Shown in pieces: positions 1 to 32,367 of a DNA stretch of 32,367 bases. The stretch spans positions 1-32,367 of IMG/VR virus record IMGVR_UViG_3300046724_000129; one strand, written 5' to 3'. A model generated the notes under the pieces. It ran no database searches. It had not been told where the DNA came from and was given only the letters and a program-made list of their open reading frames with translations. This DNA comes from a virus. The position numbers and the translations under genes were made by a program. How positions within the stretch are numbered: position 1 is the first letter of the stretch; the number at the start of each line of letters is the position of its first letter.

Positions 1-11
1 TAAGTCGCCCC

Positions 12-36
12 AGCCCGCATGAGTATGGGCTTTCTT
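12..36 (+). terminator. weak candidate rho-independent terminator
   Basis: On the plus strand AGCC at 12-15 can pair with GGCT at 28-31, and CAT at 18-20 with ATG at 25-27, with a two-base bulge and a GAGT loop. The stem is followed by TTTCTT. It could stop transcription entering from the left edge. The stem is short and the T-tract interrupted, so this is only a candidate. The rest of 1-93 shows nothing else. Confidence 0.25.
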
Positions 37-93
37 ACATCTACCACAGTCTCCAGACTGCGCGAACATTTTCTCTCCAACTCTTGATCCTTG

Positions 94-222
94 TCAAGCC
101 CCCCTGCGAATAAGAAAGAAACGGGCATACAGATATTTATTCGGATACCTACGCAGGATAGGGTGTTCGACCATTTCCTTCAAGGAAACCTTGAACCATC
201 TCGCCTTCTTCGCCCGTTTCAC
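94..222 (-). CDS. small basic protein, 42 aa, unknown function
   Basis: A short reading frame that starts with GTG at 222. The start overlaps the TGA stop of the HNH-like gene as GTGA, and AGGACGGAA lies just upstream as a plausible ribosome binding site. The product is strongly basic at both ends, with Lys/Arg clusters in the first eight residues and the last ten, and a central stretch rich in Tyr, Pro and Asn. It would be the last gene of the leftward early operon. I do not recognise the family. The stop-start coupling is the main reason to believe it is real; nucleic-acid binding would fit the charge but is a guess. Confidence 0.5.
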   Translation of the reverse strand: MKRAKKARWFKVSLKEMVEHPILRRYPNKYLYARFFLIRRGA

Positions 223-551
223 TTCCGTCCTACCTGCGAAAGTTTCCACACATCGACCCCCGTCCGCTCCGCAATCAGGTCCAGCATACGGGCTACAGGG
301 CCATACGTGGCCTCGAATTCCTTCGGGTTGAGGTCCAGACACACCTGCCCCAGCCGGTGCAGCCGGGGCTCGAGGGGGATCACCAGCCAGTCGTGGCGGG
401 CAAGCTTCTTCCCCCTCGGCTTCGGCTCCTGGATCCGCGCGGTGACCGAGGGCTTGCCGATGCAATGGCAGATTTCCGCCGGCCGACCGGTGATGAGGCA
501 TCCCATCGCCGCCACCTTCTCCCAATGCTTCCTGACCGCGGCGTTAGCCAT
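219..551 (-). CDS. Ref/DUF968-like HNH nuclease-type protein
   Basis: The 110-residue product has the layout of the small Ref/DUF968 group of phage HNH-type proteins: an early Cys within a G-C-L-I-T-G-R-P-A-E motif, a Cys-His-Cys cluster near residue 28, then an I-P-L-x-P-x-L-H-R-L-G-Q motif near residue 60. P1 Ref is a RecA-dependent HNH nuclease, and lambdoid relatives sit in recombination regions. Here the usual second Cys of the zinc site appears replaced, so activity is uncertain. The ATG at 551 overlaps the preceding gene's TAA by 8 bp, so translation is probably coupled. Identification is by motif pattern only. Confidence 0.6.
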   Translation of the reverse strand: MANAAVRKHWEKVAAMGCLITGRPAEICHCIGKPSVTARIQEPKPRGKKLARHDWLVIPLEPRLHRLGQVCLDLNPKEFEATYGPVARMLDLIAERTGVDVWKLSQVGRK

Positions 552-873
552 GGCTGCGCAGGAATTCCATGCCGGTAAGGGTGATGGCCCAGACGATCAT
601 CTGGCGCCCGGAGGGCGAGGGACGGGTCTTGCCCGTGTCCCCGACCAGAAGAGCCTCGGTGCACTCCTGCCGACGCTTGCCGATCGAATTGATCTGGATG
701 CCGGATGCACGGGACAGTTCGTGGTCGGTCATGGGCCCCTGCTCGTACAGGATGGACAGGCACATGATGCGACCAGGGGAAGGCGTGACCGAGGCCGCGG
801 CATCGTGCGAGGTCACAGGGTCGGTGCGGCGAACGGTCGGCGGGGTGAATACTGGATCGAACAGGTCGGGCAT
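544..873 (-). CDS. winged-helix phage DNA-binding protein
   Basis: The 109-residue product starts at the second of two adjacent ATGs (873), five bases after AGGAG, and forms a TGATG junction with the DUF1064 gene. After a variable N-terminus it reads D-P-V-T-S-H-D-A-A, then a helical stretch, then the G-P-M-T-D-H-E-L-S segment with a following R-R helix, and a C-terminal S-G-R-x-M-I-V-W-A-I-T-L-T-x-x-G strand pair. This is the familiar pattern of small winged-helix proteins in phage early regions. It probably binds DNA in early gene control; the target is unknown. Confidence 0.6.
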   Translation of the reverse strand: MPDLFDPVFTPPTVRRTDPVTSHDAAASVTPSPGRIMCLSILYEQGPMTDHELSRASGIQINSIGKRRQECTEALLVGDTGKTRPSPSGRQMIVWAITLTGMEFLRSHG

Positions 874-1178
874 CATGTCTCCTGAATGGTTATGCCATGG
901 ATGAACTTCATCAGCTTCTTCTTGATGCGGTACACATCGGTCCTGAACCCCTTGCTGTCCTCGACCGTTTCCTTCCAGTCGGGCCACACCTCGTAGACGA
1001 AGTCCGCAACGTAGGTGCAGGAGCGTTCCCCCTCCTGCTTGGGGATGAGCAGATACGGGACTTGCTCCCGGAGATTCCTGATCTGCTTCGCGGACTGCAT
1101 CAGTTTGAGCTCCAGCGCACGCTTGTGTTCCCGCTTGGAAGCATATCCCTTGGTCGGCTTGTTCCGAAACTTATGCAC
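873..1178 (-). CDS. DUF1064 family PD-(D/E)XK-like nuclease
   Basis: Starts at GTG 1178 with an excellent GGAGGAAAC site directly upstream. The 101-residue protein matches the DUF1064 plan: an N-terminal F-R-N-K-P-T-K-G-Y-A-S-K-R-E-H-K-R segment, a helix, Y-V-A-D-F-V-Y, then V-E-D-S-K-G and a closing Y-R-I-K-K-K-L. The ordered Asp (ADF), Glu-Asp (VED) and Lys (SKG) are the expected acidic and basic residues of a PD-(D/E)XK fold. Family members are common in phage recombination or replication regions; the substrate here is not known. It overlaps the upstream Cro-like gene by 8 bp. Confidence 0.7.
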   Translation of the reverse strand: MHKFRNKPTKGYASKREHKRALELKLMQSAKQIRNLREQVPYLLIPKQEGERSCTYVADFVYEVWPDWKETVEDSKGFRTDVYRIKKKLMKFIHGITIQET

Positions 1179-1335
1179 GTTTCCTCCGACGCAGCACTTC
1201 GCGGATCCACGCCGCTCGAGCATCGGTGATGCCGCGCAGCCGCCAATGCCGCACCAGTTGCCTGGAAGTGACCAGCCCGCGGGCAATGTCCGCATCGCTG
1301 TCGCCGAAAAGTCTCTGCAGTTGTTTGAAGTTCAT
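1171..1335 (-). CDS. Cro-like HTH transcription regulator
   Basis: A 54-residue protein beginning M-N-F-K-Q-L-Q-R-L-F-G, followed by D-A-D-I-A-R-G-L and S-R-Q-L-V-R-H-W-R-L-R-G-I. This is the classic helix-turn-helix of Cro/YdaS-type phage repressors, in which the W-R-x-R-G-I-P-like turn ends the recognition helix. The C-terminus is a basic helix. An ATG 18 bases upstream (1353) is also in frame; 1335 is preferred because family members start at this motif, but neither start has a good ribosome site. It lies beside a divergent promoter with an inverted repeat, so it probably controls both early operons. Confidence 0.7.
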   Translation of the reverse strand: MNFKQLQRLFGDSDADIARGLVTSRQLVRHWRLRGITDARAAWIREVLRRRKRA

Positions 1336-1353
1336 GCTGAAATCGTAGCCCAT

Positions 1354-1378
1354 AAAATAGATGTTGACAAGCTATTTT
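1354..1378. promoter_or_regulatory. probable operator: 7-bp inverted repeat over the rightward -35
   Basis: AAAATAG at 1354-1360 is the exact reverse complement of CTATTTT at 1372-1378, with an 11-bp spacer containing the TTGACA -35 box of the rightward promoter. The site begins directly beside the 5' end of the Cro-like gene. A repressor dimer bound here would block RNA polymerase. Binding by the adjacent HTH protein is inference. Confidence 0.55.
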
Positions 1379-1392
1379 TCGGCACCTATACT
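1364..1392 (+). promoter_or_regulatory. sigma70-like promoter for the rightward early operon
   Basis: A perfect -35 TTGACA (1364-1369), a 17-bp spacer and a -10 TATACT (1387-1392) that matches the consensus at five of six positions. Transcription should start near 1399 and run into the early genes from 1662. An inverted repeat overlaps the -35 box. Confidence 0.75.
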
Positions 1393-1661
1393 TCAATCAC
1401 TCGCATAAACTGTTACCCGAGTTCCCTTTGAGTGGGATAGGGAGAAACGCCGGATGCGAACAGGGCCATGAATGGGACCTCGAGGCGAAAACTCATGGAA
1501 GCCCGACAGTAACCGGCAAAGAGCGACACCTAGTTGATCGGTGGCTGCAGCATAGGGAACCCTCCCCGGTTTCCTCCCCGTGCTGCAGTATGACAAGCGG
1601 TCGGCCGCGGACCAAGATCAGCGCAGCGGCACCTCCAATCATTCGCAAAATGGGAGCCATG
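1393..1661 (+). other. untranslated leader of the rightward early transcript
   Basis: About 260 bases between the promoter and the first well-supported gene. Only very short reading frames with weak starts are present, such as a 14-codon one from 1468. An ATG at 1590 is in frame with the downstream 76-codon gene and could extend it, but the added residues are low-complexity and no ribosome site is seen. The notable content is the hairpin at 1545-1588. Confidence 0.4.
1545..1588 (+). promoter_or_regulatory. long two-part hairpin in the early leader RNA
   Basis: CTGCAGCA at 1545-1552 pairs perfectly with TGCTGCAG at 1581-1588. Inside it, GGGAACC at 1555-1561 pairs with GGTTTCC at 1568-1574 with one G-U pair and a six-base pyrimidine loop. 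There is no T-tract after it, so it is not a simple terminator. Its place in a phage early leader would suit an antitermination, stability or translation-control element; none is shown. Confidence 0.45.
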
Positions 1662-1892
1662 ATGAGATTCTGCAAGGACTGTAAGCACATCATCGTCAAG
1701 GATAGTGATCCTACATTGCATTACGCACGGTGTGCTGTCTTCAAGACCAAGAACGACGATTACCCTGTTAACGGAATCGTAGAATTCGGATATGCCGCGA
1801 CTGCCAGATTGGGAATGAAGACGGTCCTTGGCCCGTGCGGACCCGATGCCCTCCTGTTTGAGGCCAAAGATGAATCCACCGTGCCGGTGTGA
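1662..1892 (+). CDS. small Cys-containing phage protein, 76 aa
   Basis: Starts at the second of two adjacent ATGs (1662), five bases after GGAG. The product begins M-R-F-C-K-D-C-K-H and continues to Y-A-R-C about 20 residues later, giving a C-x2-C...C pattern seen in many small phage early proteins with a partial zinc-binding site, with one more Cys in L-G-P-C-G-P. It is the first gene of the rightward early operon. Function unknown. A longer form from 1590 cannot be excluded. Confidence 0.6.
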   Translation: MRFCKDCKHIIVKDSDPTLHYARCAVFKTKNDDYPVNGIVEFGYAATARLGMKTVLGPCGPDALLFEAKDESTVPV

Positions 1893-2037
1893 GCGTCTTT
1901 CCTTCCCGCATCGCTTCTCATGGCAATGCGAGGATTTCGAGGCCGAGCAACGGGACCTCCAGCTTCAGGACACGCCTGAAGATTGCGTGGACGGAACCAC
2001 CACCGACATCATCAACTGGATGCGCAATGTTCGATGA
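1870..2037 (+). CDS. small Cys-rich early protein, 55 aa
   Basis: ATG at 1870 follows GAGG by six bases, inside the end of the previous gene in another frame (23-bp overlap). The product begins with P-C-R-C-E-R and contains F-P-H-R and W-Q-C, a short Cys/His cluster like those of small phage proteins that bind a metal. An acidic, Gln-rich middle follows. Its stop overlaps the next gene's start by 11 bp. Function unknown; reality is supported by start signals, tight packing and protein-like composition. Confidence 0.5.
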   Translation: MNPPCRCERLSFPHRFSWQCEDFEAEQRDLQLQDTPEDCVDGTTTDIINWMRNVR

Positions 2038-2134
2038 AACCGTGAAGGATCTGCTGTTGAAGAACGTCCCCTTCTGGGGTGGAATCCTGATCATCACCTG
2101 CGTCTTGATTCTGATTGGAGCCTACTATGGCTGA
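2027..2134 (+). CDS. 35-aa single-pass membrane peptide
   Basis: ATG at 2027 opens a frame coding for a short charged N-terminus (M-F-D-E-T-V-K-D) and then one hydrophobic helix from about residue 15 to 34, ending in A-Y-Y-G. It overlaps both neighbours: the previous stop by 11 bp and the next gene's ATG (2127) by 8 bp. No clear ribosome site is seen, so translation may be coupled. It probably sits in the inner membrane. Function unknown. Confidence 0.5.
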   Translation: MFDETVKDLLLKNVPFWGGILIITCVLILIGAYYG

Positions 2135-2336
2135 TCCAACATTCGAGAACAAGCTGCACCCGCTGAAGGTGGAGTGGCATGGTGCGGAGACACATTCGGA
2201 TCCCGCCAATTTCACCGAGCGTATGCGCGAACGCATGGCCGCGGCGAACGGGAAGCGGGTCCGGGATGCGGTGAGCAACATCGACTTCGTGGTCGGGCCG
2301 ATCATCCGGCAGCGCAGGGTGAGGAGCGTGAAGTGA
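2127..2336 (+). CDS. hypothetical early protein, 69 aa
   Basis: ATG at 2127 overlaps the membrane peptide's TGA. The product starts M-A-D-P-T-F-E-N-K-L-H-P, continues hydrophilic with a likely helix of alternating Arg, Met and Ala residues, and ends with a basic tail. It is soluble and not recognised. The downstream gene begins on its stop codon (GTGA), which indicates a translationally coupled early operon. Confidence 0.55.
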   Translation: MADPTFENKLHPLKVEWHGAETHSDPANFTERMRERMAAANGKRVRDAVSNIDFVVGPIIRQRRVRSVK

Positions 2337-2509
2337 ACGGATATGACGAAGAGAACGATGGTGGACTGCGCCAGGAGCAGGAAAGACAGATAGATGAAAT
2401 TATCGAATCGATCGGTCTAGTTGATTGTCCATATTGTGCTGACCCAATTCTTGGTCAGGTCTTCTACGATCAAACGTGTGCAGGTTGTATAAATCGTATG
2501 AAAGATTAG
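2333..2509 (+). CDS. small zinc-ribbon protein, 58 aa
   Basis: GTG at 2333 overlaps the previous TGA as GTGA and follows GAGGAG by six bases. The N-terminal half is acidic and helical (many Glu, Gln, Asp). The C-terminal half carries C-P-Y-C, then C-A-G-C about 18 residues later, an evident four-Cys zinc ribbon, and ends in N-R-M-K-D. The codons here are more AT-rich than in neighbouring genes, which may indicate separate acquisition. Function unknown; a regulatory or protein-binding role is usual for such small ribbons. Confidence 0.6.
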   Translation: MNGYDEENDGGLRQEQERQIDEIIESIGLVDCPYCADPILGQVFYDQTCAGCINRMKD

Positions 2510-2538
2510 TTGACAAACTGTTTTCTCGCACTCATAAT
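2510..2538 (+). promoter_or_regulatory. second sigma70-like early promoter
   Basis: TTGACA at 2510-2515, a 17-bp spacer and CATAAT at 2533-2538 (five of six consensus bases). It begins at the stop codon of the preceding gene and would drive the SSB-like and exonuclease genes. The 23 bases from 2509 match 18 of the 23 from 1363 at the first promoter, so both may answer to one regulator. Confidence 0.7.
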
Positions 2539-2599
2539 AATCATGTAGTGACCGAGCGGCGCGGATCGTCGCAACCAGAACCTGAACAAGGACATGACC

Positions 2600-2986
2600 A
2601 TGAAGCTGAATGAAGCTATCGAGAGCAAGTATCTGAAGCAGGAAGACATCGGTGACGAGGAGGTCGTGGTCACCATCCAAGCCTACAAGAAGGAAAACGT
2701 GGCCCGCGACGACGAGCCGCCGAAGTACAAGATCGCGCTCAAGTTCAAGGAATTCGCCAAGCCGATGGTCTGCAATCCGACCAATCTGCGGCGCATCGCC
2801 AAGGCCCTGCAGAGCGACGATCTGGACCTGTGGAAGGACCAGCAAGTCGTGCTGTTCGTGGACCCGGATGTCGAGTTCGGGGGCAAGGTCACGGGCGGGC
2901 TGCGCATCAGGGCTTCCCGCAAGGGCGGTCCCACGGTCACCCGCCGCGCCGACGACGACTTCTCGGACGAGGACCCGTTCAAATGA
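2600..2986 (+). CDS. SSB-like conserved phage protein upstream of exonuclease
   Basis: The 128-residue product starts at the second ATG (2600), seven bases after AAGGA; an ATG at 2594 is too close to that site. The body is beta-rich with K-Y-L-K-x-E-D, V-V-V-T-I and V-V-L-F-V-D-P-D-V-x-F-G-G-K-V-T-G-G-L-R-I-R segments typical of a conserved phage family found near recombination exonucleases. The C-terminus is an acidic tail D-D-D-F-S-D-E-D-P-F-K, much like the protein-interaction tip of bacterial SSB. A single-stranded-DNA-binding partner of the exonuclease is a reasonable inference; the family itself is not characterised to my knowledge. The next gene starts on its stop codon. Confidence 0.55.
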   Translation: MKLNEAIESKYLKQEDIGDEEVVVTIQAYKKENVARDDEPPKYKIALKFKEFAKPMVCNPTNLRRIAKALQSDDLDLWKDQQVVLFVDPDVEFGGKVTGGLRIRASRKGGPTVTRRADDDFSDEDPFK

Positions 2987-3621
2987 TGACCGCAGAGCAG
3001 AAGGCAGAATTCCTTTCTGTCCGACTTGGCAAACTCACCGCCTCTAACATGGGGCGGGCCATGTCCTACCTGAAGGATGGGAAGACGCCGGCCGCGCCGC
3101 GGGTCAAACTTCTGAAGGAGTTGCTGGCCGAGCGGGTGACGGGATTCAACGTGCCTCATTTCGTCAGCCCCCCGATGCAATGGGGGATTGACCATGAAGA
3201 CGAGGCGGTGGACCTGTTCGCGGCCAAGTACCCGCAGTTCGGGGTGCGGCTGTCGCGCTTCTACGAACACCCGCTGATCCAGAACTTCGGGGCGACCCCC
3301 GACCGGGAGATCAACCTGGGCGAGGATCACGGGCTGCTCGAGGTGAAATGCCCGACGACGGAAACGTACATCGACTACCTGATGGCCGGGGTGGTCCCGG
3401 AGGAGTACAAGCCACAGATGACCGCGCAGCTACTGTGCAGCGGCAAGAAGTGGTGCGGGTTCATCGCCTATGACCCGCGGATCCGGGAGGAGAAGAAGCG
3501 TCTGTTCATGCGCAAGTTCATCCCCACCGAGGAGTACCTGAAACTGGTGGAGACCGAGGCTATCAAGTTCCTGGACGAGCTCGACAATGCGTTTGATCAG
3601 TTCGTGACCGCGGCGCCATGA
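2983..3621 (+). CDS. YqaJ/lambda-exonuclease family recombination nuclease
   Basis: The 212-residue protein has the YqaJ viral recombinase plan: an N-terminal R-x-G-K-L-T-A-S segment (about 14-21), W-G-x-x-H-E-D-E-A (about 67-75), T-P-D-R with Asp 107, and L-L-E-V-K-C-P with Glu 120 and Lys 122. These correspond to the Glu, Asp, Glu-x-Lys metal site of lambda Exo, a 5'-3' double-strand exonuclease that makes 3' overhangs for single-strand annealing. The next helix contains Y-K-P-Q-M-T-A-Q-L-L as in the family. ATG-ATG at 2983/2986 overlaps the previous TGA. No annealase such as Beta or RecT is seen in the window. Confidence 0.85.
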   Translation: MMTAEQKAEFLSVRLGKLTASNMGRAMSYLKDGKTPAAPRVKLLKELLAERVTGFNVPHFVSPPMQWGIDHEDEAVDLFAAKYPQFGVRLSRFYEHPLIQNFGATPDREINLGEDHGLLEVKCPTTETYIDYLMAGVVPEEYKPQMTAQLLCSGKKWCGFIAYDPRIREEKKRLFMRKFIPTEEYLKLVETEAIKFLDELDNAFDQFVTAAP

Positions 3622-4616
3622 CCGACATCCTTGACCCGAAGTATCCCGAATGGGGGGCGTATATGGACGAGGCGAAGATGGTGCCGAGGGAGCCGACGCA
3701 TGAAATGATCCTTGCGCCGCGACCGTTTAGCACGTTCACGGACATTTGGTATGCCATGTGGGACGCCGCCCCTGCCGCGCCCGCTCCAGATGCGTCTGCA
3801 TATTCCGCTGTCGCCACGCTGCAACGTATGGGCTACACATGGCATGGTGGCGAACTGTGGAAGCCGCCGCTTGGCCCTGTGCCGGTATGGGCCGCACCTG
3901 CCGCGCCCGCGTGGACGGATGCGGAAGTGGACGCGGCGGTGATCGCGGCAGCGCGAGAAGGTGAGAAAGGCTATCGCGGCATCTTCATGGGCGAGCCGTT
4001 GTGGAGGGCCATCTTCCGCGCCGGACTCGCAGCAGCCGCGCCCGCGAAGGAGCCGCGCATTGTCCTGTGCCAAGAGTGCGGATGGGAGGTGCAGCTTACG
4101 GAACACGCGCAATGCCGTAACTGTGGCGCAATTCCGCAGCACCCGCCGCAGGATGCTGCGCCCGATGTGGCAGAGATATTGTTGGACTTGCAGGAAGCAG
4201 AAGGCTATGTGTCGGAGAATCCTAACGTGCATAGCCTAGCGCGACTGTGCAAGCGAGCGCACGCCCTCCTGTCCTCGCAACAAACGCGCATCGCGGAACT
4301 GGAGCGGGAGCGGGATGGATTCAAGGCCGAGTGCGACCTGAATCTGCATCGCGTCCTGACTTGCGGTGTCGCTGCGGAACACCCCAATGCAGACCTAACG
4401 CGCACCGGAGCCTACGCCGAGAAGTGGAACACTAAACAGGCCGAGTCTGTGCGGTCATTGCGAACGCGAGCCGACAAAGCCGAGGCCGAGTGCGCCCGCA
4501 TGAAGCCGCTATTCGACAAGGCTTGCGCGATTGTCGATGCGTGGGATGGCCAATTCAAGCATCCGCTCAAGCCTCTCGTTGACGCAGCCCGCGCAGCACT
4601 CAAGGGGGAAGCGTGA
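3618..4616 (+). CDS. modular early protein with zinc ribbon and coiled coil, 332 aa
   Basis: ATG at 3618 overlaps the exonuclease TGA. The protein looks assembled from modules. Residues 20-56 contain P-R-E-P-T-H-E-M-I and an A-M-W-D-A-A-P-A-A-P segment typical of variable phage early proteins of the Ead/DUF551 style. Residues 95-145 repeat the style (W-T-D-A-E-V-D...L-A-A-A-A-P). A four-Cys ribbon has Cys 151, 154, 166 and 169. From about 180 a charged, probably coiled-coil region runs to the end. Ala/Pro-rich linkers join the parts. Such proteins are accessory and mosaic; the function is unknown. Confidence 0.6.
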   Translation: MTDILDPKYPEWGAYMDEAKMVPREPTHEMILAPRPFSTFTDIWYAMWDAAPAAPAPDASAYSAVATLQRMGYTWHGGELWKPPLGPVPVWAAPAAPAWTDAEVDAAVIAAAREGEKGYRGIFMGEPLWRAIFRAGLAAAAPAKEPRIVLCQECGWEVQLTEHAQCRNCGAIPQHPPQDAAPDVAEILLDLQEAEGYVSENPNVHSLARLCKRAHALLSSQQTRIAELERERDGFKAECDLNLHRVLTCGVAAEHPNADLTRTGAYAEKWNTKQAESVRSLRTRADKAEAECARMKPLFDKACAIVDAWDGQFKHPLKPLVDAARAALKGEA

Positions 4617-4849
4617 CAGATGTGATCATCAAGGTGCTGGACTCCCGTCTGTGCAACCACATCCAGCCGGTGGCACGGGACATGAGCGGGTCCGTGGTGG
4701 ACGAGCATCGGTGCGTTCTCATCAAGGGGCATGACTCCGAGCATACCGACGGCTGCGGCCGGTTCTGGCGAGACCTGGATTGGCTGCGGCGCCGGCTGGA
4801 GAATGGCACGCCCAAAGGGACTGTGTTCTCCTTCCCGGAGAGAAAGTGA
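4613..4849 (+). CDS. small Cys/His protein, 78 aa
   Basis: GTG at 4613 overlaps the preceding TGA (GTGA) and follows AGGGGGAAGC. The product contains C-N-H near residue 14, then H-R-C-V-L-I-K-G-H-D-S-E-H and C-G, a Cys/His spacing that suggests a small metal-binding fold; C-x-L-x-x-G-H-D-x-x-H motifs recur in small phage proteins. The C-terminus is basic and aromatic. Function unknown. The HTH gene that follows starts on its stop codon. Confidence 0.55.
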   Translation: MTDVIIKVLDSRLCNHIQPVARDMSGSVVDEHRCVLIKGHDSEHTDGCGRFWRDLDWLRRRLENGTPKGTVFSFPERK

Positions 4850-5499
4850 AACTGAATCTGGACGGGCTCAAGGTACTGTCGGAGTCGATGACCAAGAGCG
4901 AACTGGCAGCACTCCTGTGGGTAGACCGATCCGCGATCAACCGGTATCTGGCAGGGAAACAGCCCCGGACTACGGTCGTAAAGCGCATCAACGACATCAT
5001 CGAGGAACGTGTGAGGGAGGGACCCAATGTCCGAGAAGTCTTCGCCAAGTACCTGTACGTTTGGGCTAACCATCGTCTGTCCATCGACGAGGGCCACATC
5101 GGTGCGCTCTCTGCTTGCAGAGTTCTTCGGTACCCTCTTGCAAGAGCAGAAGTCTGCCAGCTTTACGAGCGACTCACTTCAGTTCTCTATTGTGATAAGC
5201 GACACCTCTTCGACTGGCTCCAGCGAAACTACCGGGGATACAAAACCATCCTCGGCTCCATGCTTCGACAGGAACTAGTGCTTCCCTGTCCGGACAAGGT
5301 GAACCTGTGCCGCAATTCAGGGATGGACCCGAGGTGGGTCGAGGCGTACTACATGGACCTGACGCTGCCGGAGAATGCGCCGTTCCTGGTAGCACTTCAG
5401 GTCAGCGCATCAAGGGACGATCCGGAGCAGGACGGAAAGGTGAAGGTGGACCTTACCACTTCCAGTCGCGGCAGAAGCCTTGCTCCTGAAGAGTCTTGA
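4846..5499 (+). CDS. HTH protein with unknown C-terminal domain, 217 aa
   Basis: GTG at 4846 follows GGAG by five bases and overlaps the preceding TGA. Residues 14-50 (M-T-K-S-E-L-A-A-L-L, then R-S-A-I-N-R-Y-L-A-G-K) form a clear Cro/C1-like helix-turn-helix. The remaining 160 residues, with D-P-R-W-V-E-A-Y-Y-M and L-P-E-N-A-P-F-L-V-A-L near the end, are not recognised. As the last gene of the rightward operon it could be a late regulator. Between 5027 and 5278 another frame is open with its own good ribosome site, so a nested gene or frameshift is possible. The last 47 bases overlap the end of the ATP-grasp gene tail to tail. Confidence 0.55.
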   Translation: MKLNLDGLKVLSESMTKSELAALLWVDRSAINRYLAGKQPRTTVVKRINDIIEERVREGPNVREVFAKYLYVWANHRLSIDEGHIGALSACRVLRYPLARAEVCQLYERLTSVLYCDKRHLFDWLQRNYRGYKTILGSMLRQELVLPCPDKVNLCRNSGMDPRWVEAYYMDLTLPENAPFLVALQVSASRDDPEQDGKVKVDLTTSSRGRSLAPEES

Positions 5500-6778
5500 T
5501 GTCCTTCTTGCAGCGGTCCCCGATGTCGGTGCGGTACTGGGTCGAGTTGGGGATCATGAGGGAGTCGACCGCCTCATACGCCTTGTCCTTGGCCTCCTGC
5601 ACCGTGTCTCCGCAGCCTGAAGCAACGAGCAGATAACAGCCGGCGGACACGATGCACTTCTCCTTCTCGCCTTCGTCATTCATGCCCTCGCCGGCCATCA
5701 CCTCACAGGGAGAGAAGCATTGAAACAGCGGATTCGCATCGTCCAATCCGTAGATTGGGATCCCATCGTACTCATCCTGGTTGACCCCCTCGCTGGGTGG
5801 GCTGGGCCAAGGTGGCATGGTGACTACGACCCCGCAAGCGGTATCTGTCAATGGACTGAATGTGTCCGAGCCATTCATCAGTTCAACCATCCAGCCGACT
5901 GGCTCCGGATGAACCACCTGCATGATATTGAAGCCGGGATACGGATTGCGGGCGGTAAATTCAAGGGGCCTTGGGTTCCCGTCCTCATCAACGATGACAG
6001 CAACGTCCACAAAACCCTGATGGCCCGCCTGGAGGAGAGCACCCTCGCAGGGGAGGAGGCATTCCCGAGCAAGCTGCGAATCATCAGTATATCGAACGAG
6101 GGTTCCCTGCTCCCCGGTATTCGGCCCCTTGTCGTCGTTCATGAATTTCTTGAACTCGAAATTCTCGTAGAACCATTTGGAGAAGCCGTTCTTGCCCATC
6201 CAGCCGCCGACGGCAATCTCGGTTCCGGGGACGAACTCCTGAAGAACGAATGATCCCTTCACCTTGTTCGACTTGCCCCACTTGTCGAGCATGAAGAGCA
6301 TATCCTTCGGTCCCTGCGACACGTAGGACAATTCCTTGCCCTGATCTCCGGAGGGCTTGCTCACGAACCGCTTCCCCTCGGCCATCACGTACTTGGCCGC
6401 GGTCCTCATGTCCGAGAATTCCTCAAAGGGCATGATCTTGAGACCCGCCTTCTCGAACACATCCTGACCCGTCTTGCGGTCGAGCTCGAATTGCGCCGAC
6501 TCCCAGGTGGGGGCGAACACGGGATAGCCCTTCTTCCGCCACGCATCCAGTTCCCGCAGCCACCGGTTGTTGTCCGCGACCAGGATGATGTCGGCCCACC
6601 TCATGTGCTTCTGCCAGTCCTCGTTCTCGATCTTCTCGATGAGGCCGTCCCCGATCCTGGTCCTGCGTTTGGTCTTCTGGTCCTTCCCCATGACCACGCG
6701 GGGATAGTGACCCTCGGCCCTGCAGCGCAAGGCGAAGTCGACCATACAGGCCGTCTGGTCGAGCAGGAGGATGTTCAC
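5453..6778 (-). CDS. PurD-like ATP-grasp ligase
   Basis: The 441-residue protein has an N-terminal Rossmann-like strand (N-I-L-L-L-D-Q), a pre-ATP-grasp domain to about 120, then ATP-grasp elements: F-V-S-K-P-S-G-D-Q-G-K, V-L-Q-E-F-V-P-G-T-E, and G-F-V-D-V-A-V-I-V followed by P-L-E-F-T-A-R-N-P-Y-P-G. The last resembles the E-x-N-x-R-F-G metal and nucleotide site of GAR synthetase (PurD). ATP-grasp enzymes join a carboxylate to an amine through an acyl-phosphate; the substrates here cannot be read from sequence. The start is GTG 6778, overlapping the previous stop as GTGA. It is the last gene of the late operon, which is odd for a small-molecule enzyme; virion or DNA modification is possible. 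Confidence 0.7.
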   Translation of the reverse strand: MNILLLDQTACMVDFALRCRAEGHYPRVVMGKDQKTKRRTRIGDGLIEKIENEDWQKHMRWADIILVADNNRWLRELDAWRKKGYPVFAPTWESAQFELDRKTGQDVFEKAGLKIMPFEEFSDMRTAAKYVMAEGKRFVSKPSGDQGKELSYVSQGPKDMLFMLDKWGKSNKVKGSFVLQEFVPGTEIAVGGWMGKNGFSKWFYENFEFKKFMNDDKGPNTGEQGTLVRYTDDSQLARECLLPCEGALLQAGHQGFVDVAVIVDEDGNPRPLEFTARNPYPGFNIMQVVHPEPVGWMVELMNGSDTFSPLTDTACGVVVTMPPWPSPPSEGVNQDEYDGIPIYGLDDANPLFQCFSPCEVMAGEGMNDEGEKEKCIVSAGCYLLVASGCGDTVQEAKDKAYEAVDSLMIPNSTQYRTDIGDRCKKDIKTLQEQGFCRDWKW

Positions 6779-9747
6779 CGACGCACCGCCGTGCTTCTCT
6801 TGTCCTCATCTTCGGACGCGGTTTCGATGCCGGCAATGATGCCGCGGCTCACGTACTTCTTCACGTATCCCTTGTCGACCATGTGATCCAGAAGGGAAGT
6901 CCCGTTCTCCAGTTTGATCCCGCCCAGGACCAGTTTCATCATGCCGTAGGCGACCGGCTTGTTGATCGGAGTCGCGGCAAGGGCAAGCACCGCTTCTGCT
7001 GTTTCCGGGTCGTACAGGGCCTTGATCTTCGCCGCCTCGACTGCCTGTTGCACCTTGGTATTGACGAGCCGTGAGAGGCTCAACGTCGCCACGAAGGTGG
7101 ATCCCGACCGACCTGTCTCCATGTTTCGGAGGTTGGACAGGTGCGATGCCATCGTGGAACCGGACCCCTGACTGACCGGGGCATCCGAGATCAGGGACTG
7201 CGGCCGGAGGTTGACCGGATTGACCGCCGCCTCGCGTTCGGTGAACCGGCCGATCGCCTCGAGGACATGAAGGTGCTTCGCCCCCGCTTCCTTGCCGAAT
7301 GCCGAGTCGAATAGAAGCTGCAGGGTCGAAGGCGAGAATTGGTCCTTCCGGCCGGCGTTGAGCATCTTGTACAGGGCGTCCTGGTCGTACTCCCCGCTGC
7401 GGAACGGATTGGCTTGCAGGAATAGTTCCTTGGTCAACCGCTTCGCCGCACCGCCACCCCCTTCGGGGAAGGCCGCGATCAGCGCCCGCATCTTGTCCGG
7501 ATCGGCCAGAGCCTTCTCGAACATGATCTTCGCCTGGACAGGACCGACCGCCTTGGTAATGTCCCCGCTCATGATGAATTCGTACCGCTCGAGTTCCGCC
7601 TTGCGCTGCAACTGAAGTCGCATCTGCGCCGCCCCGCCCTTCTCCATCTTGTCTGCAACCTGCGGGTAGCGGGCGAGGGCAAAGTCGTACTTGTCCTTGA
7701 ATGCCTTCAACTGACGCTCGAGCGCATCCGGGGTGCGGGAGTCAGCAAGGGTCTTCCGGAACCGGCTCTCAAGTTCCGCGGACATGAGGGCGCGTGCTTC
7801 GGGATTGTTGCCGTAGACCTTGTCCCACTCGCGCATGTTGTTCTCATCGATCAGCGCCGTCCCGAGAACCTTGTTGCCCACCAGAGCCTCGCGGCCGGCA
7901 ACGGCCGATCCTTGTCCCTGCTCCTTGCCCAACTGCTTGCCCATGCCTTCCTGGAACCGCTGGGCATAGTTGGTTCGATAATTGTCCCGAGCATCGATGT
8001 ATGCAGCCTTCGCGGCCGGCGACATCTTGGAGTCTTCGATCGACTTCAGCATCTTGTCCTTCAGGGCGCGGGCGTTGTCTGCTGCTGTCCAGTTTTGCTG
8101 CCCCCGCGCCTTGGTTTCTGCCTTGCCCAGAGCCACCACAACATTGTTGGCTTCCTTGAGCGACAGGTCCTTGCCTTTGGATGCGGTGGCCTCTGCTTCC
8201 TTGGCCTCTACGAATCCACCGATGTGACCGGGAGTCTCGACCTCCGGTCCCTTGACCCCGCGGGTCGCGGTCAGGACGCTCTTCACTTCCGCAGGGATGG
8301 CTGACGGGTCCACCTTGCCGTAGAACTCCTCGAGGATGGCTCCTGCCTCGTTCCTGATCCCGCCGGAGGGAATGACGACACCCTCTGTATCCGCCATAGT
8401 CTCCGCGGCACGGTACTTCGCAGACGCTTCGGCGAAGGCTTGGTCGGCAAGCGTGTCCCGAATCGTGCGGGCCTGTTCCCCCGCCTCGTACCCCTTGGTG
8501 ACATGGATCTCCGGGAAATTCTGCTGCACCTGACCCACCTGTTTGGTCAGGGCGTCGACCTTGGATTGCGTGATCTCCTTGAACATCTTGGCTGACGCTT
8601 CGATCCCGCCAGGGGTCGCAGGAAGGGCTACCTTGTTCTCGAGATTGTCGTAGACCTTCTTGATGGCTTGTTGACGACCAGCGGCCTGTTCCGACATCTG
8701 GCTGGACTCCTGCATGGTCCGACCTGTCCGCTCCGCGGAGATCGTCGTCAGGGCAGGCGTCATGACCCGCTCCGGAAGCCCCCACGGCCGAGCGAGCTCC
8801 GGATCATTCATCCCCGTGACCTCGGAGTCATGAACAAAAGATTCCGCTGACTTGGATGCGTAGATGTCCCGACGGATGGCATCCGCGAGTTGCCGGTTGG
8901 TGTAATCCTGAATCAGCCCGAGCGCACCTTTCTTGACGTTGCTGAATTCGTCCATAAAGATTTTGTGCACATCGCGTTCGTCGCCTATCTTCTTTGCGGC
9001 GATCGTCGCCTTCACCGCGGGGACCACGGCATAGGCAGAGCCGAATGCGCTCTTCGCCGCCGCGCCCATTGCGTTCACCCGCGTGACGTTGGCCTGTCCG
9101 CCAAGACCGGATCCAACGATCTCCCCAAACTGTTCTCCCGAATGCCTGTCGCCAAAGAAATAGTCCGATAGCCCACCGAACACGTACTTGCCGATCTCCT
9201 GCCCCTCGCCCATGCCGCCGCCGGAGATGAGGTTTCTGGAGACAACGTCCTTGACCAACTGGGAGGTCTTTGCCGCCGCGGCTATTTCAGGAGCCTCGGG
9301 TAGCATGGGCATGGACAACATCCGTCCCGCACCTTCCGCCATCGGGCCGAACACCTTCCCGACTGTGGTGCGAGGATGCTCTGCAGCGTCCCTGTGTTCC
9401 TTCGACAGCGTGTCCGACGAAGGCATGAGGATGTCCTGCACCACCTTCCCGCCTGGAGGACGTACCACCTCGCCGTTCTTCACCTTGTATTCCGGGATGA
9501 TGCCGGTCGGCAGAAGGGTCCCCACCGCGGCGCCCTTGGCGAAGTCCAGACCACCCGCGACCCCGCGGGCGCCCATCGCCATGACCTCGTCCGCCGCCCT
9601 GCCGCTGGCCTGATCGAACGTTTCCCCGCGAGCAGCATGAGCAGGAAGGGGCGTCCCCTCCTTGCTCGAGTATTTGCTCGTCTTCTTCGGGTCCCAGTCG
9701 CCAAGCTGGTCAGCAACCTGACTTGCAACGTCGTCGGATACCGGCAT
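6775..9747 (-). CDS. large putative ejection/internal virion protein, 990 aa
   Basis: ATG at 9747 forms a TGATG junction with the previous gene and lies seven bases after GGGAG. The product is long, mostly helical, rich in Ala, Lys and Glu, and has no recognisable enzyme motif. Gly/Ala-rich hydrophobic stretches near 60-90 and 180-240 could insert in a membrane; the middle (about 330-720) is charged and probably coiled coil. This composition and its place downstream of the tail hub match the large ejection proteins of podoviruses (P22 gp16/gp20 or T7 gp16 analogues), which leave the capsid to help DNA cross the envelope. The role is inferred from context. Confidence 0.55.
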   Translation of the reverse strand: MPVSDDVASQVADQLGDWDPKKTSKYSSKEGTPLPAHAARGETFDQASGRAADEVMAMGARGVAGGLDFAKGAAVGTLLPTGIIPEYKVKNGEVVRPPGGKVVQDILMPSSDTLSKEHRDAAEHPRTTVGKVFGPMAEGAGRMLSMPMLPEAPEIAAAAKTSQLVKDVVSRNLISGGGMGEGQEIGKYVFGGLSDYFFGDRHSGEQFGEIVGSGLGGQANVTRVNAMGAAAKSAFGSAYAVVPAVKATIAAKKIGDERDVHKIFMDEFSNVKKGALGLIQDYTNRQLADAIRRDIYASKSAESFVHDSEVTGMNDPELARPWGLPERVMTPALTTISAERTGRTMQESSQMSEQAAGRQQAIKKVYDNLENKVALPATPGGIEASAKMFKEITQSKVDALTKQVGQVQQNFPEIHVTKGYEAGEQARTIRDTLADQAFAEASAKYRAAETMADTEGVVIPSGGIRNEAGAILEEFYGKVDPSAIPAEVKSVLTATRGVKGPEVETPGHIGGFVEAKEAEATASKGKDLSLKEANNVVVALGKAETKARGQQNWTAADNARALKDKMLKSIEDSKMSPAAKAAYIDARDNYRTNYAQRFQEGMGKQLGKEQGQGSAVAGREALVGNKVLGTALIDENNMREWDKVYGNNPEARALMSAELESRFRKTLADSRTPDALERQLKAFKDKYDFALARYPQVADKMEKGGAAQMRLQLQRKAELERYEFIMSGDITKAVGPVQAKIMFEKALADPDKMRALIAAFPEGGGGAAKRLTKELFLQANPFRSGEYDQDALYKMLNAGRKDQFSPSTLQLLFDSAFGKEAGAKHLHVLEAIGRFTEREAAVNPVNLRPQSLISDAPVSQGSGSTMASHLSNLRNMETGRSGSTFVATLSLSRLVNTKVQQAVEAAKIKALYDPETAEAVLALAATPINKPVAYGMMKLVLGGIKLENGTSLLDHMVDKGYVKKYVSRGIIAGIETASEDEDKRSTAVRR

Positions 9748-11183
9748 CAATCTTCTCCCAGGTCTATCTTGGGCATTTCAGGCTGCTCTGCCAGAGGATA
9801 GATATCATCCTTGTTTTTCCCGAACGCGACGTAGTCCCTGCCGTTCAGGGTCACGATCTTGGCGCGTCCCTTGTCCACCAGAGGCTGGATGTCACGACGC
9901 GTCTGCGCCATGTCCTCCACGATCTTCGCATTTCCCCCCTGCCGGTTCGTCCCGGAATTGATCGACAGTTTCTTCCGGGCAAGATCCTCGGAGCGGTCTA
10001 GGAACATACCGTTCATCTGGTCGGTCATCTGCAGCATCACATCCTTTTCCAGAATCGGGTTGCCGTGACCCCATGAGGTGAGATATGCCGACGCCCGCTC
10101 GATCAGGCCGTTCATCTGCTTGAACTGATCCTCGTTGTACTTGCCTCCGGTACGGCTCCGGTAGTTGTCCATCATCAGTTTTGCCTGATCGACAACGACA
10201 CGGGCTTCCGGCGCGGAGATGCCTTCTGCCCCGACCTTCGGGTCCAGAAGCTTGTCCTGCACCCTAGAGGCCACCTGATAGCCCTTGCGGTAGTCCTCCA
10301 TGTGATAGTCCTTCTCTGCCTTGTCGATGGCAACGAAGTTATCCTTGGTGACCTTGTTCGATGCAGTCCCGCTGATACGGTCCTGCGTGGCCTTGACGGC
10401 CCGCTCCTTCGTGTTCGCATTCTGCTGGGCAATGGCGGTCCTGCTGTTCTCTCGCGCATCCAGCGCACGATGCTCACGCTCAGTCTCTTTCTCACGGTCG
10501 CGTGAAATCTGCTCCTCGATCTTGTTGTGCACTTCCTTGGCTTTCTCAGCCATCGAGGTGTACTGGCTCACCAGAGGAGCCACCGTCTTCTTCGCCGCCT
10601 CGTTCCAGACGAGAGCGCCATTCTGATCGTGCGGCAGCTTGGCTTCGATGGCCTTGGCTTGCTGTTCTCCGAAGGCGGTCCCAATACGATCTATGGCCGC
10701 TCGCAGGGATACAGGGTCGACCACATCGCGCAGCATATTCGCCGTCTGCTCCCCGTCCGTCTGCTGCTTCTTCGCCACATCCTTCGACACCTCGCGCAAC
10801 TGCGTATTGACGTTGCGCAATTGCTCGAGGAACGGCTTCGGATCCTTTCCGTACTTGAGGGCAAGGTCTGCGCTCGACTGATACTTCGTCATCTGACCCT
10901 GCAGTTCCCGCATGATCTTCTGGTTCGGGTCCGACGGATTGGACGACTCATCACTCCTTACAGATGAGGTCTTGGGGTTACTCTGCTTCGGGTCCTGATC
11001 TGTCGCTTCCCCCTTCAGAATGGCCTGACGGTACTGCTCGTCCATCTGCAATTGCTGCTCGTTGGCCTTCAGCTTCTGACCCGCGAGTTGAGTCTCGATC
11101 TGCGTGAGCGCAGTCCCCTGGTTGAGCCGGTCGATCTCGGCTGTCTTGCCGAGGTAGTCCAGAATGGTTCCGAGTACGGGCAT
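9747..11183 (-). CDS. coiled-coil putative ejection protein, 478 aa
   Basis: ATG at 11183 follows GAGG by five bases. The N-terminus has M-P-V-L-G-T-I-L-D-Y-L-G-K, then a Gln/Glu-rich helix, a disordered Ser/Pro/Asp-rich stretch near 60-90, and long charged helices to about 350, probably coiled coil. The C-terminal end contains D-M-A-Q-T-R-R-D-I-Q-P-L-V-D-K-G-R and a short beta segment ending G-R-D-Y-V-A-F-G. Neither signal peptide nor enzyme motif is visible. Its position between a DNA-transfer-like protein and the 990-residue protein suggests an ejected core protein. Confidence 0.5.
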   Translation of the reverse strand: MPVLGTILDYLGKTAEIDRLNQGTALTQIETQLAGQKLKANEQQLQMDEQYRQAILKGEATDQDPKQSNPKTSSVRSDESSNPSDPNQKIMRELQGQMTKYQSSADLALKYGKDPKPFLEQLRNVNTQLREVSKDVAKKQQTDGEQTANMLRDVVDPVSLRAAIDRIGTAFGEQQAKAIEAKLPHDQNGALVWNEAAKKTVAPLVSQYTSMAEKAKEVHNKIEEQISRDREKETEREHRALDARENSRTAIAQQNANTKERAVKATQDRISGTASNKVTKDNFVAIDKAEKDYHMEDYRKGYQVASRVQDKLLDPKVGAEGISAPEARVVVDQAKLMMDNYRSRTGGKYNEDQFKQMNGLIERASAYLTSWGHGNPILEKDVMLQMTDQMNGMFLDRSEDLARKKLSINSGTNRQGGNAKIVEDMAQTRRDIQPLVDKGRAKIVTLNGRDYVAFGKNKDDIYPLAEQPEMPKIDLGED

Positions 11184-11192
11184 GATTACCTC

Positions 11193-11915
11193 TTAGCCGA
11201 ATCCAAGATCAAAACCGGTGAGATCAGGAATCTGTCCCGCATCTCCTGCAATCGGAATGTCCGGGAGTGCTGCATCACCCGGAAGCATCATGTCGGGAGT
11301 CCCACCGGTATCTCCAGTCGTTCCCGTAAGACCGGCAGTTGGATCATTCAAGGCTGATCCCTGTCCACCCATGCCCAGAGCCTTCTGGATCGCGCCCCAT
11401 GCCGCTTGCGGGATGCCGAGAGCCTGTAGGATATTGCCGATTCCGGTAAGGCCACCCGCGATCGACCCTTGTTGATTGTTCGTCCCTGTCTGATAGGCGC
11501 CGGCCGCAGCAGCAGGACTCGAGGGCAATGTGCCGAGCAGGTTCTGAATCTGACTATTGTAATCCTGCAGCGCATAGCCTTCGGTGAACTTCGCCAGCGC
11601 AGGACCGAGAGAACCCGTGCGCGTTGGATCTCCGGAACCGGTCTGCGCATTCGCAGCACGGCTGATCGCATCCTGACCCTGTCCAACCGCGAACTGATAC
11701 CCAGGCGTCCCCTTGATCGAGGACGGGTCGGTCAGAAGCTTCTGCAGCATCGGGAGCGTAGTCGAGTTGAGCCCGGACAGAGGGTCGGCAATCCCCGCGG
11801 CCTTGTTGGCCGAGTTCATGTCGCCACCGGTCACCCCGCGGATCAGGTCGTAGATCGCCCCCAGATTGAAGGACGCTCCACCGGCCGTACCGCCAAGACC
11901 TGTCGTATCTGCCAT
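11193..11915 (-). CDS. DNA-transfer-like virion protein, 240 aa
   Basis: ATG at 11915 follows AGGAGG by five bases, a very strong site. The protein has a Gly/Ala-rich N-terminus, then T-P-G-Y-Q-F-A-V-G-Q-G-Q-D-A-I-S-R-A-A-N and a G-S-L-G-P-A-L-A-K-F-T-E-G-Y-A segment. The 'G-Y-Q-F...R-A-A' pattern followed by a helix with Tyr and Gln is common in proteins annotated as DNA transfer or internal virion proteins of podoviruses. The last 70 residues are Gly/Pro/Asp-rich and probably flexible. A role in the injected apparatus is inferred. Confidence 0.55.
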   Translation of the reverse strand: MADTTGLGGTAGGASFNLGAIYDLIRGVTGGDMNSANKAAGIADPLSGLNSTTLPMLQKLLTDPSSIKGTPGYQFAVGQGQDAISRAANAQTGSGDPTRTGSLGPALAKFTEGYALQDYNSQIQNLLGTLPSSPAAAAGAYQTGTNNQQGSIAGGLTGIGNILQALGIPQAAWGAIQKALGMGGQGSALNDPTAGLTGTTGDTGGTPDMMLPGDAALPDIPIAGDAGQIPDLTGFDLGFG

Positions 11916-11916
11916 C

Positions 11917-12750
11917 TCAACCTCCTGTGCCCTGCAACATTTGTAACAGGGCCTGTAGCCCGCCTGAACTGCTCGCTCCGCTTCCCAGCATTCCAATGAT
12001 CGACTGCATGGGGTTCGCATTTCCCCCGGTCAACAATTCACTCCCGCCGAACTTCCCGATCCCGCTGCCAATCGCACTCCCAAAGGCGCCACCACCGAGA
12101 AGAGGACCGAGCAAGCCCGCGCCCATTCCTCCCGCCGCCATCGACATCACCAGCGCCGGCATGATCTCATTGCCCCACTTTTCCGAGAAGCTTCCATCCC
12201 CCGTATACGCAGTATGGAAGTTCGTATCCGGCGTGAAATACTGTCCCGTCCCCTCATCGAACGATACCTTGGATGGATCACCCACCCATTGGTGACCGCC
12301 CGAACTCGACCTGTTCTTGAACGCAGCATTGTTCGGATCGAATGCGATTGGTTCCTCGTTGTACTTTCCGCTCGACAACGCATTGCGCATCTCGCTCAAC
12401 ACGGTCGGATTGGTAATCGCCTTCCGGTTGACGTTGGCAGGGTCGAGCTCCTGGTTGTAATTGATCTCGTACTGGTCCGGCCGCGTTCCCTGTCCGCTCT
12501 CGTTGCTGTACGAAGTCCCGGCGATGGTGTTCATGGTCGCATTGGGATCGAACTTCAGTATCTCCGCAAGGCGTGACTGCGCATTCTGCTGGTTGTCGAT
12601 CAACTGTCCGCTGGTCCCGGTATCGGTGTACCCGTTGTACATACGCGAGAGGAGCGCAGGGTCTGTCGGCTGACGATTGGCCCAAGACGAATACTGGTCG
12701 GTATTCATGCCCTGAAGCATTTGCGTAATGCTGCTAAGTGCATCAGCCAT
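11917..12750 (-). CDS. structural protein with Gly-rich hydrophobic segment, 277 aa
   Basis: The second of two ATGs (12750) makes a TGATG junction with the hub gene's stop. The N-terminal two thirds are polar, with Asn, Gln and Tyr throughout. From about 190 to 240 there is a Gly/Ala/Met-rich hydrophobic stretch (A-L-V-M-S-M-A-A-G-G-M-G-A-G-L-L-G-P-L-L) followed by more Gly-rich sequence and an amphipathic C-terminus. This arrangement is frequent in phage internal proteins that may contact the membrane during DNA entry. It is the first gene after the hub, where P22 encodes its needle and ejection proteins. No specific family recognised. Confidence 0.5.
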   Translation of the reverse strand: MADALSSITQMLQGMNTDQYSSWANRQPTDPALLSRMYNGYTDTGTSGQLIDNQQNAQSRLAEILKFDPNATMNTIAGTSYSNESGQGTRPDQYEINYNQELDPANVNRKAITNPTVLSEMRNALSSGKYNEEPIAFDPNNAAFKNRSSSGGHQWVGDPSKVSFDEGTGQYFTPDTNFHTAYTGDGSFSEKWGNEIMPALVMSMAAGGMGAGLLGPLLGGGAFGSAIGSGIGKFGGSELLTGGNANPMQSIIGMLGSGASSSGGLQALLQMLQGTGG

Positions 12751-15146
12751 CATTCGCCCTGTTCAATGTTCGTGAACTCGATCTCTTCAAGCGCAAGAGG
12801 CTTACTGTCGAAACTGGTTATCAAGAGGGCTCTGCGCCGGCTCTGTCCCGTCTGGTAGATGATCGGCCTCGGAGTACTCATAACCACCTGACGGCCGTTG
12901 GACCATGTGTTGTAGTCGTCATCCGTGAACTGGATGTTGACCACGGCATCGGTCCTGTCGCCGATCAACTCCATCGGCCCCCAGAACTTGTTCGTATTGT
13001 TGCCGCCATCGAACTTCTGCGTCTGACTGGCAAAGACGTAGTCGCCATCGTAGTCGGTGCTGTTCGACCCGAGGGAATAGACGTTCCCGTTCAGTTCGTC
13101 AAGGAAGTACGAATTCTGCCCCGCATTGGAGATGTTGGTCGCACTCCCTCCGGTGAGGAACGCCTTCCCATCCTGCTGCCCGAAGTACGAATCTCCCCAG
13201 CGGAACCACTCGTTGGTGACGAGATCGTAGACGAACGTGAGCCACCCTGAATCGGTATCGAGACTCAGCAGGTAGAACTCATGCTCGAGATAGGTGATGA
13301 AGTCCGACCGGAAGAACTTCGGGTTGCTCCCAGCAATCAGCTTGTCGATCGCCGGGGTCGAGATCGGGACCGCATTGAGGCCGTCGAACTTGCAAATCTG
13401 GCGCAGACCTTCCTTGTTCTGCGACATCCATACGACCGTCTTGTCGAAGGTCTGCACCGTTGCTGCAGAAAAACAGCCCACCTTGATGCTCGCAGACAGG
13501 TACGGAAGGAGGGCTGAACCGGGAGAGACCCCGGCATCGTAGAAGAACTGGGTCGTGTACGTCCCGAACGCGACCAGATAGGTCAGGTACTTCGCAATGG
13601 CCACTCCGGGATCCGACTCGTAATCGGCCGGGATACGATTCTCCGGAGGCCAATGGTACGGGTTGTTTCCGGGAGAGCCCCAGATCAATCCGGAGTTGTC
13701 CATCACGTAAGCGGAGTCTCCGAGAACAACGATTCCCGGAACGGTATACGGAGGATAGGCTGCGTCCCACACCCGCTGCACGTTCCCCTGGTCAAGCACG
13801 AACAGGGCTTGCGTCGACTTGATCAGTAGCTGTGCTCCGTTGGAGAACTGCTGGAAGTCGTACCGGTCTCCTCCGGTATTGGGGAAGAGCCGAAACACGC
13901 TCGACGGAACGGAGTTGAGATTCCCGTACCAAGCCGTCTGCACGAAGGTGGCCCCGTTGGTCCCACCGATCAGCCAGATGCTCTGGTAGTGCTGGGGGCT
14001 CGCCGTGGTTGGTGTCCCGAACACAGTCGCGGCAATGCCAGCGTTGGCCCCCATCGGTACGTTGCCCACGAACGTCCACGTTGCGCCATCAGGCGAGGAG
14101 TAGATTGCCGCAGTCGTTCCAGCCGTGTTCGTGCCGCCGCCGAAGATCCACAACTTGTTGTTGTAGACGCAGCAGCCCGCGGAGTTGACCCCGACCGGCC
14201 ATGCAGCGGCGGTGATCTGACTCCAGGTTGCCCCACCTGTGGTGGAGAACCATGTGTCATTGAACCCGAGGGAAGATCCCTGTCCGCCGCCAATGAAGAT
14301 CGCGTTGTTGATGTACCACGAACTCATCAGGCGCCGACCGGCCCACATGGAGCCATTTACAGTAATTTGATTCCATGACACTCCGTCAACGGAGAACCAG
14401 ATGTCGTTGAGGTTGACCCCGGCGATGTTCGTGCCGCCCATGATGAACAAGCCGGCAGTTGTTGCCAACATGGTGTGTCCGGAACGTGCTTGCCACGGAC
14501 AGTTGGTCGCAATCTGCGTCCAGTTGCCGCCGTCGGTGGACCTCCACACATCGTTCTGCGGACCAAGCGGAGTCGTCCCGCTCAAGCCGTACCCTCCGGA
14601 CAGGTACATGGCGCCGTTGAAGACGCAGCCGCCGAAGGTCAGACGGTTGCCAAACGGAATTCCACCAGAGACAAGCGTCCAGGTGACCGTGTCGGTGCTG
14701 TACCAAACGTCCTGCGCGGCGATCGTGTTGTTGAACCCTCCGGTGAGATACACACCGTTGTTCAGCTTCAGCAGGAGCGCACCTGCTCGAGCAGACCACG
14801 GGCCGGTCGAGCCGTTGGTCCATGCCGTTCCATCGGTCCCGGAATTCGGCGCTCCAGGAGGGAAGACGAAAGCATCACCGCCAATGACGGAATCGGTCAC
14901 CACCGCATAGGGAAGGCCGTTGTAGACCGTCATCCCCTGACCGTAGGTCGCGTTGGAGTCCAGTTGATAGACGATGGACTTGCCGTACCGCTTCACGATG
15001 CGGCGATGGTCCCCGTCCTTCTCGACGTAGCAGTTGAACCGATCCGGGTCCTTCGGAGGAACGGCTGGATACCGCGTGTTGTTGTACACGCCGTTGGTCC
15101 GCGGAGCGAACTCGGAAATCGGGGGGATGCGAAGAGGTTTGCCCAT
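12750..15146 (-). CDS. P22 gp10-like tail hub with inserted Kelch-like propeller, 798 aa
   Basis: The start at ATG 15146 is three bases after the previous stop and has no good ribosome site. Residues 1-90 (R-Y-P-A-V-P-P-K-D-P-D-R-F-N-C-Y, I-V-K-R-Y-G-K-S) and 415-798 (V-A-I-A-K-Y-L-T-Y-L-V-A-F-G, V-V-W-M-S-Q-N, L-D-E-L-N-G-N-V-Y-S-L, R-R-R-A-L-L-I-T-S) follow the pattern of gp10-type tail accessory proteins, which bind below the adaptor and close the tail channel. Residues about 115-410 are different: six units of 48-57 residues, each with a Gly-Gly pair and a W-x-S-x-D-x-x-x-W-x-x motif, that is, Kelch-type blades. The insertion is unusual for the family as I know it. Confidence 0.65.
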   Translation of the reverse strand: MGKPLRIPPISEFAPRTNGVYNNTRYPAVPPKDPDRFNCYVEKDGDHRRIVKRYGKSIVYQLDSNATYGQGMTVYNGLPYAVVTDSVIGGDAFVFPPGAPNSGTDGTAWTNGSTGPWSARAGALLLKLNNGVYLTGGFNNTIAAQDVWYSTDTVTWTLVSGGIPFGNRLTFGGCVFNGAMYLSGGYGLSGTTPLGPQNDVWRSTDGGNWTQIATNCPWQARSGHTMLATTAGLFIMGGTNIAGVNLNDIWFSVDGVSWNQITVNGSMWAGRRLMSSWYINNAIFIGGGQGSSLGFNDTWFSTTGGATWSQITAAAWPVGVNSAGCCVYNNKLWIFGGGTNTAGTTAAIYSSPDGATWTFVGNVPMGANAGIAATVFGTPTTASPQHYQSIWLIGGTNGATFVQTAWYGNLNSVPSSVFRLFPNTGGDRYDFQQFSNGAQLLIKSTQALFVLDQGNVQRVWDAAYPPYTVPGIVVLGDSAYVMDNSGLIWGSPGNNPYHWPPENRIPADYESDPGVAIAKYLTYLVAFGTYTTQFFYDAGVSPGSALLPYLSASIKVGCFSAATVQTFDKTVVWMSQNKEGLRQICKFDGLNAVPISTPAIDKLIAGSNPKFFRSDFITYLEHEFYLLSLDTDSGWLTFVYDLVTNEWFRWGDSYFGQQDGKAFLTGGSATNISNAGQNSYFLDELNGNVYSLGSNSTDYDGDYVFASQTQKFDGGNNTNKFWGPMELIGDRTDAVVNIQFTDDDYNTWSNGRQVVMSTPRPIIYQTGQSRRRALLITSFDSKPLALEEIEFTNIEQGE

Positions 15147-15148
15147 TT

Positions 15149-16558
15149 TTATGCGAGAGAAATTATTTGAGAAATACCTGCGTTTCCACCAGTACCGTTT
15201 ACTCCGGTGCCACCGAGGGCCGGACCTCCTGATCCTCCCGCTACAGAAATGTTGAACGAGACAACAGCAGAAGTAGTTATGAAGATGATGAATCCACCAC
15301 CACCACCTCCTCCTCCACCACAATTTATGTTCAAAGGTGTTCCACCATTACCACCAAGCGCAGTCAAGGATCCTGTTCCGGTACAAAGAAACGCAAATAC
15401 CCCTAGATATCCACCTCCAGCCCCTGCTCCTGCTCCCTTGTTCGATCCATCCCCCCCGCCACCACCACCGCCTCCTCCCCCATCATATTTGCTGCCAGCG
15501 ATATTCTGTTGCAAGAAGAGCCCAAGCATTGAAGTCCATGGGAATGATCTGGGTGTCTCAATGCCTCCATTAGCGTCGGTGATGACGCCGCCTCCAACCG
15601 TCCCACCTACACCACCCGTTGTACCATTTCCTGCACCACCCGCTCCTCCGGCTGCGCCTATTCCACGAAAGGCATTCGTGCCGGGGGCGCCATTCCCAAT
15701 GTTTCCGATACCACCGGTAAGATTCTGGCTCCCGAAGAAGTTTGGCGTGGGTCCAACACCACCTCCGCTATGATCTCCCGTCCCCGGCGCACTCGGACCA
15801 TTATTCTGGATGGTCCCGGCAGCATCGATGTTCAAAGTTCCGTTCGCCCAGATACCGAAACTCTTGCAGACAATCGTGATCCCCGCATCAACCGAGATGT
15901 CGGTGCCGAAGATGTTGCGCAGAAGGGTGTAAGTAGTTCCTGCCGACAACGTTGCAAACGAGAATGTGTTGGTCCCATTGAAATCAATCGAACCATCGGT
16001 CCCAAGCCCGAACAGGTAGGCTTGTCCAGAAGCAATTGTTCGGTAGCGAACACCAAGAGGAACGGTCGAGTCGGCTACTAGAACATAAGTATCGGGACCT
16101 ACGGGAATGCGATCTCCTACGGTATCGAATCCGTAGATGTCGCCCTTGGTGGTCAAGGGAGAAGTGCTTGAACTTCCGGATGCAGAAATCGTGATCGGCG
16201 CAAGTGGACCACCGTCTGTAATGGTGATGTTCGTCCCCGCGGTCAGCTTGCGCGAGCTCGTCAGCGCAGGTTCGGTGACCGCCGTCACATACGAAGCATT
16301 GATCGGCGCCCCACCTCCACCTCCACCACCGGTAGAAGAGATGACGATGTCTCCACCCGGACCCTCATCCTCGATGGTGATGTTCGCGCCGGCAGTCAGC
16401 TTGCGCGAGGCAACGAGTCCGCTCTCCTTGACGGCCGTGACGAAACTCCAATCCGGCAGACGCATGAGATCGGCACGAAAACGGCCGAGCCATGTCTTGG
16501 TCCCTTCCAGAGAAGTACCTGGAGCAGGTTCCGGATTGAACATGGAGAAGAGACTCAT
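15149..16558 (-). CDS. glycine-rich tail adhesin-like protein, copy 2 (469 aa)
   Basis: ATG at 16558 overlaps the stop of its upstream paralogue (ATGA). A short N-terminal region (R-A-D-L-M-R-L-P-D-W-S-F-V-T-A) leads into two similar 45-residue modules with A-G-A/T-N-I-T-I and G-G-P. A T-T-K-G-D-I-Y-G-F-D-T motif typical of tail fibres follows, then a beta-rich domain. From about 300 to the end, long runs of Gly (up to eleven) alternate with hydrophobic segments. Such Gly-rich motifs form polyglycine-II sandwiches in distal tail adhesins such as gp38 of S16-like phages; host-receptor binding is inferred. Confidence 0.55.
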   Translation of the reverse strand: MSLFSMFNPEPAPGTSLEGTKTWLGRFRADLMRLPDWSFVTAVKESGLVASRKLTAGANITIEDEGPGGDIVISSTGGGGGGGAPINASYVTAVTEPALTSSRKLTAGTNITITDGGPLAPITISASGSSSTSPLTTKGDIYGFDTVGDRIPVGPDTYVLVADSTVPLGVRYRTIASGQAYLFGLGTDGSIDFNGTNTFSFATLSAGTTYTLLRNIFGTDISVDAGITIVCKSFGIWANGTLNIDAAGTIQNNGPSAPGTGDHSGGGVGPTPNFFGSQNLTGGIGNIGNGAPGTNAFRGIGAAGGAGGAGNGTTGGVGGTVGGGVITDANGGIETPRSFPWTSMLGLFLQQNIAGSKYDGGGGGGGGGGDGSNKGAGAGAGGGYLGVFAFLCTGTGSLTALGGNGGTPLNINCGGGGGGGGGFIIFITTSAVVSFNISVAGGSGGPALGGTGVNGTGGNAGISQIISLA

Positions 16559-17946
16559 GTGAGCGCAATCACCGTAGAGTTCCCGGCAACACCGTTTGAT
16601 CCGGTAATGCCACCTCCACCACCACCCGTACCGCCGGCTCCACCAGCAACCGAGAAGGTGAACGTCGGTGCCGTAGTTGTCGTCAGGAAGAAGAGATAAC
16701 CTCCACCCCCTCCACCGCCACCGCCACAGCCCACTATGCCAGGGCTTCCTCCATTGCCTCCTGTAGCGGTAATGGAACCTGTGCCTGAATTCAGGAAGGC
16801 ACAAATGCCGACATAGCCGCCACCAGATCCGCCACCACCACCTTTGTTCGATACGTTGTCTCCACCCGCGCCGCCACCACCAGCACCACCGTTGTATCGC
16901 AATCCGGCCGAGGTGAATCCCTGTTCAAGTCCAACCATCGAGACAAGAACGAGGTTAATTGGTGTCTCCACACCGCCATTGTTCACCGCAGGAGGAGTAA
17001 TATTTCCACCGACCGCTCCACCTGTTCCACTCCCGTTCCCGCCTCTTCCTCCAGTACCGCCCAGCGCATGGCTGTTGTTTGAACCAAAGCTACCGCCGCC
17101 AATGTTTCCAGCACCACCAGAACCAGACTGACCGCAGTAGAAGTTGAAGGGAACGCTTGCTCCAGCAGTTCCTGTGCTGCTTCCATTTGGACCGTTGCTG
17201 TGAATGAGCGCAGTCGAAGGAACGGTAAGAGTTCCGTTCGCCCATATGCCGAAATTGTTGGCATACACGGTGATGCCGGCTGACAGCGTGATGTTCGTCC
17301 CGAAGATGTTGCGCGTCAGGGTATACGTACTTCCTGCCAGAGAGGCAAAGGCGAAGGTGTTCGTTCCATTGAACGCAATCGTCCCATCCGAACCCGTTCC
17401 GAAGAGCCAGATCAGGGGCGAGAAGATGGTTCGATAGGTCACCCCGAGTGCCGTTGCAGAATTGGCCGACAGGGCAAATCCATCCTGACCCACGGGGATG
17501 CGGTTGTCTGCAGTATCGAAACCCCAGATGTCACCCTTCGTCGTCAGGGGCGAGGTCGTTCCCCCGCCCGTCGCGCTCACCGTGATCGGACCCAGCGCAC
17601 CCCCGTCGACAATGGTCACGTTCGTGCCGGCGGTCAGAAGACGGGATTGCGTCAGGGCCGGTTCGGTCACAGCAGTCACATAGGATGCGTTGATGGGAGC
17701 TCCACCCCCGCCGCCCCCGGTCGACGCGATCGTGATGTCCCCACCGGGACCGCCATCCGTAATCGTGACATTCGCCCCCGCCTTCAGCCGTCTTGAGGCG
17801 ACAAGTCCCGATTCCTTGATCGCGGTGACGAAACTCCAGTCGGGCAGTCGGAGAAGGTCAGCCCGCAGCTTGCCGAGCCAGATCACTACCTGCTCGAGTT
17901 TGGACTTCGGGTCCATTTCCGGCGGGAGGGCAGAGAAGAAACTCAT
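16555..17946 (-). CDS. glycine-rich tail adhesin-like protein, copy 1 (463 aa)
   Basis: ATG at 17946 overlaps the stop of the adaptor-fusion gene (ATGA); an upstream in-frame start at 17961 is less likely. The architecture equals that of the following gene: D-W-S-F-V-T-A-I-K-E-S-G-L-V-A-S-R, two A-G-x-N-V-T-I modules, T-T-K-G-D-I-W-G-F-D-T, a domain with R-N-I-F-G-T-N-I-T-L, and a C-terminal half full of Gly runs. The N-terminal halves of the pair are nearly the same while the Gly-rich halves differ in detail, as expected when the exposed ends diverge. A distal tail adhesin or fibre component is the likely role. Confidence 0.55.
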   Translation of the reverse strand: MSFFSALPPEMDPKSKLEQVVIWLGKLRADLLRLPDWSFVTAIKESGLVASRRLKAGANVTITDGGPGGDITIASTGGGGGGAPINASYVTAVTEPALTQSRLLTAGTNVTIVDGGALGPITVSATGGGTTSPLTTKGDIWGFDTADNRIPVGQDGFALSANSATALGVTYRTIFSPLIWLFGTGSDGTIAFNGTNTFAFASLAGSTYTLTRNIFGTNITLSAGITVYANNFGIWANGTLTVPSTALIHSNGPNGSSTGTAGASVPFNFYCGQSGSGGAGNIGGGSFGSNNSHALGGTGGRGGNGSGTGGAVGGNITPPAVNNGGVETPINLVLVSMVGLEQGFTSAGLRYNGGAGGGGAGGDNVSNKGGGGGSGGGYVGICAFLNSGTGSITATGGNGGSPGIVGCGGGGGGGGGYLFFLTTTTAPTFTFSVAGGAGGTGGGGGGITGSNGVAGNSTVIALT

Positions 17947-20051
17947 GTCCATCCGCCCCACGGGTTATCGAGTCTCTGATCCGGCAGGAACTGGAATCCT
18001 GCGTTCTCCACGCTCCACTCCTGAACGTCCTTGTGGTACTTGGATGCTTGTTTGGCAAGGCGCCGGAGCCGTGACTGCGGGACCTCGTACTGGTCCGCCA
18101 TCATCACCGCAAGACCGTACCGTAGAGCGAGATACCACTCGCACGGGAAGTCGAATTCATCCGTTCCCGCGGTCATGACGTAGATGGGCCGCTGGAAGTT
18201 GCAGACGACGATGTCCGTCGAGTTCATCGCATTAGAATAGACGTACAGGGTTCCATGACCGGTCGACGGCGAGGTGGTCGACCCGGAGTTGATCCCGGAG
18301 TCGTAGTAGATGGCGGTCGCGGTGTCTTGATACCCCTTCTGCACGATCTGCGCGTACTCGGAACGCGACAGGATCTTCACATCTCGGTCGTAGCCGGAGA
18401 TGCTGTGGACGTAGGATCCTGCCAGCATGAGCCGCAGCGGCCGGACACTCGTCACGTTCGCCCCTGATGGACCGATGGTGTAGGCGTTCTGACCCGCGAC
18501 CAGGGGAATCGGAAGCCATTGATACGTCCATAGCTGGAGCCCGCGGGATTGCCAGTTGGTGATCAGGGTGTTCAGGTCTTCTGCACCCGTGGCAATCTGG
18601 TTCGCGCTCATGACCTGATCGTCCTGCAGCACATGGAGGAGTCGCAGGGAGGATGCGATCATCGAATCCCGCGTGATGGTGATGCAGGAAGTGCCGGAGG
18701 AGCCGAATGGAACCGGCGGATACAGGGTCGGATAGGCCGAGGTCGAGGTGTTCTGAACCTGCCAAACGTGCCTCGGCGCCGCGACGAAAGAGACTTTTCC
18801 CGGAGGATTGGGTTGCTGGACGAACTTCTGCGCCGCATAGGCCGAGGCATCCGTCGGTGCGGGCTGGAAGATGTATCGCTGCGGCGGCAGGGAGGACTGC
18901 TTGCCGGCCGGAAGCGGAGTCGAGACAAACGGGTGCAGCGTCTGGTACGCCGCAGTCGAGGTATCGGCCGGCTGGAAGAAGTACTTCGCCGGAGAAACAT
19001 AGACCTGTTCCCCCGGAGGAACCGGAGGAAGCGGGTGCGTGGTCTGGTACGCAGAGGTCGAAGTGTCTGCGGGCTGGAAGAAATACCGTGCCGGCGAGAC
19101 ATACACCTGCTCGCCCACCGGCATCTGGGTCGGCTGCAGCCAGAAGGGGAACGATTTCGAGGAGTCAGTCGGCTGGAACCAGACCTTCTGCGGTCCAACG
19201 TAGACCTGATCCCCGATCGGGAGCGAGGCTTCCGGTACGAGAACCTTTGCAGAGCCTGTGCTGGTGTCGTCAGGCTGGAAGAAGTACCGCGCGGGGCTAA
19301 CGTAGACCTGTTCGCCCACCGGAAAGACGACAGGAGCGGGCTGCGGCAGGACAAACGATGTATCCGCAGGTTGATACAGGAGTTTCTGCGGGCCGATATA
19401 GACCTGTTCGCCCGGAGGAAATGCCGTCGGCAGCAACGACAGCGGCAGGGCGAACGACGTATCGTCCGGTTGGAACCAGTACTTCTGCGGGCCTACATAG
19501 ACCTGATCACCAACCGGAAGATTGACTTCCGGGAGCAGAACCTTGGCCGACCCCGCACTCGTATCATCCGGCTGGAACCAGTACTTGACCGGAGCGAACA
19601 GCGGCTGATTGAAGATCGGCTTGGGCGGTACGACTGCCTTCAGGGAAAGCGACGTACCGCTCGAGGTATCCGGAAGGATGCGAACGGGCGCCGGAGAACT
19701 TTCTACCTGCCTCTTCCCGGACGGAAGGACCAGTTCAGGAATGAGGTTCTTCGGAGTGCTGCGTGAAGTCTCCGAGAAGAGCCGAGGTAATTGCAGCGGA
19801 TCCCAGAGCGGCGTCTTCCCGATCGGGAGCGTTACCTCACGCCGCAGAACTGTGGGAAGGCTCTGACTGGTATCTGCGTTGATGCGCAGCAGGGAGGGCG
19901 CAGATGCACATTGCGCCTCTCCCGGCGGCATCCCTGCTACAACGGCAAGGGTGGTCAGGAGAAGTGCCTGACCGACCCATGCAGAAACAGCGAGAACAGG
20001 GGGCTGTTCCCGCTTCGTTACAAAAAGAGGTCCCCGGAAGACGTTAGCCAT
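17943..20051 (-). CDS. tandem-repeat protein fused to a second gp4-like tail adaptor, 702 aa
   Basis: ATG at 20051 is preceded by GGAGG at four bases. Residues about 456-702 closely resemble the stand-alone adaptor of this phage: both share D-L/A-L-N-T-L-I-T-N-W-Q-S, G-L-Q-L-W-T-Y-Q-W-L, N-F-Q-R-P-I-Y-V-M and D-E-F-D-F-P. Residues about 30-455 are about ten or more units of 32-36 residues with the core P-V-G-E-Q-V-Y-V-S-P-A-R-Y-F-F-Q-P-x-D-T-S, degenerating toward the N-terminus. The hydrophobic stretch near residue 25-40 (G-Q-A-L-L-L-T-T-L) looks like the first repeat rather than a signal peptide. Adaptors of the gp4 type join portal to hub; what the repeats do is unknown. Confidence 0.65.
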   Translation of the reverse strand: MANVFRGPLFVTKREQPPVLAVSAWVGQALLLTTLAVVAGMPPGEAQCASAPSLLRINADTSQSLPTVLRREVTLPIGKTPLWDPLQLPRLFSETSRSTPKNLIPELVLPSGKRQVESSPAPVRILPDTSSGTSLSLKAVVPPKPIFNQPLFAPVKYWFQPDDTSAGSAKVLLPEVNLPVGDQVYVGPQKYWFQPDDTSFALPLSLLPTAFPPGEQVYIGPQKLLYQPADTSFVLPQPAPVVFPVGEQVYVSPARYFFQPDDTSTGSAKVLVPEASLPIGDQVYVGPQKVWFQPTDSSKSFPFWLQPTQMPVGEQVYVSPARYFFQPADTSTSAYQTTHPLPPVPPGEQVYVSPAKYFFQPADTSTAAYQTLHPFVSTPLPAGKQSSLPPQRYIFQPAPTDASAYAAQKFVQQPNPPGKVSFVAAPRHVWQVQNTSTSAYPTLYPPVPFGSSGTSCITITRDSMIASSLRLLHVLQDDQVMSANQIATGAEDLNTLITNWQSRGLQLWTYQWLPIPLVAGQNAYTIGPSGANVTSVRPLRLMLAGSYVHSISGYDRDVKILSRSEYAQIVQKGYQDTATAIYYDSGINSGSTTSPSTGHGTLYVYSNAMNSTDIVVCNFQRPIYVMTAGTDEFDFPCEWYLALRYGLAVMMADQYEVPQSRLRRLAKQASKYHKDVQEWSVENAGFQFLPDQRLDNPWGGWT
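18690..19960 (-). repeat. in-frame tandem repeats of about 96-108 bp within the adaptor-fusion gene
   Basis: The coding repeats give a period near 100 bp. Several units are very close, for example those encoding Q-V-Y-V-S-P-A-R-Y-F-F and Q-V-Y-V-G-P-Q-K-Y-W-F, while units at both ends are degenerate. Alternation of two unit types (G-S-A-K-V-L versus S-A-Y-Q-T) suggests that pairs of units were duplicated. Recombination between units could change the length of the protein. Confidence 0.7.
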
Positions 20052-20079
20052 CAGTCCTCCGGAGACAGACCACGATCAA

Positions 20080-20574
20080 TTACACCACTTCGTAAATGAT
20101 GTGGCCCGAGCTCTTCCCCGTACCCGTCTTGGACGAGAGCAGAACCTCGCCCGCATTCGCCGCGGTGCCGAACACGGTGATTTCCTCACCGTAACGGGCT
20201 TGCCACCGGCTGATGCCGCCGAAGGTGTTGCAGGACAGGGACAGCAGGTAGAGCGTTGCCGCCCGCTGCGCACCCGAAGTCGCTGCGGTGTTGCCCCAGT
20301 TGAAGATCGTGCCGGGGGCCGTCGACTGAACGTCCATGAGGGCGTTGTTGCCGACCGACAGGGCGCCCACCGACAGCGTCGAGGAGCGAGCGAGGATGAA
20401 CGTCGTCGGGGTCGATGCCGTGTCTTCGCCACCGATTTCGACTTCGTTGATCTTGCCCAGAACAGATGCGCCACCGCCACGCAGCGAACCGGGATAGGTC
20501 GCATTGGTGGCGGCAACTGTGTCGGCCAGAGCCGCAGCCGTGACCGTAGTCCAAGTTGCCGAGTAACGTGCCAT
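20080..20574 (-). CDS. probable virion protein, 164 aa
   Basis: ATG at 20574 follows AGGAG with six bases between. The protein is beta-rich with Ala, Thr, Ser and Gly: M-A-R-Y-S-A-T-W-T, K-I-N-E-V-E-I-G-G-E-D-T-A-S, F-I-L-A-R-S-S-T-L, I-F-N-W-G-N-T-A. This resembles small capsid- or tail-decorating proteins seen in phage structural operons. It is preceded by a Cys-rich small protein and followed, after 28 bases, by the adaptor-fusion gene. No enzyme motif. The structural assignment rests on composition and place. Confidence 0.45.
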   Translation of the reverse strand: MARYSATWTTVTAAALADTVAATNATYPGSLRGGGASVLGKINEVEIGGEDTASTPTTFILARSSTLSVGALSVGNNALMDVQSTAPGTIFNWGNTAATSGAQRAATLYLLSLSCNTFGGISRWQARYGEEITVFGTAANAGEVLLSSKTGTGKSSGHIIYEVV

Positions 20575-20588
20575 TTATTTCTCCTATT

Positions 20589-20912
20589 TCACGGCAGGAT
20601 TAATCCGGAGGTGGCTTGCCGCTCAACCTTCTCCAGTTCTTCTTCCACGAATTGCGCAAACGTCCTGCAGGAAGCACCCGCAACCATCTCTGCTGCGCAC
20701 TTGTCGCAGATGTGATGATTGCATCCCTTGCACTTGTAACGCTCCCGCGTCCTCTGCGGGTTCAGCACCACCACATACTGGCAATGCGAGCAGGTATACG
20801 TGTCGGCCTCGAAATGACGCATCGTTCCCGGCGGCAACTGATCCGCCGTCGCACGGTGATCGATCTCGAGATAGCCGAGTCCTCTTGGTTCTTTGTCCGA
20901 TTGGATGATCAT
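20589..20912 (-). CDS. zinc-ribbon protein in the late operon, 107 aa
   Basis: ATG at 20912 follows GAGGAAACC. After 38 residues with E-I-D-H-R-A-T-A-D-Q-L-P-P-G come C-S-H-C, then Y-K-C-K-G-C-N-H-H-I-C-D-K-C, giving a two-site Cys/His cluster that should bind zinc, and a helical Glu-rich C-terminus. Similar small proteins occur in phage structural operons, where their role is unknown; they may help assembly. Start, coupling and Cys spacing make it a real gene. Confidence 0.6.
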   Translation of the reverse strand: MIIQSDKEPRGLGYLEIDHRATADQLPPGTMRHFEADTYTCSHCQYVVVLNPQRTRERYKCKGCNHHICDKCAAEMVAGASCRTFAQFVEEELEKVERQATSGLILP

Positions 20913-20919
20913 GGTTTCC

Positions 20920-21063
20920 TCACAAGCATGATTGAGCCATCAGTACATCCGGAGCCTGATCTACATACTGCGCTCCGGGTATTTGTGTACCGGTCGAATT
21001 CGGAGGCGGTATCGGCTGATAGGCAATTCCTCCCGGTATTTGATAAAGAGTTGGAGCATCCAT
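20920..21063 (-). CDS. 47-aa Pro-rich small protein
   Basis: A short frame starting with ATG at 21063, which overlaps the preceding gene's TAA (TAATG), and ending seven bases before the next start. The peptide is uncharged, with Pro, Gln, Gly and Tyr (Y-Q-I-P-G-G-I-A-Y-Q-P-I-P-P-P), and ends in M-A-Q-S-C-L. It fills what would otherwise be the longest gap in this part of the operon, and is tightly coupled on the left. A small structural or linker peptide is plausible; function unknown. Confidence 0.5.
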   Translation of the reverse strand: MDAPTLYQIPGGIAYQPIPPPNSTGTQIPGAQYVDQAPDVLMAQSCL

Positions 21064-22340
21064 TAGGTCACCGTCATGATCGGATCAACGTATGCCGTGT
21101 AGCTTGCCTTCCCCAGCTTGACGCTCGCAATGAAGAATCCCTTGAGTTGAGGCGTGAAGGTGAGCGACATCTTTTGCTTGTTCGGATTCGCCATTCCTCC
21201 CGTAGCCCAGGTAGCACTCGAGGACGACAGGGTAGATCCGGCTGCGAGAGCATTAGGAGCAGAATCTATATAGGTGCCAAGAGGGTTCCCGCTGGCTCCG
21301 TAGTAGCTGAGTTCCAGCCATATTTCGTTGTCCTTGAGGCCCGTCGCATTGTCATGCAGGAATTCGACCGTAACCGTTTTCGATGCCCCGGTCGTGTCGT
21401 TCCAAATGACGAATTCTCCGGTCTGCAAGGCTCCGCTAGGGAATACCGTACTGGCAACCGATACCATCTTCCATGAGATTGCGGTAGTTCCGTCTGTTGC
21501 CCCGCCAGTACGAACAAACGTTGTCTCGTTGGTAATGTTTCCCCATTGCGTTTCACGGTGCAGGATGTAGTTCGTCCCGGACGAGTCACAGGCCATCAAC
21601 TGCACGATGTTCGGACTGCCGGTAACACCGGATGTGCCGGTGAGGTTTCCAGTCCACGATGTCGGCATCTTGCAGTTGCGCATCGTCAAGCGCATCCCCG
21701 TTACCGTCGCGCTGCTTATGTTCATCGTCGATGATGCATTCGACAAATCAACATCCTCAATCGTGCCGCCGATCGCCGTTGTGCCGAGCAAATCGGTCGG
21801 AGTCGTTCCGCCCGCCAAGATGCTGCCGCCAGTCCATCGCCATAACTGGTTGCCAGAAATAAATTGCCCAGTCGCTGCAAACTTTACGGTGCAATTCTGC
21901 CATGTGGAGGTGTTCGGTGTTATGGTCGCCGTCCCAGTACCGCTCAACTGGAATGAACAACTCTCCATCAGGCTCCCAGAGCCGCAAGTCAGTCCCGCTG
22001 CTGACGTTCTTGATGAGATGAACGTCACACCATAGACGTAGATGGCGACAGAACTGATTGTCAAGCCAGTTCCTGAACCAAAGGTTGCCGTTGCACCGGT
22101 TCCAATAGTCGACGGCGGGGCTCCGCTTGTTTTGTCAGCACAGATTACCCGTAGCGGTACGCTGAACCACGTAACCGTGAGCGAATCGGTTTCAGCGTGC
22201 ACGGTTGAAACGTAAATGTTGTCACCAGAAGCAAGAAGCCCTGATGTGGAAAGACCATCAAGTGATGTTGCCGCCTTCGCCCATGTGTCGAATGGGGAAG
22301 TGTTCGTTCCAGCGGTCGAGTCGACGTAATAGGCGGTCAT
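21063..22340 (-). CDS. beta-rich spike-like protein, 425 aa
   Basis: ATG at 22340 lies seven bases after the preceding stop without a strong ribosome site. The N-terminus M-T-A-Y-Y-V-D-S-T-A-G-T-N-T-S-P-F-D-T-W-A-K-A is the usual opening of proteins that fold as a right-handed beta-helix, in which D-S-x-x-G-x-N turns and W-A/K-T follow. The middle is Ser/Thr/Gly-rich beta strands; the last 150 residues look like a separate beta-sandwich (E-F-V-I-W-N-D, V-E-F-L-H-D, W-L-E-L-S-Y). No catalytic motif stands out. Tail spike or surface protein is likely, but the order next to proteases makes a secreted accessory function possible too. Confidence 0.5.
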   Translation of the reverse strand: MTAYYVDSTAGTNTSPFDTWAKAATSLDGLSTSGLLASGDNIYVSTVHAETDSLTVTWFSVPLRVICADKTSGAPPSTIGTGATATFGSGTGLTISSVAIYVYGVTFISSRTSAAGLTCGSGSLMESCSFQLSGTGTATITPNTSTWQNCTVKFAATGQFISGNQLWRWTGGSILAGGTTPTDLLGTTAIGGTIEDVDLSNASSTMNISSATVTGMRLTMRNCKMPTSWTGNLTGTSGVTGSPNIVQLMACDSSGTNYILHRETQWGNITNETTFVRTGGATDGTTAISWKMVSVASTVFPSGALQTGEFVIWNDTTGASKTVTVEFLHDNATGLKDNEIWLELSYYGASGNPLGTYIDSAPNALAAGSTLSSSSATWATGGMANPNKQKMSLTFTPQLKGFFIASVKLGKASYTAYVDPIMTVT

Positions 22341-22347
22341 TCGACGA

Positions 22348-23598
22348 TCACTTTACCGTCACGCTTCCATTACCGTTGTTGGTGAACGTCTTGTTGGTCC
22401 CATCCGTCGTCGTGTAGCTTTGACCTGTCGGAAGACGGGCGTAGTCAGTCGTGTCGCTGCCGCCATAGTTGCTGCCGAACGTTTCCTGCTTGTGGACCCG
22501 GATCTCGTTGCGCCAGTCACCCTGGAAGTCGACCATCCATTGCCCGCATTGAATTGCGTCCGGATAGGCCGTGATGGTGCGCAGGGTGGCACTCGCACAC
22601 GGCTTCGGCGTCAGCGCACCAAGAGCCACAAGATGAGGAGAGGCGAATCCGGTCAGCGTGAAGAAGTCCGAACCGCGCCCCATCTGGTCAACGTCACTCC
22701 CATACTCGACATAGTTGCCGTTGTACTTCGATGCGTTGTGCAGCATCCAGAGCGCATGGCCGATCTCATGGGCGTACAAGCCCGCGCCGTCCGGAACCGT
22801 TCCCCATACCGCAACGAATTCACCACCAGTTGATGCCTGGGACGACCAGCAGGTATACGGAGTCACCCCGACGACAACGTCCGGAACAGGTTTCCTGCCA
22901 CCGATTGCGGCATAGGCATCGGAATACATATTTTGCCAACCGCAACTAGTAGCCTTGCCGAGCTCCACCGCGGGAAGCACGGTGATGTTCAGCTTACGAA
23001 CACCGAACGTGGTCGTCAGATACCACGCCGCCACGCGATCCATGATCGGTTGCAGAGCAGCAGTCGTCACCTTCGGCAACGTCTGGTTGTATCCATCAAT
23101 CGAAGGCTGGCTCGCGCCGTCATACATCTGATAGCGCAGCGGGACCACGTACACCGTCGTCGTGATGACCGGCGCGGGCGGCGTCCCCGAAGGAGGAGGT
23201 GGCGGCGGGGGAGGAGGAGGTGGCGGCGGCGGCGGGGGTGGCGGCGGCGGGGGCGGTCCTACCGTCGGACAGGTCACCACCGTCTGCAGCCCTGTGACGT
23301 TGATCGTCGCGCAATGTCCGTCACCGAACTGAACGAAGCCCTGTCCACTCACGATGATGATTCGCGCCGCCCTGAAGGAAGTCGATGCCGCATAGCTAGA
23401 CCCGACCAGCGTGTACTGGAGGTAGGCGTAATTGCCCTGGGCATCGACTGCCCCATAGTTCTGGAAGAATTGCTGCGTGGTAGTGGTAACCCACCTTGCC
23501 CCTGCGCTCCCTTCGTACACCCCGTCAGGCTGCGACACCACCTGCCCAACGGCAGAGATGCAGAAGAACAGGGAAAAGACTGCGATGATCTTTTTCAT
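22348..23598 (-). CDS. exported M11 gametolysin-like metzincin protease, 416 aa
   Basis: ATG at 23598 overlaps the preceding TGA (ATGA) and follows GGAA by seven bases. A Sec signal peptide (K-K then A-V-F-S-L-F-F-C-I-S-A) covers about 1-20. Residues 20-110 form a small beta domain, then 22 consecutive prolines (115-136) and a catalytic domain. The zinc motif H277-E278-x-x-H281-x5-H287 (A-H-E-I-G-H-A-L-W-M-L-H) and a Met-turn at M306 (S-D-V-D-Q-M-G) identify a metzincin; Y-G-S-D-V-D-Q-M-G is the pattern of M11 gametolysins. The product would go to periplasm or be released at lysis. Such an enzyme in a phage late operon is unusual. Confidence 0.75.
   Translation of the reverse strand: MKKIIAVFSLFFCISAVGQVVSQPDGVYEGSAGARWVTTTTQQFFQNYGAVDAQGNYAYLQYTLVGSSYAASTSFRAARIIIVSGQGFVQFGDGHCATINVTGLQTVVTCPTVGPPPPPPPPPPPPPPPPPPPPPPSGTPPAPVITTTVYVVPLRYQMYDGASQPSIDGYNQTLPKVTTAALQPIMDRVAAWYLTTTFGVRKLNITVLPAVELGKATSCGWQNMYSDAYAAIGGRKPVPDVVVGVTPYTCWSSQASTGGEFVAVWGTVPDGAGLYAHEIGHALWMLHNASKYNGNYVEYGSDVDQMGRGSDFFTLTGFASPHLVALGALTPKPCASATLRTITAYPDAIQCGQWMVDFQGDWRNEIRVHKQETFGSNYGGSDTTDYARLPTGQSYTTTDGTNKTFTNNGNGSVTVK
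23188..23260. repeat. low-complexity polyproline tract, GGN/CCN repeats
   Basis: An uninterrupted run of 22 CCN codons on the minus strand (GGN on the plus strand) joins the N-terminal and catalytic domains of the M11-like protease. The tract is prone to slippage, and polyproline should form an extended rod-like linker. Confidence 0.7.
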
Positions 23599-24968
23599 TT
23601 GCACTTTCCGCTATTGCCGCGAGGCGTACATGGTTTCGACGCTACCCAATTGACTGTGACCTGTGCCGTACTGCTGGTCGTTCCGTTGCTCGCTGTCATC
23701 GCATACACCACAGGGCCTACCACCGAAGCCGTCGCCCTGCACGAACTGGTCGTACTCGAGCAGTTGGTCCAGACATAGGTCGTCGGACTACCGGCACAGG
23801 ATGCAGAGATCGTGATGGTCGTCCCGATAACAGGATTGGCCGGCGCTGACAGCGTGCATGACACAGGAGGCGGCGGCGGGGCCGTCGCACTTCTGAAGTT
23901 GGCAATCGCATAGGCGTTCTGGGTCAACGCCCGCACGTTGTCGGCCGAGGTCGTGTTCCCCATCGGATTCAACGGATTCCCATAGGACAGGAGCGGCGTG
24001 GAGAAATACTGCAGCCGCGTCCCGCCGCATTGGGTCGGATAGGCCATGACCGTGCGCCATCCGGAGCAATCAACCCAGCCGTGGTTGAACCCTGGGGTCG
24101 AATCCACGTACATATCGTGCCGCGCACCCATCAGGTGACCGAGTTCGTGCGGGAACGACAGGTTGCCCACCGCGCAGCCGCGGTTGATGACTGACCACGC
24201 GATGTTCGCATCAGGACCAATGCCGTAACTCATGCCGCAGTACCCGCCCGACTCCTCGACGTACATGGCAACGAGGTCGGCGTAGTGCGTGTTGCGCATC
24301 GATGCAACCGTAGGATCGGATGCAAGCCAATTAACGTCTGCCGTCTGGTCACCGAGCTCGTCGTGCGCAACCTGCTGTGACCAGACAAGGTTGATGCGAA
24401 ACGGAAGGCCGCTATTCAGATACACCTGATTGCTGACATCGATGGCATTCTGTATCTGCGAGCCGATCGCGGTCCCGGCCGCAAGAGCGGTCTGGTTCGT
24501 GTACACCACCATCACATCGATAACTGCCCCGGTATCGCCCTGTACGTCGGCCGGAGGACGCGCCGGAGCAACATGGTCGAGCGTGTCCTGCTTCGCATCC
24601 GGGAACCCCTTCGGATCCAGTTCCACCAGGGTCTGCTTGCCGTCCGCAGCGGTCCTGATCTCGTAGGCAGGTTCGTTCCCCTTGTTGCCGAGGTAGATGT
24701 ACCCGGAGATCACTCCGTTGACGCTGGTGAGGATCGCATGGCCGTTCGGGTAATCCTTGACCTTGCCGTGCCAAGTGAAGCTGCTCGCGTTGCGATGATC
24801 CACATGATGGACGATCAGCGTGAACGGCGGGATCGACAGTTTCGCAGTCGGACGGGTGATCGAGATCGAGATCGGCGTCGACTTCTTGATGCCGTGATTC
24901 TTCTCGTAGTTCTGCGCCCAACCAACCGTGCTGAATATCGATAGTGCGATGACGAGGAGGAATTTCAT
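23595..24968 (-). CDS. exported M72 peptidyl-Asp metalloprotease-like protein, 457 aa
   Basis: ATG at 24968 overlaps the adaptor's TGA (ATGA); an upstream in-frame ATG at 24980 is weaker. Residues 1-19 are a signal peptide cut after G-W-A-Q. Residues 20-145 look like a propeptide (G-Y-I-Y-L-G-N-K, Y-E-I-R-T-A-A-D-G-K). The catalytic domain starts near V-I-D-V-M-V-V-Y-T-N and has the C-G-M-S-Y block, H274-E-L-G-H278-x5-H284-D, W-R-T-V-M-A-Y (Met-turn M308) and N-P-M-G, all as in family M72 (endoproteinase Asp-N type). A short Pro linker (364-368) leads to a Cys-containing Ig-like domain (370-441). Most M72 enzymes are bacterial secreted proteases; a phage copy is unusual. Confidence 0.8.
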   Translation of the reverse strand: MKFLLVIALSIFSTVGWAQNYEKNHGIKKSTPISISITRPTAKLSIPPFTLIVHHVDHRNASSFTWHGKVKDYPNGHAILTSVNGVISGYIYLGNKGNEPAYEIRTAADGKQTLVELDPKGFPDAKQDTLDHVAPARPPADVQGDTGAVIDVMVVYTNQTALAAGTAIGSQIQNAIDVSNQVYLNSGLPFRINLVWSQQVAHDELGDQTADVNWLASDPTVASMRNTHYADLVAMYVEESGGYCGMSYGIGPDANIAWSVINRGCAVGNLSFPHELGHLMGARHDMYVDSTPGFNHGWVDCSGWRTVMAYPTQCGGTRLQYFSTPLLSYGNPLNPMGNTTSADNVRALTQNAYAIANFRSATAPPPPPVSCTLSAPANPVIGTTITISASCAGSPTTYVWTNCSSTTSSCRATASVVGPVVYAMTASNGTTSSTAQVTVNWVASKPCTPRGNSGKCK

Positions 24969-25735
24969 CTGGAGGGCCATCTTGATCCCATTCTGAAATC
25001 CGGCTGGAAACGGAACTTCGATTCCTCGACGCTCCAATCCTGCACTTTCTGGTGATGTTTCTCTGCCTGTTCGCGCACCCGTAACAGGCGCCCGTCAGGG
25101 ACTTCGTACTCGTCGGCAAGGATCTCCGCGAGTCCGTAGCGCAATGCAAGGAACCACTCCGCGGGGAAGTCGAACTCGTCCGTCGAGTTGTTCATCACGT
25201 AGATCGGCCGCTGGAAATTGCCGATGATCGTATGCGTCGTATCGGTCGGGTTGCAGTACAGGTAGAGCGTCCCGTACCCGACCGAAGGCGAGGTCACCAA
25301 ACCGGAGTCGATCCCCGGCTGGTAGTAGATCGAGTTGGTCGTACCCTGGGACTGCTTGTTGCCGAAGTTGGCGTAGTCCGTCCGGGAAAGCACGATCAGC
25401 GGCGTGTCCATCTGGATGCCGCCGACCGTGTTCCGGATGAAGCACCCGTCCTCCATCAGCTTCAGGGGACGGACGTTGGTCACATCAGCCGCGGACGGCC
25501 CGATGGTGTAGACGTACTTGTTGACCTGACAGGGAATCTCGAGCCATTGGTACGTCCACAACTGCAGACCATTCGACTGCCAGTTGGTGATGAGCGTGTT
25601 CAGGGCTTCCGATCCGTTGGTGATCTGGTTCACGGACGGAGTCTGTCCATCCTGCAGAACCCGGAGGGTCCGCATGGACGCCGCGATCAACTGGTCGCGG
25701 TTGAGGGTGAAGGATGCTTGCCCTGAACTTGCCAT
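24965..25735 (-). CDS. P22 gp4-like tail adaptor protein, 256 aa
   Basis: ATG at 25735 follows GAGG by five bases. The protein starts with helical residues of the gp4 type (L-N-R-D-Q-L-I-A-A-S-M-R-T-L-R-V-L, A-L-N-T-L-I-T-N-W-Q-S-N-G-L-Q-L-W-T-Y), then a beta domain (Y-T-I-G-P, D-V-T-N-V-R-P), and ends with helices (E-W-F-L-A-L-R-Y-G-L, D-W-S-V-E-E). In P22, gp4 binds below the portal, completes the head and holds the tail hub. A second, fused version is encoded at 17943-20051. The M72 protease gene starts on its stop codon. Confidence 0.75.
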   Translation of the reverse strand: MASSGQASFTLNRDQLIAASMRTLRVLQDGQTPSVNQITNGSEALNTLITNWQSNGLQLWTYQWLEIPCQVNKYVYTIGPSAADVTNVRPLKLMEDGCFIRNTVGGIQMDTPLIVLSRTDYANFGNKQSQGTTNSIYYQPGIDSGLVTSPSVGYGTLYLYCNPTDTTHTIIGNFQRPIYVMNNSTDEFDFPAEWFLALRYGLAEILADEYEVPDGRLLRVREQAEKHHQKVQDWSVEESKFRFQPDFRMGSRWPSR

Positions 25736-25743
25736 CTATGCCT

Positions 25744-26148
25744 CTATTGCTTGGACCAGTCGAACACCATGTTGCGACCCTTGGGCTCTTTGGGTGCCGG
25801 CGGCGGCAGAGCGGGGTCGTACTGGTACACCGTGACGACGACCGGCGTCCCGACCGGAGTTTCCATCTCGTTCGTGCCGGGACTGGGCGCACCGCGGGTG
25901 AAGTTCAGCGTCCCGGTCTGCTGACCGGTGACCGGGAACGGGTTCTTCGGACCTGTGGTGACGATCCACCGCGGGTATCCCGAATCGTGGTATTCCCCGA
26001 ACTGCAGCTTGACCACGTTGGAATCCGGCATCTTGAACGTCAGGACGACGACGGTGTCCTTCTGGTCGATCGGCGCAATGCCACCCTGCCCCGTGATGAA
26101 GCGTTCGTAGGTAACCGACGTATCGACTGCGATGTTGATCTTTGCCAT
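25744..26148 (-). CDS. small virion protein, 134 aa
   Basis: ATG at 26148 follows AGGAG by six bases. The product is a beta-rich 134-residue protein beginning M-A-K-I-N-I-A-V-D-T-S-V-T-Y and containing V-V-V-L-T-F-K-M-P-D-S, G-Y-P-R-W-I-V-T-T-G-P and V-V-V-T-V-Y-Q-Y-D-P, with a Pro-rich C-terminus (P-P-P-A-P-K-E-P-K). It is placed between the lysis genes and the tail adaptor. A minor structural or accessory virion protein is the likely role; no family recognised. Confidence 0.45.
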   Translation of the reverse strand: MAKINIAVDTSVTYERFITGQGGIAPIDQKDTVVVLTFKMPDSNVVKLQFGEYHDSGYPRWIVTTGPKNPFPVTGQQTGTLNFTRGAPSPGTNEMETPVGTPVVVTVYQYDPALPPPAPKEPKGRNMVFDWSKQ

Positions 26149-26149
26149 G

Positions 26150-26317
26150 TCAGGCTCCTTTGTGCTTGGCGATGACGGCCTCGATATCCGAGACAATCGT
26201 TGTGGCCCCGGTCTTCGCAAGCGCGAAGAGCGCGGACATCTGGTGCAACTTGATGACTCCAACGATGAGCAGTACCACGATGATGAACAGCAATCCTATG
26301 ATCAAATCTTCAGTCAC
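26150..26317 (-). CDS. 55-aa single-pass membrane protein of the lysis region
   Basis: GTG at 26317 overlaps the o-spanin stop as GTGA and follows GGAG by five bases. One hydrophobic helix at about residues 5-24 (L-I-I-G-L-L-F-I-I-V-V-L-L-I-V) is followed by an amphipathic segment with several Ala and Val, ending in K-H-K-G-A. It sits between the spanins and virion genes. A pinholin or anti-holin is possible, but one TM alone does not decide. Confidence 0.5.
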   Translation of the reverse strand: MTEDLIIGLLFIIVVLLIVGVIKLHQMSALFALAKTGATTIVSDIEAVIAKHKGA

Positions 26318-26604
26318 GTTCTCTCCTTCGGTTTGGCGCACCCTCGGAGGAGGGCATCCGCCTGTGCTGCATAATCCTCGAACTCATGGAGATCGAGTGC
26401 TGCCTGTGCTGCCTTCTGCAACGTGCCGTCGGCGGGCTTCATGTACGTGGACGGAACCTTGGGTATCTGGTCAACGGATACGCAGGGAACTGCCACCGGC
26501 ACTTTTACCACCGAGATCGGTGCTTGGCTGACTAGTGCCTGATCCGTAGCGCACCCTGTCGTTAGCAAGATCAGTAAGAAGCTTGTCCACCGCAGGGCAT
26601 CCAT
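26314..26604 (-). CDS. Rz1: Rz1-like outer-membrane spanin lipoprotein
   Basis: The 96-residue product starts at ATG 26604 after GGAACGGAA and has a lipoprotein signal: basic N-terminus, L-L-I-L-L then L-T-T-G-C lipobox with Cys 18. The mature part has several Pro and a helical C-terminus. The first 134 bases lie inside the i-spanin gene in another frame, exactly the Rz/Rz1 arrangement. Rz1 is anchored in the outer membrane and pairs with Rz to fuse the two membranes at the last step of lysis of Gram-negative cells. Confidence 0.8.
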   Translation of the reverse strand: MDALRWTSFLLILLTTGCATDQALVSQAPISVVKVPVAVPCVSVDQIPKVPSTYMKPADGTLQKAAQAALDLHEFEDYAAQADALLRGCAKPKERT

Positions 26605-26971
26605 TTTCCGTTCCCTTGCTATTCGCAATCGCAATCAGAGAGGATCTTGTTTCTGCCATGGCCTGTATTCTTTTCTGCGCAGCCTGGAGAGCCGCCTCCG
26701 AAGCTGCGACTCGCCGGTCAGATTCGCCTTTAATCTGATCAGTTGCATCGTTCTGCGCAGATAGTTGCTCTTTGAGCGTAGCCAGATCCCTCTGAAGTCC
26801 TTGGTTAGCACCAACTGCTGTCTCCGTTGCTTGCTGTGCCGCCTTCAGTTCCAACTTGAGCGGCGCCGTGAAGTGGTTGCCGATGGCCGTGTAGATCAGA
26901 CCGAGCAGGATCATCACCGCCACCGCGATGACCCCGTACACGATCAACTTCGCTGCGCTGAACCCGAACAT
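26471..26971 (-). CDS. Rz: Rz-like inner-membrane spanin
   Basis: ATG at 26971 directly follows the previous TGA. The 166-residue product has an N-terminal transmembrane helix (about 7-28, V-Y-G-V-I-A-V-A-V-M-I-L-L-G-L) and a long charged coiled coil from about 36 to 125 with many Gln, Ala and Glu, as expected for Rz. The C-terminal part is Gly/Ser-rich and encodes the Rz1 start in a different frame. It spans the periplasm from the inner membrane to meet Rz1. Confidence 0.8.
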   Translation of the reverse strand: MFGFSAAKLIVYGVIAVAVMILLGLIYTAIGNHFTAPLKLELKAAQQATETAVGANQGLQRDLATLKEQLSAQNDATDQIKGESDRRVAASEAALQAAQKRIQAMAETRSSLIAIANSKGTENGCPAVDKLLTDLANDRVRYGSGTSQPSTDLGGKSAGGSSLRIR

Positions 26972-27202
26972 TCATTGCTTCTGCTGTTTTGCCATCTCGG
27001 CTTGCTGCTGGATCCACGCCTCATACGGGAGCGCCTCGATGCCGGCAGACTGCATCTCCATCTGGTACTGCATATAGGCGTCCCGTGTCGACAGGGCCTT
27101 GGTGGTCGCACCCTTGTTCGCACGCATCTGCGGCTGCTGCTGCGCCTGGGGCGTCTGCTGCCCACCCTTGAACATCTGCATGATGCTGTCCAGCATTCCC
27201 AT
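26972..27202 (-). CDS. Gln-rich small protein of the lysis region, 76 aa
   Basis: ATG at 27202 is five bases after the preceding TAA and follows GAGGTAATC. The product has an amphipathic start (M-G-M-L-D-S-I-M-Q-M-F-K-G-G) and a Gln-rich middle with Q-Q-Q and Ala, then a helix with Tyr and Met, ending Q-Q-K-Q. Neither a transmembrane helix nor a signal peptide is seen. It lies between a holin candidate and the spanins. Function unknown. Confidence 0.45.
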   Translation of the reverse strand: MGMLDSIMQMFKGGQQTPQAQQQPQMRANKGATTKALSTRDAYMQYQMEMQSAGIEALPYEAWIQQQAEMAKQQKQ

Positions 27203-27204
27203 GA

Positions 27205-27420
27205 TTACCTCAGTCGAAACAGCGGACCATTCATAGTGACCCCGCCGAGCCCAAGCAAGAAGTTGACCAGGACGACGACGATCAGCAGGACGCCAAGCAC
27301 CACGATGATGGTATTGAACGGCTCCGGAACACGCGGGCCGATCTTGGTCCAACCCCACCACAGCACTCCAGCGATCAAGCCGAGAAAAATCAGTTCGATG
27401 ATCAGTTGCATGATATTCAT
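27205..27420 (-). CDS. holin candidate with two TM helices, 71 aa
   Basis: ATG at 27420 follows AGGAG by five bases. Two hydrophobic helices (about 5-24 and 36-58) flank a short loop K-I-G-P-R-V-P-E-P-F-N-T-I. A loop with P-E-P-F-x-T-I before a strongly hydrophobic second helix recalls Pam3-gp28-type putative holins. The placement near endolysin and spanins supports a role in membrane permeabilisation. Its C-terminus ends F-R-L-R. Confidence 0.6.
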   Translation of the reverse strand: MNIMQLIIELIFLGLIAGVLWWGWTKIGPRVPEPFNTIIVVLGVLLIVVVLVNFLLGLGGVTMNGPLFRLR

Positions 27421-27794
27421 GGGGACTCCTTAGTGGTTGTGACGGTAGCAGTTGCCACCGTCTTGTCCGGTCTTCCGATGTCCCTCGGAGGCCGTCTTGT
27501 TGCGGCCATGTAACCCGCCAATGCGCCAAGCAGCGCAGCAAAAGCGGTACAAACTGCACCGATCGCGGAGCCCGTCGGCCAGGGGTCGTAGACGCATGGA
27601 ACCTGCGCCCTGATCCCCTGACCTACGTCGGCGATCGTGTAGCACCGGAAATAGCTGATGGCGCTCATGATGCAGATAAAGGCGATCGAACACAGCACTC
27701 CAATGGCGACCCAAAGCACAACGATATAGGCGGCGTCTGCCATGCCGTCCACATCGCTGATTGCCTCGCGCAGCCAAGTGGAGCGCACCTTCAC
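27417..27794 (-). CDS. membrane protein of the lysis region, 125 aa
   Basis: GTG at 27794 overlaps the preceding stop as GTGA; an internal ATG at 27743 is an alternative start. Two or three hydrophobic segments are present: one at about 22-48 (A-Y-I-V-V-L-W-V-A-I-G-V-L-C-S-I) and one at about 80-97 (A-I-G-A-V-C-T-A-F-A-A-L-L-G-A-L-A-G-Y). A loop with two Cys connects them. Holin, antiholin or accessory; the neighbouring 71-residue protein is the better holin candidate. Confidence 0.5.
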   Translation of the reverse strand: MKVRSTWLREAISDVDGMADAAYIVVLWVAIGVLCSIAFICIMSAISYFRCYTIADVGQGIRAQVPCVYDPWPTGSAIGAVCTAFAALLGALAGYMAATRRPPRDIGRPDKTVATATVTTTKESP

Positions 27795-28072
27795 GGATTC
27801 GTGATGGTCTGGTTGAGGTTGGTCGCGGCTGCAGCGACGACATCATCCAGAGGCTTCGTGTCCGTCAGAACAACGCCGGCCGAGTTGGTCGCCGTGACCG
27901 TCGAGGTAAAGCCCGTACCCAGGGTGACTGCGGTGTAGACGCAGGACATTCCATCCGCGGCCGGTGCAGCCGTGTAGCCGCCCGATGCGACGTAGGAAAC
28001 GCCCGTGACGACGCCGTCGCCATCCGGTGCAATGTGGGAAGTGTTCGTTCCAGCGATTTGAACTGATGCCAT
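27791..28072 (-). CDS. small beta-rich virion-like protein, 93 aa
   Basis: Start chosen at ATG 28072 with GGAG seven bases upstream; the frame is open to 28171, where ATG overlaps the endolysin stop, so a 126-residue form with an odd Cys/His N-terminus is possible. The core is Ala/Thr/Gly/Val-rich and beta-like (G-V-S-Y-V-A-S-G-G-Y-T-A-A-P, T-V-T-A-T-N-S-A-G-V-V-L-T). It may be a small structural protein or an Ig-like decoration. Function unknown. Confidence 0.45.
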   Translation of the reverse strand: MASVQIAGTNTSHIAPDGDGVVTGVSYVASGGYTAAPAADGMSCVYTAVTLGTGFTSTVTATNSAGVVLTDTKPLDDVVAAAATNLNQTITNP

Positions 28073-28163
28073 GTGATGTCTCCGAATACGTTGGTGAAGA
28101 TGTCGTGCAGGATGCTTGCACCCGCACAGGTTGAGGATAGGCTCTACCAGGATGATGTATAGA

Positions 28164-28766
28164 TCACGCATTTATGAACGCAGACCTTGCTACCGCCAGC
28201 ATGGCTTCACGGTCTGCTTCTCCATTTAGCCCACCATTGATTTTCCGAGTCACTCCCCGGAAATCCCCTGCGTCGGCCAATTCATTGCAACCCATCGCTT
28301 GCCATATGTAACAGGACGCGAGGGCGCCATAGGTTGGGTCCAGCACAAGGTCGGGGTCAGCCTCGATGTTGACTCCGATCCCGCCACCGATCCGGCGATA
28401 CAGATTCCGTCCGGTAACCTGAATCGGTCCTCTCCCTCGAAACTCCCAGCCATCACCACTCGATTCGTCGCCATTTCCCATACGGTTCGCGTAGACACGG
28501 TTGGCAATTCTCTCAGGTTGGTGCGAATAAGTGGCAAATTCGTCCCCTGTGAAATGAGTCGGGAAGGTCTCCCGCAAACCCTTCTCCGAGTAATTCAGAT
28601 TCTCCTCGAGAGTCAGGAAACTGTTCGATTCGTGCGCAATCTGCGCGAGGAAGTACGCAATCCTCTCCTCGGTGTCGATCTCGTACAGGCTCATCGCGTT
28701 GTTGAGCGGCAGGAGCCAGTCGTCCGGGTTGTGACAGAGCAAACCGAGCTCGCGCAGCGTGATCAA
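28164..28766 (-). CDS. GH19-family endolysin, 200 aa
   Basis: TTG at 28766 overlaps the previous stop (TTGA), a weak but coupled start. The sequence has the GH19/chitinase-like lysozyme blocks: A-Q-I-A-H-E-S-N-S-F (Glu 46), L-E-E-N-L-N-Y-S (Glu 54/55), and G-D-G-W-E-F-R-G-R-G-P-I-Q-V-T-G-R at about 104-120, then an A-W/I-W segment and a C-terminal R-K-I-N-G-G. Such enzymes cleave peptidoglycan glycan strands. No signal peptide, so it needs a holin to cross the inner membrane. Confidence 0.85.
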   Translation of the reverse strand: MITLRELGLLCHNPDDWLLPLNNAMSLYEIDTEERIAYFLAQIAHESNSFLTLEENLNYSEKGLRETFPTHFTGDEFATYSHQPERIANRVYANRMGNGDESSGDGWEFRGRGPIQVTGRNLYRRIGGGIGVNIEADPDLVLDPTYGALASCYIWQAMGCNELADAGDFRGVTRKINGGLNGEADREAMLAVARSAFINA

Positions 28767-29050
28767 TTCTTTATCCCCTTGTATGCAGCATAGGCCACGA
28801 TCAGACCGGTCCCGATAGTGATCAGGTACTTGATCACGCTGGTGCCAAGCCTGCTGGCATTGAGAAGGTCGGTCAGTTGTGTCACGGCTGCTGTGTTCGC
28901 TGCGAGTTGTTGTGCGATGGTCGTCTGCTGCGCCCTTATCTCCATCATTTCCCTGTCTAGTCGGTCAAGATGCTCCTGAATGTGACCACGAAATTCTGCA
29001 TCCAGAGAACGCCTATCGGGGACAAGGTCCTCCTCCACTATCTTGTTCAC
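28763..29050 (-). CDS. coiled-coil protein with C-terminal TM, holin-like, 95 aa
   Basis: GTG at 29050 overlaps the tail fibre stop as GTGA. Residues about 20-65 form a charged coiled coil with [19 protein letters not shown] and N-T-A-A-V-T-Q; a single hydrophobic helix (about 73-90, [12 protein letters not shown]) and K-G-I-K-N end the protein. This plan is shared with XhlA/haemolysin-type lysis accessory proteins. It lies just upstream of the endolysin, so a lysis role is likely. Confidence 0.55.
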
Positions 29051-30927
29051 AGGTCGGCATCCACGGTGTAATGAAAAGCAATCGCCCCGCCCACGGTCGT
29101 CCCCGCATTCCCCGTGACCTGCGCCACCTGGATGCCGCGCTCGCTCGTCGTGGTCAGGGTCATGGCGGAAGTGTCAGCCGCGGCGGTCAGGTCTCTAGCC
29201 TGTGCGTTCGCTGCAGACGGGTTGTATGTGGTCGGAGTCGGGTTTGAGCCGACACGAAGCGGAATCTCGTATTCCTGCGCGAACCGGTTGGTGGTCGCCC
29301 CCGCGCTTGCAGCGATGAACACCAGAGACCCGGCCACCCCACCATTCTGGGCAGGCGTCGTCGAATACGGGAAGGTCTTCTGGTAGTACCGCTTGCAGCG
29401 GGCCAGTTCGTCCTCGAATTGAAGGTACGGGAACGCCGGGGTCGATACCCCTTCGGCAAGGACGACCTCGGTGCAGTACGCGGACAGGGCGGCAGGATTG
29501 TTCCCTATCGGAAGCTGAATCTCGATCTCGATCCCGTTGGAGCAATCGCCCATAGAAATTCCAGCAGAGACTCCCTGTGTTCCTGTCACAAGCCCTGTAG
29601 GGACCACAATCGACCCGGAGGTGCTGATCACGGTCACGCCGGCAAAGTTGTCCTGCGCGGTGGCCTTGCGCACGACGATGACCGCGTTCTGGCTCGAGCC
29701 GCTGTTCTGCGCAAGCAAGCAACTGACCGACACGGTCGCATTCTTGTAGCGAACGGCGTCCCGTGATTCGATCCTGGTGCGGAATGAAATCTGCGACGTA
29801 CCGGTTGCGGCCAGAGCCGTGCCGCTCAAGTAGTAGCCGGTGCGACCAACCGTGCCCCCTGTTCCCTGCGTGCCGCTTCCGGAAACCGCAGAGCCGGACG
29901 AGAACCACATGGTCCACTTGTCGATCACGTACTGGGCCGCGGTCGAGAGAGCCACCGTCGCCCCGCGCTGGTTTACCACCATCCCGCCATTGATGACGGC
30001 GTTGTACGGAGTGTTGAGCGAGGTACTGGCGGTGATCCCAAGCATTGCCGAGACTTGCCCGACCGTCAGGTCCTGCGGCGCCGCGGAGCCACCCGTGTTG
30101 TTGCCCTTGATCGTGTTCCCCGCCATGTTCGCCATCTTGGCGTTGGTCACGGCAGAGTTGGCGATGGTCGAGGCAAGACTGCCTACGCCGTTCGTCACAT
30201 CGCCCGTGTGCGCGGGTTCGTAAATGACCCATGCTGCACCCGTGTCCCGGTAGAGGACCGCGGTGTCGGTGGCGAGGTAGTACCGGTTGAGCGTCCCGAA
30301 GGCGGGCTTCGCTGCATCCAGGCCGGTCAGGAGATTCGCCACCCCGCCCGCGGTGGTCAAAGCCCCGATCATGGTCGCGGTCTGCGCGGGCGTGAGTTGC
30401 GCTACCGCTCCCGGCGCCGTGGCGCCAAGAACGCCGGCCGCAGCCATTGGCGTGAGGCTCGTCGTCAGGACATTGGCCGCATTTGCCTGTGTGATCCCAT
30501 TCCCGGCCGCGATACGGCTCGAGTTGGCAAGCGTACCTGTCTCGTTGTTGATCGTGACATACGTCGCCGCCGCCGGAGCCGTACCGGAGCCAATGGAGTC
30601 GACAATCCCCTGCGCGGTCAGACGGAGCTCAACCCGATCTCCCGGCGCCCACGCGACTCCCGTCGTCCCTTCCTGCGCCCGCGTGATGGTCATCGCCCCC
30701 GAGCCGGTGTAGAGCGTGACCTTGACGATCTCGCGCGACTGCGGCGGGTTGATGCCGTTGGCGTAGCTGTACTGGTCGACCAGGGTCGCGTAGAAGTACG
30801 TCGGATTCGAGACCGACGGGAAATTCTGCGAGAACGGGGCGAGCGCCACCGACATCGTGGTCTGCACCGACGACATCGAGGCCGTGAGCGTTCCGGCTAC
30901 TGCATTGGCGAACTGGACATTAGCCAA
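29047..30927 (-). CDS. tail fibre protein, 626 aa
   Basis: TTG at 30927 follows GGAG by six bases and overlaps the previous gene's stop. The N-terminal 110 residues ([18 protein letters not shown]) are typical of phage fibre base domains. A long Ala/Thr/Gly-rich shaft with Q-L-T-P-A-Q-T and [12 protein letters not shown] follows, and the C-terminal 230 residues form a beta domain ending near [12 protein letters not shown] (about 510-520), a motif of receptor-binding fibre ends. Host recognition is the expected role. Confidence 0.75.
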
Positions 30928-31204
30928 CCATGTCTCCGTCTAGTGTGGTCGACCCGAGCATCCCCGGATACTTGCTGGGGAACGGGTCAACGAAGATGGG
31001 CGGCGGATCCGGACGCGACCACGGCACACCGGGATCGTCCTTGATGGGGCGAATGAGGTCCTGCGGATGCCGGGGCTCCCAGCACCGCTTGCAGACCATC
31101 AGACCGTCCCATTGCTTCCTAAGCTGGAAAGACTTGAACTTCTCTCCGCATTGGTCGCAGACGACGTTCCAATTGCCCGCCGAGAAGTAATCGGCGCGGC
31201 CCAT
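30920..31204 (-). CDS. conserved phage zinc-ribbon protein, 94 aa
   Basis: ATG at 31204 lies two bases after the previous TGA. The protein reads [44 protein letters not shown], then a Pro/Asp-rich tail. The C-x2-C...C-x2-C ribbon with W-E-P-R-H-P-Q-D is a well-known conserved phage protein of the structural module, with no established function. It lies directly before the tail fibre. Confidence 0.75.
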
Positions 31205-31206
31205 GA

Positions 31207-31527
31207 TCAGCCGACCATTCCGTCACCGGACCCCTGCAGGATCGTAACCGCCGCCGAGGTTCCGCCCGTGACCACGAACTTCAGCCCGCGGTACTGGGCA
31301 AGCGAGATCGGGAAGATGCCGTTCGCCACGATGGCCGCATTGAGCGGCGCCGGCAACGCAACGTAGGTCGCGGTGTACGACGGATCATTCGGGTCTTCCG
31401 CGGTTCCGGTCACGGCCACGCTCGAGCCACCGATGATGGTGATCTGGATCGTCATGACCGTGTTGAAGTAGTCCGGCATCAGGACTTTCGTCTGTCCTGC
31501 CGGAATAACGACTCTGGACTGTTTCAT
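31207..31527 (-). CDS. conserved phage structural-module protein, 106 aa
   Basis: ATG at 31527 follows GAGGTTGGC. The product is beta-rich: V-V-I-P-A-G-Q-T-K-V-L-M-P, Q-I-T-I-I-G-G-S-S-V-A-V-T-G-T, L-K-F-V-V-T-G-G-T-S-A-A-V-T-I-L-Q-G. Small proteins with this Thr/Gly/Val-rich composition occur beside the 94-residue zinc-ribbon gene in other phages. It is probably a minor virion or neck component; this is inferred. Confidence 0.55.
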   Translation of the reverse strand: MKQSRVVIPAGQTKVLMPDYFNTVMTIQITIIGGSSVAVTGTAEDPNDPSYTATYVALPAPLNAAIVANGIFPISLAQYRGLKFVVTGGTSAAVTILQGSGDGMVG

Positions 31528-31534
31528 GCCAACC

Positions 31535-31951
31535 TCAGGTGAATTGTTTAACGGCCTCGACCTCGATCGAGAATGTCCTTCGCTTGCCGTCGGAACCTGA
31601 TATTGCCAGCATGATGTTTCCGGTGGGCTTCACGGAATTGTTCTGCTTCCCGCCCATCTTTTCATGCTCTGAACGTCCTTTGCCGCTCAGAGTGAGGATG
31701 TGCTTGTGGACATCATCCTCGCCTTCCCACAGCAGTTCTGCGGAAAGTCCCTCGCCTACATAGTATTGTACCCAGTCGAGTCGCAGACGGGTGATTTTGT
31801 AACCCGCTTCGTGCACCAGTTCCTTGATGTCGATGATCCGGATGGGGTCGAGGTCGGCCGTGGTTTCTCCGACGATGTCGAAGGTGGCGTTCCTCGCCCC
31901 GTCATGGGTGATGTCAACATCCAGTCGCCCATTTTCCAGATCAATGTGCAT
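31535..31951 (-). CDS. phage structural-module protein, 138 aa
   Basis: ATG at 31951 follows the previous gene's TAA by one base; the ribosome site is weak, so coupling is likely. The protein begins M-H-I-D-L-E-N-G-R-L-D-V-D-I-T-H-D-G-A-R-N-A-T-F-D and contains L-D-W-V-Q-Y-Y-V-G-E-G-L-S-A-E-L-L-W and an I-L-T-L-S-G-K-G-R region with K-M-G-G-K-Q-N-N. Its mixed alpha/beta pattern recurs in small proteins of phage head-tail modules, function unknown. It precedes the 106- and 94-residue genes. Confidence 0.5.
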   Translation of the reverse strand: MHIDLENGRLDVDITHDGARNATFDIVGETTADLDPIRIIDIKELVHEAGYKITRLRLDWVQYYVGEGLSAELLWEGEDDVHKHILTLSGKGRSEHEKMGGKQNNSVKPTGNIMLAISGSDGKRRTFSIEVEAVKQFT

Positions 31952-31952
31952 T

Positions 31953-32367
31953 TTAGAACCGGTTGATTTCGCACACGGCCGCAATGCGGTCCACCACCAT
32001 CGTCGTGGTCGACGCTGCATTCGTCTGAACGAAGAACGACGGCTGCAGGTTGACGGTCGGAAGGTTGGTCAGCGGATTCGGGTTGGCCGGATCCGCCGAA
32101 GCCGAGCCGACGATCGCGCCACCATAGATCGGGGGAGCTCCGAATGCCGTCGGCGTCGGGCTTGCCGAAGTGTTGCTGACGAGACCGGCCGATGAGTAGA
32201 AGTACAGGGTCGGCGTGGCTTTCCCGTCGTAGTAGAAGCCGAGCGACAGGGCGGTGGCATCCAGCGAAGCCCCCTGCAGGGCGGGCATATTGCTGATCGT
32301 GGTGATGGACGCGGCCTTGTTGATGAGCGCCGAGATGTTCCTCGACGCGGTGGCCTTGGTGAAGTAC
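31953..32367 (-). CDS. partial virion-like protein, 5' end beyond the window
   Basis: The frame is open to the right edge: codons upstream of an internal ATG at 32288 read F-T-K-A-T-A-S-R-N-I-S-A-L-I-N-K-A-A-S without a stop, so the gene starts outside. The visible 137 residues are Ala/Thr/Ser/Pro-rich and end F-Q... V-Q-T-N-A-A-S-T-T-T-M-V-V-D-R-I-A-A-V-C. It is probably a virion protein; not recognised. The late transcript thus enters from beyond 32367. Confidence 0.55.
   Translation of the reverse strand, partial: YFTKATASRNISALINKAASITTISNMPALQGASLDATALSLGFYYDGKATPTLYFYSSAGLVSNTSASPTPTAFGAPPIYGGAIVGSASADPANPNPLTNLPTVNLQPSFFVQTNAASTTTMVVDRIAAVCEINRF

Follow-up and report, generated by a model that had tools for sequence, protein, structure and literature searches.

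The adaptors of podophages, described as P22 gp4, Sf6 gp7, T7 gp11 and SU10 gp11 and collected in the families Ad3 and phrog_12985, have a common fold, and their genes cluster with the nozzle gene. As a rule, the appendages of phages are separate fibres, trimeric and docked at the seam between adaptor and nozzle. The middle domain of the adaptor is what docks the fibres in T7 and SU10, being in T7 also part of the portal contact, and a C-terminal embracing segment grips the portal (PMC6702177; PMC9509320). Podophage tails carry 'one to three dodecameric adaptors' (PMC11784390). The tail barrel of the short-tailed phage crAss001 (ring proteins R1-R5) consists of five stacked rings built from four paralogous adaptor-fold proteins, of which R1 and R2 dock fibre hubs (PMC10172136). 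Two different adaptor-fold chains are likewise present in one tail in the portal-tail structure of Ralstonia phage GP4 (8jov). The locus shown here shares with crAss001 and GP4 the presence of more than one adaptor-fold protein in one phage, and differs from the podophage adaptors in that the genome encodes two paralogues, one of which bears an N-terminal repeat arm of 450 residues that is absent from all relatives examined. Adaptors of this kind and paralogous rings were already known, the latter from those two phages, but a paralogous adaptor with a long orphan repeat arm is a new form.

The window, which is the whole stretch of 32,367 nucleotides that was analysed, corresponds to positions 6025-38391 of a 47,752 bp IMG/VR record that adds the portal and terminase genes. 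RNA and tRNA scans across the window found nothing. The repeat-carrying gene and its parts are as follows.

17943..20051, minus strand: repeat-adaptor fusion gene (adaptor2), 702 aa, an open reading frame with GGAGGA before its ATG
20055..20060, minus strand: Shine-Dalgarno sequence GGAGGA of the fusion gene, from the sequence
19932..20051, minus strand: residues 1-40, a non-repeat or very degenerate N-terminal segment with no HMM match and pLDDT of about 30-37
18711..19931, minus strand: array of 12 repeat units, residues 41-447, from unit segmentation, self-alignment and HMM
18915..19628, minus strand: seven well-conserved units 4-10, residues 142-379, from alignment, selection and HMM, each modelled with one hairpin in the best of the AlphaFold models
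17946..18704, minus strand: predicted adaptor domain, residues 450-702, from phrog_12985 (E 1.3e-19) and P22 gp4 (Z 15.1)

The Shine-Dalgarno sequence lies 3 bases 5' of the ATG, and the sequence holds no start codon able to free the adaptor at the junction of repeats and adaptor, so that repeats and adaptor appear to be translated as one protein. Its frame of 702 codons is intact. A second IMG/VR contig (G001, 47,752 bp) includes the whole window with 99.994% identity and a third (L002) terminates within the repeat array; the presence of the array on these contigs too rules out an assembly accident of one contig.

Residues 450-702 are, by family match and predicted fold, a podophage head-tail adaptor with the fold of P22 gp4, T7 gp11 and SU10, in line with the adaptor that the original prediction had placed behind the repeats. 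Residues 460-668 account for the match to phrog_12985, a family that is itself unannotated, and phage records annotated 'tail adaptor' match the fused domain, the match to the PHROG Ad3 family phrog_637 being weak (E 0.042). In the full-length AlphaFold2 model, a monomer prediction made with 53 sequences, pLDDT is about 72-96 across most of the adaptor domain, which is modelled as a helix bundle and a beta-rich middle domain. The modelled domain (residues 456-698) fits P22 gp4 at 2.4 A over 114 residues, and matches 9k09, 8jov and 7z47 over 198-208 residues with larger rmsd. Adaptor-fold matches were obtained with chains of T7 gp11, SU10, N4, Pam1, GP4, cyanophage A4 and crAss001, and the T7 and SU10 alignments span the middle domain at an rmsd of 6-7 A.

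The original prediction had missed a stand-alone paralogue of this domain elsewhere in the window.

24965..25735, minus strand: stand-alone paralogous adaptor (adaptor1), 256 aa, sharing 55% identity with the fused copy

The two copies group as sisters with support of 100/94 in a tree of 31 adaptors, where they lie next to those of two relatives (L090 and L091), and the branch of the fused copy is the longer one (0.52 vs 0.32 for adaptor1). Being sisters, they point to a duplication that arose in this lineage. One adaptor was found in 26 of the 28 records searched, several of which are fragments, and the other two records are near-identical copies of this genome. The rings of crAss001 share 15-31% identity, vs 55% between the two copies here, which suggests that the duplication in the present lineage is younger; no arm of this kind appears in the part of the crAss001 description that was available. 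None of about 80 relative loci has an N-terminal adaptor extension of more than 41 residues, and no relative at these loci carries the repeat. With a stand-alone adaptor1 present, the question shifts from an adaptor that has gained an arm to a duplicated adaptor of which one copy has become an arm carrier.

The two copies have also diverged unequally. Of the alignment columns, 68 are conserved in 80% or more of the relatives; adaptor1 deviates from these in 22 cases and adaptor2 in 30. Adaptor2 alone deviates in 11 columns, of which seven, by a domain split made by hand, lie at residues 549-608 in the middle beta domain, against 3 columns in which adaptor1 alone deviates. In view of the role of the middle domain in T7 and SU10, losses there that are private to adaptor2 fit a changed partner. 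From this analogy we infer that adaptor1 probably keeps the canonical role and that adaptor2 has changed its partner.

The repeats had originally been placed at 18690-20051, which equals residues 1-454 and agrees with the N-terminal part of the fusion to within a few residues, and the estimate of about ten tandem repeats of 32-36 residues was close to the twelve in-register units found, whose consecutive lengths are 34, 34, 33, 36, 33, 32, 34, 33, 34, 36, 35 and 33. The core of units 4-10 reads xPxGxQVYVxPxKYxFQPxDTS, with three prolines, two glutamines, the D and the S invariant. At lag 34 the self-alignment score of the fusion protein is +177, vs a mean of -349 (sd 44) in 1000 shuffles, the best of which reached -158 at any lag of 20-60. 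When an HMM is made from units 5-10 alone, it independently picks up unit 4 at 31.7 bits and also unit 11 at 13.8 bits; the scores fall to 2.5-3.3 bits for units 1 and 12 and to -0.6 for unit 2, and unit 3 is unmatched. Since the best shuffles reach 3.1 bits with the same HMM, the four degenerate units 1, 2, 3 and 12 are not significant by themselves and are placed by register and by the PxG...DTS positions alone. The block of units 4-6 shares 57-58% identity with that of units 7-9, which indicates that the array partly grew through a higher-order duplication of three units. Tandem Repeats Finder does not report the array in the DNA. The array is thus real at the protein level and eroded at the DNA level.

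No convincing match to the repeat was found in Pfam, PHROGs, NCBIfam or PDB sequences, in line with the earlier remark that it was not known to have a functional description; at the sensitivity of the searches, the phage and plasmid collections, IMG/VR and the GTDB genomes yielded no relative either. The curated repeat profiles of Pfam and PHROGs gave nothing even at E 10 beyond a chance match of 10 residues. With TPR, PPR and beta solenoids, the known tandem repeats of similar length (about 34 residues), the array has the period alone in common. Back-translated motif scans of viral and genome contigs returned copies of this genome only, or nothing, motif-based scans being of a kind that overlooks strongly diverged repeats. 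The N-terminus gave no tblastn match in phages, the plasmid search matched the adaptor domain only, and the adaptor alignment searched against genome contigs gave no confirmed match. Several candidates were rejected: Pfam SNU71_N (E 0.013-0.033, 10 residues) is a proline-rich chance match, FAP65, an antibody chain and an enoyl reductase were discarded among the PDB sequences, the single tblastn match of the repeat in phages (E 2, a baseplate-region protein) was judged to be chance, and the viral-contig matches of two degenerate DNA patterns were all dismissed by the repeat HMM or by translation. The repeat is an orphan module whose fold is at present unpredictable from sequence.

Models of the arm are of low confidence. 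In the best of five full-length AlphaFold2 models there is one short hairpin per unit (QVYV-xP-xYWFQ) in units 4-10, with hairpin pLDDT of 50-68, and this regularity coincides with the conserved core; the whole-chain pLDDT is 56 for this model vs averages of 44-47 for the other four. An isolated fragment of three units, modelled from a four-row repeat alignment, has a pLDDT of 41 and no secondary structure. Matches of the adaptor domain took up the whole VIA-align list, which is therefore uninformative on the repeat fold. The repeat composition of 17% Pro and 15% aromatic residues speaks against a helical repeat. Of the solenoid or extended beta rod that was first suggested, the hairpins of one model are what stands, the isolated triple giving none, and the models weakly suggest that the repeats may form a beta-hairpin rod.

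Selection on the repeat was estimated between units 4-10. In the 22-residue core pN is 0.28 vs pS 0.67 (JC dN 0.36, dS 1.70) and in the spacer, taken as the eight residues after DTS, pN is 0.61 vs pS 0.67, values that come from non-independent unit pairs and small counts. Purifying selection acts on the cores, which are old and near saturation at synonymous sites, and does not act on the spacers; the functional module is accordingly one of about 22 residues with a free spacer. The regular aromatic, Pro and Gly positions noted in the original prediction are hence borne out and conserved by selection. Disorder with no conservation across relatives had been named there as the outcome that would count against a structural repeat; it is found in part, in that no relative carries the repeat, but the units themselves show constraint.

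The constraint bears on two other explanations of the arm. According to the first, the fusion is of low consequence, adaptor2 being redundant and the repeats a dispensable, drifting low-complexity extension. The restriction to one lineage, the degenerate outer units and the low structural confidence would all agree with this, but cores kept while synonymous differences near saturation argue against a dispensable extension, and so do the intact frame with its strong Shine-Dalgarno sequence and the adaptor domain itself, which retains every residue invariant across the adaptor alignment; we consider this explanation quite unlikely. According to the second, the arm would be a flexible, mostly unfolded rope, in which the 22-residue cores are binding motifs that order upon binding and each core captures one partner subunit, be it a Gly-rich, a decoration or the 164-aa protein encoded just upstream. 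Constrained cores with spacers free in sequence and length are what is expected of a motif array, and the isolated triple gives no stable AlphaFold fold. Phage GP4 reportedly has a 'rope protein' that strings fibre dimers; it would be a separate protein, whereas the repeats here are fused to the adaptor. The high aromatic and hydrophobic content, the position of the repeat on the folded side of the charge-hydropathy plot and the regular hairpins of the best full-length model are however at odds with an unfolded rope, which makes it doubtful but of appreciable probability.

Candidates for a partner of the arm are found in the genes that follow the fusion gene.

16555..17946, minus strand: Gly-rich fibre-like protein 1, its start overlapping the adaptor2 stop (ATGA), from composition and paralogy
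15149..16558, minus strand: Gly-rich fibre-like protein 2, a paralogue of protein 1 with 59% identity, joined by an ATGA overlap
12750..15146, minus strand: nozzle/tail hub protein, from phrog_578 Hc3 (E 3.4e-29) and from a Kelch propeller that sequence comparison alone identifies strongly (PF24681, E 1e-28)

The fusion gene and the two Gly-rich genes are joined by ATGA overlaps in succession, and we read this arrangement as putative translational coupling of the three. In nearly all relatives with the nozzle in reach, the nozzle gene directly follows the adaptor gene. In the present genome the order after adaptor1 is two metallopeptidase genes, further genes, the fusion gene, the two Gly-rich paralogues and the Kelch nozzle, so that eight genes, including the fusion gene and the fibre-like genes, separate adaptor1 from the nozzle, and the two Gly-rich genes separate adaptor2 from it. 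The adaptor pair and this gene order indicate that the adaptor was duplicated and the stretch between adaptor and nozzle expanded. A Gly-rich fibre-like gene directly upstream of the adaptor is seen in one relative (L090), in a short matched segment. The two Gly-rich fibre-like proteins resemble Gly-rich adhesins.

The reading that we prefer, and to which we give about an even chance, is that of a duplicated adaptor in which copy 1 is ordinary and copy 2 makes up all or part of a second ring, whose repeat arms lie outside and either hold appendages or are appendages themselves. After duplication of the adaptor gene in the lineage of this phage, the copy at 24965-25735 (copy 1) would have remained the ordinary head-to-tail adaptor on the portal. 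By analogy to the known multi-ring tails, copy 2, with the twelve-repeat arm at its N-terminus, would build a further ring of the adaptor type or supply some of the subunits of a mixed ring. If dodecameric, the ring would bear up to twelve arms, which would most likely lie outside the neck or tail as extended chains; along each chain a conserved module of 22 residues, which may be a beta hairpin, would recur every 34 residues. The arms may serve as, or dock, appendages for host contact, for which the two downstream Gly-rich fibre-like proteins would be the simplest partner; the ATGA overlaps make them first candidates, and gene order and overlap are all that would tie them to the arm. Ring formation, outward orientation, appendage role and partner of the arm are our inferences, and the whisker pointing from the neck in the original prediction would be conjectural in the same way. 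Against this preferred reading stand the low confidence of the predicted arm structure and the result that the collections searched hold no arm-bearing homologue, hence no cross-lineage conservation.

The orientation of the arm can be weighed against an internal position, in the tail channel or head, where it would act as plug, tether or ejected cargo. The tail barrel of crAss001 stores cargo (PMC10172136), but twelve arms of 450 residues, with a total mass of about 0.6 MDa, would need room beside the DNA in a T7-like channel of 40 A (PMC6702177). The neighbouring genes are moreover fibre-like and do not resemble those of ejection proteins, and in T7 the loop between the first two helices contacts the nozzle (PMC6702177), so that the chain start should face the portal side, on its inner or its outer face. 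An internal arm is on these grounds very unlikely.

A more far-reaching form of the external arm is a neofunctionalised second ring with up to twelve arms of twelve modules each, up to 144 sites, acting as a scaffold that strings many Gly-rich adhesins around the neck of a short-tailed phage. This would be a new type of appendage, built as an extension of a ring and not as a docked fibre, and we hold it to be unlikely. Either form of the external arm, if true, would show how a ring protein of the particle can be doubled, released from its original task and made to carry an appendage.

Other genes of the window, all on the minus strand, deserve mention. The two zinc metallopeptidase-like proteins both have a signal-peptide-like N-terminus: the one at 23595-25037 matches the M12 reprolysins (Pfam E 8.9e-14, HELGH), and the one at 22348-23604 has HEIGHALWMLHN and a long poly-proline linker. 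Such an adjacent pair is unusual cargo amid podophage structural genes. A 107-aa protein (20589-20912) has an IBR/RING-like zinc-binding pattern with a sub-threshold match to Pfam IBR (E 7e-4), and a tail-fibre-like protein is encoded at 29047-30927, with a match to phrog_4492 (E 1e-21) and a sub-threshold match to the DUF5907 repeat.

Follow-up and report, generated by a model that had tools for sequence, protein, structure and literature searches.

Bacteriophages are known for depolymerases that cut sugars and for peptidoglycan hydrolases; exported protein-cutting enzymes have hardly been described in them. In one review of the barrier enzymes of tailed phages, the main text contains no words starting with "protease" or "metallo" (PMC6116005). 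The closest described phage system is that of a Listeria prophage, whose metzincin Mtz is secreted and acts through the lipoprotein Tim, with mtz-tim raising sensitivity to phage lysis as well as virion release (PMC8235301). Among bacterial enzymes, Mep72 (PA2783) of Pseudomonas aeruginosa exits the cell by type II secretion and selectively affects defined surface or secreted proteins, e.g. FliD, PcrV and ExoS (PMC4334185).

Here we describe two genes, A and B, in a 32,367-nt stretch of viral DNA (IMG/VR record IMGVR_UViG_3300046724_000129; hereafter the window), for which an original prediction had proposed two exported metzincins of different families encoded back to back in a phage late operon. 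The predicted placement of two adjacent genes at 22348-24968 is right, and their assignment to different metzincin families is supported, for A by matches to Mep72/M72 profiles and for B by its active-site residues and an M11-like profile.

Locus organization and translational coupling

Gene A starts on the stop codon of an adaptor-like gene and gene B on the stop codon of gene A, each by an ATGA overlap (Table 1), just as had been described; between B and gene C lies a 7-nt gap without overlap. The name "tail adaptor" given to the first gene of this chain stands in part: tblastn relatives of its product in several podophages carry that annotation, whereas the protein belongs to PHROG 12985, of unknown function, and matches Pfam SU10_adaptor below the cut-off. 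With the adaptor gene and C as the neighbours of A and B, there is no adjacent lipoprotein or TIMP-like partner, and a scan limited to sigma-70-like sites found no such promoter for A-B within 19000-31000.

The adaptor gene has a paralogue (66% nucleotide identity, 723 nt), fused at the C-terminus of a 702-aa protein (17943-20051) whose N-terminal half is an array of QVYVGPQKYWFQPDDTS-like repeats. Elsewhere in the window, two neighbouring fibre-like genes (15836-16492 and 17230-17880) form a direct duplication (68% over 663 nt), the second ending in a Gly-rich tail, and a 107-aa protein (20589-20912) bears CxxC zinc-ribbon motifs that resemble half a RING/IBR finger below the Pfam cut-off.

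Table 1. Features of the A-B locus, parts of the two predicted proteins, and leader-bearing genes near relatives of gene C. Nucleotide positions refer to the window unless another contig is named.
Feature	Position	Strand	Description
Gene A	24968..23595	minus	457 aa; predicted exported Mep72/M72-type metzincin precursor
Gene B	23598..22348	minus	416 aa; predicted exported, poly-proline-linked, M11-like metzincin
ATGA overlap	24965..24968	minus	adaptor stop / gene A start, read directly in the sequence (...ccagATGAaattc)
ATGA overlap	23595..23598	minus	gene A stop / gene B start, read directly in the sequence (...gcaaATGAaaaag)
Tail/head-tail adaptor-like protein	24965..25735	minus	256 aa; gene A coupled to its stop
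Gene C	21063..22340	minus	425-aa late protein without signal peptide
Gene D	25744..26148	minus	~134 aa, no assigned function; common to the second phage (~60%)
Endolysin	28164-28766		lysis gene, directly upstream of D-adaptor-A-B
Rz-like	26471-26971		lysis gene, as above
Rz1-like lipoprotein	26314-26634		lysis gene, as above
A, signal peptide			MKFLLVIALSIFSTVGWA, predicted cut before Q
A, N-terminal region	residues ~20-145		propeptide-like
A, catalytic domain	residues 149-363		Mep72/M72-reprolysin-like
A, zinc motif	residues 274-285		HELGHLMGARHD
A, Met-turn	Met308		
A, hinge			PPPPP, before the C-terminal domain
A, C-terminal domain	residues 371-457		Cys-rich, Ig-like
B, signal peptide			MKKIIAVFSLFFCISAVG, predicted cut before Q
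B, N-terminal domain	residues 20-113		no assigned family
B, linker			poly-proline, ~22 Pro
B, metzincin domain	H277 E278 H281 H287, Met306		M11-like
B, C-terminal tail			beta-type
Leader-bearing gene near a C relative	L245 9483-12065		Kelch-repeat protein
Leader-bearing genes near a C relative	L250 4525-6999, 12470-12943, 12940-14607		

Family and ancestry of gene A

The proposed M72 type of gene A is well supported by profile comparison. Its zinc motif HExxHxxGxxHD and Met-turn VMAY (VMAYP) are intact, with the zinc ligands, Glu and Met invariant between this phage and a second one described below. Against Pfam the protein matches Reprolysin_5 at 8e-14 (52.8 bits; cut-off 27) and Reprolysin_3 at 4e-9 (37.4 bits; cut-off 22.4), while the NCBIfam Mep72 profile (NF052434) matches at 2e-32 (112.6 bits) over positions 1-236 of 573, the catalytic part only. 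The equivalog cut-off of NF052434, set at 645 bits for the full length including C-terminal carbohydrate-binding domains, is missed by far, so that A is a relative of Mep72 rather than Mep72 itself. Furthermore, a profile combining A with its bacterial relatives finds solved catalytic domains of ADAMTS-5 at 2e-6; the AlphaFold model of A was poor (pLDDT 36), with too few sequences.

Bacterial relatives align to A from residue ~26-60 through 360 or further, covering the signal-to-catalytic stretch, and the segment between signal peptide and catalytic domain reads as a propeptide; this layout of signal, propeptide-like and catalytic parts is that of secreted bacterial proteases. A narrow search of bacterial genomes yielded no close relatives of A and a wider one at least 456 relatives, and the nearest sequence, at 43% across residues 26-409, is a protein from a Betaproteobacteria MAG. 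In a catalytic-domain tree of 79 bacterial and two phage sequences, the phage pair forms a single long-stemmed clade (100/100) inside a small, mainly proteobacterial group (97/97), with the MAG protein as its sister at weaker support (86/46). Judged by this position, A seems to derive from a secreted bacterial protease that was acquired once, long ago.

Family of gene B

Gene B carries the motifs HEIGHALWMLH and DVDQMG, and its three zinc His, the Glu and the Met-turn D304-M306-G307 are invariant in both phages; the Gly of HExxHxxGxxH is replaced by W, and by Y in the second phage's copy. These motifs speak for the M11 type originally proposed, as does the ranking by an M11-like profile, whereas Pfam M11 (PF05548) gave no match to B by hmmscan at E <=1 or record-wide at E <=10, and likewise none in control genomes. 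In the curated libraries all metzincin matches were sub-threshold, both for B (Astacin, 0.027) and for the second phage's B (Reprolysin_4, 0.014). The M11-like profile was built from three viral proteins (L143, L155 and L156, the last of which matches PF05548 at 2.4e-9) and scored B of the two phages at 1e-7 and 3e-8, a lead of 10 bits over every other metzincin in the set, in a test that is partly circular because the trio had been retrieved by a pattern built from B's own motifs. B ranked first in this set of >5,600 sequences, made up of 5,540 decoy ORFs plus the proteins predicted for the two phages; hhalign agrees on the M11-likeness of B (87%, against 37% with the A family), and the F..PH...LG.L segment shared by B and the trio lies outside the retrieval pattern. 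B thus likely resembles M11 more than the other tested families, its membership of M11 being unproven. The AlphaFold model of B, from 3 sequences only, was of low confidence (pLDDT 44), and a Foldseek search with it returned only chance matches; a search of 369 genomes of one bacterial class, run without a positive control, found no relatives of B.

Export signals

A simple n/h/c-region filter, requiring a positive start, a hydrophobic core and a cleavage site, was applied to every protein of >=100 aa predicted from the 47.8-kb version of the phage and let through only A and B, in line with the Sec signal peptides proposed for both. The two leaders differ in sequence between the phages, keeping the positive start, the hydrophobic core and an A-Q or G-Q end. 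Also invariant between the phages are all cysteines (10/10 in A, 6/6 in mature B), whose conservation in even counts fits disulphides formed outside the cytoplasm. Sec export of A and B is strongly indicated by these predicted features.

Recurrence in a second phage

Apart from 2 bases, the window is part of IMG/VR record 3300046663_000168 (47.8 kb), to which a third record, 3300046533_000316, is equal along its whole length except 1 base. An assembly chimera with bacterial DNA is ruled out by the presence of the same DNA in these three records together with the composition of A+B, which is average for the phage.

A further record, 3300046517_000307, is a different, complete siphovirus-like phage (46.6 kb, 127-bp terminal repeat) with its own copies of A (74% identity), B (76%) and C (75%); beyond these, protein comparison shows in common only D, an early gene at 45% identity and a second early gene as a weak match. 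Its gene order is portal - fibre-like - A - 145-aa protein - C - MuF - B - prohead protease, in which the start of B overlaps the MuF stop as TTGA, the MuF protein (1188 aa) has its MuF domain at the end, and the fibre-like protein matches PF23140 at 2.6e-5, just under the cut-off. Capsid genes here enclose A and B, and the likely lysis genes lie ~20 kb or more away. Given the coupling to the adaptor in one phage and the same genes inside the capsid operon of an unrelated, complete one, late synthesis of A and B with the virion proteins, as originally suggested, is strongly indicated. Rough dN/dS values between the phages, at saturated synonymous sites, are 0.083 for A, 0.057 for B and 0.075 for C and point to strong purifying selection. 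A role in head maturation can be set aside, as both proteins bear signal peptides and the second phage encodes a separate prohead protease.

A betaproteobacterial host is weakly suggested by phages of Alcaligenes, Rhodoferax and EBPR, which have relatives of several of the virion proteins, and by relatives of A in Betaproteobacteria. In an early gene of the window (3890-4054), two stretches of 36 and 42 nt are 97-100% identical to the otherwise unrelated phage G002. At L002 11090-14656, a MuF head protein of unusual architecture is fused behind several hundred residues of AFAGSGAFAP-like repeats.

Neighbourhood of gene C

Relatives of C turn up in five further viral contigs and in one bacterial region resembling a prophage, where they lie next to head or fibre genes and no metzincins are present. 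Some of their neighbours bear Sec-type leaders, among them the Kelch-repeat protein on L245, an 824-aa protein and a beta-helix protein (L250). From this small sample of five viral contigs and one prophage-like region, we tentatively raise the idea of an exchangeable slot in the virion operon, beside head-fibre genes and C, for large Sec-exported proteins that would act outside the cell before or at lysis: here two cooperating proteases of different families, elsewhere Kelch propeller or beta-helix proteins. We regard such a slot as possible, on the doubtful side; if real, its products would be the secreted equivalent of tail-spike depolymerases.

Discussion

The presence of A and B in the virion operon of this phage, and among the capsid genes of a second, suggests that, late in infection, some phages produce proteases for secretion. 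That the same pair is kept under strong selection in the late operons of two unrelated phages would mean that secreted proteolysis pays at this stage. For the enzymatic activity, outer-membrane route, substrates and benefit of the pair we infer the following, to which we give about an even chance: late-made, Sec-exported A and B cut host-surface or biofilm proteins and thereby aid the exit or spread of progeny. Both would be synthesised alongside the virion proteins and then exported through Sec; by analogy with Mep72, pro-A would mature in the periplasm and leave by host type II secretion if present, or else at lysis, while B would enter the periplasm and stay there until lysis releases it. 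Outside the cell the two might cleave host surface proteins, pili or flagella, or biofilm matrix, substrates proposed by analogy, so that debris and neighbouring cells would trap or inactivate fewer progeny and new hosts would come within reach. A and B would then be protein-directed counterparts of the polysaccharide depolymerases. It counts against this proposal that both studied secreted metzincins taken as models are encoded next to an inhibitor or partner (BamI, Tim), and none is seen beside A or B.

Perhaps the pair instead cuts envelope proteins in the periplasm or at the surface, speeding lysis and release in the manner of Mtz. The lysis genes directly upstream of D-adaptor-A-B in the window would fit such a helper, as would the increased phage-lysis sensitivity and virion release conferred by mtz-tim in Listeria (PMC8235301). 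However, the second phage keeps its likely lysis genes far from A and B, with capsid genes around them, and no Tim-like partner is seen near either gene; we find a lysis or envelope helper somewhat unlikely.

Rather less probable is superinfection exclusion or receptor clearing, in which the proteases would strip infected cells, debris and neighbouring cells of their receptor proteins (pili, porins, flagella). As a rule, genes for exclusion are active early or during lysogeny, and nothing here indicates expression of A and B in lysogeny; export and late timing, by contrast, would suit receptor clearing, as would the action of Mep72 on defined proteins such as FliD, PcrV and ExoS (PMC4334185). 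Short of substrates, this reading is hard to separate from the cleavage of surface or biofilm proteins that we favour.

The original prediction had left open release at lysis, export during late infection and carriage on the virion, and of these export or release is preferred. Enzymes that sit on the head or tail and act during entry would agree with the position of A and B among virion genes in two phages, near adaptor, fibre, MuF and C. Yet signal peptides would take both proteins out of the cytoplasm, the site of virion assembly, which makes their incorporation distinctly unlikely; the conserved even Cys counts, fitting disulphides outside the cytoplasm, and the bacterial-type propeptide region of A also argue against it. 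That the genes are passing cargo or an artefact without a phage role, a view open to A through its derivation from a bacterial family, is hardly credible in light of the three records, the second, unrelated and complete phage, strong purifying selection, the 100/100 long-stemmed phage clade and phage-typical composition. With cleavage of surface or biofilm proteins as the preferred reading, A and B offer a concrete pair for testing biofilm escape, lysis or receptor clearing.

Comparison with known systems

Gene A shares with Mep72 and M72 the catalytic domain, the signal peptide and the propeptide-like region; it differs in having an Ig-like Cys-rich tail instead of tandem carbohydrate-binding domains, in the lack of an adjacent bamI and in its place in a phage virion operon. 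The likeness of B to M11 gametolysin (PF05548) lies in the HExGHxL...H zinc site, the DxMG Met-turn and the F..PH...LG.L segment, and its differences in the failure to match PF05548, the W/Y where the zinc motif has Gly as its eighth residue, the poly-proline linker and the N-terminal domain of no assigned family. Like A and B, Listeria Mtz is a phage-encoded secreted metzincin (PMC8235301); unlike them, mtz-tim has a Gram-positive host, CI/Cro-type control, a TIMP-like lipoprotein partner, Tim, and one protease. With no TIMP-like lipoprotein adjacent, A and B do not match a system of the mtz-tim type.

Among INPHARED phages, tblastn gave no credible match to A or B and none to C, and in IMG/VR close relatives of A and B were found in the present records only. 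At least 120 viral stretches in IMG/VR contain the bare motif HExGHxxGxxHD, mostly in small, matrixin-like proteins; judged by a crude filter, about a third of these small metzincins carry a hydrophobic leader at the N-terminus, and some contigs hold two. One 240-kb viral contig carries a tandem pair of small lipoprotein-like metzincins (L045 5938-6517), and several other large contigs have two. In contrast to A and B, the small matrixin-like proteins measure ~200 aa and are without propeptide or accessory domains, and their relation to B is undetectable and to A little. The view that M72 and M11 enzymes are known mainly from cellular organisms holds insofar as A has cellular relatives; the novelty of exported phage metzincins was overstated in view of these viral stretches and Mtz. 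Exported phage metzincins are therefore already known as a kind, from the motif-bearing viral stretches and from Listeria Mtz (PMC8235301); new, as far as our searches reached, are this particular pair, its families and its place in a late operon.
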